Assembly (NCBI GenBank): GCA_002839095.1
Contig: PGXL01000001.1
Span: 248,001-312,000 of the forward strand
Length of the DNA: 64,000 bases
Direction: 5' to 3'
From: Tenericutes bacterium HGW-Tenericutes-2
Lineage (GTDB): Bacteria; Bacillota_I; Bacilli_A; Acholeplasmatales; Acholeplasmataceae
A program made the position numbers and the translations under genes. Below the pieces are notes generated by a model. That model was not told where the DNA came from, searched no databases, and was given only the letters and a program-made list of their open reading frames with translations. Positions 1 through 64,000 of this stretch are shown in pieces. The number at the start of each line of letters is the position of its first letter. Within the stretch, counting starts at the first letter, position 1.

Positions 1-46
1 AACTTTATTATAGCATAGCTTTTCTATGGATAAAAAAAATTATAAA

Positions 47-107
47 GAAAAAACACCCCTACATCTAATGGCATCCGAGAAGGTTTTTCAAATGCAGGAG
101 TGTTTTT
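47..107 (-). terminator. Rho-independent terminator after nagB
   Basis: On the minus strand, directly after the nagB stop, a 16-bp stem (with G-U pairs) forms between 91-106 and 47-62 around a loop of about 28 nt, and a T-rich run follows. It closes the 19-kb transporter/amino-sugar operon. Confidence 0.75.
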
Positions 108-836
108 CTATTTCAATTTAGATGCAGCATTCTCATCAATAATAACTGTGCAATCTGGATGTAATTGAAGAATGGATGCTGGTAAACTTTTAGAGACCTT
201 ACCTTTAATCATTTTATGAATCACCTTGGCTTTTTCTTTGCCTGAAGCGATTAATAATATTTTTTTAGCATACATAATATTTTTGATGCCCATGGTAATT
301 GCGAACTTTGGAACTTCATCAATATTATTATTGAAGAACCTTGAGTTATCCATTCTGGTTTGTTCATCAAGTGTTACAATAAATGTTTCATTCCCAAGAG
401 GTGTTCCTGGCTCATTAAAGCCGATATGCCCGTTTGTTCCGATACCTAGTATTTGAACATCTAGTTGATTTTCACGTAGTATTTTATTATAGTCTTCAGC
501 TAAATGATCTAATCTAGTGATGTCATTGTTTGGAATATGAATATGCTCATCTTGAATATCGATATGCTTAAATAAATGCTCATGCATAAAAGAATAGTAG
601 CTTTGTGGATGGCTTCTATCAATGCCTATGTACTCATCAAGATTGTAGGAAACTACATCCTTGAAGGATATTTTATTTTTTTGGTACGCTTCAATTAAGT
701 TATTATATAACCCAATTGGAGAGGATCCAGTAGCAAGACCAATTTTAAGCTCCGGATTCTTGTTGATTTCTTTAATAACGATTGAAGCTGCTTTTTTTGA
801 TACCTCATCGTAGTCTTTGCATATAATAATTTTCAT
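108..836 (-). CDS. nagB: Glucosamine-6-phosphate deaminase NagB
   Basis: Cytoplasmic enzyme that converts glucosamine-6-phosphate to fructose-6-phosphate and ammonia, the entry of amino sugars into glycolysis. The 242-aa length is normal for the short Bacillus-type NagB. Visible signatures are ATGSSP near residue 35 (phosphate loop), LDEYIG near residue 66 (catalytic Asp region) and GIGTNGHIGFNEPG near residue 131, holding the ring-opening His and the Glu of the dyad; the Asn-for-Asp variant before GHIGFNEP is that of Gram-positive NagB. It is the last gene of the operon, 20 nt after murQ, so it receives carbon from MurNAc and GlcNAc. Its substrate needs prior deacetylation of GlcNAc-6P, and no NagA is seen in the window. 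Confidence 0.96.
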   Translation of the reverse strand: MKIIICKDYDEVSKKAASIVIKEINKNPELKIGLATGSSPIGLYNNLIEAYQKNKISFKDVVSYNLDEYIGIDRSHPQSYYSFMHEHLFKHIDIQDEHIHIPNNDITRLDHLAEDYNKILRENQLDVQILGIGTNGHIGFNEPGTPLGNETFIVTLDEQTRMDNSRFFNNNIDEVPKFAITMGIKNIMYAKKILLIASGKEKAKVIHKMIKGKVSKSLPASILQLHPDCTVIIDENAASKLK

Positions 837-856
837 GCGAACTCCATCTCTACCTT

Positions 857-1762
857 TTATCTATTCTTTTTCAAGGATTCACGGATATTTCCGTTATGTT
901 CATCTAGTAATTCTTCAATCTTCTTACGGTCTTCAACCTTTGAAATAATACCAAATATTGCGTATTTTACTGAATTATAACGATTTAGGTATTCTTCAGC
1001 TACCTCCTGAGTTACTCCAGTGACTTCCATCACGATGCGTTGTGCTCTTGAGACTAATTTGTTATTTGACATTTGGACATCAATCATTAAGTTTTCATAG
1101 ACTTTTCCTATTTTGACCATAGAAGCTGTTGTTATCATGTTAAGGATTAGCTTTTGAGCAGTTCCTGACTTCATGCGTGTTGATCCAGTGAGTGGCTCAG
1201 CGCCAGTAATCGCTTCAATTGGATATTTCGCATGCTTAGCAATTTCTGAATCAGCTGATGTGGTTATACAGCCTGTATTACATCCTAATTCATTTGCATA
1301 TTCAACACCACCAATTGCATATGGTGTTCTTCCGCTTGCTGCAATTCCAATCACAAAGTCCTTACTCGTTAAATGATGCTTCTTTAAATCATCCTTTGCT
1401 TGCTTTGGAGAATCCTCAACACCTTCAACAGAATATCTGAGTGCATAATCGCCACCAGCAATAATACCTGTGACCATATCGTTAGGAACACCAAAAGTAG
1501 GAGGACATTCGCTAGCGTCTAATACGCCAAGTCTTCCACTGGTTCCAGCACCTAGATAAAATAATCTTCCACCCTTTTTGAAGGTTTCAGTGACCATGTC
1601 AACGACGATTGCAATTTGACCAATTGCTTTTTCAACAGCAAGTGGTACAGTTTTGTCTTCGTTATTGAGTAGTCTTAATATTTCTGTCGTAGACACTAAA
1701 TCAATATTCTTTGTGTTTTCATTTCTTTTTTCTGTGCTGATTTTACTTATATCTATCATCAT
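857..1762 (-). CDS. murQ: N-acetylmuramic acid 6-phosphate etherase MurQ
   Basis: Cleaves the D-lactyl ether of MurNAc-6-phosphate, giving GlcNAc-6-phosphate and D-lactate in the cytoplasm. The SIS-fold signature YLGAGTSGRLGVLDASECPP (about residues 69-88 of this start) contains the catalytic Glu of the family, and the RYSVEGVEDS segment carries the second acidic region. About 301 aa is the usual length. An in-frame GTG lies two codons upstream, but it is part of the AGAGGTG Shine-Dalgarno; the ATG at 1762 overlaps the stop of the preceding kinase as ATGA, indicating translational coupling. Lying directly after a BadF-type kinase, it supports MurNAc phosphorylation as the preceding step. The D-lactate made here may feed the Lct-type complex at 35912-39307. 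Confidence 0.96.
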   Translation of the reverse strand: MMIDISKISTEKRNENTKNIDLVSTTEILRLLNNEDKTVPLAVEKAIGQIAIVVDMVTETFKKGGRLFYLGAGTSGRLGVLDASECPPTFGVPNDMVTGIIAGGDYALRYSVEGVEDSPKQAKDDLKKHHLTSKDFVIGIAASGRTPYAIGGVEYANELGCNTGCITTSADSEIAKHAKYPIEAITGAEPLTGSTRMKSGTAQKLILNMITTASMVKIGKVYENLMIDVQMSNNKLVSRAQRIVMEVTGVTQEVAEEYLNRYNSVKYAIFGIISKVEDRKKIEELLDEHNGNIRESLKKNR

Positions 1763-2676
1763 TGACACCTCTTAGAAAGTTTTAGAAACCCCAAATAATA
1801 TGCTCCAATCACAGGTTCAATCGGATGAATATCTAATTCAAAATCTTTCAAACTTATTTTTAGTTCTTCTATTAATGTATCTTTCACATACGGAGCGTTT
1901 AATAAAAAACCGCCACGTAGTGCTATAACTACCTTTTCTTTCTTATTGGATAGATTATATGCATTCAGTGTTTGTTTCGCTAAATATCTACCCTCTTGCT
2001 TGAGTAATGAGATTGCGTCTAGATTATGATTGAGTGCGCATTGTGCAATAAATTTAGCTAATCTTGCAATATCACTCTTGTTGTTGTTATAAACAAAGTT
2101 CTTAATATCTAGGTAATCGAGTGCTTCTATCTCTTTTAAGATAAGCTTAGATAGCTCACTCATTTCTTGATTACTTTCTTTTTCTTCGATTATTTTCTTT
2201 AATGCTGTGATTGCTAAGTGATAAGCGGATCCTTCGTCACCTAAAAGGTGTCCAAAGCCTCCAACCATACTCGCTTGATCTCCATCACTAACCATTAAGA
2301 CACTACCTGTACCACCAATTACCATAATGACGTTAACATTTTTATTTTGCTTAACTGAGTAAAGTGCGATAATCGCGTCTGAATCTAAATCAACTAGTGC
2401 ATTAAACTTTTTTTCAAGTGATTTAACAAATTGTGTACTCTTTTTTATCTTTGAATATCCAGCAATTCCCATTTGAATAAAAAGTTCTCGATCATTTTCT
2501 AAATCTTTTTCAAGTGCTTCAATTGTTTTTTCAACATTAGCCTTTGCTATATCTTCATCAATGGAGAAATTTGAAAACCCAAATTCAACCCTTTTGAGTT
2601 CACGTCCATCGATATCGAATAGAACCCCTAAAGTTTTGGTTCCTCCTCCATCAATGCCAATGATATATTTACTCAT
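1759..2676 (-). CDS. murK: MurNAc/GlcNAc kinase (BadF/BadG family), MurK-like
   Basis: ASKHA-fold sugar kinase of 305 aa in the BadF/BadG/BcrA/BcrD family, the family of the Clostridium MurK that phosphorylates MurNAc and GlcNAc at O6. The N-terminal phosphate-1 loop IGIDGGGTKT (residues 6-15), the MVIGGTGSVLM adenosine-site region and a GGFGHLLGDEGSA motif (mid-protein) are typical. There is no signal peptide, so it acts on imported free sugars. It overlaps nagZ upstream by 8 nt and murQ downstream by 4 nt, so it probably makes MurNAc-6P for MurQ and GlcNAc-6P from NagZ products. A second paralogue is encoded at 32610-33590. The exact sugar specificity cannot be read from sequence; GlcNAc-only activity is the alternative. 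Confidence 0.82.
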   Translation of the reverse strand: MSKYIIGIDGGGTKTLGVLFDIDGRELKRVEFGFSNFSIDEDIAKANVEKTIEALEKDLENDRELFIQMGIAGYSKIKKSTQFVKSLEKKFNALVDLDSDAIIALYSVKQNKNVNVIMVIGGTGSVLMVSDGDQASMVGGFGHLLGDEGSAYHLAITALKKIIEEKESNQEMSELSKLILKEIEALDYLDIKNFVYNNNKSDIARLAKFIAQCALNHNLDAISLLKQEGRYLAKQTLNAYNLSNKKEKVVIALRGGFLLNAPYVKDTLIEELKISLKDFELDIHPIEPVIGAYYLGFLKLSKRCQ

Positions 2677-4240
2677 AGGCTATTGGTATAATACCAGACG
2701 GTATTAACTCTTTCTTTAAATATTCGAGTAAGACTCTTAATGAGTTTGGTGTGTATTCGTAAAGACATACATAGTTTTCTACATTTTTTGCATAGTGTAG
2801 GTCGTATGGGTTGCGCATCGATATCACATGCAATTCGATATTTAATTCTGTTAGTCTATTCGTTAGTTCTATTTGTTCCTGGAAGATATTTGCATTATAT
2901 GTACATAAAATGACTTGTTGGTGCTTCTTAGCTTCCTTAATAATGCTTTCTATTTCTTCCTTCGTTGGTTGAATTGGAAGTGTCATCGTTTCTAATGAAG
3001 GAAGTTCTTGCTTAATCTTTTTGATGATACTATGCTCTCCATCTGATTCATCAGCAATCGATGTAGCTATGGGTAGCGCTCCAATAAATAATGCCTTATC
3101 CTTTAATTCAAGAGGTTTACCCTTTACAAGTGTTAATGCTTTTCTAACCACCTGATAAGAGAAATCCTTTGTCTTTTCATTTTCAACGATATCCTTTACC
3201 GATGGATAGGATTTGTTTAAATCGATGTCTTTCAGATTTTCCTTAAACTTCAACACTCTAGCAACACGCTCGTTAATTGTATCTATTGATACTCTGTTTG
3301 CTAGCACAGCTTCTTTAACATACTGGGTAGCCTTTATCTGAAGCTCTTCAGAGTGACAGATACAAACCATATTTGCTCCAGCTTCAATAGCCATTAAGGA
3401 TGCCTTAACGGTTGTATAGTTATCCTGAATCGCCTTCATCTGCATACCGTCTGTAACAATCAATCCCTCAAAGCCCAATTCACCTCTTAAGAAATCGGTC
3501 ATGCATTTCTTTGATAGGGTTGTTGGTAATCCGTATTCTGTTAAAGCAGGGAAATCGATATGCGAGCTCATGATCGCTTGTATGCCATTTTGAATTGCTT
3601 TTCTAAATGGTACAAGCTCAACTTCATTCAATCTATCCATGCCATAGCTTACTCTTGGTAATGCTAGGTGAGAGTCGATGGTTGTATCTCCGTGACCTGG
3701 AAAATGCTTAGCGGTCGCGATTACATTTTCTTGCAGACCTTCCATAAATGCGGTTCCATATTCAGCTACCATATTGGGTTGATCTGAAAAGCTTCTTACA
3801 CCAATCACTGGATTTTTAGGGTTGTTATTCACATCAAGCACTGGAGCGTAATTCATATTGACTCCAAGATTGATTAATTCAAGTCCCATATACTTTCCAC
3901 TTAAGTATGCGTTATGCACATCGTTTGTTGCAGCGATTGTCATCGCTCCAGGAAAGAATGTTGCTCCATTGGTAATTCTTGAAACCATTCCACCCTCTTG
4001 GTCAATACTGATTAGTAGTGGAACTCCTATTTCCTTAAAAGCTAATTTTTGTAAGCTTTGGTTTAATTGAAACAATTGTTCTGGAGTCTTAACGTTTCTT
4101 GCGAATAAAATAACATTCCCGACCTTATAATCTTTAATCAGTTTTAATGCATGATCATTAATATCAGTAGCATCAAAGCCAAACATAAAGAGTTGTCCTA
4201 TTTTTTCTTCAAGACTGAGTTTATGGATATCATACTTCAT
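2669..4240 (-). CDS. nagZ: Beta-N-acetylglucosaminidase NagZ (GH3), cytoplasmic
   Basis: GH3 enzyme releasing non-reducing GlcNAc from GlcNAc-MurNAc (or anhydroMurNAc) units. The NagZ signature KHFPGHGDTTIDSH spans residues 178-191, with the Asp189/His191 acid-base dyad; the nucleophile is Asp264 in VTDGMQM. A C-terminal alpha/beta domain (about residues 370-523) makes it the two-domain Bacillus-like form. Unlike B. subtilis NagZ it has no signal peptide or lipobox, so it should work in the cytoplasm on imported oligosaccharides. It overlaps the namZ stop by 11 nt and the kinase start by 8 nt. With NamZ it can strip alternating GlcNAc and MurNAc from the chain end. Confidence 0.94.
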   Translation of the reverse strand: MKYDIHKLSLEEKIGQLFMFGFDATDINDHALKLIKDYKVGNVILFARNVKTPEQLFQLNQSLQKLAFKEIGVPLLISIDQEGGMVSRITNGATFFPGAMTIAATNDVHNAYLSGKYMGLELINLGVNMNYAPVLDVNNNPKNPVIGVRSFSDQPNMVAEYGTAFMEGLQENVIATAKHFPGHGDTTIDSHLALPRVSYGMDRLNEVELVPFRKAIQNGIQAIMSSHIDFPALTEYGLPTTLSKKCMTDFLRGELGFEGLIVTDGMQMKAIQDNYTTVKASLMAIEAGANMVCICHSEELQIKATQYVKEAVLANRVSIDTINERVARVLKFKENLKDIDLNKSYPSVKDIVENEKTKDFSYQVVRKALTLVKGKPLELKDKALFIGALPIATSIADESDGEHSIIKKIKQELPSLETMTLPIQPTKEEIESIIKEAKKHQQVILCTYNANIFQEQIELTNRLTELNIELHVISMRNPYDLHYAKNVENYVCLYEYTPNSLRVLLEYLKKELIPSGIIPIAYE

Positions 4241-5372
4241 ATAGGTGGTACCTCTCTTTCTTTGCTTTAAATGCTAAAGCATCACTTTCTAATTTGTGCA
4301 ATAATTCATCTAATGTATATCGCTTAGACTTTAGATCATCATTTCCAGATAACAAATCAATCATTTGTTTTCCCCCAGGACGATATGGGTCTAAGATTTT
4401 AAAATCTTCAAATAAATCTCTAATCAAATAAATCAGTGTATATCCTGTAGAAACAGGCTTATATAAATCTTTATTTGTGACAAAGAGTTCAACGCCTTGG
4501 CATAAAGTATCCTTATGCTTTGAAAACATTGGTGTGAAATAAGTTTTTCTAAACATCACGCCTGGAAGGTTTCTTTTCTTTAACTCTGTAATGAGTAGAT
4601 CTGCATCCATCCATGGTGCACCAAAGGTTTGAAATGGCTTAGCTGTACCTCTTCCTTCAGAGACATTCGTTCCTTCAAAATAACAGGTTGTTAAATAAGG
4701 CAGTAATGAATCTGTGGTTGGAATGTTTGGAGATGGTAATACCCAGTAACGATCTATATCATTATAGTGGCTTCCTCTTTTCCAATCACTCATTTGTATT
4801 ACATGAAGCTTACAGTCAATTTCAAATTCTTTATTATACATCAAGGATAGCTCACCTAGAGTAAGTCCATAGCGCTGTGTAATTGGATAATATCCAACAA
4901 ATGAGCGATACTCAGTATCTAGGATATTTCCTTCGACTTCAATTCCACCGACTGGGTTTGGTCTATCAAAGACAACAAACTCTTTATCGTTTTCCTTACA
5001 GGCCATCATTGCATATGCCATGGTGTAAATATAGGTATAATAGCGTGCTCCAACATCCTGGATATCAAAGCATAAAACGTCGATTGTATCCATCATTTCT
5101 TTCGTAGGCTTTCTTGTTTCTCCGTATAAAGAGAATACTGTGCAGCCAGTTTTTTCGTCAACATATGTATCCAGATGTACACCTGCTTGCAGGTCACCTC
5201 TGACACCGTGCTCTGGTGAAAAGAGAGAAACTAAATTGGTTTGCTCTGATAGTACATCAATCGTTGACTTAAAGTCTTTTGTTACACCTGTAGGATTTGT
5301 AATTAGTCCTACACGCTTGTTTTTAAATAGCTCTAAATGCTTTTCAAGATTCTCTATACCAAATTTAAACAT
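4230..5372 (-). CDS. namZ: Exo-beta-N-acetylmuramidase NamZ (DUF1343 family)
   Basis: About 380 aa and full length for the DUF1343 family, whose B. subtilis member (YbbC/NamZ) releases MurNAc from the non-reducing end of peptide-free peptidoglycan chains. Family features are the N-terminal GLITNPTGVT near residue 25, SLFSPEHGVRGDLQAG near residue 52, CFDIQDVGARYYTYI near residue 105 and SEGRGTAKPF near residue 239. No signal peptide is present, in contrast to the secreted Bacillus enzyme. The start at 5372 (ATG) overlaps the stop of the YesL-like gene; an in-frame GTG at 5381 with AAGGGG upstream is a possible alternative. The pairing with nagZ and murQ mirrors the Bacillus MurNAc operon. Confidence 0.9.
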   Translation of the reverse strand: MFKFGIENLEKHLELFKNKRVGLITNPTGVTKDFKSTIDVLSEQTNLVSLFSPEHGVRGDLQAGVHLDTYVDEKTGCTVFSLYGETRKPTKEMMDTIDVLCFDIQDVGARYYTYIYTMAYAMMACKENDKEFVVFDRPNPVGGIEVEGNILDTEYRSFVGYYPITQRYGLTLGELSLMYNKEFEIDCKLHVIQMSDWKRGSHYNDIDRYWVLPSPNIPTTDSLLPYLTTCYFEGTNVSEGRGTAKPFQTFGAPWMDADLLITELKKRNLPGVMFRKTYFTPMFSKHKDTLCQGVELFVTNKDLYKPVSTGYTLIYLIRDLFEDFKILDPYRPGGKQMIDLLSGNDDLKSKRYTLDELLHKLESDALAFKAKKERYHLYEV

Positions 5373-6006
5373 TCTTCTCACCCAACCCCTTCAAATATAT
5401 AACTGCCTGTTTCGTGATTAACACATTCAAAAGAATAGATAAGGAAATACCTGAGAATACAAATAGAACTGCTGTAAATGGCGAAAGTAACATAAAGAAT
5501 GGTAATACGGTTGTAAGTATTAGAAGGATAGTCTTTAGGAAATACTTTCCAGCTAAGTAAAAGGATAGCTTATAGATAACCTTATATTTAGCCTTTGGAT
5601 AAACACTAACAACTGTAAATGAATATAGGTTAACAACAAAGGCTGTAAGTAGTAAAACAATCGATATATAATATCCAACCAAATAGAAAATATCATTATT
5701 GCTATTTAGGTAATTTAGATAGTAGGTAACATTGTAATAACCGATGATAAGTACTAATAAAAATACCGAGCTTAAAACAATTTTTTTCCATAAATCCTTT
5801 TTAAAATATCCGAAGTAGCCACTAAATAGGTTGACTTCATCTTTATTTGTATAATCACTAAAAAGATTATATGCTGCAGATAGTGCAGGATATATCGTAA
5901 TCATAGGAATCAAGAGCACGATGGTGATGATGTTAATCATAACGATCCGAATAATCCAATCGGCAATTGTATTTAGTTTTTGCATTAACATTCTTTCAAC
6001 CTTCAA
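5365..6006 (-). CDS. YesL-like (DUF624) membrane protein
   Basis: A 213-aa membrane protein with about five predicted helices. The N-terminal pattern (a leading LNTIADWI segment, then hydrophobic stretches around LIPMITIYPALSAAYNLF) is that of YesL/DUF624 proteins, commonly encoded beside sugar-ABC transporters in Bacillota. Function is unknown; proximity suggests a role in assembling or regulating the permeases encoded just upstream. The annotated start is TTG at 6006 after GAGGGTG; an ATG at 5991 with AAGG upstream is equally plausible. Confidence 0.75.
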   Translation of the reverse strand: MKVERMLMQKLNTIADWIIRIVMINIITIVLLIPMITIYPALSAAYNLFSDYTNKDEVNLFSGYFGYFKKDLWKKIVLSSVFLLVLIIGYYNVTYYLNYLNSNNDIFYLVGYYISIVLLLTAFVVNLYSFTVVSVYPKAKYKVIYKLSFYLAGKYFLKTILLILTTVLPFFMLLSPFTAVLFVFSGISLSILLNVLITKQAVIYLKGLGEKNV

Positions 6007-6017
6007 GCTTGCACCCT

Positions 6018-7016
6018 CTATCCAACAATACCGGTTCTTTCAATTGATTCAACAAATGATTTCTGTACAAATAAATACATAATTAATAATGGTAGCATCA
6101 TCAATAATGCACTAACATTAGAGATTAACGCTAGGAATACTGGGTTTGCCCAAACATCCTGTCCGATTAGGTTTAATGCTCCTGTGTAGAACAAGGATGC
6201 ATACATACCCTCTGCTGCATTTAGTAATCTCATGGTTAATAATGGGAAGGCTGCTGTACTCACTTCAAAAATCTTTACATAGTAAGCATCATTCCATTGC
6301 CATACAAACGCGAATAATCCAACCGTAACAATCGCTCCTCTTGCATTTGGAAGCATAATGCTCCAAAATGTGCGGAATACGCTTGCTCCGTCAACAATCG
6401 CTGATTCTTCTAGCTCCTTAGGAAGTCCTCTAAAGAAGCTTCTAAAGATATAGATAAATATACCTGAGCGAATACCCATACCAAGTCCACTCATTAAATA
6501 AATGGATCCTTCCTTGCCTAATAAGCCAAGCTCTCTAAAATAGAAATACTGAGCAAGAGATAAGGCTTGAGGTGGTACGATAATCGTTAGAATAACTAAA
6601 ATGAATAAAACATTACTTCCCTTAAATTTTAGTCTTGAAAACGCATATCCTGCTAATGCAGTGGAGGCGATTTGAAGAACCATGGAGATAAAACTTAGCT
6701 TAATCGTATTGAATAAGGCATTCTTATAATCAAGTACTAGTGCAGCAATCTTAATGTTCATTAAAGACCAGGTTTCAGGAATCCATACAACCGCTGGGTT
6801 ATTGACATCCTGAGGTGCACGTAGTGCTTGTAAGATTTGTTGAATCGTTGGAAATAGAATAACGAAGCATAAACCAGCTAGTAAAATCGTTCTAACAGTA
6901 GCCATTGCATATGCTTGAATCTTTCTATTTCTTCTCATGTTGACTCTAGGATCACTAAAGAAATGAGTAATCTTAGCAAATTCAGACTTAAAATAGTTTA
7001 AAATCTTAGTTTTCAT
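6018..7016 (-). CDS. Sugar ABC transporter permease, MalG/LacG type
   Basis: Inner-membrane permease of the CUT1 carbohydrate family, 332 aa with six predicted helices. The EAA loop reads ELEESAIVDGASVFRTFWSI near two thirds of the protein, where the shared ATPase docks. The reading frame is open to 7058, but the ATG at 7016 is preceded by GGAG at good spacing and overlaps the upstream permease stop by 11 nt, so it is the likely start. It pairs with the permease at 7006-7953. No cognate ATPase is encoded here, so a housekeeping MsmX-like ATPase is implied. Confidence 0.92.
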   Translation of the reverse strand: MKTKILNYFKSEFAKITHFFSDPRVNMRRNRKIQAYAMATVRTILLAGLCFVILFPTIQQILQALRAPQDVNNPAVVWIPETWSLMNIKIAALVLDYKNALFNTIKLSFISMVLQIASTALAGYAFSRLKFKGSNVLFILVILTIIVPPQALSLAQYFYFRELGLLGKEGSIYLMSGLGMGIRSGIFIYIFRSFFRGLPKELEESAIVDGASVFRTFWSIMLPNARGAIVTVGLFAFVWQWNDAYYVKIFEVSTAAFPLLTMRLLNAAEGMYASLFYTGALNLIGQDVWANPVFLALISNVSALLMMLPLLIMYLFVQKSFVESIERTGIVG

Positions 7017-7953
7017 AGTGGGATTCTCCAATCTTGAAGATTTTGGCGATACCACCAATGATTAATAACAAGACAACAATAGTTGCTACATAAATCCAAG
7101 CCATAGCTGAGGATAATCCCCAACGCTGTACATTTAATTCATCACTAATAATTCTTGAAACTGGAGATGTTAAGAATGTATCAACCAATGCGAATACAGT
7201 GACTGTAATAATATGAGGTGTTACATTAGGTAATGTAATTAACCAAAACATTTCATATGCTGTAGCTCCTTCAATCTTAGCTGCTTCATATAAGTGCTTA
7301 GGAATCGATTGTATACTTGCTAAGAATAGTAGGATTGGTACACCAGCTAATGCTAAAATGTCATAAATACGATCAATAAGTCCTGTAATAAAGGAAATTA
7401 GGAATGGGGCTAGCCCGGTTTGTAATAGATAGAACTCTAAATCAAAGATCGTTCCAATACCCTGTTGTTCTAATATACGATTAATCGCATCTCCACTGCC
7501 TAGTGCAGTAGCTACTGCTGCAGAGTTTAAAATAACTGGAACGAAGAAAATTGCTCTAACAATCGCACGACCCTTAAACTTCATATTGAGCATGACTGCG
7601 ATAAATAAACTAAATATCAAGAGTACTGGTAGATTAATAGCTACATCAAATGTTGTTGTTAGAAGCTCTACCTTAAAGCTTGATGTTGAAGTTACGTGAT
7701 TATTCATTGCAAAAAAGTAATTGTCAAACCCGATAAATTCCTCTAAAATTTGCCCAGATTGTGGTGTTAGTTTATAGAAGCTATATCTAAATGAGCGAAT
7801 CATAGGAATTAAGAATAGTAATGAAAGACCAATTAACCATGGAAGTAAGAAAACGATACTCATAATCAGCTTTTCAGACTTATAGGTCATCATTCTCTTC
7901 TTTTTTTCTGGGGTTATTTCTTCTGGATTCGTTAATACTTTATTTTCGTCCAT
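7006..7953 (-). CDS. Sugar ABC transporter permease, MalF/LacF type
   Basis: CUT1 permease of 315 aa. After a charged cytoplasmic N-terminus comes PWLIGLSLLFLIPMIRSF (first helix), then a periplasm-facing loop with FIGFDNYFF and the EAA-type loop LYEAAKIEGATAYEMFWLITLP. It lies 2 nt after the DUF5696 gene and carries a strong GGAGGGGG ribosome-binding site, suggesting high translation. Together with the downstream MalG-type permease it forms the second of two permease pairs in this operon; which receptor serves which pair is not decidable from sequence. Confidence 0.92.
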   Translation of the reverse strand: MDENKVLTNPEEITPEKKKRMMTYKSEKLIMSIVFLLPWLIGLSLLFLIPMIRSFRYSFYKLTPQSGQILEEFIGFDNYFFAMNNHVTSTSSFKVELLTTTFDVAINLPVLLIFSLFIAVMLNMKFKGRAIVRAIFFVPVILNSAAVATALGSGDAINRILEQQGIGTIFDLEFYLLQTGLAPFLISFITGLIDRIYDILALAGVPILLFLASIQSIPKHLYEAAKIEGATAYEMFWLITLPNVTPHIITVTVFALVDTFLTSPVSRIISDELNVQRWGLSSAMAWIYVATIVVLLLIIGGIAKIFKIGESHYEN

Positions 7954-7954
7954 A

Positions 7955-10522
7955 TTATACCCCCTCCAAAATGAGATAATTCATGCCAAAGACGACTTGT
8001 CCTTCAACTGTAACACTGGATAAATTATAGTTGATTACAATGCGTAGCCCGCTTGAATAGGTCACTTCATATACGTTATTGGATAATCTCACATGGGAAA
8101 CAAGATACCCTTGATGTATCCCAATTTGATTCATTTCAGACACTTGAGTATCTATCATCGTTAGCCAATTGACATAATGTGTTGTCATATAATAGTTATA
8201 CTCAGTATTTAGTAATTCTTGTGATGAGTCATAGGTGAGTGTATATTTCACATTTGACCCTGTTTCTAATAGCTTTAAGAACTGATATTGAATACTTCTA
8301 TCTGATGATAGGTTGATGCTATCACTTGAATAATCGACAATACCTGATAAAACAAGCTGTAATAAAGGTATTTGGTAATCAAGGATTGCATAAAGTGTCG
8401 TTTCTGTAGGAAGATCTATAATATAGTCTGCGTAAGGTATCGCATATCCTAAAGGACTCTTTAGCATGACATTTTGTCCAACTTGTTCAAATAAGGACTT
8501 TTGTAGTCCAATCGCATCCTGCTTGTATAAAATATTATTTTTTGGATAGTTACCTGCGATAACAGCTCCCATATTTAAGAATGCGATGTTATCATAATCA
8601 TAGCTCTTATCAAACTTGTTATATAGCGCTTCATAGTATAAAGGATTGATGACATAATCATCGCCACTATGCATATAATTTGTTTCTGAATAAGGTAATC
8701 TAGTAGGATAGTGATAATTGAAATTAAGTGCGAGTGATCCCTTAATACGATTTGCAGAATAACGGTATTCATCAAATAAACGGTTATATTTAGATGCTGT
8801 CATTAAATCGACAGTATTATATAACTTCATATTTTCAGTTGTTAAATAATTGTTTAATGCTATAAATTGTCTTTCTCCACCAAGAACTCTTTCAAAGTCT
8901 GCCTTGGTATGAATAGATGAATCTAATCCACCATTCATCGTTCCTGTATATAGGATATTGATATCATCAATACCAAGCTCCTTGAGCTCCTCAATAATTG
9001 TTCTTGCCTGTTTAAATGTAGTTAAGGATTCTAGTGAGTAATATGGGACACCTAAGAAAAATTCTTTTCTATCATATGCACCTATAAATTCAGTTGTTAA
9101 TACAGTCTTTGTTGTTGAATCATTAGGAACTAAATTATGCTCTTCGATTAAATAGTTTTGATATGCCTTTGCTATACCTACATAATTATTATTTGTACCC
9201 TCAAGGAAAATATATTTCACTGTAAAATCAGTTCTTACCTTTTCCTTTGTCCAAAGATCCACACCATAGCGGCTAAACCCTGAACCGATAGTAACAGATT
9301 CAACTTCTCTTAAATTGAAAGTTACAAATGCCTTATTATAGGAATCAATACGTTCTGAAACATCAGCGTTAATTGCTGCCATTGCATCACCTTGAGTGAT
9401 AATCGCTGCATATCCACCATTTTCTTTAACCATTCCATATAAAGGTATATTAATCTTTTGTTGCTGTTCAGCCATCTTATATGGCATTAAGGATAAGTCT
9501 TGACCATATAATCTCTTACGATATGCATTTTGATAGAACTTGCCATTATTAAATTCCATCACTGCGCCACTACCATCAGGAAGAACTACATATCCTTCAG
9601 TTGGGATATTATTCTTAATAGATACTGCTGTTCCAAAGAGTGGTAGAAATGATATACGAGCAAGCTTAACATTGGATGGTTCAACAATCGATTGATTGAT
9701 AATTGATGTATCGATACCCTTGTCGTTTAATTTAATTTCGATTCCAATTTGGAATGATACCTTTTCAAACTGTTCAAAGTATCCATAGGATTCGTTTTCT
9801 TCAATCGCGCGTTCTCTTGTATAATCAAGTTTGTCATAGAAAACTTCGTATAGTCTTCTTTTTACAAGTCTTGACATACCAACATAATTGACGATTTCAT
9901 AGGCTTGAAGATCGTGATTAAAGCCTGTGTAAGCCAATGTGTTGAGCATTGAGAAATCTTCCAATGCTTCAAGTTCTTCCTTTGGCATATATTTAGGGAA
10001 GAATAGGTAATCAACCTCTAAGTCCTCGATATAATAGAGTACTTGAACACCATTTTCAACATATTTAATGCTAAATGTTCTTTCACCCTCTGCATTTAAA
10101 ATACTTTCAGGATGATGAATACTAAATTGATAGTTATTGATTGTAGTTAAGGATCCAGCTTGATTAAAATATGAGATTTCTAAGGTTGATTTTTGCTTCT
10201 GGATTGCAGAATTAGTAATTGGTTTATTTGGATCCAGCTGCCATGGATCTTGAACTGAAGGATTGGATTCCCAGTATTCGCCTGTTCTCTTATCTAAAAC
10301 CTTGAAATATGAGTTGATTTCATTGATGTATAATGCAAATGTTGTATTTTCAGCAACCAATCTGTTTGTATTAGATAGTTCCTTTGAATCTACAAAGCCT
10401 TCCTTGCTAAATTCTATAAGATCAGAATTAATGGTTTGGCTAGCACTCATTTTGAATCCAAATACATAAAGAGATAGGACGGATAATAATAATACAATGA
10501 TGATAATTCTTTTAAGCTTCAT
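7955..10522 (-). CDS. Exported DUF5696-like protein of a sugar-ABC cluster
   Basis: 855 aa with a single N-terminal hydrophobic segment (residues 4-23) and no lipobox, so either secreted or tethered by an uncleaved helix. Residues around 60-90 (YINEINSYFKVLDKRTGEYW) and the GGYAAIITQGDAMAAINADV segment resemble DUF5696 proteins, found next to CUT1 transporters in Paenibacillus and clostridia. The second half (about 470-760) alternates helices and strands like a TIM-barrel glycosidase, but I cannot point to a catalytic pair. It lies between the two permease pairs with 10-nt and 2-nt spacing. A role as extracellular glycan-processing or substrate-handling protein is plausible but unproven. Confidence 0.72.
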   Translation of the reverse strand: MKLKRIIIIVLLLSVLSLYVFGFKMSASQTINSDLIEFSKEGFVDSKELSNTNRLVAENTTFALYINEINSYFKVLDKRTGEYWESNPSVQDPWQLDPNKPITNSAIQKQKSTLEISYFNQAGSLTTINNYQFSIHHPESILNAEGERTFSIKYVENGVQVLYYIEDLEVDYLFFPKYMPKEELEALEDFSMLNTLAYTGFNHDLQAYEIVNYVGMSRLVKRRLYEVFYDKLDYTRERAIEENESYGYFEQFEKVSFQIGIEIKLNDKGIDTSIINQSIVEPSNVKLARISFLPLFGTAVSIKNNIPTEGYVVLPDGSGAVMEFNNGKFYQNAYRKRLYGQDLSLMPYKMAEQQQKINIPLYGMVKENGGYAAIITQGDAMAAINADVSERIDSYNKAFVTFNLREVESVTIGSGFSRYGVDLWTKEKVRTDFTVKYIFLEGTNNNYVGIAKAYQNYLIEEHNLVPNDSTTKTVLTTEFIGAYDRKEFFLGVPYYSLESLTTFKQARTIIEELKELGIDDINILYTGTMNGGLDSSIHTKADFERVLGGERQFIALNNYLTTENMKLYNTVDLMTASKYNRLFDEYRYSANRIKGSLALNFNYHYPTRLPYSETNYMHSGDDYVINPLYYEALYNKFDKSYDYDNIAFLNMGAVIAGNYPKNNILYKQDAIGLQKSLFEQVGQNVMLKSPLGYAIPYADYIIDLPTETTLYAILDYQIPLLQLVLSGIVDYSSDSINLSSDRSIQYQFLKLLETGSNVKYTLTYDSSQELLNTEYNYYMTTHYVNWLTMIDTQVSEMNQIGIHQGYLVSHVRLSNNVYEVTYSSGLRIVINYNLSSVTVEGQVVFGMNYLILEGV

Positions 10523-10532
10523 ATTACCCTCC

Positions 10533-11174
10533 TTAATAACGCAAGTTTAATTCTTCATAGATTGAAGAAATAAACGCGATAAATTGTTGTATTAAATCAA
10601 AGAACAACAAACCAAAAAACATCATGACGCTCATTGCGACGACGGTAAGTAGAAATGCTAATAAAGTTTTAGCTAACCCGTAGTGATGAATATTTAAAAT
10701 ACCCATGAATAGCATCCACGCTGTAGAAATATATGCGATATACATTAACAGGTTATAAAATGCCATTTCTTCTAATGTTAGGAAGTTCGATAGGATCACA
10801 CTTGGGAAGCCGATAATGACCAGTGGAAATAGAGCATATCCGGTTACCTTTAAGATTTCCGTAAACTTACCCTTACCCTCCATCAATGTAGTTACTGACC
10901 AATTTCCGACTGTAAATAAGCCAACCAATAGGACAACTGCAAAAATCTCTTGTAGAGAGTTAAGCATCAATGGATTGTTTGGATTAATTAAAAATCCTAA
11001 ATTTTGGAAAGAGAATATTCTGAAAAACGCAAATAATCCAATATAGACTAAAGCTACAGACATTTTCCCTTTTTCATATCTCTTAAATTCATCATATCCA
11101 TCGAATGGGTGGAACATGATATACTTAGGAAACTGAATATAATTGAACCAAATACTTTTAAGTTTAGTCTTCAT
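10533..11174 (-). CDS. YIP1-family multispanning membrane protein
   Basis: 213 aa with an amphipathic N-terminus (IWFNYIQFPKYIMFHPFDGYDEFK) followed by five hydrophobic helices, the layout of YIP1/Yip1-domain proteins often found beside sugar-ABC genes. It overlaps the NHL/TPR gene by 11 nt (SD GGAGG inside that gene), hence translational coupling. Biochemical function is unknown; a scaffold for the neighbouring membrane proteins is a guess from context. Confidence 0.72.
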   Translation of the reverse strand: MKTKLKSIWFNYIQFPKYIMFHPFDGYDEFKRYEKGKMSVALVYIGLFAFFRIFSFQNLGFLINPNNPLMLNSLQEIFAVVLLVGLFTVGNWSVTTLMEGKGKFTEILKVTGYALFPLVIIGFPSVILSNFLTLEEMAFYNLLMYIAYISTAWMLFMGILNIHHYGLAKTLLAFLLTVVAMSVMMFFGLLFFDLIQQFIAFISSIYEELNLRY

Positions 11175-12639
11175 AAAGTATAGAACCTCCCTTTTTGTAT
11201 GTGGATCGAATCTTTAAGAAGGTGAGTCCACCAATAACAAGGACGACACCACCAACGATATAACCAAAGTTAGCCTTTAGAACTTCATTTCTATATCCTT
11301 TATAGGCTTTTGAATAGTAATATAAATCATGACCAGCATTAAAATACTCCATTGCCTTCGCATAGTTTTTTTCTCGTAAGTAATATTTACCAATACCGTT
11401 ATATGCGATTTCATAGTTTGTGTTGAGTAATAATACTTCTCTCCAAACAAGAGATGCTTCCTCGAAGCGTCCTTGATTATGTAGTGAGATTGCTTCGTTA
11501 ACTGCTAGTCCGAAATCAGTTAGCTGATAAACAATAACTGTTCTTGTCTTACGATCTAGTATTAACAAGTCATCATTTAAATAGGCTAACGATACGCCTT
11601 CTGTAAACTTATCACTTTGAGCACCTTCATCGCCATTGATGTATAAAAGATTACCCTCACTGTCATAGGTAAATAAGCGACTTCTCTTTTGGTCAAGAAC
11701 AGTATAAATACCATCCTTAGTCGTAGCGATATCGACCAATGTAGAAGGACCTGTAATGACATAATTATTCATGCCTTCCATATATTGGATGTCACCCATT
11801 GGTGGGTGATATCCATTTCTTTTAATGACATCAATTCCCTTAGGATTGATTAACTGAATTTGATTTTCTGCGTTATTTGCTGAAGGCTTTGAGGTTGCAT
11901 AGATAAAGCTCTTTTCATCAATTGAAACATTGGTATATTCAGTAGGTAAGAATAATTGAAGCTGTGCAAGCTGTGCTTCTGTCATTAAGGAGCGGCTAAA
12001 GATTTGGAATGGATTTAAACGAATTGGGTTAACCCCAGTAAAGCGATTAAATGAACCATCTGTATCAAGTTCTATAATTCCTTCATAGACGTTTTTAGCT
12101 ACAACATACATACGCTCAGAAACGTCCACTGTAATCTTTAATGGCTCGAAATTGAGTTCGTCAAATGTCGCATCATCAATTTGACTAAATACATCGATAA
12201 CTTCAAAATCATGATTTAATTTAACGATTCTAAAATTAGATGTATCTGCAATATAAATACCACTTTCCTTTACATCAATTCCAAATGGAGCATTGAGTGT
12301 AACTGTAGTCACATCGGTAATACCATCAGCAATAAGCTTTGCTGAATATGCTGGAGTTAAATCAAATGAGTTATGCACAGATATTAAATTGAATTCTGAA
12401 TCAATAATATAAAAGCTATGTGTTTTAGAATCAATGATATAAATCAAATCTTCATATACCACCATATCCTCTGGTGAAGATAGCGTTGTATTCAATGTTT
12501 TTTCATTGAAATATGCAGCAAAGTTCATCCCAGGTGCAGAATGCAGTACTTCTCCATAATAGGAGTAGTTATATCTAACAACTGATAATTGAATTGGAAG
12601 TGATATCAGTAATGAAAAGATTGTAAATAGTTTGATCAT
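11164..12639 (-). CDS. NHL-type beta-propeller with TPR pair and C-terminal TM helix
   Basis: 491 aa. A signal-like hydrophobic N-terminus (residues 1-20) precedes a propeller with NHL-like blades, for example APFGIDVKESGIYIADTSNF near residue 116 and repeated IYxxD/RxxxY strands to about residue 375. Residues about 380-450 form two TPR-like helical hairpins (ALSL..FEEASLVWREVL and KNYAKAMEYFNAG), followed by a TM helix near 460-480 and a basic tail. So the propeller and TPRs should face outward, anchored at the C-terminus. It may bind glycan or organise the import complex; no enzymatic motif is evident. Gaps to the flanking genes are -11 and +10 nt. Confidence 0.75.
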   Translation of the reverse strand: MIKLFTIFSLLISLPIQLSVVRYNYSYYGEVLHSAPGMNFAAYFNEKTLNTTLSSPEDMVVYEDLIYIIDSKTHSFYIIDSEFNLISVHNSFDLTPAYSAKLIADGITDVTTVTLNAPFGIDVKESGIYIADTSNFRIVKLNHDFEVIDVFSQIDDATFDELNFEPLKITVDVSERMYVVAKNVYEGIIELDTDGSFNRFTGVNPIRLNPFQIFSRSLMTEAQLAQLQLFLPTEYTNVSIDEKSFIYATSKPSANNAENQIQLINPKGIDVIKRNGYHPPMGDIQYMEGMNNYVITGPSTLVDIATTKDGIYTVLDQKRSRLFTYDSEGNLLYINGDEGAQSDKFTEGVSLAYLNDDLLILDRKTRTVIVYQLTDFGLAVNEAISLHNQGRFEEASLVWREVLLLNTNYEIAYNGIGKYYLREKNYAKAMEYFNAGHDLYYYSKAYKGYRNEVLKANFGYIVGGVVLVIGGLTFLKIRSTYKKGGSILYED

Positions 12640-12649
12640 TTCATACCTC

Positions 12650-13528
12650 CTACTTCATTCCAGAGTGACTGAATGTTTCCACAATTCTAGATTGTGAAAT
12701 GATAAAGAAAGTCACTGGAACAATCATCATAATGAAAGACACGGCAGCAATCGTACCTGCACGTTCAATCGTACCTTGAGCGATTTGTCTTAGTGCATAT
12801 GAAACTGGCTTATATTCTTCACTAAAGATAAATGCACCACCATCGGTTGTCCATAATCTTTGGAACAATAAGATAATTAAGGTTAACCAAGCTGGCTTAA
12901 CTAAAGGCATTACAATCGTAAAGAAGATGCGATATTCACTTGCACCATCGATCTTAGCTGATTCGATTAATTCCATTGGAATTTGTTGCATAAACTGCTT
13001 CATTAAATATAATCCTAAGCTTGATGCAATAGCAGGTAGAATAATCGCTGCAGGATTATCAATTAAACCAATACGAGAAACAATAATGTAGTTTGGAGTT
13101 GCAGTAACCTGTGGAGCAAACATTAAGGAATAAACAACTAATGTAAAGATTAGGTTGCGTCCAGGAAACTTATACTTAGCAAGTGGGTAAGCACACATGG
13201 ATGCGATAAGTACGTGTCCTGCAGTTCCAAGTGTAGTAATTAAAATCGTATTGAAGAAATATCTAGAAAATGGAATCCATGAGTTTTCCATTAACTCAGA
13301 TAAGTCTCTAAAGTTATCAAATGTAATATTTCTTGGGAAAAGTCTTGGTGGAAACAGGAATAATTCATCTAGTGACTTAAACGCATTTGAAACAGTCATA
13401 ATCAAGGGATAAGCACTGAATATTCCAAATATAGCAAGTACTGTAAATAAGAGGAAATTACCTAGAGCCGAACGGTTTAGCTTTTTTGTGCGTTTGAAAT
13501 TGAAAAATTTCTTCAACTTTTTCATCAT
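12650..13528 (-). CDS. Sugar ABC transporter permease, MalG type
   Basis: 292-aa CUT1 permease with a lysine-rich N-terminus, six hydrophobic helices and the EAA loop LIESAKIDGASEYRIFFTIVMP. The ORF is open to 13567, but the ATG at 13528 lies one base after the stop of the MalF-type gene with an AGGTTGGTG site before it, so it is the probable start. It forms the first permease pair with 13530-14462. Confidence 0.92.
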   Translation of the reverse strand: MMKKLKKFFNFKRTKKLNRSALGNFLLFTVLAIFGIFSAYPLIMTVSNAFKSLDELFLFPPRLFPRNITFDNFRDLSELMENSWIPFSRYFFNTILITTLGTAGHVLIASMCAYPLAKYKFPGRNLIFTLVVYSLMFAPQVTATPNYIIVSRIGLIDNPAAIILPAIASSLGLYLMKQFMQQIPMELIESAKIDGASEYRIFFTIVMPLVKPAWLTLIILLFQRLWTTDGGAFIFSEEYKPVSYALRQIAQGTIERAGTIAAVSFIMMIVPVTFFIISQSRIVETFSHSGMK

Positions 13529-13529
13529 G

Positions 13530-14462
13530 CTATTCACCAACCTTTCTAAGTATTGCTCTAACAACAAGGTTAGCTGTCATCATGATCAAGAATAATATAG
13601 TAGCAATCGCTGATGCATACCCTAAATCAAAGCGGGTAGAACCATAATCGATTAAGTGCGTCACAATCGTGTGCCCTGCATATTGTACAGAAGGGAACCC
13701 GACAAGCTGCATCGATACCTCTGCTATCGCAAGCGATGTCGTAATCTGCATAACAGCACCAAATAGTAATTGAGGTTTCATCGATGGTAATGTGATAAAC
13801 CATAATTCCTGCCATCTATTTTTAATACCATCGATTGCTCCTGCTTCATAAAGTGTTTTGTCAACACTTTGAAGTCCAGCGATAAACGCTAGGAAGGATA
13901 CACCTAAGCTTAGCCATAATTGAACGATGATAATAACAAACATAATATATTCTGGATTCTTTAACCATAGGATTGGATTATCTGTAAATCCAAAACGAAT
14001 TAAGAATGCGTTTAAATAACCATGAACGTCACCTGAGAAAATCAATAACCACATCAAAAATGCGTTACCTGAAATCGATGGTGCGTAGAAGACTAGGGTC
14101 ATAAATGCTCTTAATTTGGGTCCTAATTCATTAATTAACCAAGCGAACACAAATGCTAGTAAATAACTGACTGGCCCTGTGACAACCGCTAGAATTAAAG
14201 TGTTTTTAATCGCGATAATAAAGACTTCATCCTCTAAAGCAAGCTTCATATAATTATCAAGCCCTATAAATCTTGGTGGCTCTAAAAGGTTAAAGTATGT
14301 AAAGCTAATTCCTAATGACATGAAAACAGGAATAACGGTGAATGTCATAAATAAGATGACAAACGGAGCCATAAGGATGTAATTGTGTTTATTTTGTTTT
14401 ATATCTTTCCATAAAAGTTGACTTTTCGTCAATTTTTTCATGTTAACTGTGGTTGCTTGCAC
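13530..14462 (-). CDS. Sugar ABC transporter permease, MalF type
   Basis: 310-aa CUT1 permease. It starts at a GTG codon, chosen because GGAGGG lies five bases upstream. Features are the first helix YILMAPFVILFMTFTVIPVF, the external FIGLDNYMKLAL loop and the EAA loop LYEAGAIDGIKNRWQELWFITLP. It lies 10 nt after the receptor-fusion gene and 1 nt before its MalG partner. Confidence 0.92.
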   Translation of the reverse strand: MQATTVNMKKLTKSQLLWKDIKQNKHNYILMAPFVILFMTFTVIPVFMSLGISFTYFNLLEPPRFIGLDNYMKLALEDEVFIIAIKNTLILAVVTGPVSYLLAFVFAWLINELGPKLRAFMTLVFYAPSISGNAFLMWLLIFSGDVHGYLNAFLIRFGFTDNPILWLKNPEYIMFVIIIVQLWLSLGVSFLAFIAGLQSVDKTLYEAGAIDGIKNRWQELWFITLPSMKPQLLFGAVMQITTSLAIAEVSMQLVGFPSVQYAGHTIVTHLIDYGSTRFDLGYASAIATILFLIMMTANLVVRAILRKVGE

Positions 14463-14472
14463 AAAAACCCTC

Positions 14473-17391
14473 CTATTCTAGTCCGAATTCTCTTCGTTTC
14501 TTCGCTATTTCCTCATTAATTGTTTGTACGTAATCATAAATGGTTTCTCTTGGATTTGATTTATCTTCATAAACTAATCTAAATGCGTTATCTAAGTGAC
14601 GTCCTGTCATATATCCACCTGGAACCTCAGGAATACCTCTAACTTCATCCCATTGAGCTGATAGCTTAGAATACTCATTAACGGTCCATGGCAGCATACT
14701 CATCGCTGTCACGTTTGCTGTTGGATATCTTGCTGCTGCACCTAAAATACCTTCCATCTCGCGTCCAAATTGTACTTGAGTTTCAGTACTTGTCCACCAT
14801 TTTAAGTATTCCCATGAAGCATCCTTCTTCTTGGATTGCTGTAAGATGATTGCTCCTGTACCTGTAGATACTGTATCTCTTCGAATAACTGTTCCACCAT
14901 TACCATCTGAAACGACTGTTCCTGGTACTGGTACGAAATCCCATTTACCTCTAATTTCTGGTGCGAATACAGATAATGTATTGTAGGTATTGTAATAGGT
15001 TATACCAATTGGCATTTGTCCGCTTCTAAAACGGTTTGCGAAATTGGCTTCAACTGGGAATGAATAATCTGTGTAAAATCTTGTCCATGTTTCAAAGATT
15101 TGTGGACCTAGACCACTATTAAACCCAGATTCCTTATTACCATTGATATAAAACTCACCATCGTTTTGGTAAAACATAGTTGAAAAGATTGGGTTTGGTG
15201 GTAGGTTGACAACTGACCCTTGCGTGATAGGCACCGGTAGGTAAAACTCTAAATTATGCTTTTGAAGATCTGGAATCATTCGAATCACATCATCCCAGGT
15301 ATTTGGATAAGTGAGTCCGAGTTCATCAAAGATATCAGTCCGATAAAACATCATTAAAAATATTTGTTGTTCAGGTAGTGCAAATATTCCACTTTCATAG
15401 GTGTAAGGTGTAAATGCACTTGCCTTAAATCGTGGTGTTATTGTATCAAAATCACTAAACTTCGTTAAATCATAAACTGCATTTCTCATTGCGTAGTTCA
15501 CAGGCACATCATTGCCAACACCCATAGCAACATCAGGACCTTCTCCAGATAATGTTGCTGGAAGTAAGACCGCTCCATTGACTAGCTTTAAATCTACTTG
15601 GATATTAGAATTTGGTGTAAATGATTCATCGATTAGCTTGCGCAGTACGTTTGCTTGATCCTTACCAATAGATAACCAAACCTCAATGGTTTCATTATCA
15701 CCTGTCGTTGTTGTTTGTCCGATTGCTGCATAGTTGACGGTGAAGGATGCAAAGAACGCTCTTACACTATAAATAAATTTAGAAATAAAGCTTGCAGTTC
15801 CTTGAGGTAGTTTTTCATTTGGATTATGGATTACAAAATAATCGATTTCAAGTGGTTGTGAGGATAGTAAGATGACTAGTGTTCCAAGTGATGAAACATT
15901 GGAATTATAGGATAGTAGCTTCTTATGAATTTCTCTTGGCTTTTCAATGAAATCATCTAACTGAAGTAAGACTGTATCTAAAATACCTGTTTTCTCACTC
16001 TTAGATCCTGAAATTTTAATAATGCTATCTCTTACAAAATTTAAGTTTTCTCTTTCAGCTTCTAATCTAGGAACTAAATTAGTAACTCTTTCTTGTAATT
16101 GATAATCTCTATATTGGTCAGGCTCTGGTCCTGTATAAACTAAGATCTCACGATATAGCTTATTTAAATTAGAGATTGAGTTTTGAATTTGGGCAATCAG
16201 TGGCCCGTATTGTCCTAGAGATACTTCCATCGTTAATGAGTGTGTCTTACCGGATTCAAAATAGAATAAGTAAGCATCTTTTTCACTACCTAATGTTTGT
16301 ATTCTCCAGTTATTTGAATGCTTAAACGCATAGTTTTCTAATTCTTGGAATGGTATTTCTCCATTAATATAAATATTTCTTCCTACGCTCATCCCTGCAG
16401 CCATTTTTTGTTTAACACGCATGGATATTGCATATAATCCACTTTCTTCAACTGTAAATGTCCATGTAATTTGATCTCCAGCAACTCTCCAATTATTACC
16501 ACCGATGGTGTTTAATTTGATTAAGGCTGGATCACTTGGCATTGAAAGGGGGCTTGTTCTATCATTTAATGCGTAAAGTGTAGGTGAAGTTGTATGTCTT
16601 GGTGATTCTGCTTGAAGAAGCTCTATTGCACCATCAACTGTTTGGTAATTATTTTGTGTGTAGGTTGATTGAACTTCACTATAAGGCTTTAAGTCAACAA
16701 CTGATAAAACTTCGATTGAATCAAGTAGTAAAGGTTCTCTAATCGACTCAAGTGTAATCGTGTTAGCACCTTGACTAAAATAAAACTGATAAGGCTGATT
16801 TACATATCCAATGGAATCCCTAAAGAATGCGGATGTCCATTCTGGCTTTTCAATTTGGCTAGGGCGGATATCATTGCCATGAATATCTTGAATGACTGCA
16901 CTTTTATCTCCCCAGATTCTTCTAAATGTAATATTTCTCGCTCCATTGAATGGAACTTCATCATTAATTTTTAATGTTCTTTCAATAATTGAACTTTTTC
17001 CTTCATATGGAAAATAATTCATTTTTAAGTTATAAAATCCTGCTTCAGGAACAGAAAATGACCATGTTACTGACCCAGATTCCTGGGTCAGTAGAACATC
17101 GTCTTTGTCTTCATAAAGATCTAATACGGTTTGTGTGCCAGTTATTGAATCATAGCTTGCAGCGTGTATAGAAATGTTTTGACCTTGAGGATAATTTTTT
17201 TCATACAAATCTAGATATTTATAATAGTCTGCAGTATCAAAATACTCCAGGTCAGAGATGTTAATCGCTTCCCCTGGTTCACTATTGAAATCTAGATAGT
17301 CTTGTTTGTATTTGACAACAATACTATCAATAATCGCGTAAACCGTGATTAAAAGAACGATTGTTATCGAAATGATTGCGAATTTCTTCAA
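14473..17391 (-). CDS. Membrane-tethered sugar receptor fused to a large N-terminal carbohydrate-binding-like region
   Basis: About 972 aa. An uncleaved-looking N-terminal helix (FAIISITIVLLITVYAIID) anchors the protein. The first ~560 residues contain two related beta-sandwich segments (each with a WSFSVPEAGFYNLKMNYFP-like strand pattern) resembling CBM35/6-type modules. Residues from about 570 to the end form a type-1 extracellular solute-binding protein (IEVWLSIGKDQANVLRKLID, then TYPNTWDDVIRMIPDL and MEGILGAAARYP). The frame opens with GTG at 17400 directly on the AAGGAG site; the TTG at 17391 has correct 8-nt spacing and is preferred. Fusing glycan-binding modules to the receptor suggests capture of long chains before import. 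Confidence 0.8.
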   Translation of the reverse strand: MKKFAIISITIVLLITVYAIIDSIVVKYKQDYLDFNSEPGEAINISDLEYFDTADYYKYLDLYEKNYPQGQNISIHAASYDSITGTQTVLDLYEDKDDVLLTQESGSVTWSFSVPEAGFYNLKMNYFPYEGKSSIIERTLKINDEVPFNGARNITFRRIWGDKSAVIQDIHGNDIRPSQIEKPEWTSAFFRDSIGYVNQPYQFYFSQGANTITLESIREPLLLDSIEVLSVVDLKPYSEVQSTYTQNNYQTVDGAIELLQAESPRHTTSPTLYALNDRTSPLSMPSDPALIKLNTIGGNNWRVAGDQITWTFTVEESGLYAISMRVKQKMAAGMSVGRNIYINGEIPFQELENYAFKHSNNWRIQTLGSEKDAYLFYFESGKTHSLTMEVSLGQYGPLIAQIQNSISNLNKLYREILVYTGPEPDQYRDYQLQERVTNLVPRLEAERENLNFVRDSIIKISGSKSEKTGILDTVLLQLDDFIEKPREIHKKLLSYNSNVSSLGTLVILLSSQPLEIDYFVIHNPNEKLPQGTASFISKFIYSVRAFFASFTVNYAAIGQTTTTGDNETIEVWLSIGKDQANVLRKLIDESFTPNSNIQVDLKLVNGAVLLPATLSGEGPDVAMGVGNDVPVNYAMRNAVYDLTKFSDFDTITPRFKASAFTPYTYESGIFALPEQQIFLMMFYRTDIFDELGLTYPNTWDDVIRMIPDLQKHNLEFYLPVPITQGSVVNLPPNPIFSTMFYQNDGEFYINGNKESGFNSGLGPQIFETWTRFYTDYSFPVEANFANRFRSGQMPIGITYYNTYNTLSVFAPEIRGKWDFVPVPGTVVSDGNGGTVIRRDTVSTGTGAIILQQSKKKDASWEYLKWWTSTETQVQFGREMEGILGAAARYPTANVTAMSMLPWTVNEYSKLSAQWDEVRGIPEVPGGYMTGRHLDNAFRLVYEDKSNPRETIYDYVQTINEEIAKKRREFGLE

Positions 17392-17412
17392 AGAAAACAC
17401 TCCTTTTCATAC

Positions 17413-17440
17413 AATCCCCCCCTTTGTTTAAAGGGGGATT
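17413..17440 (-). promoter_or_regulatory. Intercistronic stem-loop after receptor gene
   Basis: A GC-rich stem (17413-17425 with 17430-17440, loop GTTT, two bulged C) lies between the receptor lipoprotein gene and the next gene. It has no T-run on the minus strand, so it is more likely a mRNA-stabilising or processing hairpin that keeps receptor mRNA abundant, as in many binding-protein operons, than a terminator. Confidence 0.6.
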
Positions 17441-17452
17441 GACATCAAATTA

Positions 17453-19075
17453 TTATCCGTTTAAATAGTTTTCAAATGCTGCCTCATAGATCGGTTTAAT
17501 TTGATCCATAAGTGTTCTAGCTGTTCCTTCTCTAATACCTAAGTTCGCATTCCTTCTCCAACCATTTTCACTATAAGCACTTATGCCGATAGCATTGATG
17601 AGTTCAAGATATACTTTGTCATAGATAGATAAATATGCTTCAACATATTCCTCTTTATCAAACTTAGTCATTAATGATAATTCAAAGCTTAATTCCATTT
17701 GTGCATCTGTTTGCCAGATTTGTAGCTCATTCCATACTTGGAATACTAACGCTTCTTTAGCTGGTGTCATACCACTTGCGATATGATAAACAGCAACGCC
17801 AGATACTGGTGAAACATAATCACCTGTGTAAGTATTTGATCTTGGATAAGGAACAAATCCTAATTCAAACTCTAAGCCACCCCATCTATTGTCTGCATTC
17901 ACAAACCATAGATTACCTGGATGCATAGCAACTTTACCAGCCTGCCATTGTGGGCTACCTGCATCATATGCTGGAGCAAGTTCAAATAAACCCTTTGTAT
18001 ATAATGTGTTTAAGAATGCATAAGTTTCAAGAGCTGGGTTTTGATGGAATGCTACTCTACCAGTGTTGGCATTTAATAAGCTACCACCATTTAAAGGAAT
18101 CATGTTTTCTGCATAGAGCGCAACGATTCCACCAAGTGCATACATATCATCTGCTTGAGCAGTTAATGCTGTTTGTACTTGAGTTGCCCATTGTTCAAAC
18201 TTCGTCCAATTCCATTGACCGGCTAAGAATAAGTCCGTTGGATTATCAACACCAAGGGCTGCTACTAAATCTGCATTATAATATAAGCCTGTATCTACAG
18301 TTAATTTACCAGCACCAAATCCATAAACTTGTTCTTGGAATGAACCAATTTCTAAATAGCTTGGATGAATATTTGCACCAGTCGTTCCAAGATACTTATC
18401 GATTGGAACAATTGCATCACCCTTAGCAAGTCCTTGAATCCAGTCACTCACTGACCAATAAATATCAGCTAAATGAGCACCTGCAACTGATGATTGAACA
18501 ATTGCTGTAACTCTATCTGGTCCCCAAGGAGCATTCGATGGATATGCTTTATATTCGATATCCACGTTTAAACGTGTTTCAACTTCATTTTGTTTTGTTT
18601 GTCTTTCAAGTTGTTCTGTTCCACTGAAATCTGGGTGGAATGGATCCACTTCATATGGAGCACCGTGCATAATCACAATCTTCGTTGGAGCAATTGGTAC
18701 ACAAATACCATTGACCTTTTGTTGATTGACTGGACAACCCTCTGCAGTTAATACGGTAATAACTCTAGTTACAGTCACAACATTGCCATCACTACCTGTA
18801 ACCTTATAGGTTAATGTATAACTTCCAGCTGTATTTAAGTTAATTGCTCCAGTGACTATAATACTAGAAGTAATATCACCAGTTTCTGAATCTGTAGCAG
18901 TTACCCCTGCAAGTTGATCAAATGGGTCTCCTACTGTAATAGTTACTGGAGTCGTTCCAGTGATTGACGCTGTCTTCGTATTTGTTTCTGTTGGAACGGT
19001 TGGATCTCCGCCACCACAAGCAGCTAATCCGAAGAATAATGCGAACATCAATAAAAATCCTAGGATTCTCTTCAT
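17453..19075 (-). CDS. Sugar-binding lipoprotein of ABC importer
   Basis: 540-aa lipoprotein. The lipobox LAAC puts the lipid on Cys20, followed by a flexible Thr-rich linker, a DUF5011-like Ig domain (about residues 38-108), a small Cys-motif (CPVNQQKVNGICVPI, about 113-127), then a type-1 solute-binding domain to the end (IVQSSVAGAHLADIYWSVSD, LFLAGQWNWTKFEQWATQVQ). It is the first gene of the 15-gene operon, with AGAGGG before the ATG and its own upstream regulatory region. The substrate is inferred from downstream namZ, nagZ and murQ as peptidoglycan-derived oligosaccharide; nothing in the binding domain proves this. Confidence 0.88.
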   Translation of the reverse strand: MKRILGFLLMFALFFGLAACGGGDPTVPTETNTKTASITGTTPVTITVGDPFDQLAGVTATDSETGDITSSIIVTGAINLNTAGSYTLTYKVTGSDGNVVTVTRVITVLTAEGCPVNQQKVNGICVPIAPTKIVIMHGAPYEVDPFHPDFSGTEQLERQTKQNEVETRLNVDIEYKAYPSNAPWGPDRVTAIVQSSVAGAHLADIYWSVSDWIQGLAKGDAIVPIDKYLGTTGANIHPSYLEIGSFQEQVYGFGAGKLTVDTGLYYNADLVAALGVDNPTDLFLAGQWNWTKFEQWATQVQTALTAQADDMYALGGIVALYAENMIPLNGGSLLNANTGRVAFHQNPALETYAFLNTLYTKGLFELAPAYDAGSPQWQAGKVAMHPGNLWFVNADNRWGGLEFELGFVPYPRSNTYTGDYVSPVSGVAVYHIASGMTPAKEALVFQVWNELQIWQTDAQMELSFELSLMTKFDKEEYVEAYLSIYDKVYLELINAIGISAYSENGWRRNANLGIREGTARTLMDQIKPIYEAAFENYLNG

Positions 19076-19118
19076 TATTTACCCTCTTTTCTTTATTCAT
19101 TTCTAAAAATGTTTTTCC

Positions 19119-19138
19119 TAATGTATACATTAATTATA
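19119..19138 (-). promoter_or_regulatory. Promoter -10 and palindrome for transporter operon
   Basis: A consensus -10 (TATAAT on the minus strand, 19133-19138) is abutted by a perfect 14-bp palindrome, TAATGTATACATTA (19119-19132), covering the expected start site; a second palindrome TATACGTATA lies at 19159-19168. No good -35 is visible. The arrangement fits a repressor operator plus activator-dependent promoter for the gene at 17453. Confidence 0.5.
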
Positions 19139-19183
19139 CTATACTTCTATAGGTCATTTATACGTATACCCTTGTATTTTCAT

Positions 19184-19209
19184 AATTGAAAAATTATTTT
19201 CAGTAAAAA
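19184..19209. promoter_or_regulatory. Shared 26-bp element with TGAAAA-N4-TTTTCA inverted repeat
   Basis: The inverted repeat occupies 19187-19202. The surrounding 26 bp match 44232-44257 at all but one position. It is centred about 59 bp upstream of the -10 of the transporter operon. It could be an activator site or, because it follows a small hairpin, part of a conserved terminator tail. Confidence 0.45.
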
Positions 19210-19210
19210 C

Positions 19211-19229
19211 TAACTGATTATATCAGTTA
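19211..19229 (-). terminator. Small hairpin before the shared element
   Basis: TAACTGA (19211-19217) pairs with TCAGTTA (19223-19229) and is followed on the minus strand by GTTTTTAC. It could be a weak second terminator after the surface-protein gene. The loop contains TATAAT on the minus strand with TTGTCT 16 nt before it, so a promoter is an alternative reading. Confidence 0.35.
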
Positions 19230-19242
19230 AATCCTTAAAGAC

Positions 19243-19273
19243 AAAGCGCCCGATATTTCACGGGCACTTTTTT
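19243..19273 (-). terminator. Terminator after surface-protein gene
   Basis: The stem AAAGTGCCCG/CGGGCGCTTT (19261-19270 with 19243-19252, one G-U pair, 8-nt loop) lies about 30 nt after the stop of the gene at 19303. The following T-rich stretch (TTTGTCTTT) is moderate. Confidence 0.65.
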
Positions 19274-19302
19274 CATATCAAGGTTTTATTTATTCTTTTG
19301 TC

Positions 19303-21756
19303 TTAGCTTCTTTTTCTAATGAAGAACACTAATGAAGCACCGATAACTAAACTGAATGTAATGAAGATTGCACTTGTTGCATTAATTGCAGATCCACAAC
19401 CAGTTTCAGGAATATCAGCGATTGATGCATCGATCATAGCTTGAATTTCAGCTTCTGTATAAACACCAGCAGCGATTAAAGCATTGACTTGAGCTTCAGT
19501 TAATTGACTAGCATTGATTAGCGCTTGAATTTCAGCTTGAGTAAGTGTTTGAGCGTCTAATAAAGCTTGTACTTCTGCTTGAGTTAATTTAGGAGCGATG
19601 ACTGTTACTTGGAAGCTTTGAACTGTTGCATTTCCAGCTCTGTCTTCAACTGTAACTTCTACAGTATAAGTACCTGGAGTTAATGTCATTCCGCCATTGT
19701 TTGATACATACATAGATAAGTCACTAGCACTGTCATAATAATCAAATGCTACAACGTTAGCAAGAATAGCTTGGTTAACATTTGCATATGCATTAGATTC
19801 AACCTTATAGTTATTACTTACAACCATAAGTTTTGGAGCAGTTACGTCATCAACAGTTAATGTATAAGATGCTGTTGTTACGATATCATAATTAAATTCT
19901 GGATAACCAATTGTTAGAGCAACTGTGTCACCAAAAGCAAGGTTAGCAGCTCTTAATACTGGACCATGAGTACTGCCATGAGCAGTAAGGATGAATTCAC
20001 CTGGAGCAAGTGTTAAAGCAGCTTGCCATGCAGCAAATAATACAGCATCACCAACAACTGTGCCAGTTGAAGTTGTATGTTCCCAGTTATTTCTGTCATA
20101 TCTTTCCTTCATTGTTCCATCAGCAGCAACTACGACCATCACAGATCCAAATGCAGTGCCTGCAGTTGTGAAATTGTCGATTTCTGTAAATACAGCAAGT
20201 GATGGATGAGCATTGATGTCGATATCAGCATTTAATGAAGTTTGTTCATTAAAGTTAACAGTAGTTACACCCTTAAATACTACTTTAGATTGTAAGCCAT
20301 CAAAATGAACATGATGAGTAAATGATAATCCAATTTGATATACACCTGGAAGTGGTGAATATTGATTGAAGCCAGCAGGTGTTGTTACTTGAATTGAACT
20401 TGTCTTACTATTGCCATAACCATCATCTGCAGTAATACCTTGGACTAGGTTAACATATGTACCTTCATCGATATATCTGTTAGCTACGCCAGCAAACTTA
20501 GGAGGCATAACACCGATTACGATATCAGCAACAACTTCTGTTTCATCGCCTTCAGGAGTTTCAACTTTGTAAGTTGCCTTATATCCAGCACCGAACACGC
20601 TTGTGTCGATTGATGTTACAGGGCCACTTGCAGTATAAGAATTCGTGCCTTCGTTATAAGTAAATGAAATTGTTTCTAGAACTACATCATCTTGAGAAAT
20701 TTCAACATCGAAATCAAGTTTTTCTGTGGCATTGATAATTTTGCCATTTGTATCAAACATGTTAACCCATGAAGCTGAAACTGTATTGCTTAAGTCAAAG
20801 CTTGCATTGTAATCAACAACGATGTTGACACCTGGAGTTACTAGGTCATCATCAAGTGCTGTTAATCCAGCAAATACTGCAGGTTGAGGAGTATAAACTG
20901 TCTGCATTGGAGCAACTGTGTTGTCTAACATAGCGATAGGCATTGTAGTGATATAATCTCTAGTCATTGTGTTTAATGTGCCTCTATCGTTTGTACCAAA
21001 GCTAAATACTGTCCAACCAGCAGGAATAGTAACATAGTTAGGATTTCCAGCAATAATTGTAGACCAGTTTTCAACGTTAGTATCAACAGCAGTATCAACA
21101 TCTGCATGAGTCCAAGTTAAATACTTAAGTGGTTCAAGTTTATAACCATTAGAATCTGTTGGATCTAATTTCATTCTGATGTGAGTTAATCTTGTGTTAG
21201 CTGGTTTTGGATCAGCTGCGATATATGCTTCTTTTTCAGCTGTAGTTGCTAATCTCCAATCAGCGTTTGCAGGAGTATTATCAGCACCATCATTGAAGAT
21301 GTAGTATGTACCAATATGGTCTTCAAACATTTGAAGTTTACCAGCAGCATCGAAATATGTATACATTCTATGAACAACACTTGTTAAGTCAACACGTACG
21401 TTAGTCGTGCTCAGTGTAACAGATTCTTCAGTATCATTAATGATTAATGATGCGAATGCATTCCACGATAACACAGTCATTTCAAGTGAACTAATTAATC
21501 CATTTGAATTGGTGTCAACGAAATCCTTAACATATCTTGCTCCACCTCTAACGACGTGATAGCGGTGACCATAGTATTCAAAATCCCAATTAGAGTCACC
21601 TAGTTTGGTCTGTGTACATGCATTTGTACCTTCTAGACATGCAATTTGATTGTATGGATACAGATCAATTAAATCGCCTTCAGCAGCTTGCGCACTTGAC
21701 ATGAAGCCTAGTGCTACAGTAAAGCCTAGCAGTAAAACTAATATTAATTTTTTCAA
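19303..21756 (-). CDS. Major surface protein with Ig-like domains, 14-residue helical repeats and PETGCGS tail
   Basis: 817 aa. A Sec signal peptide (about residues 1-24, ending SSAQA-AEG) precedes unrecognised beta-rich regions with Ig/HYR-like segments (for example around 465-510 and 690-745). Four tandem 14-residue helical repeats (unit like LTQAEIQALINASQ) come next, then PETGCGS, a hydrophobic helix and RKRS. The start is TTG: AGGAGG lies 7 nt upstream, and the nearby ATG runs straight into TGA. It is monocistronic with a near-consensus promoter overlapped by a CcpA cre box. The tail occurs again on the GH3 enzyme at 52908, pointing to a common anchoring route. No enzymatic motif seen; a structural or glycan-binding surface role next to the importer is inferred. 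Confidence 0.8.
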   Translation of the reverse strand: MKKLILVLLLGFTVALGFMSSAQAAEGDLIDLYPYNQIACLEGTNACTQTKLGDSNWDFEYYGHRYHVVRGGARYVKDFVDTNSNGLISSLEMTVLSWNAFASLIINDTEESVTLSTTNVRVDLTSVVHRMYTYFDAAGKLQMFEDHIGTYYIFNDGADNTPANADWRLATTAEKEAYIAADPKPANTRLTHIRMKLDPTDSNGYKLEPLKYLTWTHADVDTAVDTNVENWSTIIAGNPNYVTIPAGWTVFSFGTNDRGTLNTMTRDYITTMPIAMLDNTVAPMQTVYTPQPAVFAGLTALDDDLVTPGVNIVVDYNASFDLSNTVSASWVNMFDTNGKIINATEKLDFDVEISQDDVVLETISFTYNEGTNSYTASGPVTSIDTSVFGAGYKATYKVETPEGDETEVVADIVIGVMPPKFAGVANRYIDEGTYVNLVQGITADDGYGNSKTSSIQVTTPAGFNQYSPLPGVYQIGLSFTHHVHFDGLQSKVVFKGVTTVNFNEQTSLNADIDINAHPSLAVFTEIDNFTTAGTAFGSVMVVVAADGTMKERYDRNNWEHTTSTGTVVGDAVLFAAWQAALTLAPGEFILTAHGSTHGPVLRAANLAFGDTVALTIGYPEFNYDIVTTASYTLTVDDVTAPKLMVVSNNYKVESNAYANVNQAILANVVAFDYYDSASDLSMYVSNNGGMTLTPGTYTVEVTVEDRAGNATVQSFQVTVIAPKLTQAEVQALLDAQTLTQAEIQALINASQLTEAQVNALIAAGVYTEAEIQAMIDASIADIPETGCGSAINATSAIFITFSLVIGASLVFFIRKRS

Positions 21757-21763
21757 TTCATTT

Positions 21764-21769
21764 CCTCCT
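21764..21769 (-). promoter_or_regulatory. Ribosome-binding site fixing a TTG start
   Basis: A perfect AGGAGG sits 7 nt before the TTG at 21756. The only nearby ATG (21759-21761) is followed by AAT and TGA, so it cannot start the protein. Confidence 0.8.
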
Positions 21770-21794
21770 ATTTTTTATTTCCTTTTGAAAGTAT

Positions 21795-21822
21795 TTTATA
21801 TCCTATTGAAAGCGCTGTCAAT
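21795..21822 (-). promoter_or_regulatory. Promoter with CcpA cre box
   Basis: On the minus strand TTGACA (21817-21822) and TATAAA (21795-21800) are 16 nt apart. TGAAAGCGCTGTCA (21807-21820, plus strand) matches the cre consensus TGWNANCGNTNWCA at every fixed position in both orientations and overlaps the -35, so carbon-catabolite repression of the surface protein at 19303 is expected. Confidence 0.75.
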
Positions 21823-21894
21823 TACCTTCGGTATAATAAACTGTCAAAAGGACTGTTTTTCCACATTGTGATTTTTTTTTTCAGTTTCAGTCTA

Positions 21895-24800
21895 CTAATG
21901 AACTGTTCCTGGTAAATAAGTAAAGAATGTTCTTGATGTTGAAACACCGCCATCTGTTACAGTGATTGTGTAGCTGACTGTCATTGCGCGATCCGGCATT
22001 TTGATTACTCTACCTGTTTGATCTACGTACTCAGGGTTGTTAGATTCGAATAGAATTGTACGTTCTCCTTGCGCATGTCTAACCTTAAATTCTGCATCAG
22101 CCATTTCCTGAAAGGTTGGTACCATACCACCTGTTAACATCCCTTGAGGACATATTTTTCCAGAAAAGTCTTTATGGAACTTGATGTGCTCGCGTGGGAG
22201 ATTGTATCTAAATAACATGTCTGCAGCAAGTTTTGCTGTTCTTTGGAATGTTAAATACATGTCTTCATCTTGAGCAACTGACATTTCGATACCAATACCA
22301 TTTCTATTTCCACCGCCTAAATAAGTAAGACTTGTTCCTGGAAGTGATGAACCATCACCTGCATGATATGCGATTTCATTTTCTGGAACATGCTGATAGG
22401 TGACTCTAGCATCCATAGTGTAATGCCATGAAACATTTAGTACTGTCCCTGCCTGTGCAGCGTTCCATAAGTAATTAGCGTGTGATAATGCACCTGCTCC
22501 TGGATTTGTATTTGCAGTTTCATGAACAACTACCCAGTACACATAATCCGAATTGTAAGGAGTGACTCCGGCTGGATGTGCAGGTTTTAAAACACCTGGA
22601 CGGATTCCAGAACTAATTGGTAGCATTTTGGATAAATTCACGTCAATATTTTGGAATAAATATCTAGATACACTATCATATCTTACTTCTGTATAATTGA
22701 ATCCTGTACCATATTGTAGCCATGAGCGTTGACTTGAATAAGCAACTTGATATGATGTTAATAAATCCAATAAATCATTTTCTTCATCGAGCGATGAATA
22801 AATGCTAATCGTATAAGTTGTTTGAATTGATGGGTCATCAACAAGTGTTGCTGTAAAGGTAACTTCTCCTGCTGCTAGTGTTGTGACAAAACCAGATTCA
22901 CTGATGGTGGCTATTGAAGAATTCGAAGATGAAAAATCTACCTCAGCATTCGAAATATCAAATGGGAATGGAGTTGCACTTAATGTAAATGTATCTCCAA
23001 CGATTAAATCATTTTTCTCATGAGTCGTTTGAAGTTCAATTCCAGGAGTGGTTGTTACAGTGATAGTAATTGTAACTTTGATGTTAATATCCGCAGATGA
23101 ACGAAGCGTCAACGTTACAACTCCACTCTTTAATGGGTTCAATGCCCCAGAGATTGTATTGACCATCATGATTTCAGGATTTCCTGTAATCCATCTCACT
23201 CTATCTGTCGTTAGTTCCATAGGTAATATGTCATATTGTAATGTGTAGAAATCGCCTAAGGTAATGTCTGTAATAGGGTTTGTAATTACAAAGGTGACAG
23301 GTAGTGCTTCATTATAAACAAGCTCAGAAATAATACTTGTCTTTGCTTGATATGCTCCTCTTAAATAGTAAGAATCAATATTAGGGAATAGGGAAAGATT
23401 TGTTTCATCCCCGCCCCAATAATTAAGCGTGAAATCTACGGTTGAGCTTGCTTCTGATTTCGCATGAGCTGTAGTAGAACCTACAACTGAATTGAATCTT
23501 GCATAGGCTAAAATATTCTTTTCAGTGCCTGCATATTTTTTATTGATTTCAATACCAATTGTTGCATTACTAATATCGTTTCTTGAGACCTTAATTGCTG
23601 TTGTATCTGCATATTCTGAAACAGCTGAAACGATGATTGCTTGGAATACATTTGTAAGTATATTTTTTTCAATAAGAATAGTTCCACCTAAATAATCAGT
23701 AACGACGATTGCATCTTGATTGAGATTTGTAATTGTATTGGATGCAACTGTTAATCCTGTGACTTTACTCATATGTAGGAATGGAGCATCAGTAGTTGTT
23801 AAATTGTTTGCTGTATTGTTTTTGAATGTGAAGTTTTCAATTGCTGTGTTTGAGAAAACATGAGAATTACCAGCAAATGTGAAACCATCAATAGTTACAT
23901 TATTACCTTGAACTTCAATACCACCTTGAATGGTTGCTGTTGTTTGAGCTTTTAATGTAACTTGATTTTGTTCGATTGTGAAATTGCCATTATAGGTTCC
24001 AGCAAATACCACGATTGTTGCAAAATCTGAAGCATGTTCAACTGCATCAACGATGGAAGCGAATAAGTCTTTACCATATTCAAATTCCATTCCCATATAA
24101 GTGACTGTATCCGATGCAACTTTTGTTTCATCAACAAGTACATAATTCACAACTTCAAGATTGAATGTATCTGTAATTGCATTATCATAAATTGACTTAG
24201 CAGTTATGATTACATTACCAGGTTTAAGCGCGTTAATTAAGCCGTTTTCATCAATAGTAGCAACAGTTTCATCACTACTTTCCCAAGTCACGAAAGCATA
24301 GGATAGATCTGGAGAAACATCAATAGATAATGATTGATCAGAGCCAACATTAACCTTTGATTCACCAGTAATCATTATAGCTTCAGTTAAAGCATAAACC
24401 TTAACTAAAACTTCATCGAATACTTCAGTATCATAACTAGAACGAATTGTAACTTTGACTTCGCCAACACCAACAGCAGTTACTAATCCAGATGGATTTA
24501 CTGTAGCTATTAATTGGTTATCGGATTCATAGGTTACGTCCGCATTACTCTCGTAGGTAAGCTGTGTTGTACCACCCACCCAAAGTGATTCTTCTTCTGA
24601 GTTTGCTTCTAGTGTGACAATCTTTTTCACATCGATTTCAACTGTTACAGAAAGGCTTGAACTCTTAGTTGATTGTATTGTTAGATTTGCCTTACCTTCA
24701 CTAACACCTGTAATTAAACCTGCTTCACTTACTGTGAATATGTTTTGATTACCTGATGTAAATGTTACAGTATCATTAGCTGTAAAAACTACATCCTTCG

Positions 24801-25161
24801 ATTCTCCAACCTTAACAATCATGGTTGTACTTGGTACAGTTAACGTATAGTTTTTGCTAACCGTAACTGTAATAACAACCTTAACTTCTGGATCATCTTT
24901 TGAGCTAACTGTTACTGTAGTTTCACCCTCAGCTAATGCAGTGATTAAACCTGATGCATTCACTGTTAGAATTGTTTGATTTCCAGATTCAAATTGCAGC
25001 CCCTTGGAGTCGTTTGTATCAAAATCTATTTGATAGGTACCTCCTTCAATTATACTGACATTTAAATCATCAACATCGATGGTGATTGAACCTCCACAGG
25101 CAACTAAACCAATCGAAATAAGACCTACGACAAGCATATAAAATATTTTTTTAAGTATCAT
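21895..25161 (-). CDS. Lipoprotein N-acetylmuramoyl-L-alanine amidase with Big2 and beta-helix stalk
   Basis: 1088 aa; the lipobox LVAC lipidates Cys22. Four Big2-like Ig repeats (about residues 28-340), a right-handed beta-helix region (about 345-600), two more Big2 repeats (about 620-785), then an Amidase_2/PGRP-type catalytic domain (about 840-1035) and a short beta tail. Zinc ligands match T7 lysozyme: His880 (VVHETAN), His996 and Cys1004 in HKDFSGKICP, with Lys1002 at the catalytic-lysine position. It should remove stem peptides from MurNAc outside the cell, producing the denuded glycan that GHL10 and NamZ enzymes use. Its start overlaps the stop of the beta-lactamase-fold gene. No clear terminator is seen in the 138 bp after it. 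Confidence 0.9.
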   Translation of the reverse strand: MILKKIFYMLVVGLISIGLVACGGSITIDVDDLNVSIIEGGTYQIDFDTNDSKGLQFESGNQTILTVNASGLITALAEGETTVTVSSKDDPEVKVVITVTVSKNYTLTVPSTTMIVKVGESKDVVFTANDTVTFTSGNQNIFTVSEAGLITGVSEGKANLTIQSTKSSSLSVTVEIDVKKIVTLEANSEEESLWVGGTTQLTYESNADVTYESDNQLIATVNPSGLVTAVGVGEVKVTIRSSYDTEVFDEVLVKVYALTEAIMITGESKVNVGSDQSLSIDVSPDLSYAFVTWESSDETVATIDENGLINALKPGNVIITAKSIYDNAITDTFNLEVVNYVLVDETKVASDTVTYMGMEFEYGKDLFASIVDAVEHASDFATIVVFAGTYNGNFTIEQNQVTLKAQTTATIQGGIEVQGNNVTIDGFTFAGNSHVFSNTAIENFTFKNNTANNLTTTDAPFLHMSKVTGLTVASNTITNLNQDAIVVTDYLGGTILIEKNILTNVFQAIIVSAVSEYADTTAIKVSRNDISNATIGIEINKKYAGTEKNILAYARFNSVVGSTTAHAKSEASSTVDFTLNYWGGDETNLSLFPNIDSYYLRGAYQAKTSIISELVYNEALPVTFVITNPITDITLGDFYTLQYDILPMELTTDRVRWITGNPEIMMVNTISGALNPLKSGVVTLTLRSSADINIKVTITITVTTTPGIELQTTHEKNDLIVGDTFTLSATPFPFDISNAEVDFSSSNSSIATISESGFVTTLAAGEVTFTATLVDDPSIQTTYTISIYSSLDEENDLLDLLTSYQVAYSSQRSWLQYGTGFNYTEVRYDSVSRYLFQNIDVNLSKMLPISSGIRPGVLKPAHPAGVTPYNSDYVYWVVVHETANTNPGAGALSHANYLWNAAQAGTVLNVSWHYTMDARVTYQHVPENEIAYHAGDGSSLPGTSLTYLGGGNRNGIGIEMSVAQDEDMYLTFQRTAKLAADMLFRYNLPREHIKFHKDFSGKICPQGMLTGGMVPTFQEMADAEFKVRHAQGERTILFESNNPEYVDQTGRVIKMPDRAMTVSYTITVTDGGVSTSRTFFTYLPGTVH

Positions 25162-26209
25162 GATTTTCCTCCCATTCCTTAAAAATCATATTTCCGATTT
25201 TGTTTCTAAATTGAATAATTTGATTCATATCTCTTTTGGGATGTACAGCGTTACTTAATAGTACAAACCCAAGCTGATTCTTTTTATCAATAAACATATT
25301 ACAGCCTGTAAATCCGGTATGGATAATCGTATCTTCAAAGGATAGATGATCTCCAGCAGAGCTATGTCCTTGAGGCTTATCCCAACCAAGTGCTCTAGTT
25401 AGAATATCACCCTTAAGATTAGGCTTTTCCTCTCTTAGCTGAAATAGTTCATTTAGGTACTTCTTGTTTAATACAAACCTATCTTGAAGAATAGAAATCA
25501 TGAATTTTGAAATATCCTTAGCAGTTGAAAATAAACCTGCATGTCCTGCTTCACTACCTAAAGCAAATGATTTTTCGTCATGAACTAAACCCTGTAATAA
25601 GCCGTGATAAACATCATCTGCTCTAAATTCTGTAGGTGCACATCTTTCCCTGTTTGGATGATAGGATGTATCATACATTTCTAATGGCTTAAAAATCATT
25701 AAAGCTGCGTAGGTATCTAGGCTCATTTGTGTTAAAGCTTCAATAATCCAACCAAGTAGGATAAATCCAATATCAGAATAAATTATATTTTCACCTATTG
25801 GATAGATTAAATCCATTTCATAAACCTTATTTTTCACATCATCCTTTCCCTTTAATCTTGATGCTCTGGCTATATCTGCAGGGAGTCCGGATGAGTGAGT
25901 TAATAAATGGTAGATATTGATATCTTGGTGTTTAAATAACGGTAATATAGAACTTACTTTCGTATCTAATGTAAGTCGATTGTTTTCAATTAATGTCATG
26001 ATCATGGTTGTTGTAGATATAACCTTGGTTAAAGATGCTACATCATAGATTTCATCACCTGAATTTAAAACCTTTTCAGGTAAAAGACTCTTATATCCTA
26101 CGTAGTCACAAAAACTTTCCCCATTTCCATGAACAACACACCATGATGCACCAGGAAAACATCCTTGATCAACGCCTGTTTGTAACAACTCTTTTATTTT
26201 TTTATACAT
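25151..26209 (-). CDS. Serine hydrolase of the beta-lactamase/AmpH-YbbE class
   Basis: 352 aa penicillin-recognising fold. Ser59-x-x-Lys62 (SLTK) is the nucleophile motif, Tyr144-Ser-Asp the second motif, and HTGFTG near residue 300 stands in for KTG. It lacks a signal peptide, so it is probably cytoplasmic, in contrast to secreted PBPs. A related gene (ybbE) lies in the B. subtilis namZ-nagZ-murQ operon, supporting a role on peptidoglycan fragments, for example as a D-Ala peptidase or esterase. It overlaps both neighbours by a few nucleotides. Substrate unknown. Confidence 0.85.
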   Translation of the reverse strand: MYKKIKELLQTGVDQGCFPGASWCVVHGNGESFCDYVGYKSLLPEKVLNSGDEIYDVASLTKVISTTTMIMTLIENNRLTLDTKVSSILPLFKHQDINIYHLLTHSSGLPADIARASRLKGKDDVKNKVYEMDLIYPIGENIIYSDIGFILLGWIIEALTQMSLDTYAALMIFKPLEMYDTSYHPNRERCAPTEFRADDVYHGLLQGLVHDEKSFALGSEAGHAGLFSTAKDISKFMISILQDRFVLNKKYLNELFQLREEKPNLKGDILTRALGWDKPQGHSSAGDHLSFEDTIIHTGFTGCNMFIDKKNQLGFVLLSNAVHPKRDMNQIIQFRNKIGNMIFKEWEENHDT

Positions 26210-29200
26210 TAGATTCTTAAGACTAGTTTCTTAACGATAAGTGCTATGACTCCTAGTAACACAAGTGATGAACCTGCAGCAATCGCTACAATCACTGGTG
26301 TAGAAAGACCTTCTTCAGGCACTTTGATTAGGATACATTCACCATCAATAAGTTCATAGCCATCCTCACATTCTACTGGTGGAATTAATACACATTCGCC
26401 ATCTACTAGTTCATAACCAGGTGCACATTCTATAGGTTGAATAGGAACACATTCGCCATCTACAAGCTCATAGCCTGTTTCACAAACAATCGGTTGTTCT
26501 TCCTTTTCAACATCACTATCCCAAGGAAATGATGGGTATGTTGTCCAATAGATATCATTTAATCTTTCCAATGTTTGAACAACCTTTGCATTCGGGCTAT
26601 TTAATGTCTTATAAGAGAATAAGGATACTCCGACTACACTTTCTTTGGTTGAAATATAACGTATTTGCTCAATTAACTCATTATCGTCTGTCCATGTACC
26701 TTCAGTATATCTGTAGAATCCTTGACCGATAATTAAATCAACACCATTGGCAAGTGTTAAATCTGCCCACCAATCCACTAAATCAGCGAATGGTGCAGCG
26801 CTGTGATCAAATTGCCAGTATAGCTGTGGAAGGATATAATGTACCCATCCATTTTCAACCCATTTCTTACTATCCGCATATTGATCCTTATAGCTTTGTA
26901 GTGCATTTGGTGAAGTATTTGACCCTTCTGGACCACCTGATAACCAAATACCAAATGGGCTAATACCAAACTTGACCTTCTTATCTTGAGTTGTATTCCA
27001 TGTATCTATCGTATAGAATAGGTCTTCCATTAATAAATCAATATTATTTCTTCTCCAATCAGCTAGTGACTGGTCTGTATCCTTAGTATTTTCATAGGTC
27101 TGTGCATCTTGATTGTTATTCATTCCTGAATAGCTATAGAAATAATCATCAAAATGAATGCCATCTACGTCATATTTCGACATTAATTCTTGAATGACAT
27201 TTTTAATATAAGCTCTTACCTGATTTTCACCAGGATTTAAAATAAGCTTTCCACCTAAATCCTCTAGAACTAGATTTGGATTCATTTTAGCAAAGTTGTC
27301 ATCGTGAAGCAGTGATAGTTGTTCTGCCTTTGTTAAATCACCATTATTAGATACGCGATACGGATTTAACCAAGCATGGAATTCAATACCTCTCTTATGT
27401 GCTTCTTCGATAATGAAGCCTAAGACATCCCAGCCTGGATCCTGTCCTTCAATACCAGTTAGGTATCTTGAGAATGGTGCATAGTCTGATTCATAAAATG
27501 CATCATTCATTGGACGTACCTGGAAAAACATCGTATTGAAGTTATTCTTTTCAAGTGTATCTAGCATCTTAATGATTTCATTTTTATATTGTGCTTCAGA
27601 TGTATGTAGTGGAATATCGATGTTTGCTACAGTAGCTACCCATACCGCTCTAATTTCCTCTGATTTTTCTGTATAGGATTGAGGAAGTAGAATAGGGTTT
27701 GTTGTATTATAGTAGTTAATGATTTTTCCATTTCTAATAACATAAAGATTATCCTCAGAAATAGGTGCATTCAGTCTAATTCTTTGGTCTAATGTATCCG
27801 ATACATTCAGTGCACGGTCTATTGCATAATACTCAACTGTGTAGGTTGCATTAATTACAAATTCTAATGGTTCAGTATATTCACTCCAAGCGGACCATAT
27901 CGAACCATTATGAATACGATACATGATTTTATCATTAACATCGTTAGGTTCAAATTCCAAAGTCGTTTCTTCTACGTAGTACCATCCATCATATTCACCT
28001 GTTAGGGTAACTGTTGGATCCTCTGGTGCTACATTATCGATATAAATCGTTTTCGATGTAACGATAGATGCTCCATCGTTATTACGATAAGAAATAATAT
28101 AAGTTCCATCCGTTGTTAATGAGACTGGAGAACTATATATAGTCCATTCGCCATCATTGATTTTATAGGAATAGCTAGGGGCAGTAGATGATAATGAAAA
28201 GTCTGCTTGTTGATAATATGGATCACTTCCAATTCCTACAATATTTAATGTTGGATTTGGGTAGGTTTCAGCAACTACAGATATAGATCGAGTCACTTCA
28301 GCTGATTCAATGCCATTTGAATCAATCGTTTTAGTTCGGATAAAGTAATTACCTGTTTGATTTAAGACATATGGTTCAGTATATAAATTCCATGGTCCAA
28401 CTGAGCCCTTATTTACTGCTATCCATAGCGTATTTGAAGAACTAGTAACTGAAACTGTAGAACCTAGTACATAGCTTGAACCAATTTGAGTTCCTGTAAC
28501 ACTTATCACGGGTAAAACGTTGTTCACCTTTATAATCGTTACATCAACAGCTGATACTAATGATTCTTCATCTAAGTTATTGATTGCCTTCATAAAGAAG
28601 GTTTGTGTGCCTTGATGTGTTAAGACAACTGGTTCCGTATAAATAATCCAATCTCCACCACCAATTCTATAGTAGGCTTGGTCTGTTGAGGTTAGAGTCA
28701 CTGTGACATTACTACTATAAGCACCACCAGAATAGGTACCAGATAGCTGGTATGTAGGACCAGGAACATTGCTTGTTGCCCAGGTTCCTAAGGTCGTATT
28801 TTGCCAATAATTATTGACAACTGTATTCATATTTGTGCCAGTTAAGAATGCTGCAGAATACATAACAGATCCTTTGATCTCTGGATGTTTTTGATTGTAT
28901 TTGAGTTGGGTTCCTATTTCATCAGGAAGCCAACTTGCAGCATTTGCAATAGAGTGTCCAATGATTAAATCAACATCTGTCCCTCTAACTATACTTGCCC
29001 ACCAATCAACAACATCCGCATAGGGTGCGGTAGAATGCGTAAAATTCCAATAAATTTGAGGGTTAATGTAATGAACCCAGCCCTGTTCAACCCATTTCTT
29101 GCTGTCTGCATACTGACCGCTATAGGATTGTCCAGTCGCACCAGTATTGGAACCACCTGGCATTGAGTTTTTACCAGCCCAAATACCAAATGGAGAGATA

Positions 29201-30081
29201 CCAAATCTTACGTCTTTACTATTGGTATCATTATGAAGATCAACATCTTCTTTTACACCACGAACGACATCATTTATGTTTTCTCTTCTCCAGTCAGCAA
29301 TCGTTTGACCAGGAAGCTTATAGGTATCATAGGTTGCTGTATCTGCACTCATTCCTGAATATGGATAAAAATAGTCATCAAAGTGAATTCCATCAACATC
29401 ATATTTTGTCATTAATTCCTTAACCACATTACGAATATATTCTTTAACTAATGGTTCACCTGGATTTAAGATATAGGTGTTCAATCCATTTCCATCAGGA
29501 TTACCAGAAACCACTAAGTCAGGATTTAATGCAGCGTAGTTTTGTTCATGAAGGGTATTAATAAATGCTTGTTTAGATAAACTAGAGTTTCCAACACGGT
29601 AAGGATTTAACCATGCATGAAATTCAATTCCTCTTTCATGTGCTCTAGTGACTAAATACTCCATGACATCCCAGCCTGGGTCTTGACCTTCAGTTCCTGT
29701 TAACCATTTAGAGAACATTGCATAATCTGATTCATAGAATGCATCATTTTGAGGTCTAACCTGAAATAGGATTGCATTCATATTTTTAGCAATCACTCGA
29801 TCAAGTAATTCATTATAAGCGGCCTTATATTGAGCTTCGCTTGTATGAAGCGGCATATTCAAGCTAAAAACGGTAGCTACCCAAACTCCTCTAAATTCAT
29901 GAGTTTGCTCAGCATACGTTTGTGGAATCATTACGCGTTCTGTTGAATCGTAATGAAAAATGTTCGTAGAACCTCTTGTAAGTTCAATAAGAGGTGAGCT
30001 CGCAGTTACTTTTTCTTCCTGAAATAGGAAGAGTCCCATAACTGCTAGTAATATAATAAATAATAGTTTTATCTTTCTCAT
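26209..30081 (-). CDS. Surface glycosidase with two GHL10 domains, Ig linkers, Cys-repeats and TM anchor
   Basis: 1290 aa. Signal peptide (1-27); first GHL10 (PF02638) barrel about 60-420 with FRGVWVATV, ILFQVRPQNDAFYESDYA, FHAWLNPYRV and GIHFDDYFYPY; four Ig-like segments about 440-790 (each with a W..YTEP pattern, OmpL47/chitobiase-C like); a second GHL10 barrel about 820-1165 with the same motifs; three 19-residue repeats (unit CETGYELVDGECVPI) about 1190-1250; then a TM helix and LVLRI. GHL10 members include E. coli DigH (YddW), which cuts peptide-free peptidoglycan strands. With the adjoining amidase this forms a logical amidase-then-glycosidase pair. Both barrels keep the FDDYF motif, so both may be active. 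Start abuts the stop of the next GHL10 gene. Confidence 0.88.
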   Translation of the reverse strand: MRKIKLLFIILLAVMGLFLFQEEKVTASSPLIELTRGSTNIFHYDSTERVMIPQTYAEQTHEFRGVWVATVFSLNMPLHTSEAQYKAAYNELLDRVIAKNMNAILFQVRPQNDAFYESDYAMFSKWLTGTEGQDPGWDVMEYLVTRAHERGIEFHAWLNPYRVGNSSLSKQAFINTLHEQNYAALNPDLVVSGNPDGNGLNTYILNPGEPLVKEYIRNVVKELMTKYDVDGIHFDDYFYPYSGMSADTATYDTYKLPGQTIADWRRENINDVVRGVKEDVDLHNDTNSKDVRFGISPFGIWAGKNSMPGGSNTGATGQSYSGQYADSKKWVEQGWVHYINPQIYWNFTHSTAPYADVVDWWASIVRGTDVDLIIGHSIANAASWLPDEIGTQLKYNQKHPEIKGSVMYSAAFLTGTNMNTVVNNYWQNTTLGTWATSNVPGPTYQLSGTYSGGAYSSNVTVTLTSTDQAYYRIGGGDWIIYTEPVVLTHQGTQTFFMKAINNLDEESLVSAVDVTIIKVNNVLPVISVTGTQIGSSYVLGSTVSVTSSSNTLWIAVNKGSVGPWNLYTEPYVLNQTGNYFIRTKTIDSNGIESAEVTRSISVVAETYPNPTLNIVGIGSDPYYQQADFSLSSTAPSYSYKINDGEWTIYSSPVSLTTDGTYIISYRNNDGASIVTSKTIYIDNVAPEDPTVTLTGEYDGWYYVEETTLEFEPNDVNDKIMYRIHNGSIWSAWSEYTEPLEFVINATYTVEYYAIDRALNVSDTLDQRIRLNAPISEDNLYVIRNGKIINYYNTTNPILLPQSYTEKSEEIRAVWVATVANIDIPLHTSEAQYKNEIIKMLDTLEKNNFNTMFFQVRPMNDAFYESDYAPFSRYLTGIEGQDPGWDVLGFIIEEAHKRGIEFHAWLNPYRVSNNGDLTKAEQLSLLHDDNFAKMNPNLVLEDLGGKLILNPGENQVRAYIKNVIQELMSKYDVDGIHFDDYFYSYSGMNNNQDAQTYENTKDTDQSLADWRRNNIDLLMEDLFYTIDTWNTTQDKKVKFGISPFGIWLSGGPEGSNTSPNALQSYKDQYADSKKWVENGWVHYILPQLYWQFDHSAAPFADLVDWWADLTLANGVDLIIGQGFYRYTEGTWTDDNELIEQIRYISTKESVVGVSLFSYKTLNSPNAKVVQTLERLNDIYWTTYPSFPWDSDVEKEEQPIVCETGYELVDGECVPIQPIECAPGYELVDGECVLIPPVECEDGYELIDGECILIKVPEEGLSTPVIVAIAAGSSLVLLGVIALIVKKLVLRI

Positions 30082-31296
30082 CTAATCCCGCCTTGTTAGT
30101 AATTTTTTTAATTCATTCATACCTAATTCTGATTTTTCCTTATTGATAAAGGTCTTATAGGTGAAAAAGACGTTGCCCTTCACCACTGGGTATTGATTTG
30201 CATATCTGAGTTGATTGGTTATTTCATGAATGTTTTCGAATTCACCGTCGTTGCCTAATCGGTAGGCACCGTGACCAATATATAAATCAACCTTTGAATG
30301 ATTAAGTAATTTGACCCACCAATCTAAGATATCTCCAAATGGAGCAATCGGATGACCAAATTCCCAATAAATCTGAGGAACGATATAATCGATATACTCA
30401 TTTTTGACCCATAAATATGCATCTGCATATTGATTGTCATAGCTTTGTGAGCATTTAGGGTCTGTATTGGATCCCTTTGGATCGCTTGCTTTATTTTTCC
30501 AAATCCCAAATGGACTGACTCCAAATCTAACATTAGGATTTGATTTTTTTAAGGCTTCATGAACACCCTTGATGACATCTGTTACATTTTGTCTTCTAAA
30601 GTCTCCTAGGTCATGTGCTTGATTTTCTCTTTGAGCATAATCAGCTAAATCATTTTTTTCATCGCTTAATCCTGCATAGGGATAGAAGTAATCATCAAAA
30701 TGAATTCCAACTATTTCATAATTGGATGCTAATTCAACCATAGAGTCAATAATAAATTGTTTCACTTCTTTTTTTGCTGGGTTTAAAATGATTTGTCCGT
30801 TTTTATCTAAGACAATAAGCTCTGGATGCTTTTTTGCATAATTTAAGTCATCACAATTTTTTAAATATTCTTCAGCTGACATCTCACTTTTCATCGATAC
30901 ACGATATGGATTACACCAAGCATGAAATTCTATCTTTCTCCTTTTAGCTTCTTCGATAATCCATTTTAAGATATCAAAAGGAGGCTTCTTTCCCTCTTTA
31001 CCAGTTAAAAATCTTGAATAAGGGTTTAATTTAGATTCATAGAATGCATCGTTAGTAGTTCTAACCTGAAAGAATATCGCATTGATGTTATAGGATACAC
31101 AGGTCTCAAGCATTTCAATAACCTTTTCTTGATAGGTTTTTATATCTTCAGTTGTGGGTAGATCGATATTAACTACATTGGATACCCACATCGCTCTAAA
31201 ATCCTTAGACTGATAGGTATCAGGTATTTCAATTTGAGTGTTTGTCTGATAGTAACAAATAGGCTCTGTAGGATTCTTGTATTTATATAATTTCAT
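30082..31296 (-). CDS. Cytoplasmic GHL10 (DigH/YngK-like) glycosidase
   Basis: 404 aa, a single GHL10 barrel clearly homologous to the two domains of the neighbouring surface protein: FRAMWVSNVVNIDLP, FFQVRTTNDAFYESKLNPYS, FHAWCNPYRV, GIHFDDYFYPY and RFGVSPFGIW. It has no signal peptide, so it should act on imported oligosaccharides or lactyl-sugar oligomers in the cytoplasm. An intracellular copy beside an exported double copy suggests successive cutting outside and inside. SD GAGG is 12 nt before the ATG. Activity is predicted from family only. Confidence 0.85.
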   Translation of the reverse strand: MKLYKYKNPTEPICYYQTNTQIEIPDTYQSKDFRAMWVSNVVNIDLPTTEDIKTYQEKVIEMLETCVSYNINAIFFQVRTTNDAFYESKLNPYSRFLTGKEGKKPPFDILKWIIEEAKRRKIEFHAWCNPYRVSMKSEMSAEEYLKNCDDLNYAKKHPELIVLDKNGQIILNPAKKEVKQFIIDSMVELASNYEIVGIHFDDYFYPYAGLSDEKNDLADYAQRENQAHDLGDFRRQNVTDVIKGVHEALKKSNPNVRFGVSPFGIWKNKASDPKGSNTDPKCSQSYDNQYADAYLWVKNEYIDYIVPQIYWEFGHPIAPFGDILDWWVKLLNHSKVDLYIGHGAYRLGNDGEFENIHEITNQLRYANQYPVVKGNVFFTYKTFINKEKSELGMNELKKLLTRRD

Positions 31297-31299
31297 CTT

Positions 31300-32613
31300 T
31301 TATTTTTCCTCGTAGTAAGTCAAATACTTTTTGTGTGCAATAACAAGTTCATTGAATACCTTTTCTGCAGTTGTAATAGATGTAGTTGATGGATGAATTT
31401 GAAGCGCTAATAGAGCCTTCTTTAAATCCTTTTCATATATGGCGTCTGTTAACAATTCCTCAAATGCCTTCATCGATTGTATTAAACCTCTAATTTGAAC
31501 TGGTAGTCTTCCGATATGGACAGGTACAGGACCATCCTTTGTAATGCGACATGTAATTTCAATCGCACAGCCATCAGGTAGATCTGTAATATGTCCATTA
31601 TTGATTGTGTTGACGACCTGATAATCTCTTTTATCGTTATAAAGTGATGAAATGATCGAGCATGCAACATCGCTATAATATGCTCCGCCACGACTTTCTA
31701 ATTCCTTTGGCTTCACATTTAAATTTAAATCCTTATATTTTTCAAATAGAGTTGTTTCTAATTTTTTAACTAATTCAGCTCTTGTTTCTCCAGCCTCATA
31801 GGCTTTGATGAACTTAGCATACATTTCTGCATTATAGTAATAATACTTATGATATGGGGATGGATAAACTCCTAATTCCTTAACAAACTCATATTTCCAC
31901 GCAAGTGGATCAATATTATTCATTGTCATTTGAGATTCTTTAATTTGTTCTATGATTTCAGGAAGTCTATCTTTATTCTTATGAAAAACACTTAATACAT
32001 ATGACATATGATTCAATCCCGCAAAGTAGGGAATTAAATCCTTTGATTTCACTTTTAATACTTCAGCAAAATGGTTGGTCATGTTAATTGGAACGTTACA
32101 TACACCGATGTAACGATCAAATTCAGCATATCTAAATACTGCTTCACTTACAACTCCCGCAGGATTTGTAAAGTTAATTAACCAAGCATGCTCACAAAGT
32201 TCCTTCATATCCTTAATAATATCAAAGATGACAGGAACTGTTCTCAGTGCTTTAAATACTCCACCGGCTCCGTTAGTTTCCTGACCAAGCATACCATATT
32301 TTGCAGGTATTCTTTCGTCTAAGACTCTAGCATCTAGTAAGCCTACACGCAGCTGTGTAGTAACAAAATCAGCATCTACTAAAGCTTCTCTTCTATCGAG
32401 TGTTAAATGAACTTCCATCGGAAGATTCGCTTTTTCCACCATACGCTTTGCTAAAGCTCCAACGATTTCTAGCTTTTCTCTGCCTTCTTCAATATCAACT
32501 AACCATATTTCTCTAATGGGTAGCTCCTTATATCTTTTAATAAATCCTTCAATTAATTCTGGTGTATAGGATGATCCTCCACCAATCGTTACTATTTTTA
32601 TTCCAGGTCTCAT
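31300..32613 (-). CDS. GH4 6-phospho-glycosidase (LicH/CelF type)
   Basis: 437-aa NAD- and metal-dependent family 4 glycosidase. The N-terminal dinucleotide motif IGGGSSYTPEL, INFTNPAG near residue 150, the metal-site CNVP near residue 175, GLNHMSYV near residue 205 and GGAYYSDVA near residue 310 (Tyr base) are all of the 6-phospho-beta-glucosidase branch. Such enzymes cleave 6-phosphorylated disaccharides from PTS import; here no PTS is present and it sits between a kinase and GHL10 enzymes. It may therefore act on a kinase-phosphorylated amino-sugar disaccharide. It overlaps the upstream kinase stop as ATGA. Ordinary 6-phospho-cellobiose activity is the null hypothesis. Confidence 0.88.
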   Translation of the reverse strand: MRPGIKIVTIGGGSSYTPELIEGFIKRYKELPIREIWLVDIEEGREKLEIVGALAKRMVEKANLPMEVHLTLDRREALVDADFVTTQLRVGLLDARVLDERIPAKYGMLGQETNGAGGVFKALRTVPVIFDIIKDMKELCEHAWLINFTNPAGVVSEAVFRYAEFDRYIGVCNVPINMTNHFAEVLKVKSKDLIPYFAGLNHMSYVLSVFHKNKDRLPEIIEQIKESQMTMNNIDPLAWKYEFVKELGVYPSPYHKYYYYNAEMYAKFIKAYEAGETRAELVKKLETTLFEKYKDLNLNVKPKELESRGGAYYSDVACSIISSLYNDKRDYQVVNTINNGHITDLPDGCAIEITCRITKDGPVPVHIGRLPVQIRGLIQSMKAFEELLTDAIYEKDLKKALLALQIHPSTTSITTAEKVFNELVIAHKKYLTYYEEK

Positions 32614-33590
32614 AATAACACACAGCTTTCATCAAGATTTTTAATTATATCGTCATCTTGCTCAATTCCTAATTCATCTAATGCAAATAGATATGCACCT
32701 ATAACTGGTTGATATTTTGGTTTTACAATATAGGCGTTTGGACATTCCTTTTTTAAGGTTTTTTCGAATGATTCTAGATAATATTTAGCAATGCCAGAAA
32801 AGACCTTACCACCTACCACGACTGGAACATTCTCTTTATTGATTCCGACTTGCTTCATGACACCAATTGTTTGTTCACCGACAAAGCTTGCAAGTCTTGT
32901 TAGAATTTCAATGGATACCGGATCATTTTTTACTGCTAGGTCATTCACTAGCGCAGTAATTTCACCATATTCCTTTTTCGTTACCTTTGGAATCGGATAG
33001 AAAAAATCGATCACTTCACTCATTTCACTCACTTTAAAGATTTTAGGTATTTCAATTTTAAGGAGTGTATCTTCATGTGTCATTTCGTCTGCACGAAATG
33101 CATAATGAAGTGCTTCTCTAGCAATATCTAATCCACCACCATAAATACCTAGGGTAAATCCTAGAGATCTAAGAATCGCTTTTTTGCCTGATTTGTTCAT
33201 AGCTGCTGAATTGGTCCCTGTTCCAGAGATTGCTACAGCACCATATGCTGATTTTAGTCCACTACGCATCACAATCCATGCGTCGTTAACAACCTTAAAT
33301 GGGATATCATGAAATATTTCCTTACAGGCCTTATTAAGCTTTATAAAATCAGACTCCAGGTCAGCTCCAGATAACCCTAGGAAAACATAGGATATATCTT
33401 GATCAGTGATTTGAAGGTTAGTCTTCGCTTCAAGAAATAGATTTTCAATAACCATTTGGAATAGGTGTCCATCCGTTGATGCGTGATTACATCCACTTCC
33501 AATTTTTTCATAAAGTAAATGACCTAAATCATCTAATACTGCGAGATGTGTTTTTGTTCCGCCACCATCAAAGGCAATTATATATTTCAT
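32610..33590 (-). CDS. BadF/BadG-type amino-sugar kinase (second copy)
   Basis: 326 aa ASKHA kinase: IAFDGGGTKTHLAVLD (residues 5-20), VAISGTGTNSAAM and LGIYGGGLDIAREALH near the middle, and VVVGGKVFSG late. It is related to, but clearly diverged from, the kinase at 1759, so it probably has a different substrate such as a disaccharide or GlcNAc. It is ATGA-coupled to both anmK and the GH4 gene. Its product could be what GH4 hydrolyses. No signal peptide. Confidence 0.82.
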   Translation of the reverse strand: MKYIIAFDGGGTKTHLAVLDDLGHLLYEKIGSGCNHASTDGHLFQMVIENLFLEAKTNLQITDQDISYVFLGLSGADLESDFIKLNKACKEIFHDIPFKVVNDAWIVMRSGLKSAYGAVAISGTGTNSAAMNKSGKKAILRSLGFTLGIYGGGLDIAREALHYAFRADEMTHEDTLLKIEIPKIFKVSEMSEVIDFFYPIPKVTKKEYGEITALVNDLAVKNDPVSIEILTRLASFVGEQTIGVMKQVGINKENVPVVVGGKVFSGIAKYYLESFEKTLKKECPNAYIVKPKYQPVIGAYLFALDELGIEQDDDIIKNLDESCVLL

Positions 33591-34744
33591 ATATTCCCCT
33601 TAAAGTAATAATTGACTTGTCCAAGAATAACATTTTCTTTTGCACCAGTTGCATTTTTAATATTAGAGGGATTCATATGAATCGTTTCATTTCCTAAAAT
33701 GATAAAGGCTAGTGCTTCCTTTGAGCTACTGTTCATCCCGAGATCCTCTAGCACTCTTATTTTTATAGAAGGTAATTCATTTTGAATGAGTTCTAATAAA
33801 TACTGATTATAGGATCCACCACCACAAAAGATAATTTCATCTATATTAACTTTTGGTAATATAAAGCTTTGATAGGAAAAAGTAATTGATTTTGCAGTAA
33901 ATTGTGTCAGTGTATGAATCATATCTTCATTTGAAAAATGATTATATTTAGATATAAGCTTTTCTGTATATTGGTCTCCAAATAATTCTCTTCCAGTTGA
34001 TTTTGGAGGTAGTTCCTTTAAATATGGGTGACTCATGAGTTCATCTAATAATTTCTGGATGACTTTTCCTTTTTTTGCTGTTTCTCCGTTTTCATCATAG
34101 GGCTTATGAAATAGCTTTTGCATCGCATAGTCAATCATCATATTGCCTGGACCTGAATCAAATGCAAAAACGTCGTCAGTTTGACAACCCCTTGGCAAAA
34201 CAGTCATATTTGCAATACCACCAATGTTATGAATCGCTCTGCTGACCTCATCACTTCTAAATAAAATGAAGTCTGCATAGGGCACCAGTGGTGCACCTTG
34301 CCCACCAGCCGCAATATCAGCTGCTCTAAAGTTAGAGACGACTGTAGTCTTGCATCTAGCTGCGATGACCGCTCCTTCACCTAATTGCAGTGAAGACTTG
34401 ACTTGATCTTCATTAGGTTTTCCTATATGAAAGATGGTTTGTCCATGAGAAGCGATAAAATCCACATCATCCATTCGAATATTTTCTTCTTCACACAAGC
34501 GTTTGGCAGCGCTTGCAAAGGCTTCGCCTAATTCAAAGTTCAGACTGCATAGCAATTCTGAATCACTTTCTTTGATGGAGAAGCTCTTTCTAATTTTTTG
34601 TAGAAGAGAGGCTTCAAATGGATAGGTTTTATATGCAATAAGATTTACTTTTGTTTGAGTGAATGTACCTTCGATCTCTGAAATTAAGACATCGATGCCA
34701 TCTAGAGAGGTTCCACTCATCATGCCTATAGCAAGTTTCTTCAT
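33587..34744 (-). CDS. anmK: Anhydro-N-acetylmuramic acid kinase AnmK
   Basis: 385 aa, full length. The N-terminal IGMMSGTSLDGIDV motif, ASHGQTIFHIG near residue 98, NFRAADIAAGGQGAPLVPYAD near residue 122, NIGGIANMT and FDSGPGNMMIDY are AnmK hallmarks. It opens and phosphorylates 1,6-anhydroMurNAc, made by lytic transglycosylases, to MurNAc-6P, the substrate of MurQ encoded 33 kb away on the same strand. First gene of the 7-gene operon to 21895, with AGGTG close before the ATG and a palindromic operator at its promoter. Its presence implies that 1,6-anhydro ends reach the cytoplasm. Confidence 0.96.
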   Translation of the reverse strand: MKKLAIGMMSGTSLDGIDVLISEIEGTFTQTKVNLIAYKTYPFEASLLQKIRKSFSIKESDSELLCSLNFELGEAFASAAKRLCEEENIRMDDVDFIASHGQTIFHIGKPNEDQVKSSLQLGEGAVIAARCKTTVVSNFRAADIAAGGQGAPLVPYADFILFRSDEVSRAIHNIGGIANMTVLPRGCQTDDVFAFDSGPGNMMIDYAMQKLFHKPYDENGETAKKGKVIQKLLDELMSHPYLKELPPKSTGRELFGDQYTEKLISKYNHFSNEDMIHTLTQFTAKSITFSYQSFILPKVNIDEIIFCGGGSYNQYLLELIQNELPSIKIRVLEDLGMNSSSKEALAFIILGNETIHMNPSNIKNATGAKENVILGQVNYYFKGNI

Positions 34745-34766
34745 ATCTCACCTATCATCACTAGTT

Positions 34767-34796
34767 ATTATAGTACATATAGTTTTTAAAACTATA
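34767..34796 (-). promoter_or_regulatory. anmK operon promoter with palindromic operator
   Basis: TATAAT on the minus strand (34767-34772) lies 23 nt before the anmK start. A near-perfect 19-bp palindrome with 9-bp arms TATAGTTTT/AAAACTATA (34778-34796) covers the spacer and -35 position, where no canonical -35 exists. The adjacent MurR-type regulator is the natural candidate to bind it. Confidence 0.6.
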
Positions 34797-34857
34797 GAAT
34801 CCAGTCCTTTAGGTTGTTTTTTTCAAATTAGAAAAAAAACGAGCATTTCTAGAAAAA

Positions 34858-34891
34858 CGAAAAAAAAGCATATAGAGTTATCCATATGCTT
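34858..34891 (-). terminator. Terminator after murR-like gene
   Basis: On the minus strand AAGCATAT and ATATGCTT (34884-34891 with 34866-34873, 10-nt loop) form a stem followed by a run of eight T. It separates the regulator gene from the anmK operon. Confidence 0.75.
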
Positions 34892-34904
34892 ATATTATGC
34901 TTAT

Positions 34905-35741
34905 TTATCTCTTGAACTTCTTAAATGTCTTATAGGTCATTTCTAAAGTTCTTACGCTTCTGTCGATATCCGTATATGCACAATGTGCAAATAGGGCATC
35001 TACCATACAAAACTGTGAGATTCTTGAAGTCATCGCAGCACTTCTAAATTCTCCCTCTAAGGATGATGTGTAGAGCACAACATCAGATAGCTCAGCAAGC
35101 ATTGAAGCTCCTAGCTTCGTAATGCTTATAATCTTCGCCTTATTTTCTTTAGCTACTAAAGCAGCACTTATAATTTCCTTTGTTTTACCTGAGTTGGAAA
35201 TAAAGATAATAACATCCTTTTGATTAATGAAGGATGCGTCAACCAATTGCTCATGGCTTTCACCCTGTGCGATACAAAACTTATTGATTCTTCTTAGCTT
35301 CATCTCTAAATCCTTGCAGACTAAATAAGATGACCCTTTACCAAAGATCAATATCTTTCTCGCACTCATAATCATTTCAGCAGCCTTCATTACGGTTGCT
35401 TCATCATAAAGCTTTAGGGTATCTTCTAAAACTCTTATATTATTTTCTACTGCAGATAGCCCGCAATGAGAATCCTTAGCTAAAATAACATCTGCGTATT
35501 CTTTATTTTCAGGAATTTCTACCTTAGCATTGGCTAAAATGAAATCGATCTTAAAGTCTTTAAATCCCTTATATCCTAGCTTCTTACACATTCTCACAAC
35601 AGATGCTGGAGATGTATAAGCAGCTTCAGCTATTTTTTCAACAGAGAAGTCTTTTAAGACGGCTTTGTTTTCGATTAGGTAATCTAAAACAACACGTTCT
35701 GCCATGCTTAGGTCTTCTTTGTACTTTAACATATTTAACAT
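34905..35741 (-). CDS. MurR/RpiR-family transcriptional regulator
   Basis: 278 aa: N-terminal HTH_6 domain (about 1-78; SMAERVVLDYLIENK and the recognition helix region SPASVVRMCKKLGYKGFKDFK) and a C-terminal SIS domain (about 110-260; ILIFGKGSSYLVCKDL and FISNSGKTKEI) that senses phosphosugars, MurNAc-6P in E. coli MurR. Its place next to anmK and the amino-sugar genes makes MurNAc-6P or GlcNAc-6P the likely effector. The strong AGGAGG is 17 nt from the ATG; an in-frame ATT three codons upstream has ideal 8-nt spacing, so the protein may start a few residues earlier. Confidence 0.88.
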   Translation of the reverse strand: MLNMLKYKEDLSMAERVVLDYLIENKAVLKDFSVEKIAEAAYTSPASVVRMCKKLGYKGFKDFKIDFILANAKVEIPENKEYADVILAKDSHCGLSAVENNIRVLEDTLKLYDEATVMKAAEMIMSARKILIFGKGSSYLVCKDLEMKLRRINKFCIAQGESHEQLVDASFINQKDVIIFISNSGKTKEIISAALVAKENKAKIISITKLGASMLAELSDVVLYTSSLEGEFRSAAMTSRISQFCMVDALFAHCAYTDIDRSVRTLEMTYKTFKKFKR

Positions 35742-35803
35742 GACGCTAATTTCAATCGCCTCCTACTTAAATCATATAAAAAACTGTAAGTGTTTTCATC
35801 CCT

Positions 35804-35809
35804 ATTATA
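35804..35809 (-). promoter_or_regulatory. Likely -10 of the regulator gene
   Basis: TATAAT on the minus strand about 65 nt upstream of the regulator start. The -35 region (TATAAC at 17-nt spacing) is poor. Confidence 0.4.
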
Positions 35810-35855
35810 TCATTAAAAAAGTATATGTTATACAGTTATGTTTTACACATATTTA

Positions 35856-35878
35856 AAAGGGCTATCTATCAGCCCTTT
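35856..35878 (-). terminator. Terminator after lactate dehydrogenase operon
   Basis: AAAGGGCT/AGCCCTTT stem (35871-35878 with 35856-35863, 7-nt loop) followed by TTTTAAAT on the minus strand, 34 nt after the stop of the gene at 35912. Confidence 0.65.
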
Positions 35879-35911
35879 GTAAAATGTGAACTATTTCAAT
35901 ATCATTTAAAA

Positions 35912-37309
35912 CTAAATAACTTTACCTGGATTTAGGATATTTTTAGGGTCGAATGATTTTTTGATCCCTTTCATAATTTCCATTTGTTTACCGCCTAAGA
36001 GCTTTTGCATATATTCTCTTTTTGCATAGCCAATACCGTGTTCTCCTGAAACAAGACCACCATAGGTAAATGCTTTTTCATACATGAGGTTAAATCCCTT
36101 AGAAACTTTTTCCTTCCACATTGCATCACTTAGGTTGTCCTTGCAAAAATAGATATGAAGATTACCATCTCCAACATGACCAAAATAAGGAATTCTTACA
36201 CCAATTTCTTGAGATAGTTCTCTAACATATTCTAAGAATGCACCAATATTTGAACGTGGTAGAACAACATCACATTCATCAATTTCTGAGGTGGATGCTT
36301 TAATCGCTTCTAAAAAGCCACCACGAACATTCCATACACTACTTCTACGTTCCTCTGTATCGACTAAAAAAACATCGATTGCATTATACTTATTTACACA
36401 AAGTGATGAGGCAATTTCAATATCCTCTTGAATTGCAATTTCATTATTTCCATCATAGCTGATTAATAAATAAGCTTCGAAATTGTTATGAGGGATTTTC
36501 TTTCCTAGGAATTCTTCTGAGTATTGAAGAGATTGTTTTTCTAGGAATTCAACAGCTGTTGGAATGACGTGATCCATTATTAATCTTGGTGCTGCAGCAA
36601 TCGCATCTTCTCTATTTTTAAATGGAACGAGTAGACTAATTGTTTTCTTAGGCTTTGGTATTAGCTTTAGGGTTGCTTCAACGATGATACCTAATGTTCC
36701 TTCAGAGCCGATAATTAGGTCCTTTAAGCCATATCCTGTTGAGTTTTTAACAACCTTACCACCTAGCTTGATTAATTCACCATCTGGAGTAATAACCTCT
36801 AGGCCACGTACCCATTCTCTAGTGACACCATATTTAATCGCACGCATACCGCCAGCATTCGTGGAAATATTTCCACCAATGGTCGCGGTCTTTTCACCTG
36901 GGTCTGGTGCGTAAAATAATCCTTCTTTTTCAACACATTCATAGATATCTAGAAGTAATACGCCTGGTTCTACTCTAAGTGTTAAATTGGTTTTATCGAG
37001 TTCAATGATTCGATTCATTTTAGAGGTATCTAATAAGATTCCACCAAATAAAGGAACACACGCTCCTACTAATCCTGTACCACTACCTCTGACTGTAACT
37101 GGAATATTATATTCATACGCATATTTCATAATCATTTGAACTTGATTTTTTTCTTTGACAATAACATGTGCTTCAGGAAAAGATACTACGGTTCCTAATT
37201 CATCATGTGCAAAGTCTTTTTCGATATCATTTAAGACAGTAACATTTTCATTTCCAACTAAGGCCTTTAAAAAGCTAAAATCTTCATTTGTCATCTTTTT
37301 ATAGTTCAT
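35912..37309 (-). CDS. lctD: FAD-dependent D-lactate dehydrogenase (LctD/GlcD family)
   Basis: 465 aa flavoprotein with a PCMH-type FAD-binding N-terminal half (PVTVRGSGTGLVGACVPLFGG near residue 74, GEKTATIGGNISTNAGGMRA near 137) and a C-terminal FAD-oxidase_C half (PYFGHVGDGNLHIYF and SGEHGIGYAKREY with the active-site His region). This is the D-lactate/glycolate dehydrogenase family. It is the third cistron after ETF beta and alpha, ATGA-overlapping ETF alpha; this order matches the lctBCD genes of acetogens, whose complex oxidises lactate with NAD+ while consuming reduced ferredoxin. MurQ releases D-lactate, so the locus context favours D-lactate as substrate. Glycolate or another 2-hydroxy acid remains possible. 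Confidence 0.88.
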   Translation of the reverse strand: MNYKKMTNEDFSFLKALVGNENVTVLNDIEKDFAHDELGTVVSFPEAHVIVKEKNQVQMIMKYAYEYNIPVTVRGSGTGLVGACVPLFGGILLDTSKMNRIIELDKTNLTLRVEPGVLLLDIYECVEKEGLFYAPDPGEKTATIGGNISTNAGGMRAIKYGVTREWVRGLEVITPDGELIKLGGKVVKNSTGYGLKDLIIGSEGTLGIIVEATLKLIPKPKKTISLLVPFKNREDAIAAAPRLIMDHVIPTAVEFLEKQSLQYSEEFLGKKIPHNNFEAYLLISYDGNNEIAIQEDIEIASSLCVNKYNAIDVFLVDTEERRSSVWNVRGGFLEAIKASTSEIDECDVVLPRSNIGAFLEYVRELSQEIGVRIPYFGHVGDGNLHIYFCKDNLSDAMWKEKVSKGFNLMYEKAFTYGGLVSGEHGIGYAKREYMQKLLGGKQMEIMKGIKKSFDPKNILNPGKVI

Positions 37310-38505
37310 GATTTTTCCTCCATGATTTGATCAATTAATAGATTGAGTTCTGGTAAGACTTGATAGATATCACCAATAATTGAATAGTGACTTATATCAA
37401 ATAGCTTATTATGCTCATCGCTATTCACGGTTATAATGAGTTCCGCTTCCTTCATGCCTTCAATATATTGAACAGCACCACTAATTCCTAGATTAATAAT
37501 TAGTTTAGGTTTAACCGTTCTACCACTTAAACCGATTTGTTTTCTTGGATCAAACCAACCATTTTCAATTAAAGGTCTAGTGCATCCAATTTCTGCATTT
37601 AATTTCTTTCTTAGGGGTTCAATCAACTCTAAATCCTTTTGTTTCTTAAATGCTCTACCTACAGCGATGATCACCTCTGCATCACTTAAATCAGAGACAA
37701 CCGGCTTATGCAACGTTTCTAATAAATGAATGGTTGAATCTTTCTTAATCAAGTCAGTATCTTCTTTATGGATGATACCAAATGGAGTGACTTGTTTTGG
37801 TGCATTAAACATCTTATAGCGAATAGTAGCCATTTGTGGTCTATGATTTGGTGTATTGATTTTTGCCATAATATTACCACCAAAGGCTGGTCTTATTTGC
37901 AAGAGTTCACCATCTGTAGTTATATCAAGCATTGTACAATCTGCTGTTAATCCTGTTTTAAGTCTTGCTGCTACTCTTGGTGCGAAGCTTCTTCCTCTTG
38001 GGGTTGATCCATAAAGGATCACATTATTTTGATACTTCTTATAAAATGATTCCATTACATTGGTATAAAGCTCAACATTGAAATCCTTAAATGATGGATG
38101 ATCATATAGAAAGACTTCATCAACACCGTAAGTTAAGGCTTCATGAGCGATATGTGATACATTTTCACCGATCACAATCGCGAATACCTTTTCTTTGGTT
38201 TTAACTGATAGTTCCTTTGCTTTACCAATGAGCTCCCATGAAACATGGTGAGCCTTTTGGTTATGAATTTCAACGTATACTGCAATCCCCTTATAATCGG
38301 CTTGATTGATCTTATATTTCTTAGTTTCAACAAACTCACAAACACCATCAGGTCCTTTTTTTACGCAAACTCTACAGATCTTACAAGAAGCGTTGATCGA
38401 TAAATATGCATCTGTATAATCAAAGGCATTGAATGGGCAAATATCGATTAACTTTTTAGCAATTTCCGGACTGACTTTATCTTGATTGACTTTAATATAT
38501 GCCAC
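37306..38505 (-). CDS. lctC: Electron-transfer flavoprotein alpha subunit with ferredoxin-like N-terminus (LctC type)
   Basis: 399 aa, longer than ordinary EtfA (about 320). An N-terminal extension carries Cys23-Pro24, Cys41, Cys44, Cys47 and Cys56; CxxCxxC plus CP would hold one [4Fe-4S] cluster, as in LctC. Then the ETF alpha/beta domain (about 70-255) and the C-terminal FAD domain (GLSGRTVKPKLIINLGISGA and IITVNSDEHNKLFDISHYSIIGD). Start is GTG at 38505 after AGGTG. It lies 10 nt after ETF beta and overlaps the dehydrogenase by ATGA. The iron-sulphur extension points to ferredoxin-coupled electron confurcation. Confidence 0.88.
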   Translation of the reverse strand: MAYIKVNQDKVSPEIAKKLIDICPFNAFDYTDAYLSINASCKICRVCVKKGPDGVCEFVETKKYKINQADYKGIAVYVEIHNQKAHHVSWELIGKAKELSVKTKEKVFAIVIGENVSHIAHEALTYGVDEVFLYDHPSFKDFNVELYTNVMESFYKKYQNNVILYGSTPRGRSFAPRVAARLKTGLTADCTMLDITTDGELLQIRPAFGGNIMAKINTPNHRPQMATIRYKMFNAPKQVTPFGIIHKEDTDLIKKDSTIHLLETLHKPVVSDLSDAEVIIAVGRAFKKQKDLELIEPLRKKLNAEIGCTRPLIENGWFDPRKQIGLSGRTVKPKLIINLGISGAVQYIEGMKEAELIITVNSDEHNKLFDISHYSIIGDIYQVLPELNLLIDQIMEEKS

Positions 38506-38515
38506 AATAATTCAC

Positions 38516-39307
38516 CTATAAAAAACGACTTTCTTTCAGTATTTTAAACATATCCTTGGCAAGCTTTTCTTTATTGCCCTTCATTACAATCGCTTCTGTT
38601 CTCTTCACTGGTGGAAATATTTCATCCACTTGAGTTGGAGAACCTGTTAAACCGTAGTTATCCGGATTTTGATCCTTTAAATCCTTTAAGGAAACCATCT
38701 TGATATGATAGTTTTTAAACTCAACTTTTCTTAAGTAAGAAGGTAGTCTTGGTACATTGGCATCCTTTTCCACTGTAATTAAGCATGGATAAAAAACTTC
38801 AACAACTTCATCATAGTTATCATAAGCACTACGAAGAATAATTGATTTTTCTTTGACTTCAATAATTTCCTTCACATATGGTACGTGAGGGATATTTAAA
38901 AATTCAGCCATTTCAGGACCGACCTGTGCAGTATCACCATCTGTAGTTTGCTTGCCGCAAATAATTAAATCATAATTTGCGATATGGGTTACGAGTTGAG
39001 ATAATGTATAAGAAGTTGCGAGCACATCTGCACCAGCGAATCTTCTATCACTAATCAGGGTCGCTTCATCAGCTCCCATGTGTAATGCTTCATATAAAAC
39101 ATTGTTTGCTGAAGGAGGTCCCATGGTAATAGAATGTACGATGGAGTCCTTACTTAAGCTTTTAATTTGAAATGCAGTTTCAAGTGCATATAAATCAAAG
39201 GGATTCATTTTAACATTGTTTCCATCTCGGATTAAAACACCTGTTTTTGGATCCACTTGAACATTCGATGATGCCGGTACTTGTTTGATACATGTAATTA
39301 TCTTCAT
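38516..39307 (-). CDS. lctB: Electron-transfer flavoprotein beta subunit (LctB type)
   Basis: 263 aa of the EtfB family: MKIITCIKQVPASSNVQVDP start, NPFDLYALETAFQIK near residue 39, GADEATLISDRRFAGADVLATSYTL near residue 83, and the family signature region DLIICGKQTTDGDTAQVGP near residue 117. The frame is open to 39373, but the ATG at 39307 follows GAGGTAG and gives the canonical EtfB N-terminus. First cistron of a three-gene operon with ETF alpha and the dehydrogenase; a palindrome lies just upstream. Confidence 0.9.
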   Translation of the reverse strand: MKIITCIKQVPASSNVQVDPKTGVLIRDGNNVKMNPFDLYALETAFQIKSLSKDSIVHSITMGPPSANNVLYEALHMGADEATLISDRRFAGADVLATSYTLSQLVTHIANYDLIICGKQTTDGDTAQVGPEMAEFLNIPHVPYVKEIIEVKEKSIILRSAYDNYDEVVEVFYPCLITVEKDANVPRLPSYLRKVEFKNYHIKMVSLKDLKDQNPDNYGLTGSPTQVDEIFPPVKRTEAIVMKGNKEKLAKDMFKILKESRFL

Positions 39308-39340
39308 TTTTTCTACCTCAACCATAATATACGATTCTAA

Positions 39341-39355
39341 CATATCATAGATATG
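39341..39355. promoter_or_regulatory. Palindrome upstream of lct-type operon
   Basis: CATATC-ATA-GATATG, a perfect 6-bp-arm palindrome 34 nt before the ETF beta start, close to -10-like sequences on the minus strand (TAGAAT, TATATT). Candidate operator for a lactate-responsive regulator; none is encoded adjacent. Confidence 0.35.
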
Positions 39356-39359
39356 ATAA

Positions 39360-39392
39360 TAAAAAAAGAACATGCGCCAAAAGACGCATGTT
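39360..39392 (-). terminator. Terminator after phosphodiester glycosidase gene
   Basis: Stem AACATGCG/CGCATGTT (39385-39392 with 39369-39376, 8-nt loop) followed by TCTTTTTTT on the minus strand. Confidence 0.8.
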
Positions 39393-39426
39393 TTGTCATC
39401 ATTAGATAATTTTTTTCAAGTATTCG

Positions 39427-40989
39427 TTACGGAGTCACATTTTGAGCAGCAAATCCCTTAAGTAGCTCAAGGAACTTATAAATGTCTTGTGGATACACAT
39501 TGTATACAATTTCTTGTGTGTATTCCGATGACTTATAGAGTGCTCCACCCTTCGCTCTTACCGATATTTCATGAGAGCCTATCGGAAGTTGAAGACTTAA
39601 CTGATTATCAGCTACTACTGTTTCCTTACCGTTAATGACTACACTGTAGGAAATACTTCCTTCAACTGATCCAAAGTGAAGAACACCTTGACTATCAACA
39701 AATGGATTACTTGGACTTAATAATTGTTCTCTAGTATCTGGCCATGCTGGAATTGGTGCAGGAATTTCGGCTAACTCACCCTTAACAAAGAATACACCAT
39801 TCGCTACACTTCTAATTCTTAAATCAGAAGGTGTATTTAAGATCACATACTCTCCGGATTCAATATCCTTAAGAGCCATGGTGGATGAACCACCACCGTC
39901 AAGGTTATATGCTCTATCAGCACCGAAGTGAGCCATAATTTCACCAAGTTCTCTAAGCTTTACACCATCCATACCATCTGGCTTATTTCTACCATCAACA
40001 ACGACGAAGAAGATTGTACCATCTGTTTTAATACCAATTGCAGTGCGTGGAGCAGGGAAATCCCAGCTTGCACCTGCATTTAAGGTTAGATTTGCTTTTC
40101 CATCAATAACAAGTGGTTGTGCATCAGACCCTACTGCATATCTTACATCATCCCAGGCACCACCTAGACCAAGTTGAACAACTGCATAATCATTTTCAGA
40201 AATCAATTGATCGTTATTGAAGTTGTTACCAACAATAACAAATTGTGTACTACCAATTTCAACAACATCCGTAGTTGTTTCTACTAAAGTACCTTTTCCA
40301 AAATATCCAGAAAGGTTTTTATTGATTTTTGTTTCTATACCATCTAAAACAACTTTATTATATAACTCAGGAAGAGCTACTAAAGAATTATTAAAGAATA
40401 CAGCGATTTCGTTTTCATTTTGAGGGACTTGATTGATTCTATTTACTGGAATTCTCTTCTTTAATTGACCTTCATCGTTATAGACTAATAATTCATAGCC
40501 ATCAAATGTAGGGATACCATGAACGACATCTCCATTATCCTTAAAGCCTACAGCATTTCTATTGGTGCCATAGCCTCTTTGAATCACTTCAAAATCTCTT
40601 ACATGAAGTGATAATGGTTGACCAGTATCATTAATGTCATAGAAGTCGCCATTGACTCCACCGATGACTCTAAAGTGATCGTATCTTGCATGTACTCTAT
40701 CAATAATAACTGGTAATCCTGACATTCTCCAACTATGATCTTGGAAATTGTCAGATACAATTACATTAAGATCACTAAATGATTTCACATTCGCACCAAT
40801 ATAATTAATGACTTGATTGGTAACTAATCCATCCATATCGATAGATCCAACAATTTTAGTGTGTCTTACACCTTCAACAAACGTCGTTTCCTTAGTCGTT
40901 TCATAAAGTCTAAATGCAGCACTGACTTCTTGAAATTGAACGAAGGATAAAGTGAATAACAATAGGAATAAAGCGATTAATTTTTTCAT
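39427..40989 (-). CDS. Secreted phosphodiester glycosidase (NAGPA domain)
   Basis: 520 aa. Signal peptide (about residues 1-24, ending FQEVSA). The region about 210-410 carries the NAGPA/DUF2233 signature: AVGSDAQPLVIDG, PRTAIGIKTDGTIFFVVVDG and the closing AYNLDGGGSSTMALKD. Mammalian NAGPA removes GlcNAc from GlcNAc-1-phosphodiesters; bacterial members are mostly uncharacterised. The C-terminal ~100 residues look Ig-like. Secretion and context suggest it removes amino sugars from phosphodiester-linked surface polymers such as teichoic-acid linkage units, which is speculation. It is the second gene of a two-gene operon, 12 nt after the lipoprotein gene. Confidence 0.85.
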   Translation of the reverse strand: MKKLIALFLLLFTLSFVQFQEVSAAFRLYETTKETTFVEGVRHTKIVGSIDMDGLVTNQVINYIGANVKSFSDLNVIVSDNFQDHSWRMSGLPVIIDRVHARYDHFRVIGGVNGDFYDINDTGQPLSLHVRDFEVIQRGYGTNRNAVGFKDNGDVVHGIPTFDGYELLVYNDEGQLKKRIPVNRINQVPQNENEIAVFFNNSLVALPELYNKVVLDGIETKINKNLSGYFGKGTLVETTTDVVEIGSTQFVIVGNNFNNDQLISENDYAVVQLGLGGAWDDVRYAVGSDAQPLVIDGKANLTLNAGASWDFPAPRTAIGIKTDGTIFFVVVDGRNKPDGMDGVKLRELGEIMAHFGADRAYNLDGGGSSTMALKDIESGEYVILNTPSDLRIRSVANGVFFVKGELAEIPAPIPAWPDTREQLLSPSNPFVDSQGVLHFGSVEGSISYSVVINGKETVVADNQLSLQLPIGSHEISVRAKGGALYKSSEYTQEIVYNVYPQDIYKFLELLKGFAAQNVTP

Positions 40990-41001
40990 TGTTTTCCCTC
41001 C

Positions 41002-41658
41002 CTAAACTGTTGGTAAAACAATATCAACAGTTCCGATATTGTTAAACTCAATAATGAATCTATAGCTGATGTCTTCAACTTGAAGGAAGAAACTCATTTC
41101 AGATATATAATCATCAACAATGGTCATTTCAAAGCTTGATAGTTCACTACCAGCAAATGATGGCTCAAAGAATGCTTGAAGAGAGGACTGGTTTTGTAGG
41201 TTTAATAGGTATTTCCCATTATTATAGGTAAACCAGCTCACTTGAAATGCTTTAAAGAAATCATACTCACTGTTTTGTTGTGTATTGATGGTTTCCTTGG
41301 AGTAAGTGTTACCCTGCTGTATATAATGATTAATAACTCCATTTTTAATTTCATAATAATCCTTGATGCCATCAAATAAGAATGAGGATTTATCGCCATC
41401 AAATTCAATTTCGACATCATACAATTCAAATCCATTTTGAACAGTGATATCTAATTTATAATTAGACATCTCATCTATATTAGCAATTGCGTTCATTAAC
41501 GCGAGCTCTTCTGGTTCATAAATTGCTTTACAAACTCCATCAACGATTTCTTCATTTGTCCCACAAATCAGTGTTGGTATGGAAGGTTCCCCTTCATCCT
41601 GACACCCTTGTAGGAAAAATAGACCTAAAAATATAAATATATAAAATATTTTTCTCAT
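41002..41658 (-). CDS. Small lipoprotein of unknown function
   Basis: 218 aa; the lipobox LQGC lipidates Cys19. After a short acidic linker it has a Cys-motif (ICGTNEEIVDGVCKAI, about residues 31-46) similar to those in the receptor at 17453 and the GHL10 surface protein. The rest (about 50-218) is beta-rich, alternating short hydrophobic strands with Asn/Glu/Asp turns, reminiscent of LolA/LppX-like lipoprotein folds, but I cannot assign a family. It is co-transcribed with the phosphodiester glycosidase. Confidence 0.7.
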   Translation of the reverse strand: MRKIFYIFIFLGLFFLQGCQDEGEPSIPTLICGTNEEIVDGVCKAIYEPEELALMNAIANIDEMSNYKLDITVQNGFELYDVEIEFDGDKSSFLFDGIKDYYEIKNGVINHYIQQGNTYSKETINTQQNSEYDFFKAFQVSWFTYNNGKYLLNLQNQSSLQAFFEPSFAGSELSSFEMTIVDDYISEMSFFLQVEDISYRFIIEFNNIGTVDIVLPTV

Positions 41659-41760
41659 ATTCTTCCTTTCATAAACGCATTTATATAGCTGCCACTATTA
41701 TGAATATTCTTCTATACATTCATTCTATACTTAAAAAGTCGAAAAAAACTGCCGAATAGT

Positions 41761-41792
41761 AAAAAAACACCGGTTGCAGCTGGTGTTTTTTT
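41761..41792 (-). terminator. Terminator after PIG-L deacetylase gene
   Basis: Long stem pairing 41761-41771 with 41782-41792 (AAAAACACC/GGTGTTTTT core) around a short apical hairpin, T-rich on both sides, so it could work in both directions. It lies 46 nt after the stop of the gene at 41838. Confidence 0.8.
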
Positions 41793-41837
41793 ACCATACT
41801 CTAACAAAGAAAAATGTGTTTGTCTCCACATTGAGAC

Positions 41838-42686
41838 CTAAATCATTTTTTGAATCCTTTTAGCTACATCCTGTTTAAATCTTTCGATATAATCTAAGAC
41901 ATAGGTTTCGATGTTTAACTCAACATCTTTTACAAGCGGTGTTAAATCCATAGCAAATATTAAGGCTGAAGCTTTATCTACTGCATGTGAGGTTGAATAG
42001 GTTGCATGTGCAACTCTTCTACCTGTCGTTGCGAGATCATAACGCTTACCACCGATAATTTGAGAATCAAATACTTCAACTAAAGCTTGAGCAAGATTTG
42101 GATGATCGCTCACATTGAAGACTACTTTTTCTTCATCTAACATCCAATCTAAATCTCTCCATACTTCACAGCCATAAACCTCTTTTGGTCTAAATTCTTC
42201 TGGAAGCTTACGAATCGCTTTGATCACCTTGGTGGTCACACCAATGTGTGTATCATGCTTATCAGCAAGATTATGTGTATATAATACTTCAGGATTAGCT
42301 AGCTTGATTAATAAAGCCAGTTCATCAACTAATTCTTGATTTTTAGGGTCTTTTGTTTCAGAGCTTGGATAGTCTAATAAGGCAAGTGCTCCAAATTCTC
42401 CGATATAAGCTGCCTTCTTTTGTTCAAGGCGTCTTACTTCAATCATTTGTTCATCGGTGTAGTTCTTATAGATAGAATCTCTTGCACTTCCTGAACCGTT
42501 TGTTACAACGACTCCAAAGAATGACTTGTCATCCTTACCAAAGCATTTGAGAATACCATCATAAGCCATAATTTCGATATCATCTTGATGAGCAGCAATG
42601 GACATATGGGTAGTTCTTTTAATTGCAGTTTCAATATCGGTTTGATCTGGAATAAAGAATTCTGCAGTTTTTTTGTTTAATTTCAT
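41838..42686 (-). CDS. PIG-L/LmbE-family deacetylase
   Basis: 282 aa zinc deacetylase. The AHQDDIE motif supplies His33, Asp35 and Asp36, and the downstream HNLADKHDTHIGV gives the remaining zinc His. Family members deacetylate GlcNAc moieties (BshB, MshB, PIG-L). Start is the ATG at 42686, right after the stop of the kinase gene (TAAAATG) with GAGG upstream; the frame opens with GTG at 42695. Tight coupling to a sugar kinase suggests it acts on the kinase product or substrate. Since no NagA is visible in the window, it is a candidate for deacetylating an amino-sugar phosphate, but this is inference. Confidence 0.85.
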   Translation of the reverse strand: MKLNKKTAEFFIPDQTDIETAIKRTTHMSIAAHQDDIEIMAYDGILKCFGKDDKSFFGVVVTNGSGSARDSIYKNYTDEQMIEVRRLEQKKAAYIGEFGALALLDYPSSETKDPKNQELVDELALLIKLANPEVLYTHNLADKHDTHIGVTTKVIKAIRKLPEEFRPKEVYGCEVWRDLDWMLDEEKVVFNVSDHPNLAQALVEVFDSQIIGGKRYDLATTGRRVAHATYSTSHAVDKASALIFAMDLTPLVKDVELNIETYVLDYIERFKQDVAKRIQKMI

Positions 42687-42687
42687 T

Positions 42688-44106
42688 TTATACACCTCGA
42701 TACCTCTTATTTAAGTCAGGAAGACTAGCAGCAGCAACCGATTGGCCAACGCGTCTACTCTTTTCATCTGGCAATGTAATCTTGATTCGTTTTGCTAAAT
42801 CAGGAGATTCAGCCTCTAATACAAGCTTTGCATAATGAATGATTCTAGAACCACCTAAACCTGAGGTGACTCTACCTAGAACAAGAACATGTTTGATGTC
42901 ATAAAATGCTTGATAACCTAGTATATTATAACCCAAATATATTCCAATTGTGTCAAAAATTTTTAAAATTTTTTCATTTCCTTTAGAAATTTCATTTTGT
43001 AAATATTCTAACTTCTCTGCTGGTGATAAATCAGGATTAATTTTGATTTGATTTTGTTCTGCAAGCTTAATTGCTGCATCCTGAGAAAAATACTTAACAC
43101 CACATCCATAGTCTAATGACCATTCATCAATCATTGCATCTGGATTGTAATCTGCTGGAACAAATGCGAGTTCGTTTAACCATCCTGTAATATTACCTTT
43201 GGCATCAACGTAGCCTGCAGCTTGAGAAGTTCCCATAGCAATCCCTAGGACTTGATTGGATTCTAGGCTCATCGCTCCTGCTAGTGCAGTGACATCTCCA
43301 TCATTAGCGACTTCGATTGGTACATCACCTAACTCTTTAGCAATGTTAATAAACATGTCTTTGACATGGAGGTCAAATTCAGGCTTAGGAACCTTTATGA
43401 ATAGGGATGCTGCCATGACACGATTATCGATATAAACTCCTGCAGCGGAGACACCAATAGCATCTACTCGAGGCATTTTGGATGCTGCGGTTTTTATAGA
43501 GTCTAAGATTCCTTGATAATGATAGGTAGGGTCTGTTTGTAATTTAGGATGCCAAACGACTTCCTCTGAATAGATAGGTACTCCATCAACTACAGCTGAA
43601 ACTTTTCTATCGGATCCACCTGCATCAAAGCCTATACGATAGCCTTCTAGATGTCTTCCTAAGGGTGCTGATTTTTCATTAGAATCCTTAATCTTATCTG
43701 GAGTAGTAAGTTCTACTGTAAATTCCTTTTCATAGATTCTGGTCATAAACTCTCGGTCGAACTCACGAAGTCCACCGACTGAGTAACAATCCTTAATATA
43801 ATTTCCTATAGACTTAGGTCCACCAAATATAATCTTCCATCCACCTTTAATCCATAATAAGGATTTAATAAGTCTTTCAATATAGAAGATATTGGATTCA
43901 TATTCATTTTCACTATCATTAAAAACAAAGGTCTTGTAGACCGATTGAATGCCTTGGTTTCTTTCAATAGCAATCACTACTTGTTCTGGATTGTTAGACT
44001 TCATCACAGCCTCTAAATAGTTAGCATTCGCTAGATAGATTGGTCTAAAGTTTGGATCCATCTCTGATATAATTTTTGGTTCAACACTATACTTAAATGA
44101 TTTCAT
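42688..44106 (-). CDS. ROK/ASKHA-type sugar kinase-like protein with N-terminal extension
   Basis: 472 aa. Residues about 1-150 form an extension I do not recognise. A kinase core follows: GFDAGGSDRKVSAVVDG (phosphate-1), VDAIGVSAAGVY, VANDGDVTALAGAM (catalytic Asp region, ROK-like NDG) and LGIAMGTSQAAGYVD. The core resembles ROK glucokinases but the CxCGxxGCxE zinc motif is absent and DYGCGVKYFSQDAA takes its place. It leads a two-gene operon with the PIG-L deacetylase. The upstream region has a good -10, a shared 26-bp element and no Shine-Dalgarno within 20 nt of the ATG; a tiny leader ORF overlaps its start. Confidence 0.75.
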   Translation of the reverse strand: MKSFKYSVEPKIISEMDPNFRPIYLANANYLEAVMKSNNPEQVVIAIERNQGIQSVYKTFVFNDSENEYESNIFYIERLIKSLLWIKGGWKIIFGGPKSIGNYIKDCYSVGGLREFDREFMTRIYEKEFTVELTTPDKIKDSNEKSAPLGRHLEGYRIGFDAGGSDRKVSAVVDGVPIYSEEVVWHPKLQTDPTYHYQGILDSIKTAASKMPRVDAIGVSAAGVYIDNRVMAASLFIKVPKPEFDLHVKDMFINIAKELGDVPIEVANDGDVTALAGAMSLESNQVLGIAMGTSQAAGYVDAKGNITGWLNELAFVPADYNPDAMIDEWSLDYGCGVKYFSQDAAIKLAEQNQIKINPDLSPAEKLEYLQNEISKGNEKILKIFDTIGIYLGYNILGYQAFYDIKHVLVLGRVTSGLGGSRIIHYAKLVLEAESPDLAKRIKITLPDEKSRRVGQSVAAASLPDLNKRYRGV

Positions 44107-44131
44107 TTTTTATGTTATGCAAAGCATGCAT
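44093..44131 (-). CDS. Possible 12-codon leader ORF overlapping the kinase start
   Basis: AAGGGA lies just before an ATG at 44131 that opens a 12-residue ORF (MHALHNIKNEII) whose stop overlaps codons 4-5 of the kinase gene. The kinase ATG itself has no nearby ribosome-binding site, so it may be translated by coupling. The inverted repeat TTATGC/GCATAA spans the leader start. Weak evidence, based on one sequence. Confidence 0.25.
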   Translation of the reverse strand: MHALHNIKNEII

Positions 44132-44186
44132 AATCCCTTCTTGGTAACAATCGTAAGACTTATACTCCTATCTTACTTGTATTCTT

Positions 44187-44192
44187 ATTATA
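44187..44192 (-). promoter_or_regulatory. -10 box for kinase/deacetylase operon
   Basis: TATAAT on the minus strand about 80 nt before the kinase start. No TTGACA-like -35 at 16-18 nt, so activation from the upstream shared element is plausible. Confidence 0.5.
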
Positions 44193-44231
44193 ATACAACC
44201 GAACACTCAATGAAGATCGATGTTTTGTCAC

Positions 44232-44257
44232 AATTGAAAAATTTTTTTCAGTAAAAA
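44232..44257. promoter_or_regulatory. Second copy of the shared 26-bp element
   Basis: Contains TGAAAA-ATTT-TTTTCA (44235-44250) and matches 19184-19209 except at one position. Centred about 53 bp upstream of the -10 at 44187. It overlaps the T-run of the terminator for the GGDEF gene. Confidence 0.45.
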
Positions 44258-44285
44258 GCCTTGTCAATTGAAATTCACAAGGCTT
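44256..44285 (-). terminator. Terminator after GGDEF gene
   Basis: AAGCCTTGT/ACAAGGCTT stem (44277-44285 with 44256-44264, 12-nt loop) followed by TTTAC on the minus strand, directly after the stop at 44292. Confidence 0.75.
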
Positions 44286-44291
44286 CTCGTT

Positions 44292-45719
44292 TTATTTTGA
44301 TAGTTTTCTTTCTCGCTTATTATCATACATTCTTTTATCTGCAATTCTCATGAGTCCTAATAAATCCTCATTATCCATTGGATAACAAGCAATACCACAT
44401 CCAAAATCTACAATATGCTCTAAATCCTCATAGACAAAAGGCTTTTCATTAAAAGTCTTTCTGATTTCTTTAATTCTATCAAGGCTTTGATGTAGATCTA
44501 GCTCTGGGAAGATAATGACAAATTCATCGCCACCAGTTCTTGAAAGAATGTCTTGTGGCTTTAAATTCTCTTTGATAATTTCAACAAAGTGAATTAAATA
44601 TTCATCGCCAACCATATGTCCGTATGTATCGTTGATTTTCTTTAGGTAGTTGACATCCATGACAGCAATTGAAAAAGCTTTCTTTTTTTCTATCGCATCG
44701 TTATAGGCATTCTTAATCAATTTTTCATAATGCTTTCTAGAATGAACACCTGTTAATGAATCTGTTTTTGATAGCGTATAGATTTCATCTACTAATATAT
44801 GATTATTTAAAGCAAGCTCAATTTGAGATGCTAAATGCTTAATATATGCTTTATCCTGTTCGTTAAATGCATCAAAATCATCTAGATTGTCTAAATTGAT
44901 AAATCCATAGATCTTACCATGTAAAACAAACGAGCATGTGAGTACTGCTTTAGCAGTTAACATATCCTTTTCATTCATGGTTGTGTTAGTCTCAACATTT
45001 AAGTTCTTCTTGTTAAAGGTTTTAATGTCTTTAATTACAGCAGGTTCGTAGAGCATGTTTAATTTATATTGATACATATCTTCAAATCTAAGCTTAACCT
45101 TTTTTAATTCATCTAAATCATAACCAACTGCAGCTCGAAATTCCATTTGATTTTCATTACGAATTAAAATACTTCCAGATTGAGCCCTTGGTATTAATTC
45201 AACGGCCTTTTCTAATATGGTTTGAAGTAGAGAATCTAAATCATCATTGATTAACATTTTTGGTGTAATATCAGAAATCGTTTTAGTTATTTTTGAGTTG
45301 AGATCAAGCTGGTTATACTTGCTTAGTAAGATTTGATAGTCTACCCTCTCTGATTGGATTGCCTTTTCAAAGTAGTGAAGAAAAAGTATAACCGCACCTG
45401 AAACAAATAATAAATTGATTCTTATATCTAAATCTTTAATACTTTGAATGAAGAGTGCTGGTATATTATAGATCAGAATAATAGCGATAGAAAGAATTGC
45501 TCCTTTGACTTCATCTATAAAATAGAGGGAAACTGATAGTATGGCAAGCAAGATCATCGTGATATACATGAACTGAGCAAATAATGATAAATCACCAAAC
45601 GTTTGATAGTGTCTTATAACTATAGTCAACAAAATGATAAAAAACGCATATATTGCGGCACAGTAGCGAATGACTTTTTTAGTTTTAGGGATGATGTCCA
45701 TAAATTGTTTCTTTTTCAT
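44292..45719 (-). CDS. Membrane diguanylate cyclase (TM-GAF-GGDEF)
   Basis: About 475 aa. Five to six hydrophobic helices in the first ~130 residues, a short coiled linker, a GAF-like sensor (about 155-310; AQSGSILIRNENQMEFRAAVG and FINLDNLDDFDAF) and a GGDEF domain (about 315-475) with DSLTGVHSRKHYEKL and the active-site TGGDEFVIIF. It should make cyclic-di-GMP from GTP. ATG at 45719 has AAAGG at correct spacing; an earlier ATG at 45737 overlaps that site. No EAL or PilZ gene is in the window. It stands alone with its own terminator, divergent from the rhomboid gene. Confidence 0.88.
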   Translation of the reverse strand: MKKKQFMDIIPKTKKVIRYCAAIYAFFIILLTIVIRHYQTFGDLSLFAQFMYITMILLAILSVSLYFIDEVKGAILSIAIILIYNIPALFIQSIKDLDIRINLLFVSGAVILFLHYFEKAIQSERVDYQILLSKYNQLDLNSKITKTISDITPKMLINDDLDSLLQTILEKAVELIPRAQSGSILIRNENQMEFRAAVGYDLDELKKVKLRFEDMYQYKLNMLYEPAVIKDIKTFNKKNLNVETNTTMNEKDMLTAKAVLTCSFVLHGKIYGFINLDNLDDFDAFNEQDKAYIKHLASQIELALNNHILVDEIYTLSKTDSLTGVHSRKHYEKLIKNAYNDAIEKKKAFSIAVMDVNYLKKINDTYGHMVGDEYLIHFVEIIKENLKPQDILSRTGGDEFVIIFPELDLHQSLDRIKEIRKTFNEKPFVYEDLEHIVDFGCGIACYPMDNEDLLGLMRIADKRMYDNKRERKLSK

Positions 45720-45877
45720 TTCATTTTTCCTTTGCATATAGGATTATTCATATTTTAACACTATTTAAATATCATGGTATAGAATTAAGAAAAACGTAAG
45801 CAATTCATAATACTATAGGGTAAAACACTTCAATTGTATTAATTTATCCACAATTCAACTGATAGGCTTCATATAGG

Positions 45878-45906
45878 TTGTTTATCAAATCTATCATAGG
45901 TATAAT
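45878..45906 (+). promoter_or_regulatory. Promoter of rhomboid gene
   Basis: TTGTTT (45878-45883) and TATAAT (45901-45906) with 17-bp spacing, 23 nt before the ATG at 45929, which is preceded by AGGATGGTG. Confidence 0.7.
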
Positions 45907-45928
45907 ATGAAGGTAGGATGGTGAAGAA

Positions 45929-46570
45929 ATGAATTATACAGAATACTTTAAAGAATATTATAAAAATCACCCAGTAACAAGCATCATCATTATCATTAAT
46001 TTGGTCATGGGTATAGTTGTTATGTTTAGTGGTGGGTTTACTATAGAAAACTTAATATCATGGGGAGCAATCCTTCCACCACTCATCACTGAGCAAGGTG
46101 AATACTATAGAATCATAACAGCAATGGCACTTCATGGTAGTGTATTACACTTTTTAATGAACTCCTATGTTTTATTTTATATAGGTGGTCATTTAGAGAG
46201 ATTTATAGGGCCAAAAAGATATTTACTTGTTTATATGGTAGCTGGGATTGTATCAAGTTTATTTGTCGTTTTCTTTGGAGCACCGAATGTCGTAACGATC
46301 GGTGCCAGTGGAGCAATCTTTGGTGTCATGGGTGGATTATTTATGCTCACGATTAAAAAGGCGAGTTGGTTTCATCCACAAGCGATTAGATCCATTAGAA
46401 ACTTAATGCTAATCAATTTAATATTTACCTTTGTTATTCCAAATATAAGTATTCCTGGCCATTTAGGTGGATTAGTTGCTGGTGTATTGTTATTCTTTGT
46501 CATAACACCTGATGAACCTCATTTTACTAGATATATGGTTCCTGGTGCTAGAGATCAATACATGAGTTAA
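45929..46570 (+). CDS. Rhomboid-family intramembrane serine protease
   Basis: 213 aa with six helices. The catalytic pair is Ser127 in GASGAIFG and His178 in GHLGGLVAG; the L1-loop WGAILPP and the helix-2 HGSVLHFLMNSYVL segment are typical. It cleaves transmembrane segments of other membrane proteins. It is the only clear plus-strand gene, with its own promoter and terminator. Two large surface proteins here end in a short TM helix after PETGCGS; whether the rhomboid processes such tails, as rhombosortases do for GlyGly-CTERM proteins, is open. The rhomboid looks conventional, not like a dedicated sorting enzyme. Confidence 0.92.
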   Translation: MNYTEYFKEYYKNHPVTSIIIIINLVMGIVVMFSGGFTIENLISWGAILPPLITEQGEYYRIITAMALHGSVLHFLMNSYVLFYIGGHLERFIGPKRYLLVYMVAGIVSSLFVVFFGAPNVVTIGASGAIFGVMGGLFMLTIKKASWFHPQAIRSIRNLMLINLIFTFVIPNISIPGHLGGLVAGVLLFFVITPDEPHFTRYMVPGARDQYMS

Positions 46571-46887
46571 TGGATTAATATAAAATACAAAGTCTTGCAT
46601 GAGCAGGACTTTTTTTCTTTTTTAATATATTTGAAGAAATCATGATGCCCTATATCAATCATCATGATTAACTCTTTGTTTGCATAATGCCAAATAACAC
46701 GTTTTGACATGTTGATGCTACTTTCAAAAAGTATTTTTGTACCTTTCATTTTTTTAGTTCTTGGACTTGGGTGGTTGGTATCCTTTATGAATAGTTCAAG
46801 CTTACTATAAAACAATTGTTTTTCTACTAATGTTAGTCTTTTAAATGATTTTTTGAAATTGTTGCTGAATGAGATTTGATAGTTCAT
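46567..46887 (-). CDS. RelE/ParE-superfamily toxin
   Basis: 106 aa with the RelE-type pattern ISFSNNFKKSFKRLTLVEKQLF, a middle TKKMKGTKILFESSINMSKRVIWHY strand region and a late IMMIDIGHHDFFKYI strand with conserved His-His-Asp. Such toxins are ribosome-dependent mRNA endonucleases. It overlaps the AbrB-like antitoxin gene by ATGA. The last ~16 residues (from KKEKKSCSCK) are encoded across the terminator of the convergent rhomboid gene, and its stop overlaps the rhomboid stop, so the tail is probably non-functional read-through sequence. Confidence 0.82.
   Translation of the reverse strand: MNYQISFSNNFKKSFKRLTLVEKQLFYSKLELFIKDTNHPSPRTKKMKGTKILFESSINMSKRVIWHYANKELIMMIDIGHHDFFKYIKKEKKSCSCKTLYFILIH
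46589..46617 (+). terminator. Terminator of rhomboid gene, inside the toxin gene
   Basis: AAAGTCTTGC/GCAGGACTTT stem (46589-46598 with 46603-46612, loop ATGA) followed by a T-run on the plus strand. It is read in antisense as the toxin C-terminus. Confidence 0.85.
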
Positions 46888-47180
46888 TTCTTTTCTTCGT
46901 CACTAGACTCCATATCGTCATCTTCAGCTTCTAGATATTTAATCATATCCTCGATTGAAGTAAAAGGACCATTTGAATACTTGCTTGGTTCTTCTTGAAT
47001 ACGCATCACTGTTTTTTCAAGTCTTTCTATATATCTTTTAGAATAGACTGCTACAGGTTCAATATGAATAACGCCATTTTTTAAGATAATATCTAAATGA
47101 TCTCCTTCTTGCAGGGATAGAGAATCAACTATCTCTTTAGGTATAGTTATTTGAGATTTTTTTCTAAGTTCGATGATCAT
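46884..47180 (-). CDS. AbrB/MazE-type antitoxin
   Basis: 98 aa. The N-terminal SpoVT-AbrB domain (about residues 1-45: LRKKSQITIPKEIVDSLSLQEGDHLDII) binds DNA; the acidic C-terminal half (LEAEDDDMESSDEEKK) would wrap the toxin. It is the first gene of the pair with GAGG before the ATG. Direct repeats between promoter and gene suggest autoregulation. Pairing of an AbrB-type antitoxin with a RelE-type toxin is a known mix-and-match arrangement. Confidence 0.85.
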   Translation of the reverse strand: MIIELRKKSQITIPKEIVDSLSLQEGDHLDIILKNGVIHIEPVAVYSKRYIERLEKTVMRIQEEPSKYSNGPFTSIEDMIKYLEAEDDDMESSDEEKK

Positions 47181-47192
47181 TGCTATTCCTCA

Positions 47193-47212
47193 TTTCTTAC
47201 TTTCTTACTTTC
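47193..47212 (-). repeat. 8-bp direct repeats in antitoxin leader
   Basis: TTTCTTAC occurs twice in tandem plus half a unit between the -10 and the Shine-Dalgarno of the antitoxin gene; candidate binding site of the AbrB-type antitoxin. Confidence 0.4.
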
Positions 47213-47219
47213 TGATAAA

Positions 47220-47248
47220 ATTATATCACTCAATTTTTATGAATTCAA
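47220..47248 (-). promoter_or_regulatory. Promoter of toxin-antitoxin operon
   Basis: On the minus strand TTGAAT (47243-47248) and TATAAT (47220-47225) with exactly 17 nt between them. Confidence 0.75.
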
Positions 47249-47271
47249 GATACCTTTTAGATTTTATAGAG

Positions 47272-47303
47272 AAAAAGAATAACAAATGACTGTTATTCTT
47301 TTT
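47272..47303 (-). terminator. Terminator after glf
   Basis: AAAAAGAATAAC/GTTATTCTTTTT 12-bp stem (47292-47303 with 47272-47283, 8-nt loop) ending in a T-run on the minus strand; nearly symmetric, so possibly bidirectional. Confidence 0.8.
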
Positions 47304-47329
47304 AGCAAAATTCATATGTTATTTTATGA

Positions 47330-48442
47330 TTAATCTATAGATTTACCAAACTCTTTTTTCACTAATGCCAATGCAGACTCTATAACTACATGCATATCGT
47401 AATACTTGTATTCAGCAAGTCTACCTCCAAAGATAAACTTTGATTCATTATTCATGACTTCTTTATACTTCATAAATATACTACTATTTTTTTCATCATT
47501 GATTGGATAATAAGGTTCTTTATCCTTCGTCCATTGTGCTGGATACTCTTTTGTGATGACGGTTTTTGGTTGCGTTCCAAAATTAAAATGCTTATGCTCA
47601 ATAATTCTAGTATATGGAATATCTTTTTCTGTATAGTTGATTACAGCATTTCCTTGATAGTTTTCAATATCTAGAACTTCATGTTCAAAAGTTAAAGATC
47701 TATATTCTAATAAACCATACTTATAATTATAAAACTGATCAATTGGACCTGTGTATAGAACTTTAGTAGCTAGAGCATCTAGTTCTTTTTTGTTTCTAAA
47801 ATAATCGGTTTCTAGTCTAACTTCAATACCCTCTAACATTTTTTCAATTAAATATGTATATCCCTTTTTAGGAATTCCTTGATAGGTATCATTGAAGTAA
47901 TTGTTATCATAGGTAAATCTAACAGGTAGTCTTTTAATGATAAATGATGGTAGATCAACACAATCTCTTCCCCATTGTTTTTCTGTATATCCTTTGATTA
48001 GCTTCTCATAGATTTCTAGTCCTACTAAATTGATTGCTTGTTCCTCAAGATTTTTAGGGTTTTCTACGAAGTATTTTTTTTGTTGCTCTTTGATTTTTGC
48101 TTTCGCTTCCTCTGGGGTAATAACTCCCCATAGCTGATTGAATGTGTTCATATTGAAGGGTAGATTATATATTTTACCCTTGTAGTTTGCGATAGGCGAA
48201 TTGATAAAATGATTGAATTCAGCGAATTGATTCACATAATCCCAAATCTCTTTATTTGAGGTATGGAAAATATGCGCACCATATTGGTGCACATGGATAT
48301 CATTGGTCAAATGGGTATAGACATTTCCGCCGATATGATTCTTCTTATCGATGACTAATACCTTTTTACCAATTTTATTTGCTTCATATGCAAAAACTGA
48401 ACCAAACAATCCAGCTCCAACAATTAAATAATCATAAACCAT
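47330..48442 (-). CDS. glf: UDP-galactopyranose mutase
   Basis: 370 aa flavoenzyme that interconverts UDP-galactopyranose and UDP-galactofuranose. FAD motif DYLIVGAGLFGSVFAYEA near the N-terminus, HIGGNVYTH, HQYGAHIFHT, the EKQWGRDCVDLP region and the late GGRLAEYKYYDMH are diagnostic. The frame opens at 48472 but the ATG at 48442 has GAGGTG at ideal distance. It implies that galactofuranose is built into a surface glycan or glycolipid, probably by the adjacent GT2 enzyme. It is separated from that gene by a hairpin. Confidence 0.96.
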   Translation of the reverse strand: MVYDYLIVGAGLFGSVFAYEANKIGKKVLVIDKKNHIGGNVYTHLTNDIHVHQYGAHIFHTSNKEIWDYVNQFAEFNHFINSPIANYKGKIYNLPFNMNTFNQLWGVITPEEAKAKIKEQQKKYFVENPKNLEEQAINLVGLEIYEKLIKGYTEKQWGRDCVDLPSFIIKRLPVRFTYDNNYFNDTYQGIPKKGYTYLIEKMLEGIEVRLETDYFRNKKELDALATKVLYTGPIDQFYNYKYGLLEYRSLTFEHEVLDIENYQGNAVINYTEKDIPYTRIIEHKHFNFGTQPKTVITKEYPAQWTKDKEPYYPINDEKNSSIFMKYKEVMNNESKFIFGGRLAEYKYYDMHVVIESALALVKKEFGKSID

Positions 48443-48483
48443 TTGCATCACCTCGTCAATTAATTCTATCATAACAAATAAGA

Positions 48484-48511
48484 AAACAGATAAATGATTC
48501 TCTATCTGTTT
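48484..48511 (-). terminator. Terminator after GT2 gene
   Basis: AAACAGATA/TATCTGTTT stem (48503-48511 with 48484-48492, 10-nt loop) followed by TTCTTATTTG on the minus strand. Confidence 0.65.
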
Positions 48512-48523
48512 AATTAATAATTC

Positions 48524-49552
48524 TTATCCGAGTTTTATCTTTTTAGCTAAATACAAATACCCCTTAACCATAATCAAACCCTTTAATCTCCATGGAAAGA
48601 AATTCACAAGAACATTCATTGATTTATATCTAAGATATCGATACATTTTTATATCGCTTCTCATGATATGACGCCAAAGTTCCTTTGAATCTTTTCTTCT
48701 CTCTATTGTATCTTCAGCACCTGTAAACATTTGGGTAATGATAAAGATTGCTGCGATACAATGCTTCATATATAGCTTTAAACCCTTGGGAAGCTGATTG
48801 ATGAACTCATAGCTATAGGTATCACTCATCAGCTTAAAAACGAGAATTTGCTGCTGATATCTTTTGGTGATATTTTTTAACGTTACCGATTGATCTGCTC
48901 TACCAATAAAGTATCTATATAAGGGTAGTTTCATATAATAAATCGTTTTAACAAATGGGAGAGGCACATATGAGAATAGATTATCCACATAGAATGTATG
49001 TCTTGGTAGCTCTAAATTCATATCCTTTAAGACTTGAGTTTTAAAGATAAGTGCATGCATTAATAAGGTTTTTGAATATTTAAATCTCTTTAAGGTTTGA
49101 TTCCAGTTAAATATTTTATTGATTGGAAAGTTTTCACTATAGTCTCTTTCAAATGTTGTTTGATCTTCCACATGCTCATAAACAAAGTTTGTGATGTATA
49201 AATCGGGTTCTTCCTGGCTACTCATGTGAGCTTTAATTTGCTCAACGAGCTTAGCCAAGCTAAATCCATCCACCCAATCATCTGAATCAACAACCTTGAA
49301 ATATTTACCTGTTGCTATTTTTAATCCAGCATTAATTCCAGAGCCATGTCCGCCATTTTCTTGGTCAACAACCTTAACAATATTTGGATACTTCTTTTTA
49401 TACTGGTTTGCTATTGCGAGTGTTTGATCCTTTGATCCATCATTAATGATAATGATCTCAACATCATTTCCTGCTATCAATAAAGAATCAACTGCAACGT
49501 TGAGATAAGCCTGTGAATTATAGGATGGAATGATAAAACTAATTAATTTCAT
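48524..49552 (-). CDS. Family 2 glycosyltransferase
   Basis: 342 aa GT-A fold enzyme: ISFIIPSYNSQAYLNVAVDSL, IIINDGSKDQTL, ENGGHGSGINAGLKIATGKY and the metal-binding VDSDDW (about residue 90). The C-terminal half is helical with basic and aromatic residues, likely membrane-associated. It sits between a GtrA-like protein and glf, so transfer of galactofuranose or another sugar to a lipid is plausible. Donor and acceptor unknown. Confidence 0.9.
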   Translation of the reverse strand: MKLISFIIPSYNSQAYLNVAVDSLLIAGNDVEIIIINDGSKDQTLAIANQYKKKYPNIVKVVDQENGGHGSGINAGLKIATGKYFKVVDSDDWVDGFSLAKLVEQIKAHMSSQEEPDLYITNFVYEHVEDQTTFERDYSENFPINKIFNWNQTLKRFKYSKTLLMHALIFKTQVLKDMNLELPRHTFYVDNLFSYVPLPFVKTIYYMKLPLYRYFIGRADQSVTLKNITKRYQQQILVFKLMSDTYSYEFINQLPKGLKLYMKHCIAAIFIITQMFTGAEDTIERRKDSKELWRHIMRSDIKMYRYLRYKSMNVLVNFFPWRLKGLIMVKGYLYLAKKIKLG

Positions 49553-49566
49553 AAATACTCCGATGT

Positions 49567-50220
49567 CTATGCGATTTTAATTTCAGAAATTTCTTTCTTT
49601 TGCTTGAAGATAATTTTAAATATTGGGAAGAATACCCAGAATGAGATAGCAGAATTGATAAACATTGTAATTACATCTGCAGTTGTTTCTCCTGCACTAC
49701 CCCAACCCCATGTGTTCATGAGAAGGTTATAGATTGGTGTTTTATACCATCCCTGAAGGGCAGCAGCGATAATTGTAATAATAATATAGGCGAAGAAATA
49801 CCATCCAGCAGCAACCCATGGGTTGGTGTTGGATTTGAATGTGATGTTTCTTTGAGCAAAGAAGTTGATGATCTGTGCAATACCTAGAGTGATTTGAACT
49901 GCTAAGAAATATGCAAGACCTCCACCACCGCCATCACTAATTCTTCCTGCTGTGTAATCAAAAATATAATATAAGGAACCATCAAGATTTTTACCTACAT
50001 TCCAAATTTGGAAATCGGTATTGACTAAAGCAGTAAAGCTAAAGCCATACTTGAAAAGAGGCATCAGTATAAATTGTAACACTGTTACTCCATTACTCAG
50101 TACAAAGAAAACTACAAATTGTGCGAGTGTTGGATGATGCAATTTAAAGTTCGTCCATTTTTCCTTAAACCACTGTCCAAATCGTACAAATACATTATCT
50201 AATCTCTTGTTTTGTTCCAT
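49567..50220 (-). CDS. GtrA-like membrane protein
   Basis: 217 aa with four hydrophobic helices (about 33-52, 95-115, 130-155, 185-205) and the NFFAQRNITFKS loop that resembles the NFxxNRxWTF motif of GtrA-like flippases for polyprenyl-linked sugars. A Gly-rich loop (SDGGGGG) precedes the second helix. The ATG overlaps the GH3 stop by one base (TAATG). Flippase or accessory role in glycan export is inferred. Confidence 0.7.
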   Translation of the reverse strand: MEQNKRLDNVFVRFGQWFKEKWTNFKLHHPTLAQFVVFFVLSNGVTVLQFILMPLFKYGFSFTALVNTDFQIWNVGKNLDGSLYYIFDYTAGRISDGGGGGLAYFLAVQITLGIAQIINFFAQRNITFKSNTNPWVAAGWYFFAYIIITIIAAALQGWYKTPIYNLLMNTWGWGSAGETTADVITMFINSAISFWVFFPIFKIIFKQKKEISEIKIA

Positions 50221-52652
50221 TATGCTTTAACCTTCTTATTCTTAGTTTTCTTTTTTCCTGATTTAAAGAACTTTTTGACACCTTTAAAGAAATGACCGTT
50301 GAACATAAGAATCATTCCATCTAATTGACCCCAAGTGAGTGCTCCACCTGTTAATCTTGACATGTTTCTCATTGGATTATGATATAAGGCCATTTGCATA
50401 ATATTTGCAATCTTCTTTTGTCCAATCAACTTCATGAATTTATATCCAAAGCGAACGCCCCAAGCAAAGAATCTACCTGACCATCCTCTTGAATATCTTA
50501 ATTGCTGCACAGTTGTGTTATAATCGACTACCATTCTATTCTTTTTATAATATTTAAAATGGGGATCTGGTATCTTTCTTTCCAATAGCATTTCAAATTC
50601 TTGATCAGGTATTTTTGAAACATGAAATGACTGATATGTCTTTAGTAGTGAAATATCGTATGGAAGTTCACGCATTGTACCTTGGATGGTGATTGAACCC
50701 TCTAAATGTATGTCTTCAACTGATGAACCAATATAGATTTCATAAATGCCATCTTCAATTTCAAATTGATTCGTCTTTGCATTAAAGAATCGAAATGAGT
50801 ATTCATCAAAAGGAATATGAATAGATTTGGTTTGACCAACAATTAAGCTTTCCTTAACAAACCCCTTTAACTCTTTATAAGGTCTAAGTATTTTTGTATC
50901 TTTTTTTCCAATGTAGAGCTGAGTAACTTCCTTAGCTTCCATATGGCCTATATTTTTTAAATCAAATTGAACGCCTTGTTCATTCACTACTAGATGGCTA
51001 TATTCAAATTTAGAATACGATAATCCATAGCCAAATGGATACTTCACTTTTACTTTAGCTGAATCATAATAACGATAGCCAACAAATAAACCTTCACGAT
51101 ACTCAACTGTATTTTCTAATCCAGGAAAGTATTTAGACGATGGAACATCCATATAGGTTAATGGGTAGGATTCTGATAGCTTTCCTGAGGGACTCACTTT
51201 GCCTGTTAATATACTTAAAATGGCTTTGGCTCCCGCTTGTCCAGGTAGATAGCTATGGAGTACTGACTTCGCATGATGATCCCAATTCATCTTAATCACT
51301 GAGCCACACGAGAGGATAACAGCGATATTAGGATTGATTTGACTGATGCTTTCTAAAAGAGCAATTTGATTTTCAGGAAGATTTAGTGATTTTCTATCTA
51401 AGCCTTCTGTTTCAGAATATTCATCAAGCCCTAAAAACATTAAAACGACGTCTGCATGCTTAGCTATTTTTCTAGCCTTTGAGATGAGACTCTTTTTATT
51501 TTTACCATAGCGATGAAAGCCTTGTTCAAATCCAATAAGTTCTAAATTTTCATTCTTAATTTCTTCTAAAAATGAATCTAGCTTTGTAGGATTTACTCCA
51601 GAGGATCCAGCACCTTGGAATCTTTGTTCTCTTGCAAAATCGCCAATAATGGCTATTTTTTGATCTTTTTTGATAGGTAGGAAGTGATCATCATTTTTCA
51701 ATAAGACCAAAGATTCTTCTGCTGCTTTTTGTGCGATTTGATGGTGTAATTCTAAATCAAATGAAGTCGGTTTATTTTTAAGTGCTTCACTTGTATCAAA
51801 GATTAATGTTAACAATCTATCCAGCGCTTCATCTAAAACACTGACATTTAAGCTTCCATTTTGTACAGCTTCCATAATTTCTAAATTGGTTTGACCACCA
51901 GAGGTAGGCATTTCCAATTCAGCTGAAGCCTTAAGTGATAGGACACGGTCATTGATTCCGCCCCAGTCTGAGACGACAACTCCCTTAAATCCCCATTCAT
52001 CACGAAGAATTTCTTGCATCAGATGATTATTTTCGTTTGCATAAACACCATTGATTAGATTATAAGATGCCATGACAGCCTTTGATTTCCCTTCTTTTAC
52101 AGAAATTTCAAAGGGTGTTAGATAGATTTCACGTAGCGTTCTTTCATCAACAACTGAATCAATTGACATTCTTCTAAATTCTTGATTATTAGCTGCAAAG
52201 TGTTTCACTGTTGTAGCGATACCGTGGCTTTGAACACCTCTAATAAATGCTGCTGATAGCTTACCCGCTAGATAAGGATCCTCTGAATAGTATTCAAAAT
52301 TTCTTCCAGCAAGTGGATTACGTTTAATATTGACACCAGGTCCTAATAAAACACTAACCTTTTCAGCAACTGCTTCTGTTCCTAGAAGAGATGCTACAGT
52401 TTCAACAAGTAAAGGATTCCATGAATTGGCAATGGTTGCTGATGTAGGAAAACAAGTTGATTTGATGGATTCATTTAAACCTAAATGATCGGCAGCTGCT
52501 TTTTGCTTTCTAAGTCCATTTGGACCATCTGCTAAAAAGATAGATGGAATACCAAGTCTATCTATATTTTGAGTTTGCCAAAAATCCTTACCAGACATTA
52601 ATGAAACTTTTTCATCTAATGTCATTTGCTGGATGATTTTATTGTATTTCAT
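50220..52652 (-). CDS. GH3 beta-glycosidase, cytoplasmic, classical domain order
   Basis: 810 aa. N-terminal TIM barrel (about 1-300) with IFLADGPNGLRKQ, GRNFEYYSEDPYLAG, KHFAANNQEFRR and nucleophile Asp229 in VVSDWGG; then the alpha/beta sandwich (about 320-520) and an FnIII-like domain (about 560-640), and a basic C-terminal extension of about 150 residues rich in aromatic and Lys residues. No signal peptide. Most similar in layout to bacterial beta-glucosidases and xylosidases rather than NagZ. AAGGAG precedes the ATG. Its operon with GtrA-like and GT2 genes suggests turnover of the same glycan, but substrate is unknown. Confidence 0.9.
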   Translation of the reverse strand: MKYNKIIQQMTLDEKVSLMSGKDFWQTQNIDRLGIPSIFLADGPNGLRKQKAAADHLGLNESIKSTCFPTSATIANSWNPLLVETVASLLGTEAVAEKVSVLLGPGVNIKRNPLAGRNFEYYSEDPYLAGKLSAAFIRGVQSHGIATTVKHFAANNQEFRRMSIDSVVDERTLREIYLTPFEISVKEGKSKAVMASYNLINGVYANENNHLMQEILRDEWGFKGVVVSDWGGINDRVLSLKASAELEMPTSGGQTNLEIMEAVQNGSLNVSVLDEALDRLLTLIFDTSEALKNKPTSFDLELHHQIAQKAAEESLVLLKNDDHFLPIKKDQKIAIIGDFAREQRFQGAGSSGVNPTKLDSFLEEIKNENLELIGFEQGFHRYGKNKKSLISKARKIAKHADVVLMFLGLDEYSETEGLDRKSLNLPENQIALLESISQINPNIAVILSCGSVIKMNWDHHAKSVLHSYLPGQAGAKAILSILTGKVSPSGKLSESYPLTYMDVPSSKYFPGLENTVEYREGLFVGYRYYDSAKVKVKYPFGYGLSYSKFEYSHLVVNEQGVQFDLKNIGHMEAKEVTQLYIGKKDTKILRPYKELKGFVKESLIVGQTKSIHIPFDEYSFRFFNAKTNQFEIEDGIYEIYIGSSVEDIHLEGSITIQGTMRELPYDISLLKTYQSFHVSKIPDQEFEMLLERKIPDPHFKYYKKNRMVVDYNTTVQQLRYSRGWSGRFFAWGVRFGYKFMKLIGQKKIANIMQMALYHNPMRNMSRLTGGALTWGQLDGMILMFNGHFFKGVKKFFKSGKKKTKNKKVKA

Positions 52653-52798
52653 GTGTAAGTCTCCTTTAATTTAGGAAGAACCAATGTATTGTGTCTAATC
52701 ATTAATAAATTTCCTTAAATGAGCATTATTTCTTGAAAGCAATTATCAATAAATAAAACAATGTTCATTTAAATAAATTCGTTAAACACCCAAGAACC

Positions 52799-52824
52799 AC
52801 CCGTATTCTGCTTCGAATACGGGT
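52799..52824 (-). terminator. Strong hairpin between two GH3 genes
   Basis: Perfect 10-bp stem ACCCGTATTC/GAATACGGGT with loop TGCTTC, 84 nt after the stop of the gene at 52908. It has no clean T-run, so its terminator function is probable rather than certain. The remainder of the 255-bp gap is AT-rich with no gene that I can see. Confidence 0.55.
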
Positions 52825-52907
52825 AGATCTTAACATGTTTTTAACTTTAAAACGTGTGATAGTTTACTAAATAGCGATTTAAAAACACTATCTTTAACTA
52901 TATTTTC

Positions 52908-55900
52908 TTAAACGTTTGAATCTTGTCTTTTTCTAATAAAGAATACTAATGCAGCGCCAATGACTAAGCTGAATGTAACAAATACAGCACTTGTAGCGTT
53001 TATTGATGAACCACAACCTGTTTCAGGAGCAACAGCTGCTGCATCAATTAAATCTTGAATATCTTCTTCTGCTTCAGCTAGTCTAGCTTTTGCAGCATTT
53101 AATTCAGCTAATAAGCTTGCGATACTTGCTTCTGCAGCAGTTAATCTACCTTCTGCAGTACCAAGTCTATCTTCAGCATCTGTTGCTCTACCTAGTGCAT
53201 CATCAATACGACCGTTTGCAGTTGCAATAAGTGCAGTTAATGAGTCAACTTGTTGAGTAATTGCTGCAGTTAAGTTAGAATCACCTGATTGTATAGCTGC
53301 TTCTAGGCTTGTAATTGCTGCTGCTAAGGCTGCTGCTGATGTAGAATTACCTTCGCTAATAGCAAGTTCTAATGCTGCACGTGCATCTGCGAGTGAATTT
53401 GCAGCACTAACAAATCTAGCATCAATTAATTCAAATTGATCAGATAAAGCATCTACAAGAGCTAAGAATTCTGCATCTACATCCTTAGTTAAAGCAACTA
53501 GTGATTCAGTAATCACATTAATTGATGACTGAATAGAAGGAATCAATGCAATGCTTGTTTCAGCTGTAGTTAATCTTGTAAGAACAGCGTTGATTTGAGT
53601 TTGTAAATTAGCGACTTGAGTTGCTAACGCTGCTGCATCTTCATAATGTGCATTGAGCAAGTCTGAAATTTGATATGACAGTTCTGCCAGTGCTTCTTCT
53701 GTATTGTTGATGTCAATCCATCTTGCATAGAATGTAGTTGTTGGAGCAGTTCCAGCGACTTTTGGTGCTTTTATTGTTCCAAGTTCATCTGTATACCAAC
53801 CAGCAAAGATGAATCCTGTTTGAGTTGGGTTAGGTATTGTAAAACTTGTACCTGGTACATACGAAACAGTTTGATCAACACTATCAGGATAGTTGAGATC
53901 AAGTATATAGTTGCCAGCTATAGCGAAATTCATAACTAGTGAACCATATCTAGTACGTACGTTTGTAGAAGCGGTACTACTACCAGTACCAAAATATAGA
54001 TAAACGATTCTGCTAGCAACTGGAGTTGTTGGAGTTCCTGAAATAGTAAACTTACCATAATTTGGACTTAGAGGATCGTTGAATCCATTTGCTGCAGATG
54101 GTGCTTGTAAAGTAATACCAGCTGGAAGTGCACTTGTTGAATGATTTAAGTTCGTAGATGTAGTTGCAGTAGCTGAGAATGCAGCACCCCAGTATAAATT
54201 ATTTGTTAATGTTAATGCTGGTAGAGGTAAGAAGTTTGGATTTACAGTAAATGTGCCTGTAAATGGTTGACCAACGATTAGAGTAGTATCACCACTATAT
54301 GTGAAATATGGTTCAACTCTTACCGTGTAAGTGCGTTGATAAGTGTTATTACCACCACCTGTACCTACCCAATTTGTCTCAGTTAAATATCCACCGACCA
54401 CGAAAGTATAAATACCTTCAGTTGTAGCTGTTCCAGTAAGAGTTCCATCCGCATTGAATGTTAATCCTGCAGGAATTGTACCTGATTTAATCATATAGCT
54501 AACTCTTAGATCTTCTGGAACTTGATCGCCAGCAACTGATAATGTGCTTGGCATACCAAGTGGAGTATATAGAGTAGCTGCAGTTGTTACGCTCCAAGGA
54601 GATGCAACTAAACCATTCTTCATAACGTTAGAATTAACTGTAGTATATAGAATTCTATGTACTAGGTTACGATATGCTGCCCATTGTGTATAAGCTTCAA
54701 TAGAGTCTCCAGCAACATAAGGAACAAATCCATCAGCTAATGCTTCTGCATCAGATGCATACATCATAGATGCAGGTTCACTTGTTACAGCGTCCTTATA
54801 TGCTCTTGATGCACCACCATTGACATTTTGTGGGTCATAAGTTGTAGCAGTTGGCATTGTAACGATTAATACATTCTTCGTTTCATCCCATACGCCATCC
54901 ATATTACGACCAAAGTTTGTTTGCCATGAGTTTAGAGGAACTTGGTTTGAACGAGCTGACATGTTTGCAGTTGTTAATGTGTTGTCATTGTTGAAGTAGT
55001 CAGTAATTGAATAACCTTTGAATCCCCATTCGTCATGTAATAATTTTTCATATAAATAATAGTTTGCAGTTGGGTGTACTAAACCTGAGCTTGGATATGC
55101 ACTCATTGTTGAGTTTGCATTACCATACTTAATAGCCCATTCAAATGCACGTACATATATTTCTCTTGATGTTTGTTCATCTGCAAATGTATGTAATGTA
55201 TATCTTGAAGTTTCTTGTTCGTTTAAGAATAAGTGCTTCATGTAAACGATCGTACCAGTTGAGGTTGCACCTTTAACTTGGTATGCTCCCATTAGACCTG
55301 TTACGAGTGGATCTTGTGAGAAGTATTCAAAGTTTCTACCACCTGGAGAAAGACGATGCATTTGTAAGCCTGGTCCATACCAACCTTGAGCACCATTCCA
55401 TAGTGAGTGTTCGCCTTGCATTCTACCTACTTTTTCTGCATTTCTAACATCAAATGTAGATGCCATATTTGCAGCAGCACACCAGTGTGTACCGATACCT
55501 CCACCTGAACCACCATTTTGGCTGTTAGGGAATGCACCAGGACCATCAGCATTTGCTGAAGCTGGACGACCGATTGAAGGAATTGGATTTTGAGCAGAGT
55601 TGTTAATCAGTGATTGTATTTCGGCCCAAGTCATTTGGTTAATGAACTCATCCCACTTAATATCATCATATGCTACATTAGCCATTTGCCATAATTGAAT
55701 CAATGTCTTACCATTAACTCTTGCTGCTACATCAGCAGTTGATGCCTGAGTCCAATGTGTTGGAATCTCTTCTTTAGCAACATACCATGGGTCTGATTTC
55801 AAATCGTTAAATGAAGTATATGCTGCTTGAGAATCCATAATTTGAATTGCTTCATCAGAGAACTTTAAATCATCCTTAGTTGGAGGAGTTGGGAATGTTC

Positions 55901-57938
55901 CCTTGAAATCTGCGCGAGTCATTAATACCATTGAACTTTCTGGTGTAACGAATTCGTTTCTAAATGTTGAGTAATAATCTGGATCATCACGTGTTCCATC
56001 CCATTTAGCATCATCTGGTGAGAATAAAGGTTTAACATCAGCACCTGTTACAGCATCCTTATCATAATGCTTGATTGCCGCAAGTGTCATTGTAAAGCTT
56101 TGAATTTCATCATGTGAATTGTTTTGTAATCTGAATACATAATTTCCTGGATCAAGTTCATATCCCTTGTGTCCATCTTTGTTTGCATCGTTCCAGTCGA
56201 AGGATGCTAAATCTTGTACATTAAGTGTTAATGTTACAACTTCGGATTTACCTGGTTTAATTAGACCTGACTTACCAAATGCAACTAATGACACATATGA
56301 TTTTTCAATACCACCTGGAGTATATGGAGCAGTCAAGTATAATTGAACAGCTTCTTTAGCTGCCATTGTACCATTGTTAGTGACCTTAATTTGAACTTCC
56401 ATTTTAGCACCATCAGCTGTATTCAGTGCCTTACCTTCAAATGTTGAAACATTAACTATTTCTTGTGCGAAAGTAGTGTAAGATAGACCATAACCAAATG
56501 GATAAAGTACGCCGTCTGTGCGGTTATAATAACCTGCTTCTTCACGTTCAAACTTTCCGCCATTTTCTCCAGTCCCATCAAAATAACCTTCATGGAAAGC
56601 TGTTTCATAGAAACGGTACCCAACATAAATTCCTTCTTCATAGTCTAATAGGTTTGACATGGAAGAGTTAGCAGAGTAGTTTACTGCTTGTGGCATGTTT
56701 AATGTACCATTCATATCTGTAATACGAGAATAGTGTTCAACTACAGGACGACCACGATAACCCATGGTTCCTGTTGTACCATCCGTTGGAACAATATCTC
56801 TTAAGGTAAGAGGATCTTTAAGTGTAACAACACCTTGGCTATTGAATGTCCATGGATCTTCTTGTGTAACTGCAACTTTAATTGTGTGTTTTACCCAATT
56901 GTTTGTTCCGATTTGTTCAATCATTTCACGTTCTTCAACCTTTAAATGGTTTTGAACATTACCAGCAAAGTTTTGCCAAGCTGGGTCAGTTTTGACATCT
57001 ACACCGTAAATATCAACAGTACGACCTGATGGAGAAATTTCACCAGCCATAACCTTACCAACACCGATATTACCAGAACCACCTGGATAACCAATCCATA
57101 AGATTGAATCCACTTTATCGTTGTCTTCAATATCAGTAAGTTGCATTGCATTTGCAGAGTTGATTAGGACAATAACGTTATTGAAGTATTTATCTGCATA
57201 ATCAATTAAAGCTAATTCATTATCATCTGGTTGATAATAATGGTCAAGCGGATTAGAGTGGCCTGGAGTATTAAATAATGAATACTCTCCACCTTCAGTA
57301 CCTGTACGACGAATAACAATAACTGCTGCATCGCCATATGCACCAAATGAACCTTTAACTGTTTCTAAGTTCCCATTTCCATCTGGTCCATCAGGAATTT
57401 CTTCACCTAATGAATATGAGTTATTGCGTGGTGTCCAACCAGTAGTTTGTCCACGAAGACTAACATCAGTTGCAGAAGTTGGTACAGTAGCTGCTCTAGA
57501 ATAAGCAATACCACTATGTGCACTTGATGCATAATATGCTTTAACTGTTGGATTGACAATAATTCCAGCCGCTTCTAGTCCATCATGCAGGCTGACATAC
57601 CCGAGTGGGTCACTACCTTGTCCAGAACCTTGTCCACCAAAAGCAAATCCACTATTGGATGAGGTTCCATTTTGGTCTGAAAACACACCAAAGACAGTAA
57701 CTTTATCGCCTTTAGAAAGAGGAAGTGAGTTACCAATGTTCTTTAGTAATGTCACGCTGTCTGCAGTAACTTCAGCATTAAGCGCACGTGCTTCTTGCTG
57801 TAGCTGTGCCAATGTTTTAAACTCTGACTCAAAGATGACTGCATAAGTTGTTGCTGTCAGGCATAGGAATAATAATGCGATCATTATGAATCTCATAAAA
57901 TGCATGTACTTTCCCATAAAAACTTTTGATTTGTACAT
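52908..57938 (-). CDS. Giant surface GH3 glycosidase, permuted domains, coiled coil, PETGCGS tail
   Basis: About 1676 aa. N-terminal signal/TM (about 12-34). GH3 C-domain comes first (about 50-320), then an FnIII-like domain (about 500-600), then the GH3 barrel (about 770-1100) with NADGPGAFPN, GGRNFEYFSQDPLVTG, KHLFLNEQETSRY and nucleophile Asp980 in ITDYFNND. This is the reversed order known from Ruminococcus and Butyrivibrio enzymes. Next are putative-Ig segments (about 1130-1380), one InlB-type repeat (FAGWYTDELGT, about 1400-1450), a ~215-residue coiled coil (Ala/Leu/Asp heptads) and PETGCGS-TM-RKRQ. The frame opens at 57956, but AAAAGGAG is followed by the ATG at 57938, the preferred start. 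Confidence 0.87.
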   Translation of the reverse strand: MYKSKVFMGKYMHFMRFIMIALLFLCLTATTYAVIFESEFKTLAQLQQEARALNAEVTADSVTLLKNIGNSLPLSKGDKVTVFGVFSDQNGTSSNSGFAFGGQGSGQGSDPLGYVSLHDGLEAAGIIVNPTVKAYYASSAHSGIAYSRAATVPTSATDVSLRGQTTGWTPRNNSYSLGEEIPDGPDGNGNLETVKGSFGAYGDAAVIVIRRTGTEGGEYSLFNTPGHSNPLDHYYQPDDNELALIDYADKYFNNVIVLINSANAMQLTDIEDNDKVDSILWIGYPGGSGNIGVGKVMAGEISPSGRTVDIYGVDVKTDPAWQNFAGNVQNHLKVEEREMIEQIGTNNWVKHTIKVAVTQEDPWTFNSQGVVTLKDPLTLRDIVPTDGTTGTMGYRGRPVVEHYSRITDMNGTLNMPQAVNYSANSSMSNLLDYEEGIYVGYRFYETAFHEGYFDGTGENGGKFEREEAGYYNRTDGVLYPFGYGLSYTTFAQEIVNVSTFEGKALNTADGAKMEVQIKVTNNGTMAAKEAVQLYLTAPYTPGGIEKSYVSLVAFGKSGLIKPGKSEVVTLTLNVQDLASFDWNDANKDGHKGYELDPGNYVFRLQNNSHDEIQSFTMTLAAIKHYDKDAVTGADVKPLFSPDDAKWDGTRDDPDYYSTFRNEFVTPESSMVLMTRADFKGTFPTPPTKDDLKFSDEAIQIMDSQAAYTSFNDLKSDPWYVAKEEIPTHWTQASTADVAARVNGKTLIQLWQMANVAYDDIKWDEFINQMTWAEIQSLINNSAQNPIPSIGRPASANADGPGAFPNSQNGGSGGGIGTHWCAAANMASTFDVRNAEKVGRMQGEHSLWNGAQGWYGPGLQMHRLSPGGRNFEYFSQDPLVTGLMGAYQVKGATSTGTIVYMKHLFLNEQETSRYTLHTFADEQTSREIYVRAFEWAIKYGNANSTMSAYPSSGLVHPTANYYLYEKLLHDEWGFKGYSITDYFNNDNTLTTANMSARSNQVPLNSWQTNFGRNMDGVWDETKNVLIVTMPTATTYDPQNVNGGASRAYKDAVTSEPASMMYASDAEALADGFVPYVAGDSIEAYTQWAAYRNLVHRILYTTVNSNVMKNGLVASPWSVTTAATLYTPLGMPSTLSVAGDQVPEDLRVSYMIKSGTIPAGLTFNADGTLTGTATTEGIYTFVVGGYLTETNWVGTGGGNNTYQRTYTVRVEPYFTYSGDTTLIVGQPFTGTFTVNPNFLPLPALTLTNNLYWGAAFSATATTSTNLNHSTSALPAGITLQAPSAANGFNDPLSPNYGKFTISGTPTTPVASRIVYLYFGTGSSTASTNVRTRYGSLVMNFAIAGNYILDLNYPDSVDQTVSYVPGTSFTIPNPTQTGFIFAGWYTDELGTIKAPKVAGTAPTTTFYARWIDINNTEEALAELSYQISDLLNAHYEDAAALATQVANLQTQINAVLTRLTTAETSIALIPSIQSSINVITESLVALTKDVDAEFLALVDALSDQFELIDARFVSAANSLADARAALELAISEGNSTSAAALAAAITSLEAAIQSGDSNLTAAITQQVDSLTALIATANGRIDDALGRATDAEDRLGTAEGRLTAAEASIASLLAELNAAKARLAEAEEDIQDLIDAAAVAPETGCGSSINATSAVFVTFSLVIGAALVFFIRKRQDSNV

Positions 57939-58018
57939 ATAAATCTCCTTTTCCATTTTTTCTTTTTTGTGAAGGTAAGATAAACCTATTTAAACTTGAA
58001 TGTAAATAAATCTATTTA

Positions 58019-58978
58019 TTAGAAAGTAACACCGAGTTGATGATTGATTTCTTCTAATAATTCCATAACCTCGTAAGTAACTGATAATGGCAATATATAA
58101 CTTTCCTTCTTTTTAGATCTTACGAGCTCTGCAAAATGCGCTATTTCATAGGTGAATCCATCTATTTTTTCGAATTTCTTGATTATTTTTTTACCTGAAA
58201 AAGGTTTTTCAATGACTTTGTTCGCTCCATAAAATGATGGGATGATTACATTTCCTTTTTCACAATATATCTTGAATGTGTCACTGATCCATGGAAACTG
58301 AAGTGATGAGTGCAAATCGAATTTAACATTGTTGTTGTATTCGAAAATAATGTCTGAAGATATATCAACTTCATTTTTAATTTTCCCTGTAACGATTACT
58401 CTTTTAGGTTTTCCCATTAACATTTGAGAGTAATGCACAAGATATACTGCTAAATCCAGTACACTTCCGCCACCTACATCTTTTTTCCATACACGCGATT
58501 TAGGACCATGTCCCCATCCTGCTTTAAAATCAGCTGAAGCACTTATGATATTTCCGTATTTCTTTTCCTTCATGATTTGATCAATATATCGATTGGCAGG
58601 TAGTACTCTACACCACATTGCTTCCATCAATAATACATTTTTTCTTTTTGCAGTATCTATCATGCTTTTTGCTTGTTTTGTATTGAGTGCAAATGATTTT
58701 TCACAAAGGACCGGAATACCTGCTTTTAGAAACATTTCAACTGTCTTTTGATGACCACTCATATTGGTTGCGACATATACTGCATCAACAATTGAAGGGG
58801 TTTTTGCTAATTCCTCATAGGTGAGTGCATAATCCATTTCATATCTTTTTTTATAATCTTCAGCTCTACTCTTTGATGAGGATACTGCAGCAATGACTTT
58901 CATATCAGGAATACCATTTGCTACCTTTACCCATCGATGAGAGATCCTACCTAAGCCGCAAACCGCCCAACGAAACAT
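58019..58978 (-). CDS. Gfo/Idh/MocA-family oxidoreductase
   Basis: 319 aa NAD(P)-dependent dehydrogenase: Rossmann motif WAVCGLGRISHRW near the N-terminus, AVYVATNMSGHQKTVEMFLKAG and the catalytic-site CEKSFALNTKQAK near residue 90, then the C-terminal beta-sheet domain. Family members act on sugars, inositols or their derivatives. ATG at 58978 follows GGAGG; the frame opens 18 nt earlier. It lies between two surface GH3 genes and could process the released sugar. Substrate not deducible. Confidence 0.88.
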   Translation of the reverse strand: MFRWAVCGLGRISHRWVKVANGIPDMKVIAAVSSSKSRAEDYKKRYEMDYALTYEELAKTPSIVDAVYVATNMSGHQKTVEMFLKAGIPVLCEKSFALNTKQAKSMIDTAKRKNVLLMEAMWCRVLPANRYIDQIMKEKKYGNIISASADFKAGWGHGPKSRVWKKDVGGGSVLDLAVYLVHYSQMLMGKPKRVIVTGKIKNEVDISSDIIFEYNNNVKFDLHSSLQFPWISDTFKIYCEKGNVIIPSFYGANKVIEKPFSGKKIIKKFEKIDGFTYEIAHFAELVRSKKKESYILPLSVTYEVMELLEEINHQLGVTF

Positions 58979-59022
58979 ATGAATCCTCCAAAGCATCTTC
59001 TTTAAGAGCTTTAATACTTTAT

Positions 59023-61902
59023 TTATAGAATTGCATCTTTAATTTTAGATTTTTTTTGCATGCGGTAAATGACTAGTGCACCCCAACCCATGTAGGATAG
59101 GAAGATGACAACATCTGCAGCAATCATCATTTCTTGCCATACTGGTAATCTGTAACCAACGACATCTGCATTGGTAATATTTGAGTTTGCTACTGCAAAT
59201 AAAATATTTTTTGTAGCAGTACGAAGTACAGTCATATCTGTTGCACTGGACGTATCTGGACTCCACCATTTAGAATTCACTGTAAATAGGTGTAAGTCAC
59301 CACCAGCGTAGACCATTTGTTCTGCATTCGCATATGCATTGTTGTTATTGAAATCACTGACGATAAATCCTTCAAAGCCCCATTCATTTCTAAGAACCTC
59401 AGTGAGTAGGCGGTAATCCCCACCACCCCATTTTGTTCCAATACGGTTGAATGATGACATCGTAGCACGAGTGCCACCTTCTTTAAATGTCATTTCAAAT
59501 GGCTTTAAATATATTTCACGAAGTGCTTGCTCTGTTAACCACGTAGCAATACCATTACGATCTGTTTCTTGTTCATTCACTGCTAAATGCTTCACAATAA
59601 CAATTAACCCTTTACTGCTAGCGCCTTTGGTTTGATTTGCTGCCATTTTTCCTGATAGGAAGCTATCTTCTGAATAATATTCACCAACGCGACCACCAAA
59701 TGGTGAACGGTGAATATTTACACCTGGAGCATACCAACCAGAATAAGGAATACCATCGCCCTTTTCATTACCGATTAAGGATTCATTACCGATGGATACT
59801 CCAAATGCTTCAGCAAGTTCAATATTCCAAGTTGATGCCAATACGACTTGGCTTGGATAATATGCACAGGCTGCAAAATCATAAGGGTCATTAATTCCCA
59901 TAAAGTTTACAAATCCAAATGGACCATCTGCATGTATCGTTTCAGGTAATTTGATAGATGGAATGTCTAATGATTTAAACTGTCCATCAGTGATTAATCT
60001 AATCATTTCATCTGTTGTTAATTGATCAAGTAGTGAATCCCATAGAGGATCATCATAGCTCTTTCCAAATAGATCATAATATTTTAATTCACCACTCTTA
60101 CCAAATGTTGGATAATCTTCATCTTGTACAGATAGAGGATTTCCTGATTGACGACTGTCGAGTGCTGTTTTTGTTGCTGAATCAAGAATAATTTCATCTG
60201 CTGTTCTTGGTGTTGGGTAAGTTGCTGTCCAATTACTTCTTGATAAAATCGTTTGAAGTTGATCATCAATATCACTAAAACGATTCATCACATCTGTTTT
60301 TGCACCATTTTTCCATGAAATCCCTGGACTTGCTACATTCATAGTGAAGCTATCAATCATTTGATGTGCATTACTTTGTAGCTTGATTTGATAAGTTCCT
60401 GCTTCAAGAACAAAGCTTTGTTGAGATATTGCATCGTAGGATGCAAAATCATATGGATTAATCTTGATATCAACTGTTTGTGTTTGACCTGGTTGTAATA
60501 GATCTGTTTTTGCGAATCCCGCTAATGTAACAAATGATTTTTCAATTCCACCATTTGTATAAGGAGCAGTTACATATATTTGTATGACTTCTTTACCAGC
60601 ATAAACTGTTGAAGTATTTTTAACTCTAACTCTAAAATCGATTGTTCCATCTTTTTGAATTGTTGACCCTTGTGGTGCATTCACTAATTCCTGAGTGAAT
60701 GTTGCATAGGATAAACCATATCCAAAAGGAAATACTACATTGCTGTTGTACCAGCTTGGATCTGTTGCTCCACGGGTTTCAAAGTATTTATACCCAACGT
60801 AAATACCTTCTTCATAATCTACAAAAGTGTAATTATGACTCGTTATTGAGCCGTTTAAACTATAATAGTTACCACGTTCAACAGGAACTATTTGTCCACC
60901 TAGAAGCGTATTATTTCCAAAGTTCACAAATGTTGGATCACTGCTAAAGCTTCTTGAGTAAGTATCTACTAATCTTCCGGAAGGTGAAGATTCACCGGAT
61001 AGAATTTTTCCTAAAGAAAGTATACCTGTATCACCAGGAGTACCAATCCATAAACAACCATTAATTCTTGAGTCATATGCATAATGACTTGGATCATCTA
61101 AAAATCCTAGTTCCATTGGATTGTTACTGTTTAATACAACGACTATTCTAGTAAATCCAGCATTTGCTACTGCCTTTAATAGATCACGTTCGTTAACATC
61201 TAATTGTAAGTAATGCGCAGTACTATTGACCCCGTAGCCATCAGCCATGGAGCGTGGTAAATCCCAACCTTCTCCTCCAATTCTAGTGATTACAATAATA
61301 GCTGCATCTTTATAATCCGCGTAACTATCTTTAATATCATTGGTATATAAGCTTTGAGGGGTTTCACCAGTAAGAAGTGTTGATATTCCATCATTTTCAA
61401 TGCTTGGATTATGTGAACGTCCTTCTCCTGATAAACCATTGTTTTCATAAAAGTTCTTTAAATCTGGATTGTATTGAAAACCAGCTGCAGTCAAACTATC
61501 AAAAATAGTTTTATTATTCACATGAGATTTCCCACCAGATCCAGAACCACCATAGGAAAGGTTAACGGAGTTTTTACCAAAAACACTCACTTTCGCTCCA
61601 CTTGGAAAAGGCATTGCATTGTTGTTTTTCAACATAACAATTCCTTCTTCAACCATCAATTTAGAAAGTTCTCTTCCTGCCTCAGCAGCTTCTGCTTTTG
61701 TTTCATAATCTGCTACATAAGTGCTTTCTCCACCACCAGCAATAATTGCACGACGTCCGCCTAAAAGAATATTAAGTAGTGGTGTCAAAATGGATGCAAC
61801 AAGTACAATATTAACGATAATAATGAGTGTAAATGTAATTAATGTTGTAATTGCCCAAACTTTTGTTGGTTTATTCTTCATTAATCTCTTGAAAAAGTTC
61901 AT
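59023..61902 (-). CDS. Membrane-tethered GH3 glycosidase with permuted domains
   Basis: 959 aa with an N-terminal TM helix (about 15-45) and a second one at the C-terminus (about 925-948), so both ends are in the membrane or cytoplasm and the enzyme faces outward. The GH3 C-domain precedes (about 70-330; GSGSGGKSHVNNK), FnIII-like domain (about 420-520), then the barrel (about 600-900) with HADGPFGFVN, GGRVGEYYSEDSFLSG, KHLAVNEQETDRNG and nucleophile Asp850 in VSDFNNNN. It is a paralogue of the gene at 52908 but lacks the repeats and coiled coil. GGAG precedes the ATG. Confidence 0.88.
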   Translation of the reverse strand: MNFFKRLMKNKPTKVWAITTLITFTLIIIVNIVLVASILTPLLNILLGGRRAIIAGGGESTYVADYETKAEAAEAGRELSKLMVEEGIVMLKNNNAMPFPSGAKVSVFGKNSVNLSYGGSGSGGKSHVNNKTIFDSLTAAGFQYNPDLKNFYENNGLSGEGRSHNPSIENDGISTLLTGETPQSLYTNDIKDSYADYKDAAIIVITRIGGEGWDLPRSMADGYGVNSTAHYLQLDVNERDLLKAVANAGFTRIVVVLNSNNPMELGFLDDPSHYAYDSRINGCLWIGTPGDTGILSLGKILSGESSPSGRLVDTYSRSFSSDPTFVNFGNNTLLGGQIVPVERGNYYSLNGSITSHNYTFVDYEEGIYVGYKYFETRGATDPSWYNSNVVFPFGYGLSYATFTQELVNAPQGSTIQKDGTIDFRVRVKNTSTVYAGKEVIQIYVTAPYTNGGIEKSFVTLAGFAKTDLLQPGQTQTVDIKINPYDFASYDAISQQSFVLEAGTYQIKLQSNAHQMIDSFTMNVASPGISWKNGAKTDVMNRFSDIDDQLQTILSRSNWTATYPTPRTADEIILDSATKTALDSRQSGNPLSVQDEDYPTFGKSGELKYYDLFGKSYDDPLWDSLLDQLTTDEMIRLITDGQFKSLDIPSIKLPETIHADGPFGFVNFMGINDPYDFAACAYYPSQVVLASTWNIELAEAFGVSIGNESLIGNEKGDGIPYSGWYAPGVNIHRSPFGGRVGEYYSEDSFLSGKMAANQTKGASSKGLIVIVKHLAVNEQETDRNGIATWLTEQALREIYLKPFEMTFKEGGTRATMSSFNRIGTKWGGGDYRLLTEVLRNEWGFEGFIVSDFNNNNAYANAEQMVYAGGDLHLFTVNSKWWSPDTSSATDMTVLRTATKNILFAVANSNITNADVVGYRLPVWQEMMIAADVVIFLSYMGWGALVIYRMQKKSKIKDAIL

Positions 61903-61928
61903 GGTTTTCTCCTACGGTTTATTTTTAA

Positions 61929-64000
61929 TTAATTAAATGAATTTAAATTATCTAACAATGGATTCCATGTCAACATGGCGATTGTATCTATTTTGATGCA
62001 ATCAAATAATGGAGCTGTTGCATCCATTGTTCCACCCATTGAATTTTGATTATTTGTTGTAAAACGAATCGTATTTGTACCCGCAACTAAATTAATCGGA
62101 ATTGAGATTACATCTGCGAAAGGTAGTTTTTGTTGTTGCAGTGCTGCTAATGCACCATAAATTGTAATCGATCCATAATTTACTTTATTACCATTAAGTG
62201 TTACTAAGTATTCGTCATCTGTTATAACGAATGGATCTCTTTGTTCTGCTGATAAGCGAAGTATCAACGTAGCTTCTGTAGCACGATCTGATGTGATCAC
62301 AAAATCGATAAATAAACCATATGAATAAAGGTATGTTAGATAGAATCCATTGGATGCATTTGCATTGGTTCCAAGTTCTGGATTAGCTGTAATCGTATCT
62401 TTTGTAATCATAGCAGTTCCAGCAGCTCCACCTGACCATCCAGCTCCATTTTTGCCAGCTAGATTCACATATTCCGCCTCAAATATATAAGTATGTCTCC
62501 ATTGAGCATAAAGTGTTATATCTTGAGTGATTGGTGTACCGAATCCATTAAAATTCGGATTACTAGACGCATTTGTTGACCATCCTACGAAAGTATAATT
62601 TGCACGTATTGGATCGGCTGGTTTTGGTGGTATTAAAGCTCCTGATGATAAGATTTGAGTTGGCATATTGGATGCTCCAATATAATTTAAATCTAAACGA
62701 TATGAAAAGCCTGATGCCCATTTTGCATAGAGTGTTACATCTTGAGTAAGCTCTGAGCTGAGTGAGAATGGTTGTGTTAAGGCTTCATCTAAATACCATC
62801 CGGATATAGCCCAATTGCCATCACGGTTTGGTTTTTGAGGTTCACGAATGATCGTGCCAATCATGACATTGGTAACAACAGGTGCTGGCTCTCCAACATA
62901 ATTAAAGTCCCATGTAATTGCATAACCAGAGCGAGCCCATACTGCATAGAGTTGGTGATCTTGTTTGATTAATGTAGTAAACACAAATGATAAACCATTG
63001 GCATCATTCCATGTAACAAATTGCCATAAACCTGCTCTAACTGGATTACTAGGTTTAGAAATACGAGTTCCATCTAGTGCTTCAACAACTTGAGGTGCAG
63101 GTGCATTATCATATTCAAGATTAAAAGTAATCGTCCAAAGATTAACCCAACGTGCATATACGGTGACATCTTCTGTAACTGGATTGAACTTATAGGAAGT
63201 ACTTCCTGTTGGAGTTGTCATCCAACCACTAAATCTATATCCTTCACGAACTGGATCAGCAGGTCTAACCGCAACTGTATTTGAAGCGACAACTTGGGTA
63301 ATTGGATCAGTACCTGTGTAGTTTAAGTCAAATGTGACATTAAATTCTTCTGTAATTTCAGTGGAATCAATCCATTTTGCATAGAGTGTGATAGGTCCTG
63401 TAACAGCAGCAAAGTCATATGCAACTGTCGCTTCTGAATCTGTAAACCAACCGCTGAAATTAAAACCTTCGCGAGAAGGAGTAAACACTTCAACTTCCTT
63501 GCCTTCTTCTACAAGTTCAGTAATAACTGCTGGAGAGTCAATATAATTAAAATTAAATGTGATGGTATGAAGAATTGTCCATTTTGCATAAATGATGGTT
63601 TCATCATTACTTACAGCAGCAAAGTCGTAGATATTTTCATCTGTTTGTTCATTTGCCAAAGTATACCAACCATTGAATACATATCCACTACGTGTTGGTG
63701 CTTGTGGAACTGAAACATCCGAATTGATAGGTGAACTAATCACTATAGGTGTTGAATTTTCATAATTTAAATCAAAGGTAACTGTATAGCTTGTTCTAAC
63801 CCATTTTGCATAGAGAGTTACATCAGATGTTAGCTTAGCACCATGACTAAACGCTGTTGTTAATGCTTCATTGGTGAACCATCCAGCAAAGCTGAAATTA
63901 AGTCGTGTTGGATCTTCAGGTTGTACAGTATTTTCTGTATCACCATATAAAACATTTGTTGGTTGACTATCTACTTTATTGTAGTTATAGGTAATTGTAT
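61929..64000 (-). CDS. InlB-type repeat surface protein, 5' part beyond the window
   Basis: The reading frame is open to the window edge; an internal GTG at 63743 is not the real start, because repeats of the same type continue upstream of it (FAGWFTNEALTTAF). About 690 residues are visible: at least seven Listeria-Bacteroides/InlB B-repeats of roughly 65-70 aa, each with a GWYT- or GWFT-like core and closing LYAKW or VYARW, then a beta-sandwich C-terminal domain (about 165 aa; FEAEYVNLAGKNGAG...) resembling CBM35/CBM6. No anchor motif is at the C-terminus. It is first in the visible order before the permuted GH3 gene (26-nt gap), so it may bind the glycan these enzymes cut. Confidence 0.8.
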   Translation of the reverse strand, partial: TITYNYNKVDSQPTNVLYGDTENTVQPEDPTRLNFSFAGWFTNEALTTAFSHGAKLTSDVTLYAKWVRTSYTVTFDLNYENSTPIVISSPINSDVSVPQAPTRSGYVFNGWYTLANEQTDENIYDFAAVSNDETIIYAKWTILHTITFNFNYIDSPAVITELVEEGKEVEVFTPSREGFNFSGWFTDSEATVAYDFAAVTGPITLYAKWIDSTEITEEFNVTFDLNYTGTDPITQVVASNTVAVRPADPVREGYRFSGWMTTPTGSTSYKFNPVTEDVTVYARWVNLWTITFNLEYDNAPAPQVVEALDGTRISKPSNPVRAGLWQFVTWNDANGLSFVFTTLIKQDHQLYAVWARSGYAITWDFNYVGEPAPVVTNVMIGTIIREPQKPNRDGNWAISGWYLDEALTQPFSLSSELTQDVTLYAKWASGFSYRLDLNYIGASNMPTQILSSGALIPPKPADPIRANYTFVGWSTNASSNPNFNGFGTPITQDITLYAQWRHTYIFEAEYVNLAGKNGAGWSGGAAGTAMITKDTITANPELGTNANASNGFYLTYLYSYGLFIDFVITSDRATEATLILRLSAEQRDPFVITDDEYLVTLNGNKVNYGSITIYGALAALQQQKLPFADVISIPINLVAGTNTIRFTTNNQNSMGGTMDATAPLFDCIKIDTIAMLTWNPLLDNLNSFN

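What the first reader, a model, noticed from the sequence alone, without database searches (positions are those of the whole stretch)
35912..39307. Lct-type D-lactate complex as an outlet for the MurQ product
MurQ releases one D-lactate per MurNAc. Adjoining the murR-like gene is an ETF beta, ETF alpha with ferredoxin-like extension, and FAD D-lactate dehydrogenase operon in lctBCD order. This suggests that the lactyl side chain is oxidised to pyruvate by flavin-based electron confurcation and used as energy or carbon. I have not seen this coupling described.
Basis: partly seen in the sequence, partly recalled or inferred. Interest (0 to 1): 0.82.

Follow-up and report, generated by a model that had tools for sequence, protein, structure and literature searches.

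The report
Cell-wall eaters' ferredoxin-linked D-lactate oxidase
A wall-less bacterium that appears to feed on other bacteria's cell walls carries, in the same gene island, an enzyme complex that most likely burns the D-lactate released when the wall sugar MurNAc is broken down, and this pairing recurs in many related genomes although we found no description of it.

Summary
Window 35912-39307 (minus strand) encodes etfB-etfA-lctD, and all three proteins have the Acetobacterium woodii electron-confurcating Ldh-EtfAB complex (7QH2) as closest solved relative (54/51/58% to A. woodii-type LctBCD). The ferredoxin motif and tested catalytic residues are present.

In 150 genomes of the order, all 33 with an LctD orthologue have MurQ; 6 have MurQ only. 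Across 395 genomes of the class, 51 of 53 LctD+ genomes have MurQ, against 51 of 342 without LctD. Nineteen have murQ within 6 kb, same strand. In other Bacilli the genes form one tight operon, namZ-nagZ-kinase-anmK-murQ-hydrolase-etfB-etfA-lctD. No lactate permease occurs in the 33 genomes. The host has one Mur-ligase-domain gene, probably folC, so it is probably wall-less.

Two patterns point to ferredoxin coupling. Lct-type EtfAB is kept only where PFOR is present. LctD Glu37 and Glu139 are kept in 107 of 107 EtfA-linked enzymes, but one is lost in each of three LctDs whose genomes lack ETF and PFOR.

Enzyme and sugar pathway are both known; the coupling appears undescribed. D/L specificity, direction and MurNAc regulation are untested.

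The parts
38516..39307 (-). etfB (lctB): NAD+/b-FAD subunit of the Ldh-EtfAB complex
   Evidence: ORF; best PDB hit 7QH2_B 9.7e-89; NAD-site SDRRFAG and SPT motif present; 54% to LctB of the A. woodii-labelled MAG
37306..38505 (-). etfA (lctC): shuttle subunit with N-terminal one-cluster ferredoxin domain
   Evidence: 7QH2_A 1.8e-125; Arg205 present; 51% to LctC
38365..38439 (-). C(x)17CxxCxxC [4Fe-4S] motif of the ferredoxin domain (Cys23, 41, 44, 47)
   Evidence: regex over all orthologues, 29 of 29; signature named in PMC9232219
35912..37309 (-). lctD: FAD D-lactate dehydrogenase subunit
   Evidence: 7QH2_C 6.2e-185; lactate-site residues L80, R329, L333, E345, D347, H378, H385, Y387, E423, H424 invariant in 15 orthologues; 58% to LctD
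37199..37201 (-). LctD Glu37, proposed flavin-potential tuning residue
   Evidence: Glu in 107 of 107 EtfA-linked LctDs, lost in two of three ETF-less ones (PMC9232219)
36893..36895 (-). LctD Glu139, proposed flavin-potential tuning residue
   Evidence: Glu in 107 of 107 EtfA-linked LctDs, Gln in the third ETF-less one
39402..39419 (-). TTGAAAAAAATTATCTAA box upstream of etfB, shared with anmK; possible operator, unproven
   Evidence: one of only two perfect matches in 64 kb; cross-genus test inconclusive
34809..34826 (-). TTGAAAAAAACAACCTAA box upstream of anmK
   Evidence: conserved in most orthologous anmK promoters
39369..39392 (-). terminator-like hairpin between the upstream NAGPA gene and etfB, so etfB probably starts its own transcript
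34905..35741 (-). murR-like RpiR/SIS-domain regulator next to lctD
   Evidence: HTH_6 + SIS; 73-98% identical beside lctD across the order; below the MurR equivalog cut-off
33587..34744 (-). anmK, anhydro-MurNAc kinase
   Evidence: NF007142 563 bits, cut-off 435
32610..33590 (-). BadF-type amino-sugar kinase
   Evidence: PF01869 1.4e-21
31300..32613 (-). GH4 glycosidase
   Evidence: PF02056/PF11975
857..1768 (-). murQ, MurNAc-6-phosphate etherase: source of D-lactate
   Evidence: TIGR00274 393.7 bits, cut-off 302
108..836 (-). nagB, glucosamine-6-phosphate deaminase
   Evidence: TIGR00502 307 bits, cut-off 236.9
1759..2676 (-). BadF-type kinase, candidate MurNAc/GlcNAc kinase
   Evidence: PF01869 1.1e-31
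2669..4240 (-). nagZ-type GH3 beta-N-acetylhexosaminidase
   Evidence: NF003740 216 bits, cut-off 207
4230..5381 (-). namZ exo-beta-N-acetylmuramidase
   Evidence: NamZ_N 2.7e-86, NamZ_C 4.6e-45
21895..25161 (-). protein with an N-acetylmuramoyl-L-alanine amidase domain and Ig-like domains, presumably secreted
   Evidence: Amidase_2 2.3e-18 and Big_2
25151..26209 (-). beta-lactamase-fold (AmiE-like) hydrolase
   Evidence: PF00144 3.7e-49

Best explanation
The three genes encode a soluble electron-confurcating D-lactate dehydrogenase (Ldh-EtfAB, LctBCD type) whose physiological substrate is the D-lactate released inside the cell by MurQ. Proposed route: NamZ/NagZ and amidases break down foreign peptidoglycan; kinases give MurNAc-6-P; MurQ gives GlcNAc-6-P plus D-lactate; LctD oxidises D-lactate to pyruvate; EtfAB passes the electrons to NAD+, pulled by oxidation of reduced ferredoxin (lactate + Fd(red) + 2 NAD+ -> pyruvate + Fd(ox) + 2 NADH, the A. 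woodii stoichiometry). PFOR then converts pyruvate to acetyl-CoA and regenerates exactly the ferredoxin consumed, so the pair nets lactate + 2 NAD+ + CoA -> acetyl-CoA + CO2 + 2 NADH; Rnf can adjust the ferredoxin pool. No lactate importer is needed because the lactate is made inside. Shown here: gene content, residues, co-occurrence, operon linkage, PFOR, Rnf-type genes, absence of permease. Inferred: substrate enantiomer, direction, flux, regulation.
For: Order: 33/33 LctD+ genomes are MurQ+, 6 MurQ+ lack it, 111 have neither; within the window's genus 12 have both and 6 neither (Fisher 2e-27). Class: 51/53 against 51/342 (Fisher 7e-33); 19 with murQ within 6 kb and 14 more at 29-37 kb, 33/33 on the same strand. 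One-operon versions with gaps or overlaps of a few bases: namZ-nagZ-kinase-anmK-murQ-hydrolase-etfB-etfA-lctD. Lactate permease in 0 of 33 genomes, while LctE/LarA/LctA flank lct only outside the Acholeplasmatales set. PFOR: 30 of 30 PFOR+ MurQ+ genomes have LctD, 29 with EtfAB beside it; 0 of 9 PFOR- MurQ+ genomes have LctBC. Own genome has PFOR (TIGR02176, 1709 bits) and rnfC/rnfD. Confurcation residues conserved. Own genome has one Mur-ligase-domain gene (413 aa, probably FolC), so no sign of wall synthesis. Acholeplasma assimilates dead E. coli in 13C labelling (PMC4628116).
Against: No biochemistry or expression data. In the window lct is 34 kb from murQ and probably its own transcript; operator evidence is inconclusive. 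Related genomes are not independent, and the PFOR-less genomes are only two genera. Two LctD+ class genomes lack a detected MurQ (G447, G202), and in one family (f22) LctD and MurQ co-occur without linkage. LctD-type enzymes can accept other D-2-hydroxyacids. Methylglyoxal synthase in the same genome is a second possible intracellular D-lactate source. NagA was not searched for.
Confidence: 0.82

Rival explanations
1. An ordinary lactate-utilisation operon, as in Clostridia, that takes up lactate from the surroundings.
For: Same enzyme complex as A. woodii and gut lactate users (PMC8914356).
Against: No Lactate_perm gene in any of 33 LctD+ genomes; no true LarA racemase beside lct, only distant Lar_N matches elsewhere in 12 of 33; near-complete MurQ co-occurrence and operon fusion. 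The cultured family member Peloplasma does not grow on lactate, though its lct status was not checked (PMC11122141).
Confidence: 0.07
2. It removes D-lactate made from methylglyoxal or by the cell's own D-lactate dehydrogenase.
For: Methylglyoxal synthase is present in the own genome and in 23 of 33 LctD+ genomes.
Against: The gene is equally present in LctD- relatives (4 of 5) and missing in 10 of 33 LctD+ genomes, so it does not track lct as MurQ does. NAD-dependent D-LDH was not searched.
Confidence: 0.05
3. The complex runs backwards, reducing pyruvate with NADH and producing reduced ferredoxin.
For: The reaction is reversible; an A. woodii mutant made lactate through LctBCD (PMC13372834).
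Against: Linkage to a D-lactate-producing pathway and absence of EtfAB in PFOR-less species fit the oxidative direction better; PFOR already makes reduced ferredoxin.
Confidence: 0.05
4. LctD oxidises a different 2-hydroxyacid such as glycolate or D-2-hydroxyglutarate.
For: NCBIfam's best match by score is GlcD, though below cut-off; the mammalian homologue is described as a general D-2-hydroxyacid dehydrogenase (title of PMC10589216).
Against: 58% identity to LctD with every listed lactate-site residue kept; GlcD score 383 against cut-off 568.
Confidence: 0.06

Closest known systems
Electron-confurcating Ldh-EtfAB (LctBCD) of Acetobacterium woodii (PDB 7QH2)
   Same: Gene order etfB-etfA-ldh, 51-58% identity, one-cluster ferredoxin domain, Arg205, NAD site, SPT anchor, lactate site, Glu37/Glu139.
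   Different: No LctA regulator, LctE permease or LctF racemase; instead sits in a peptidoglycan-sugar island or in one operon with murQ.
MurQ-dependent MurNAc catabolism (E. coli, B. subtilis, S. aureus)
   Same: murQ, anmK, nagZ, namZ, AmiE-like, nagB, murR-like regulator (gene sets of the model species recalled, not tested here).
   Different: Host appears unable to make peptidoglycan, so this is catabolism of foreign wall rather than recycling; D-lactate is given a dedicated ferredoxin-linked oxidase.
Fusobacterium nucleatum Ldh-ETF-Bcd cluster (PMC12630350)
   Same: D-lactate dehydrogenase paired with an ETF.
   Different: That ETF is canonical and feeds Bcd (abstract); here the ETF has a ferredoxin domain and no Bcd gene adjoins it.
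Gut lct clusters (PMC8914356)
   Same: lctBCD core.
   Different: The cluster described there carries permease, racemase and a LutR-type regulator; the text holds no word beginning with 'mur'.

Membership tests
Confurcating Ldh-EtfAB (LctBCD) | Closest solved relative of all three subunits is 7QH2 | tested here: met
Confurcating Ldh-EtfAB (LctBCD) | Ferredoxin domain with C(x)17CxxCxxC | tested here: met
   motif from PMC9232219
Confurcating Ldh-EtfAB (LctBCD) | EtfA Arg205 contacting b-FAD N5 | tested here: met
   role from PMC9232219
Confurcating Ldh-EtfAB (LctBCD) | EtfB NAD-site Arg/Phe/Gly and Ser-Pro-Thr anchor | tested here: met
   SDRRFAG at 86 and SPT at 223 in the window protein
Confurcating Ldh-EtfAB (LctBCD) | LctD lactate-site residues and metal ligands | tested here: met
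Confurcating Ldh-EtfAB (LctBCD) | Glu37 and Glu139 between the FADs | tested here: met
Confurcating Ldh-EtfAB (LctBCD) | Ferredoxin-dependent NAD+ reduction with lactate | not testable with these tools
   needs purified enzyme
Confurcating Ldh-EtfAB (LctBCD) | D-lactate preference | not testable with these tools
   needs assay; the A. woodii assay cited used D/L-lactate
Clostridial lct operon (lctABCDEF) | LctA, LctE permease and LctF racemase genes | tested here: not met
MurQ-type MurNAc catabolism | MurQ equivalog over its cut-off | tested here: met
   TIGR00274 393.7 against 302
MurQ-type MurNAc catabolism | NagA deacetylase | not tested
   no NagA seen among window ORFs scanned; genome not searched
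MurR regulator | MurR equivalog over its cut-off | tested here: not met
   NF012026 104.8 against 408
Wall-less Acholeplasmataceae | No peptidoglycan ligases MurC-F | tested here: met
   single Mur_ligase_M hit, 413 aa, 1.1e-12, probably FolC

The most novel reading that the evidence does not exclude
Wall-less and related Bacilli run a dedicated peptidoglycan-eating fermentation in which the lactyl side chain of MurNAc is oxidised through a closed ferredoxin cycle of confurcating lactate dehydrogenase plus PFOR. Species that lost PFOR also lost EtfAB and turned LctD into an enzyme with another, unknown electron acceptor, at the cost of one of the two flavin-tuning glutamates.
Probability: 0.6. 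Interest if true: 0.75.

Novelty: new variant of a known kind. Interest (0 to 1): 0.64.

Why it matters
Every MurNAc broken down by MurQ leaves a D-lactate, and how strict anaerobes use it has had little attention. If true, this adds a wall-sugar role to a complex known for using external lactate, gives wall-less bacteria a concrete way to live on dead bacteria, and explains the redox balance with two enzymes. The absence of ETF and PFOR together, with loss of Glu37 or Glu139, is a natural experiment on a structural proposal about how confurcation tunes flavin potentials.

Tried and rejected
Shared operator: a TTGAAAAAAA..CTAA box precedes both anmK and etfB in the window (only two perfect hits), but a matrix built from anmK promoters finds clear sites before etfB only in some of the window's close relatives and one more species, so co-regulation by the murR-like protein is unproven. 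A TATCTATGATA palindrome before etfB is not enriched in the window. Lar_N matches in 12 of 33 genomes are weak (1e-5 to 1e-16) and not beside lct; not counted as lactate racemase. Two region fetches failed on length. No structure prediction was run because solved relatives at 51-58% identity suffice. Literature searches for the coupling found nothing in the open-access library; subscription papers, including the 2014 Acholeplasma genome comparison, could not be read.
Full report
WHAT IS THERE. The window (G000 contig C47, 248001-312000; 2.30 Mb genome, 52 contigs, 99.9% complete) carries, on the minus strand, etfB (38516-39307), etfA (37306-38505) and lctD (35912-37309), with a 10-bp gap and a 4-bp overlap. 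All three have the A. woodii Ldh-EtfAB complex 7QH2 as best PDB match, at 54, 51 and 58% identity to LctB, LctC and LctD of a MAG labelled A. woodii. They hold the only ETF-domain matches in the genome, so this ETF has no paralogue there.

IS IT A CONFURCATING ENZYME? Residues named in the cryo-EM study (PMC9232219) were checked. The ferredoxin motif C(x)17CxxCxxC is present in all 29 EtfA orthologues examined. EtfA Arg205, the EtfB NAD-site residues and the SPT anchor are present in the window proteins. The lactate-site residues are invariant in 15 orthologues. Activity itself is not shown.

SURROUNDINGS. The 64 kb read as a peptidoglycan and sugar catabolism island: nagB, murQ, kinase, nagZ and namZ at 108-5381; ABC permeases and binding proteins; an amidase_2 protein, AmiE-like hydrolase, two GHL10 proteins, GH4, kinase, anmK and a murR-like regulator at 21895-35741, then lct. 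MurQ passes its equivalog cut-off; the murR-like gene does not pass the MurR one.

HOST. Same-genus and same-family genomes match contigs titled Tenericutes bacterium M17C-02 and Acholeplasmataceae bacterium (equal contig lengths). One Mur_ligase_M gene of 413 aa at 1.1e-12 (probably folC) is the only such hit, whereas a number of other genomes of the order have 5-7 hits, the best at about 1e-45. So the host most likely makes no peptidoglycan and the island serves to digest foreign wall. Independent support: 13C-labelled dead E. coli was assimilated chiefly by Acholeplasma in slurry (PMC4628116).

CO-OCCURRENCE. In 150 genomes of the order, LctD orthologues (54% identity or more) occur in 33 and MurQ in 39; all 33 have MurQ, and none has LctD without it (Fisher 2e-27). 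In the window's own genus 12 species have both and 6 have neither. In 395 genomes of the class, 51 of 53 LctD+ genomes have MurQ, against 51 of 342 LctD- (Fisher 7e-33). Relatedness makes these p-values too small, but the pattern spans several families.

LINKAGE. etfB-etfA-lctD-murR-anmK-GH4-GHL10 is conserved across much of the order. Of 53 LctD+ class genomes, 19 have murQ within 6 kb and 14 more at 29-37 kb, 33 of 33 on the same strand. In L093 and L081 the genes run with gaps or overlaps of a few bases to about 25: namZ-nagZ-(kinase)-anmK-murQ-alpha/beta hydrolase-etfB-etfA-lctD. In G033 and G004 lct also lies next to or within a few kb of murQ. Among the remaining loci of the 80 fetched, mostly Clostridia, none shows murQ near lct; LctE-like permease, LarA and LctA were found near lct in 17, 22 and 21 loci, all outside the Acholeplasmatales set. 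In an LctD tree the mur-linked enzymes all fall outside a 65-row clade (SH-aLRT 95) that holds the lactate-operon ones.

SOURCE OF LACTATE. No lactate permease gene was found in 33 LctD+ genomes. Methylglyoxal synthase, another route to D-lactate, is in 23 of 33 LctD+ genomes and in 4 of 5 LctD- relatives, so it does not track lct.

FERREDOXIN. Among 39 MurQ+ genomes of the order, all 30 with PFOR have LctD, and 29 have EtfAB beside it (the exception, G028, has its contig end about 120 bases past lctD). None of the 9 without PFOR has LctBC (Fisher 5e-8). These nine belong to two genera, so this is few events; one of them (G027) has an unlinked ETF. The own genome has PFOR and an rnf cluster. 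Stoichiometrically, one PFOR turnover restores the ferredoxin that one Ldh turnover uses (inference from the A. woodii reaction).

A NATURAL EXPERIMENT. Three genomes (G012, G021, G065; 99% complete) keep LctD beside the murR-like gene and anmK but have no ETF and no PFOR match anywhere. Their LctDs keep every lactate-site residue checked. Yet each has lost one of Glu37/Glu139: E37K, E139Q and E37Q respectively, whereas 107 of 107 LctDs with EtfA nearby keep both. The cryo-EM authors proposed that these two glutamates lower flavin potentials for confurcation. Their loss together with EtfAB fits that proposal and supports confurcation in the window's enzyme. The electron acceptor of the ETF-less enzymes is unknown.

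WHAT IS NOT SHOWN. Enantiomer, direction, flux and regulation are inference. In the window lct is probably its own transcript (terminator-like hairpin at 39369-39392), 34 kb from murQ. The box shared by the etfB and anmK promoters is a lead only.

KNOWN OR NEW. Both halves are known. Their pairing was not found in any open-access paper searched. A survey of gut lct clusters reports permease and racemase and mentions no mur genes. Verdict: a new variant of a known kind, well supported by comparative genomics and ready for a direct assay.

Noticed in passing
L052, L056, L059 (genomes G065, G021, G012): LctD kept beside the murR-like gene and anmK in genomes with no ETF and no PFOR; each has lost Glu37 or Glu139. 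Electron acceptor unknown.
   Followed up: partly
window 41838-44106 (-): PIG-L deacetylase plus a 472-aa protein without Pfam or NCBIfam match (start resembles sugar-kinase ATPases, DAGGSDRK) that travels with lct in most Acholeplasmataceae loci.
   Followed up: no
window 34905-35741 (-): The murR-like regulator is 73-98% identical across the order, much more conserved than the neighbouring anmK.
   Followed up: no
L093:7221-7961, L081:7251-8003: An alpha/beta hydrolase sits between murQ and etfB in the one-operon version; its role is unknown.
   Followed up: no
window 39343-39353 (-): Conserved TATCTATGATA palindrome just upstream of etfB in many relatives; could be a -10 element or an operator.
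   Followed up: partly
L159 (G000:C47, about 206.6-210.4 kb): A second, nqrB-F-like sodium pump cluster besides the rnf cluster on contig C44.
   Followed up: partly
window 52908-57956 and 59023-61902 (-): Large GH3 proteins with the GH3 C-terminal domain placed before the N-terminal domain.
   Followed up: no
genome G004 (L063): Carries lct-murQ-anmK-nagZ-namZ yet has 17 Mur-ligase-domain matches, so this arrangement may also occur in a wall-making lineage or a mixed assembly.
   Followed up: no
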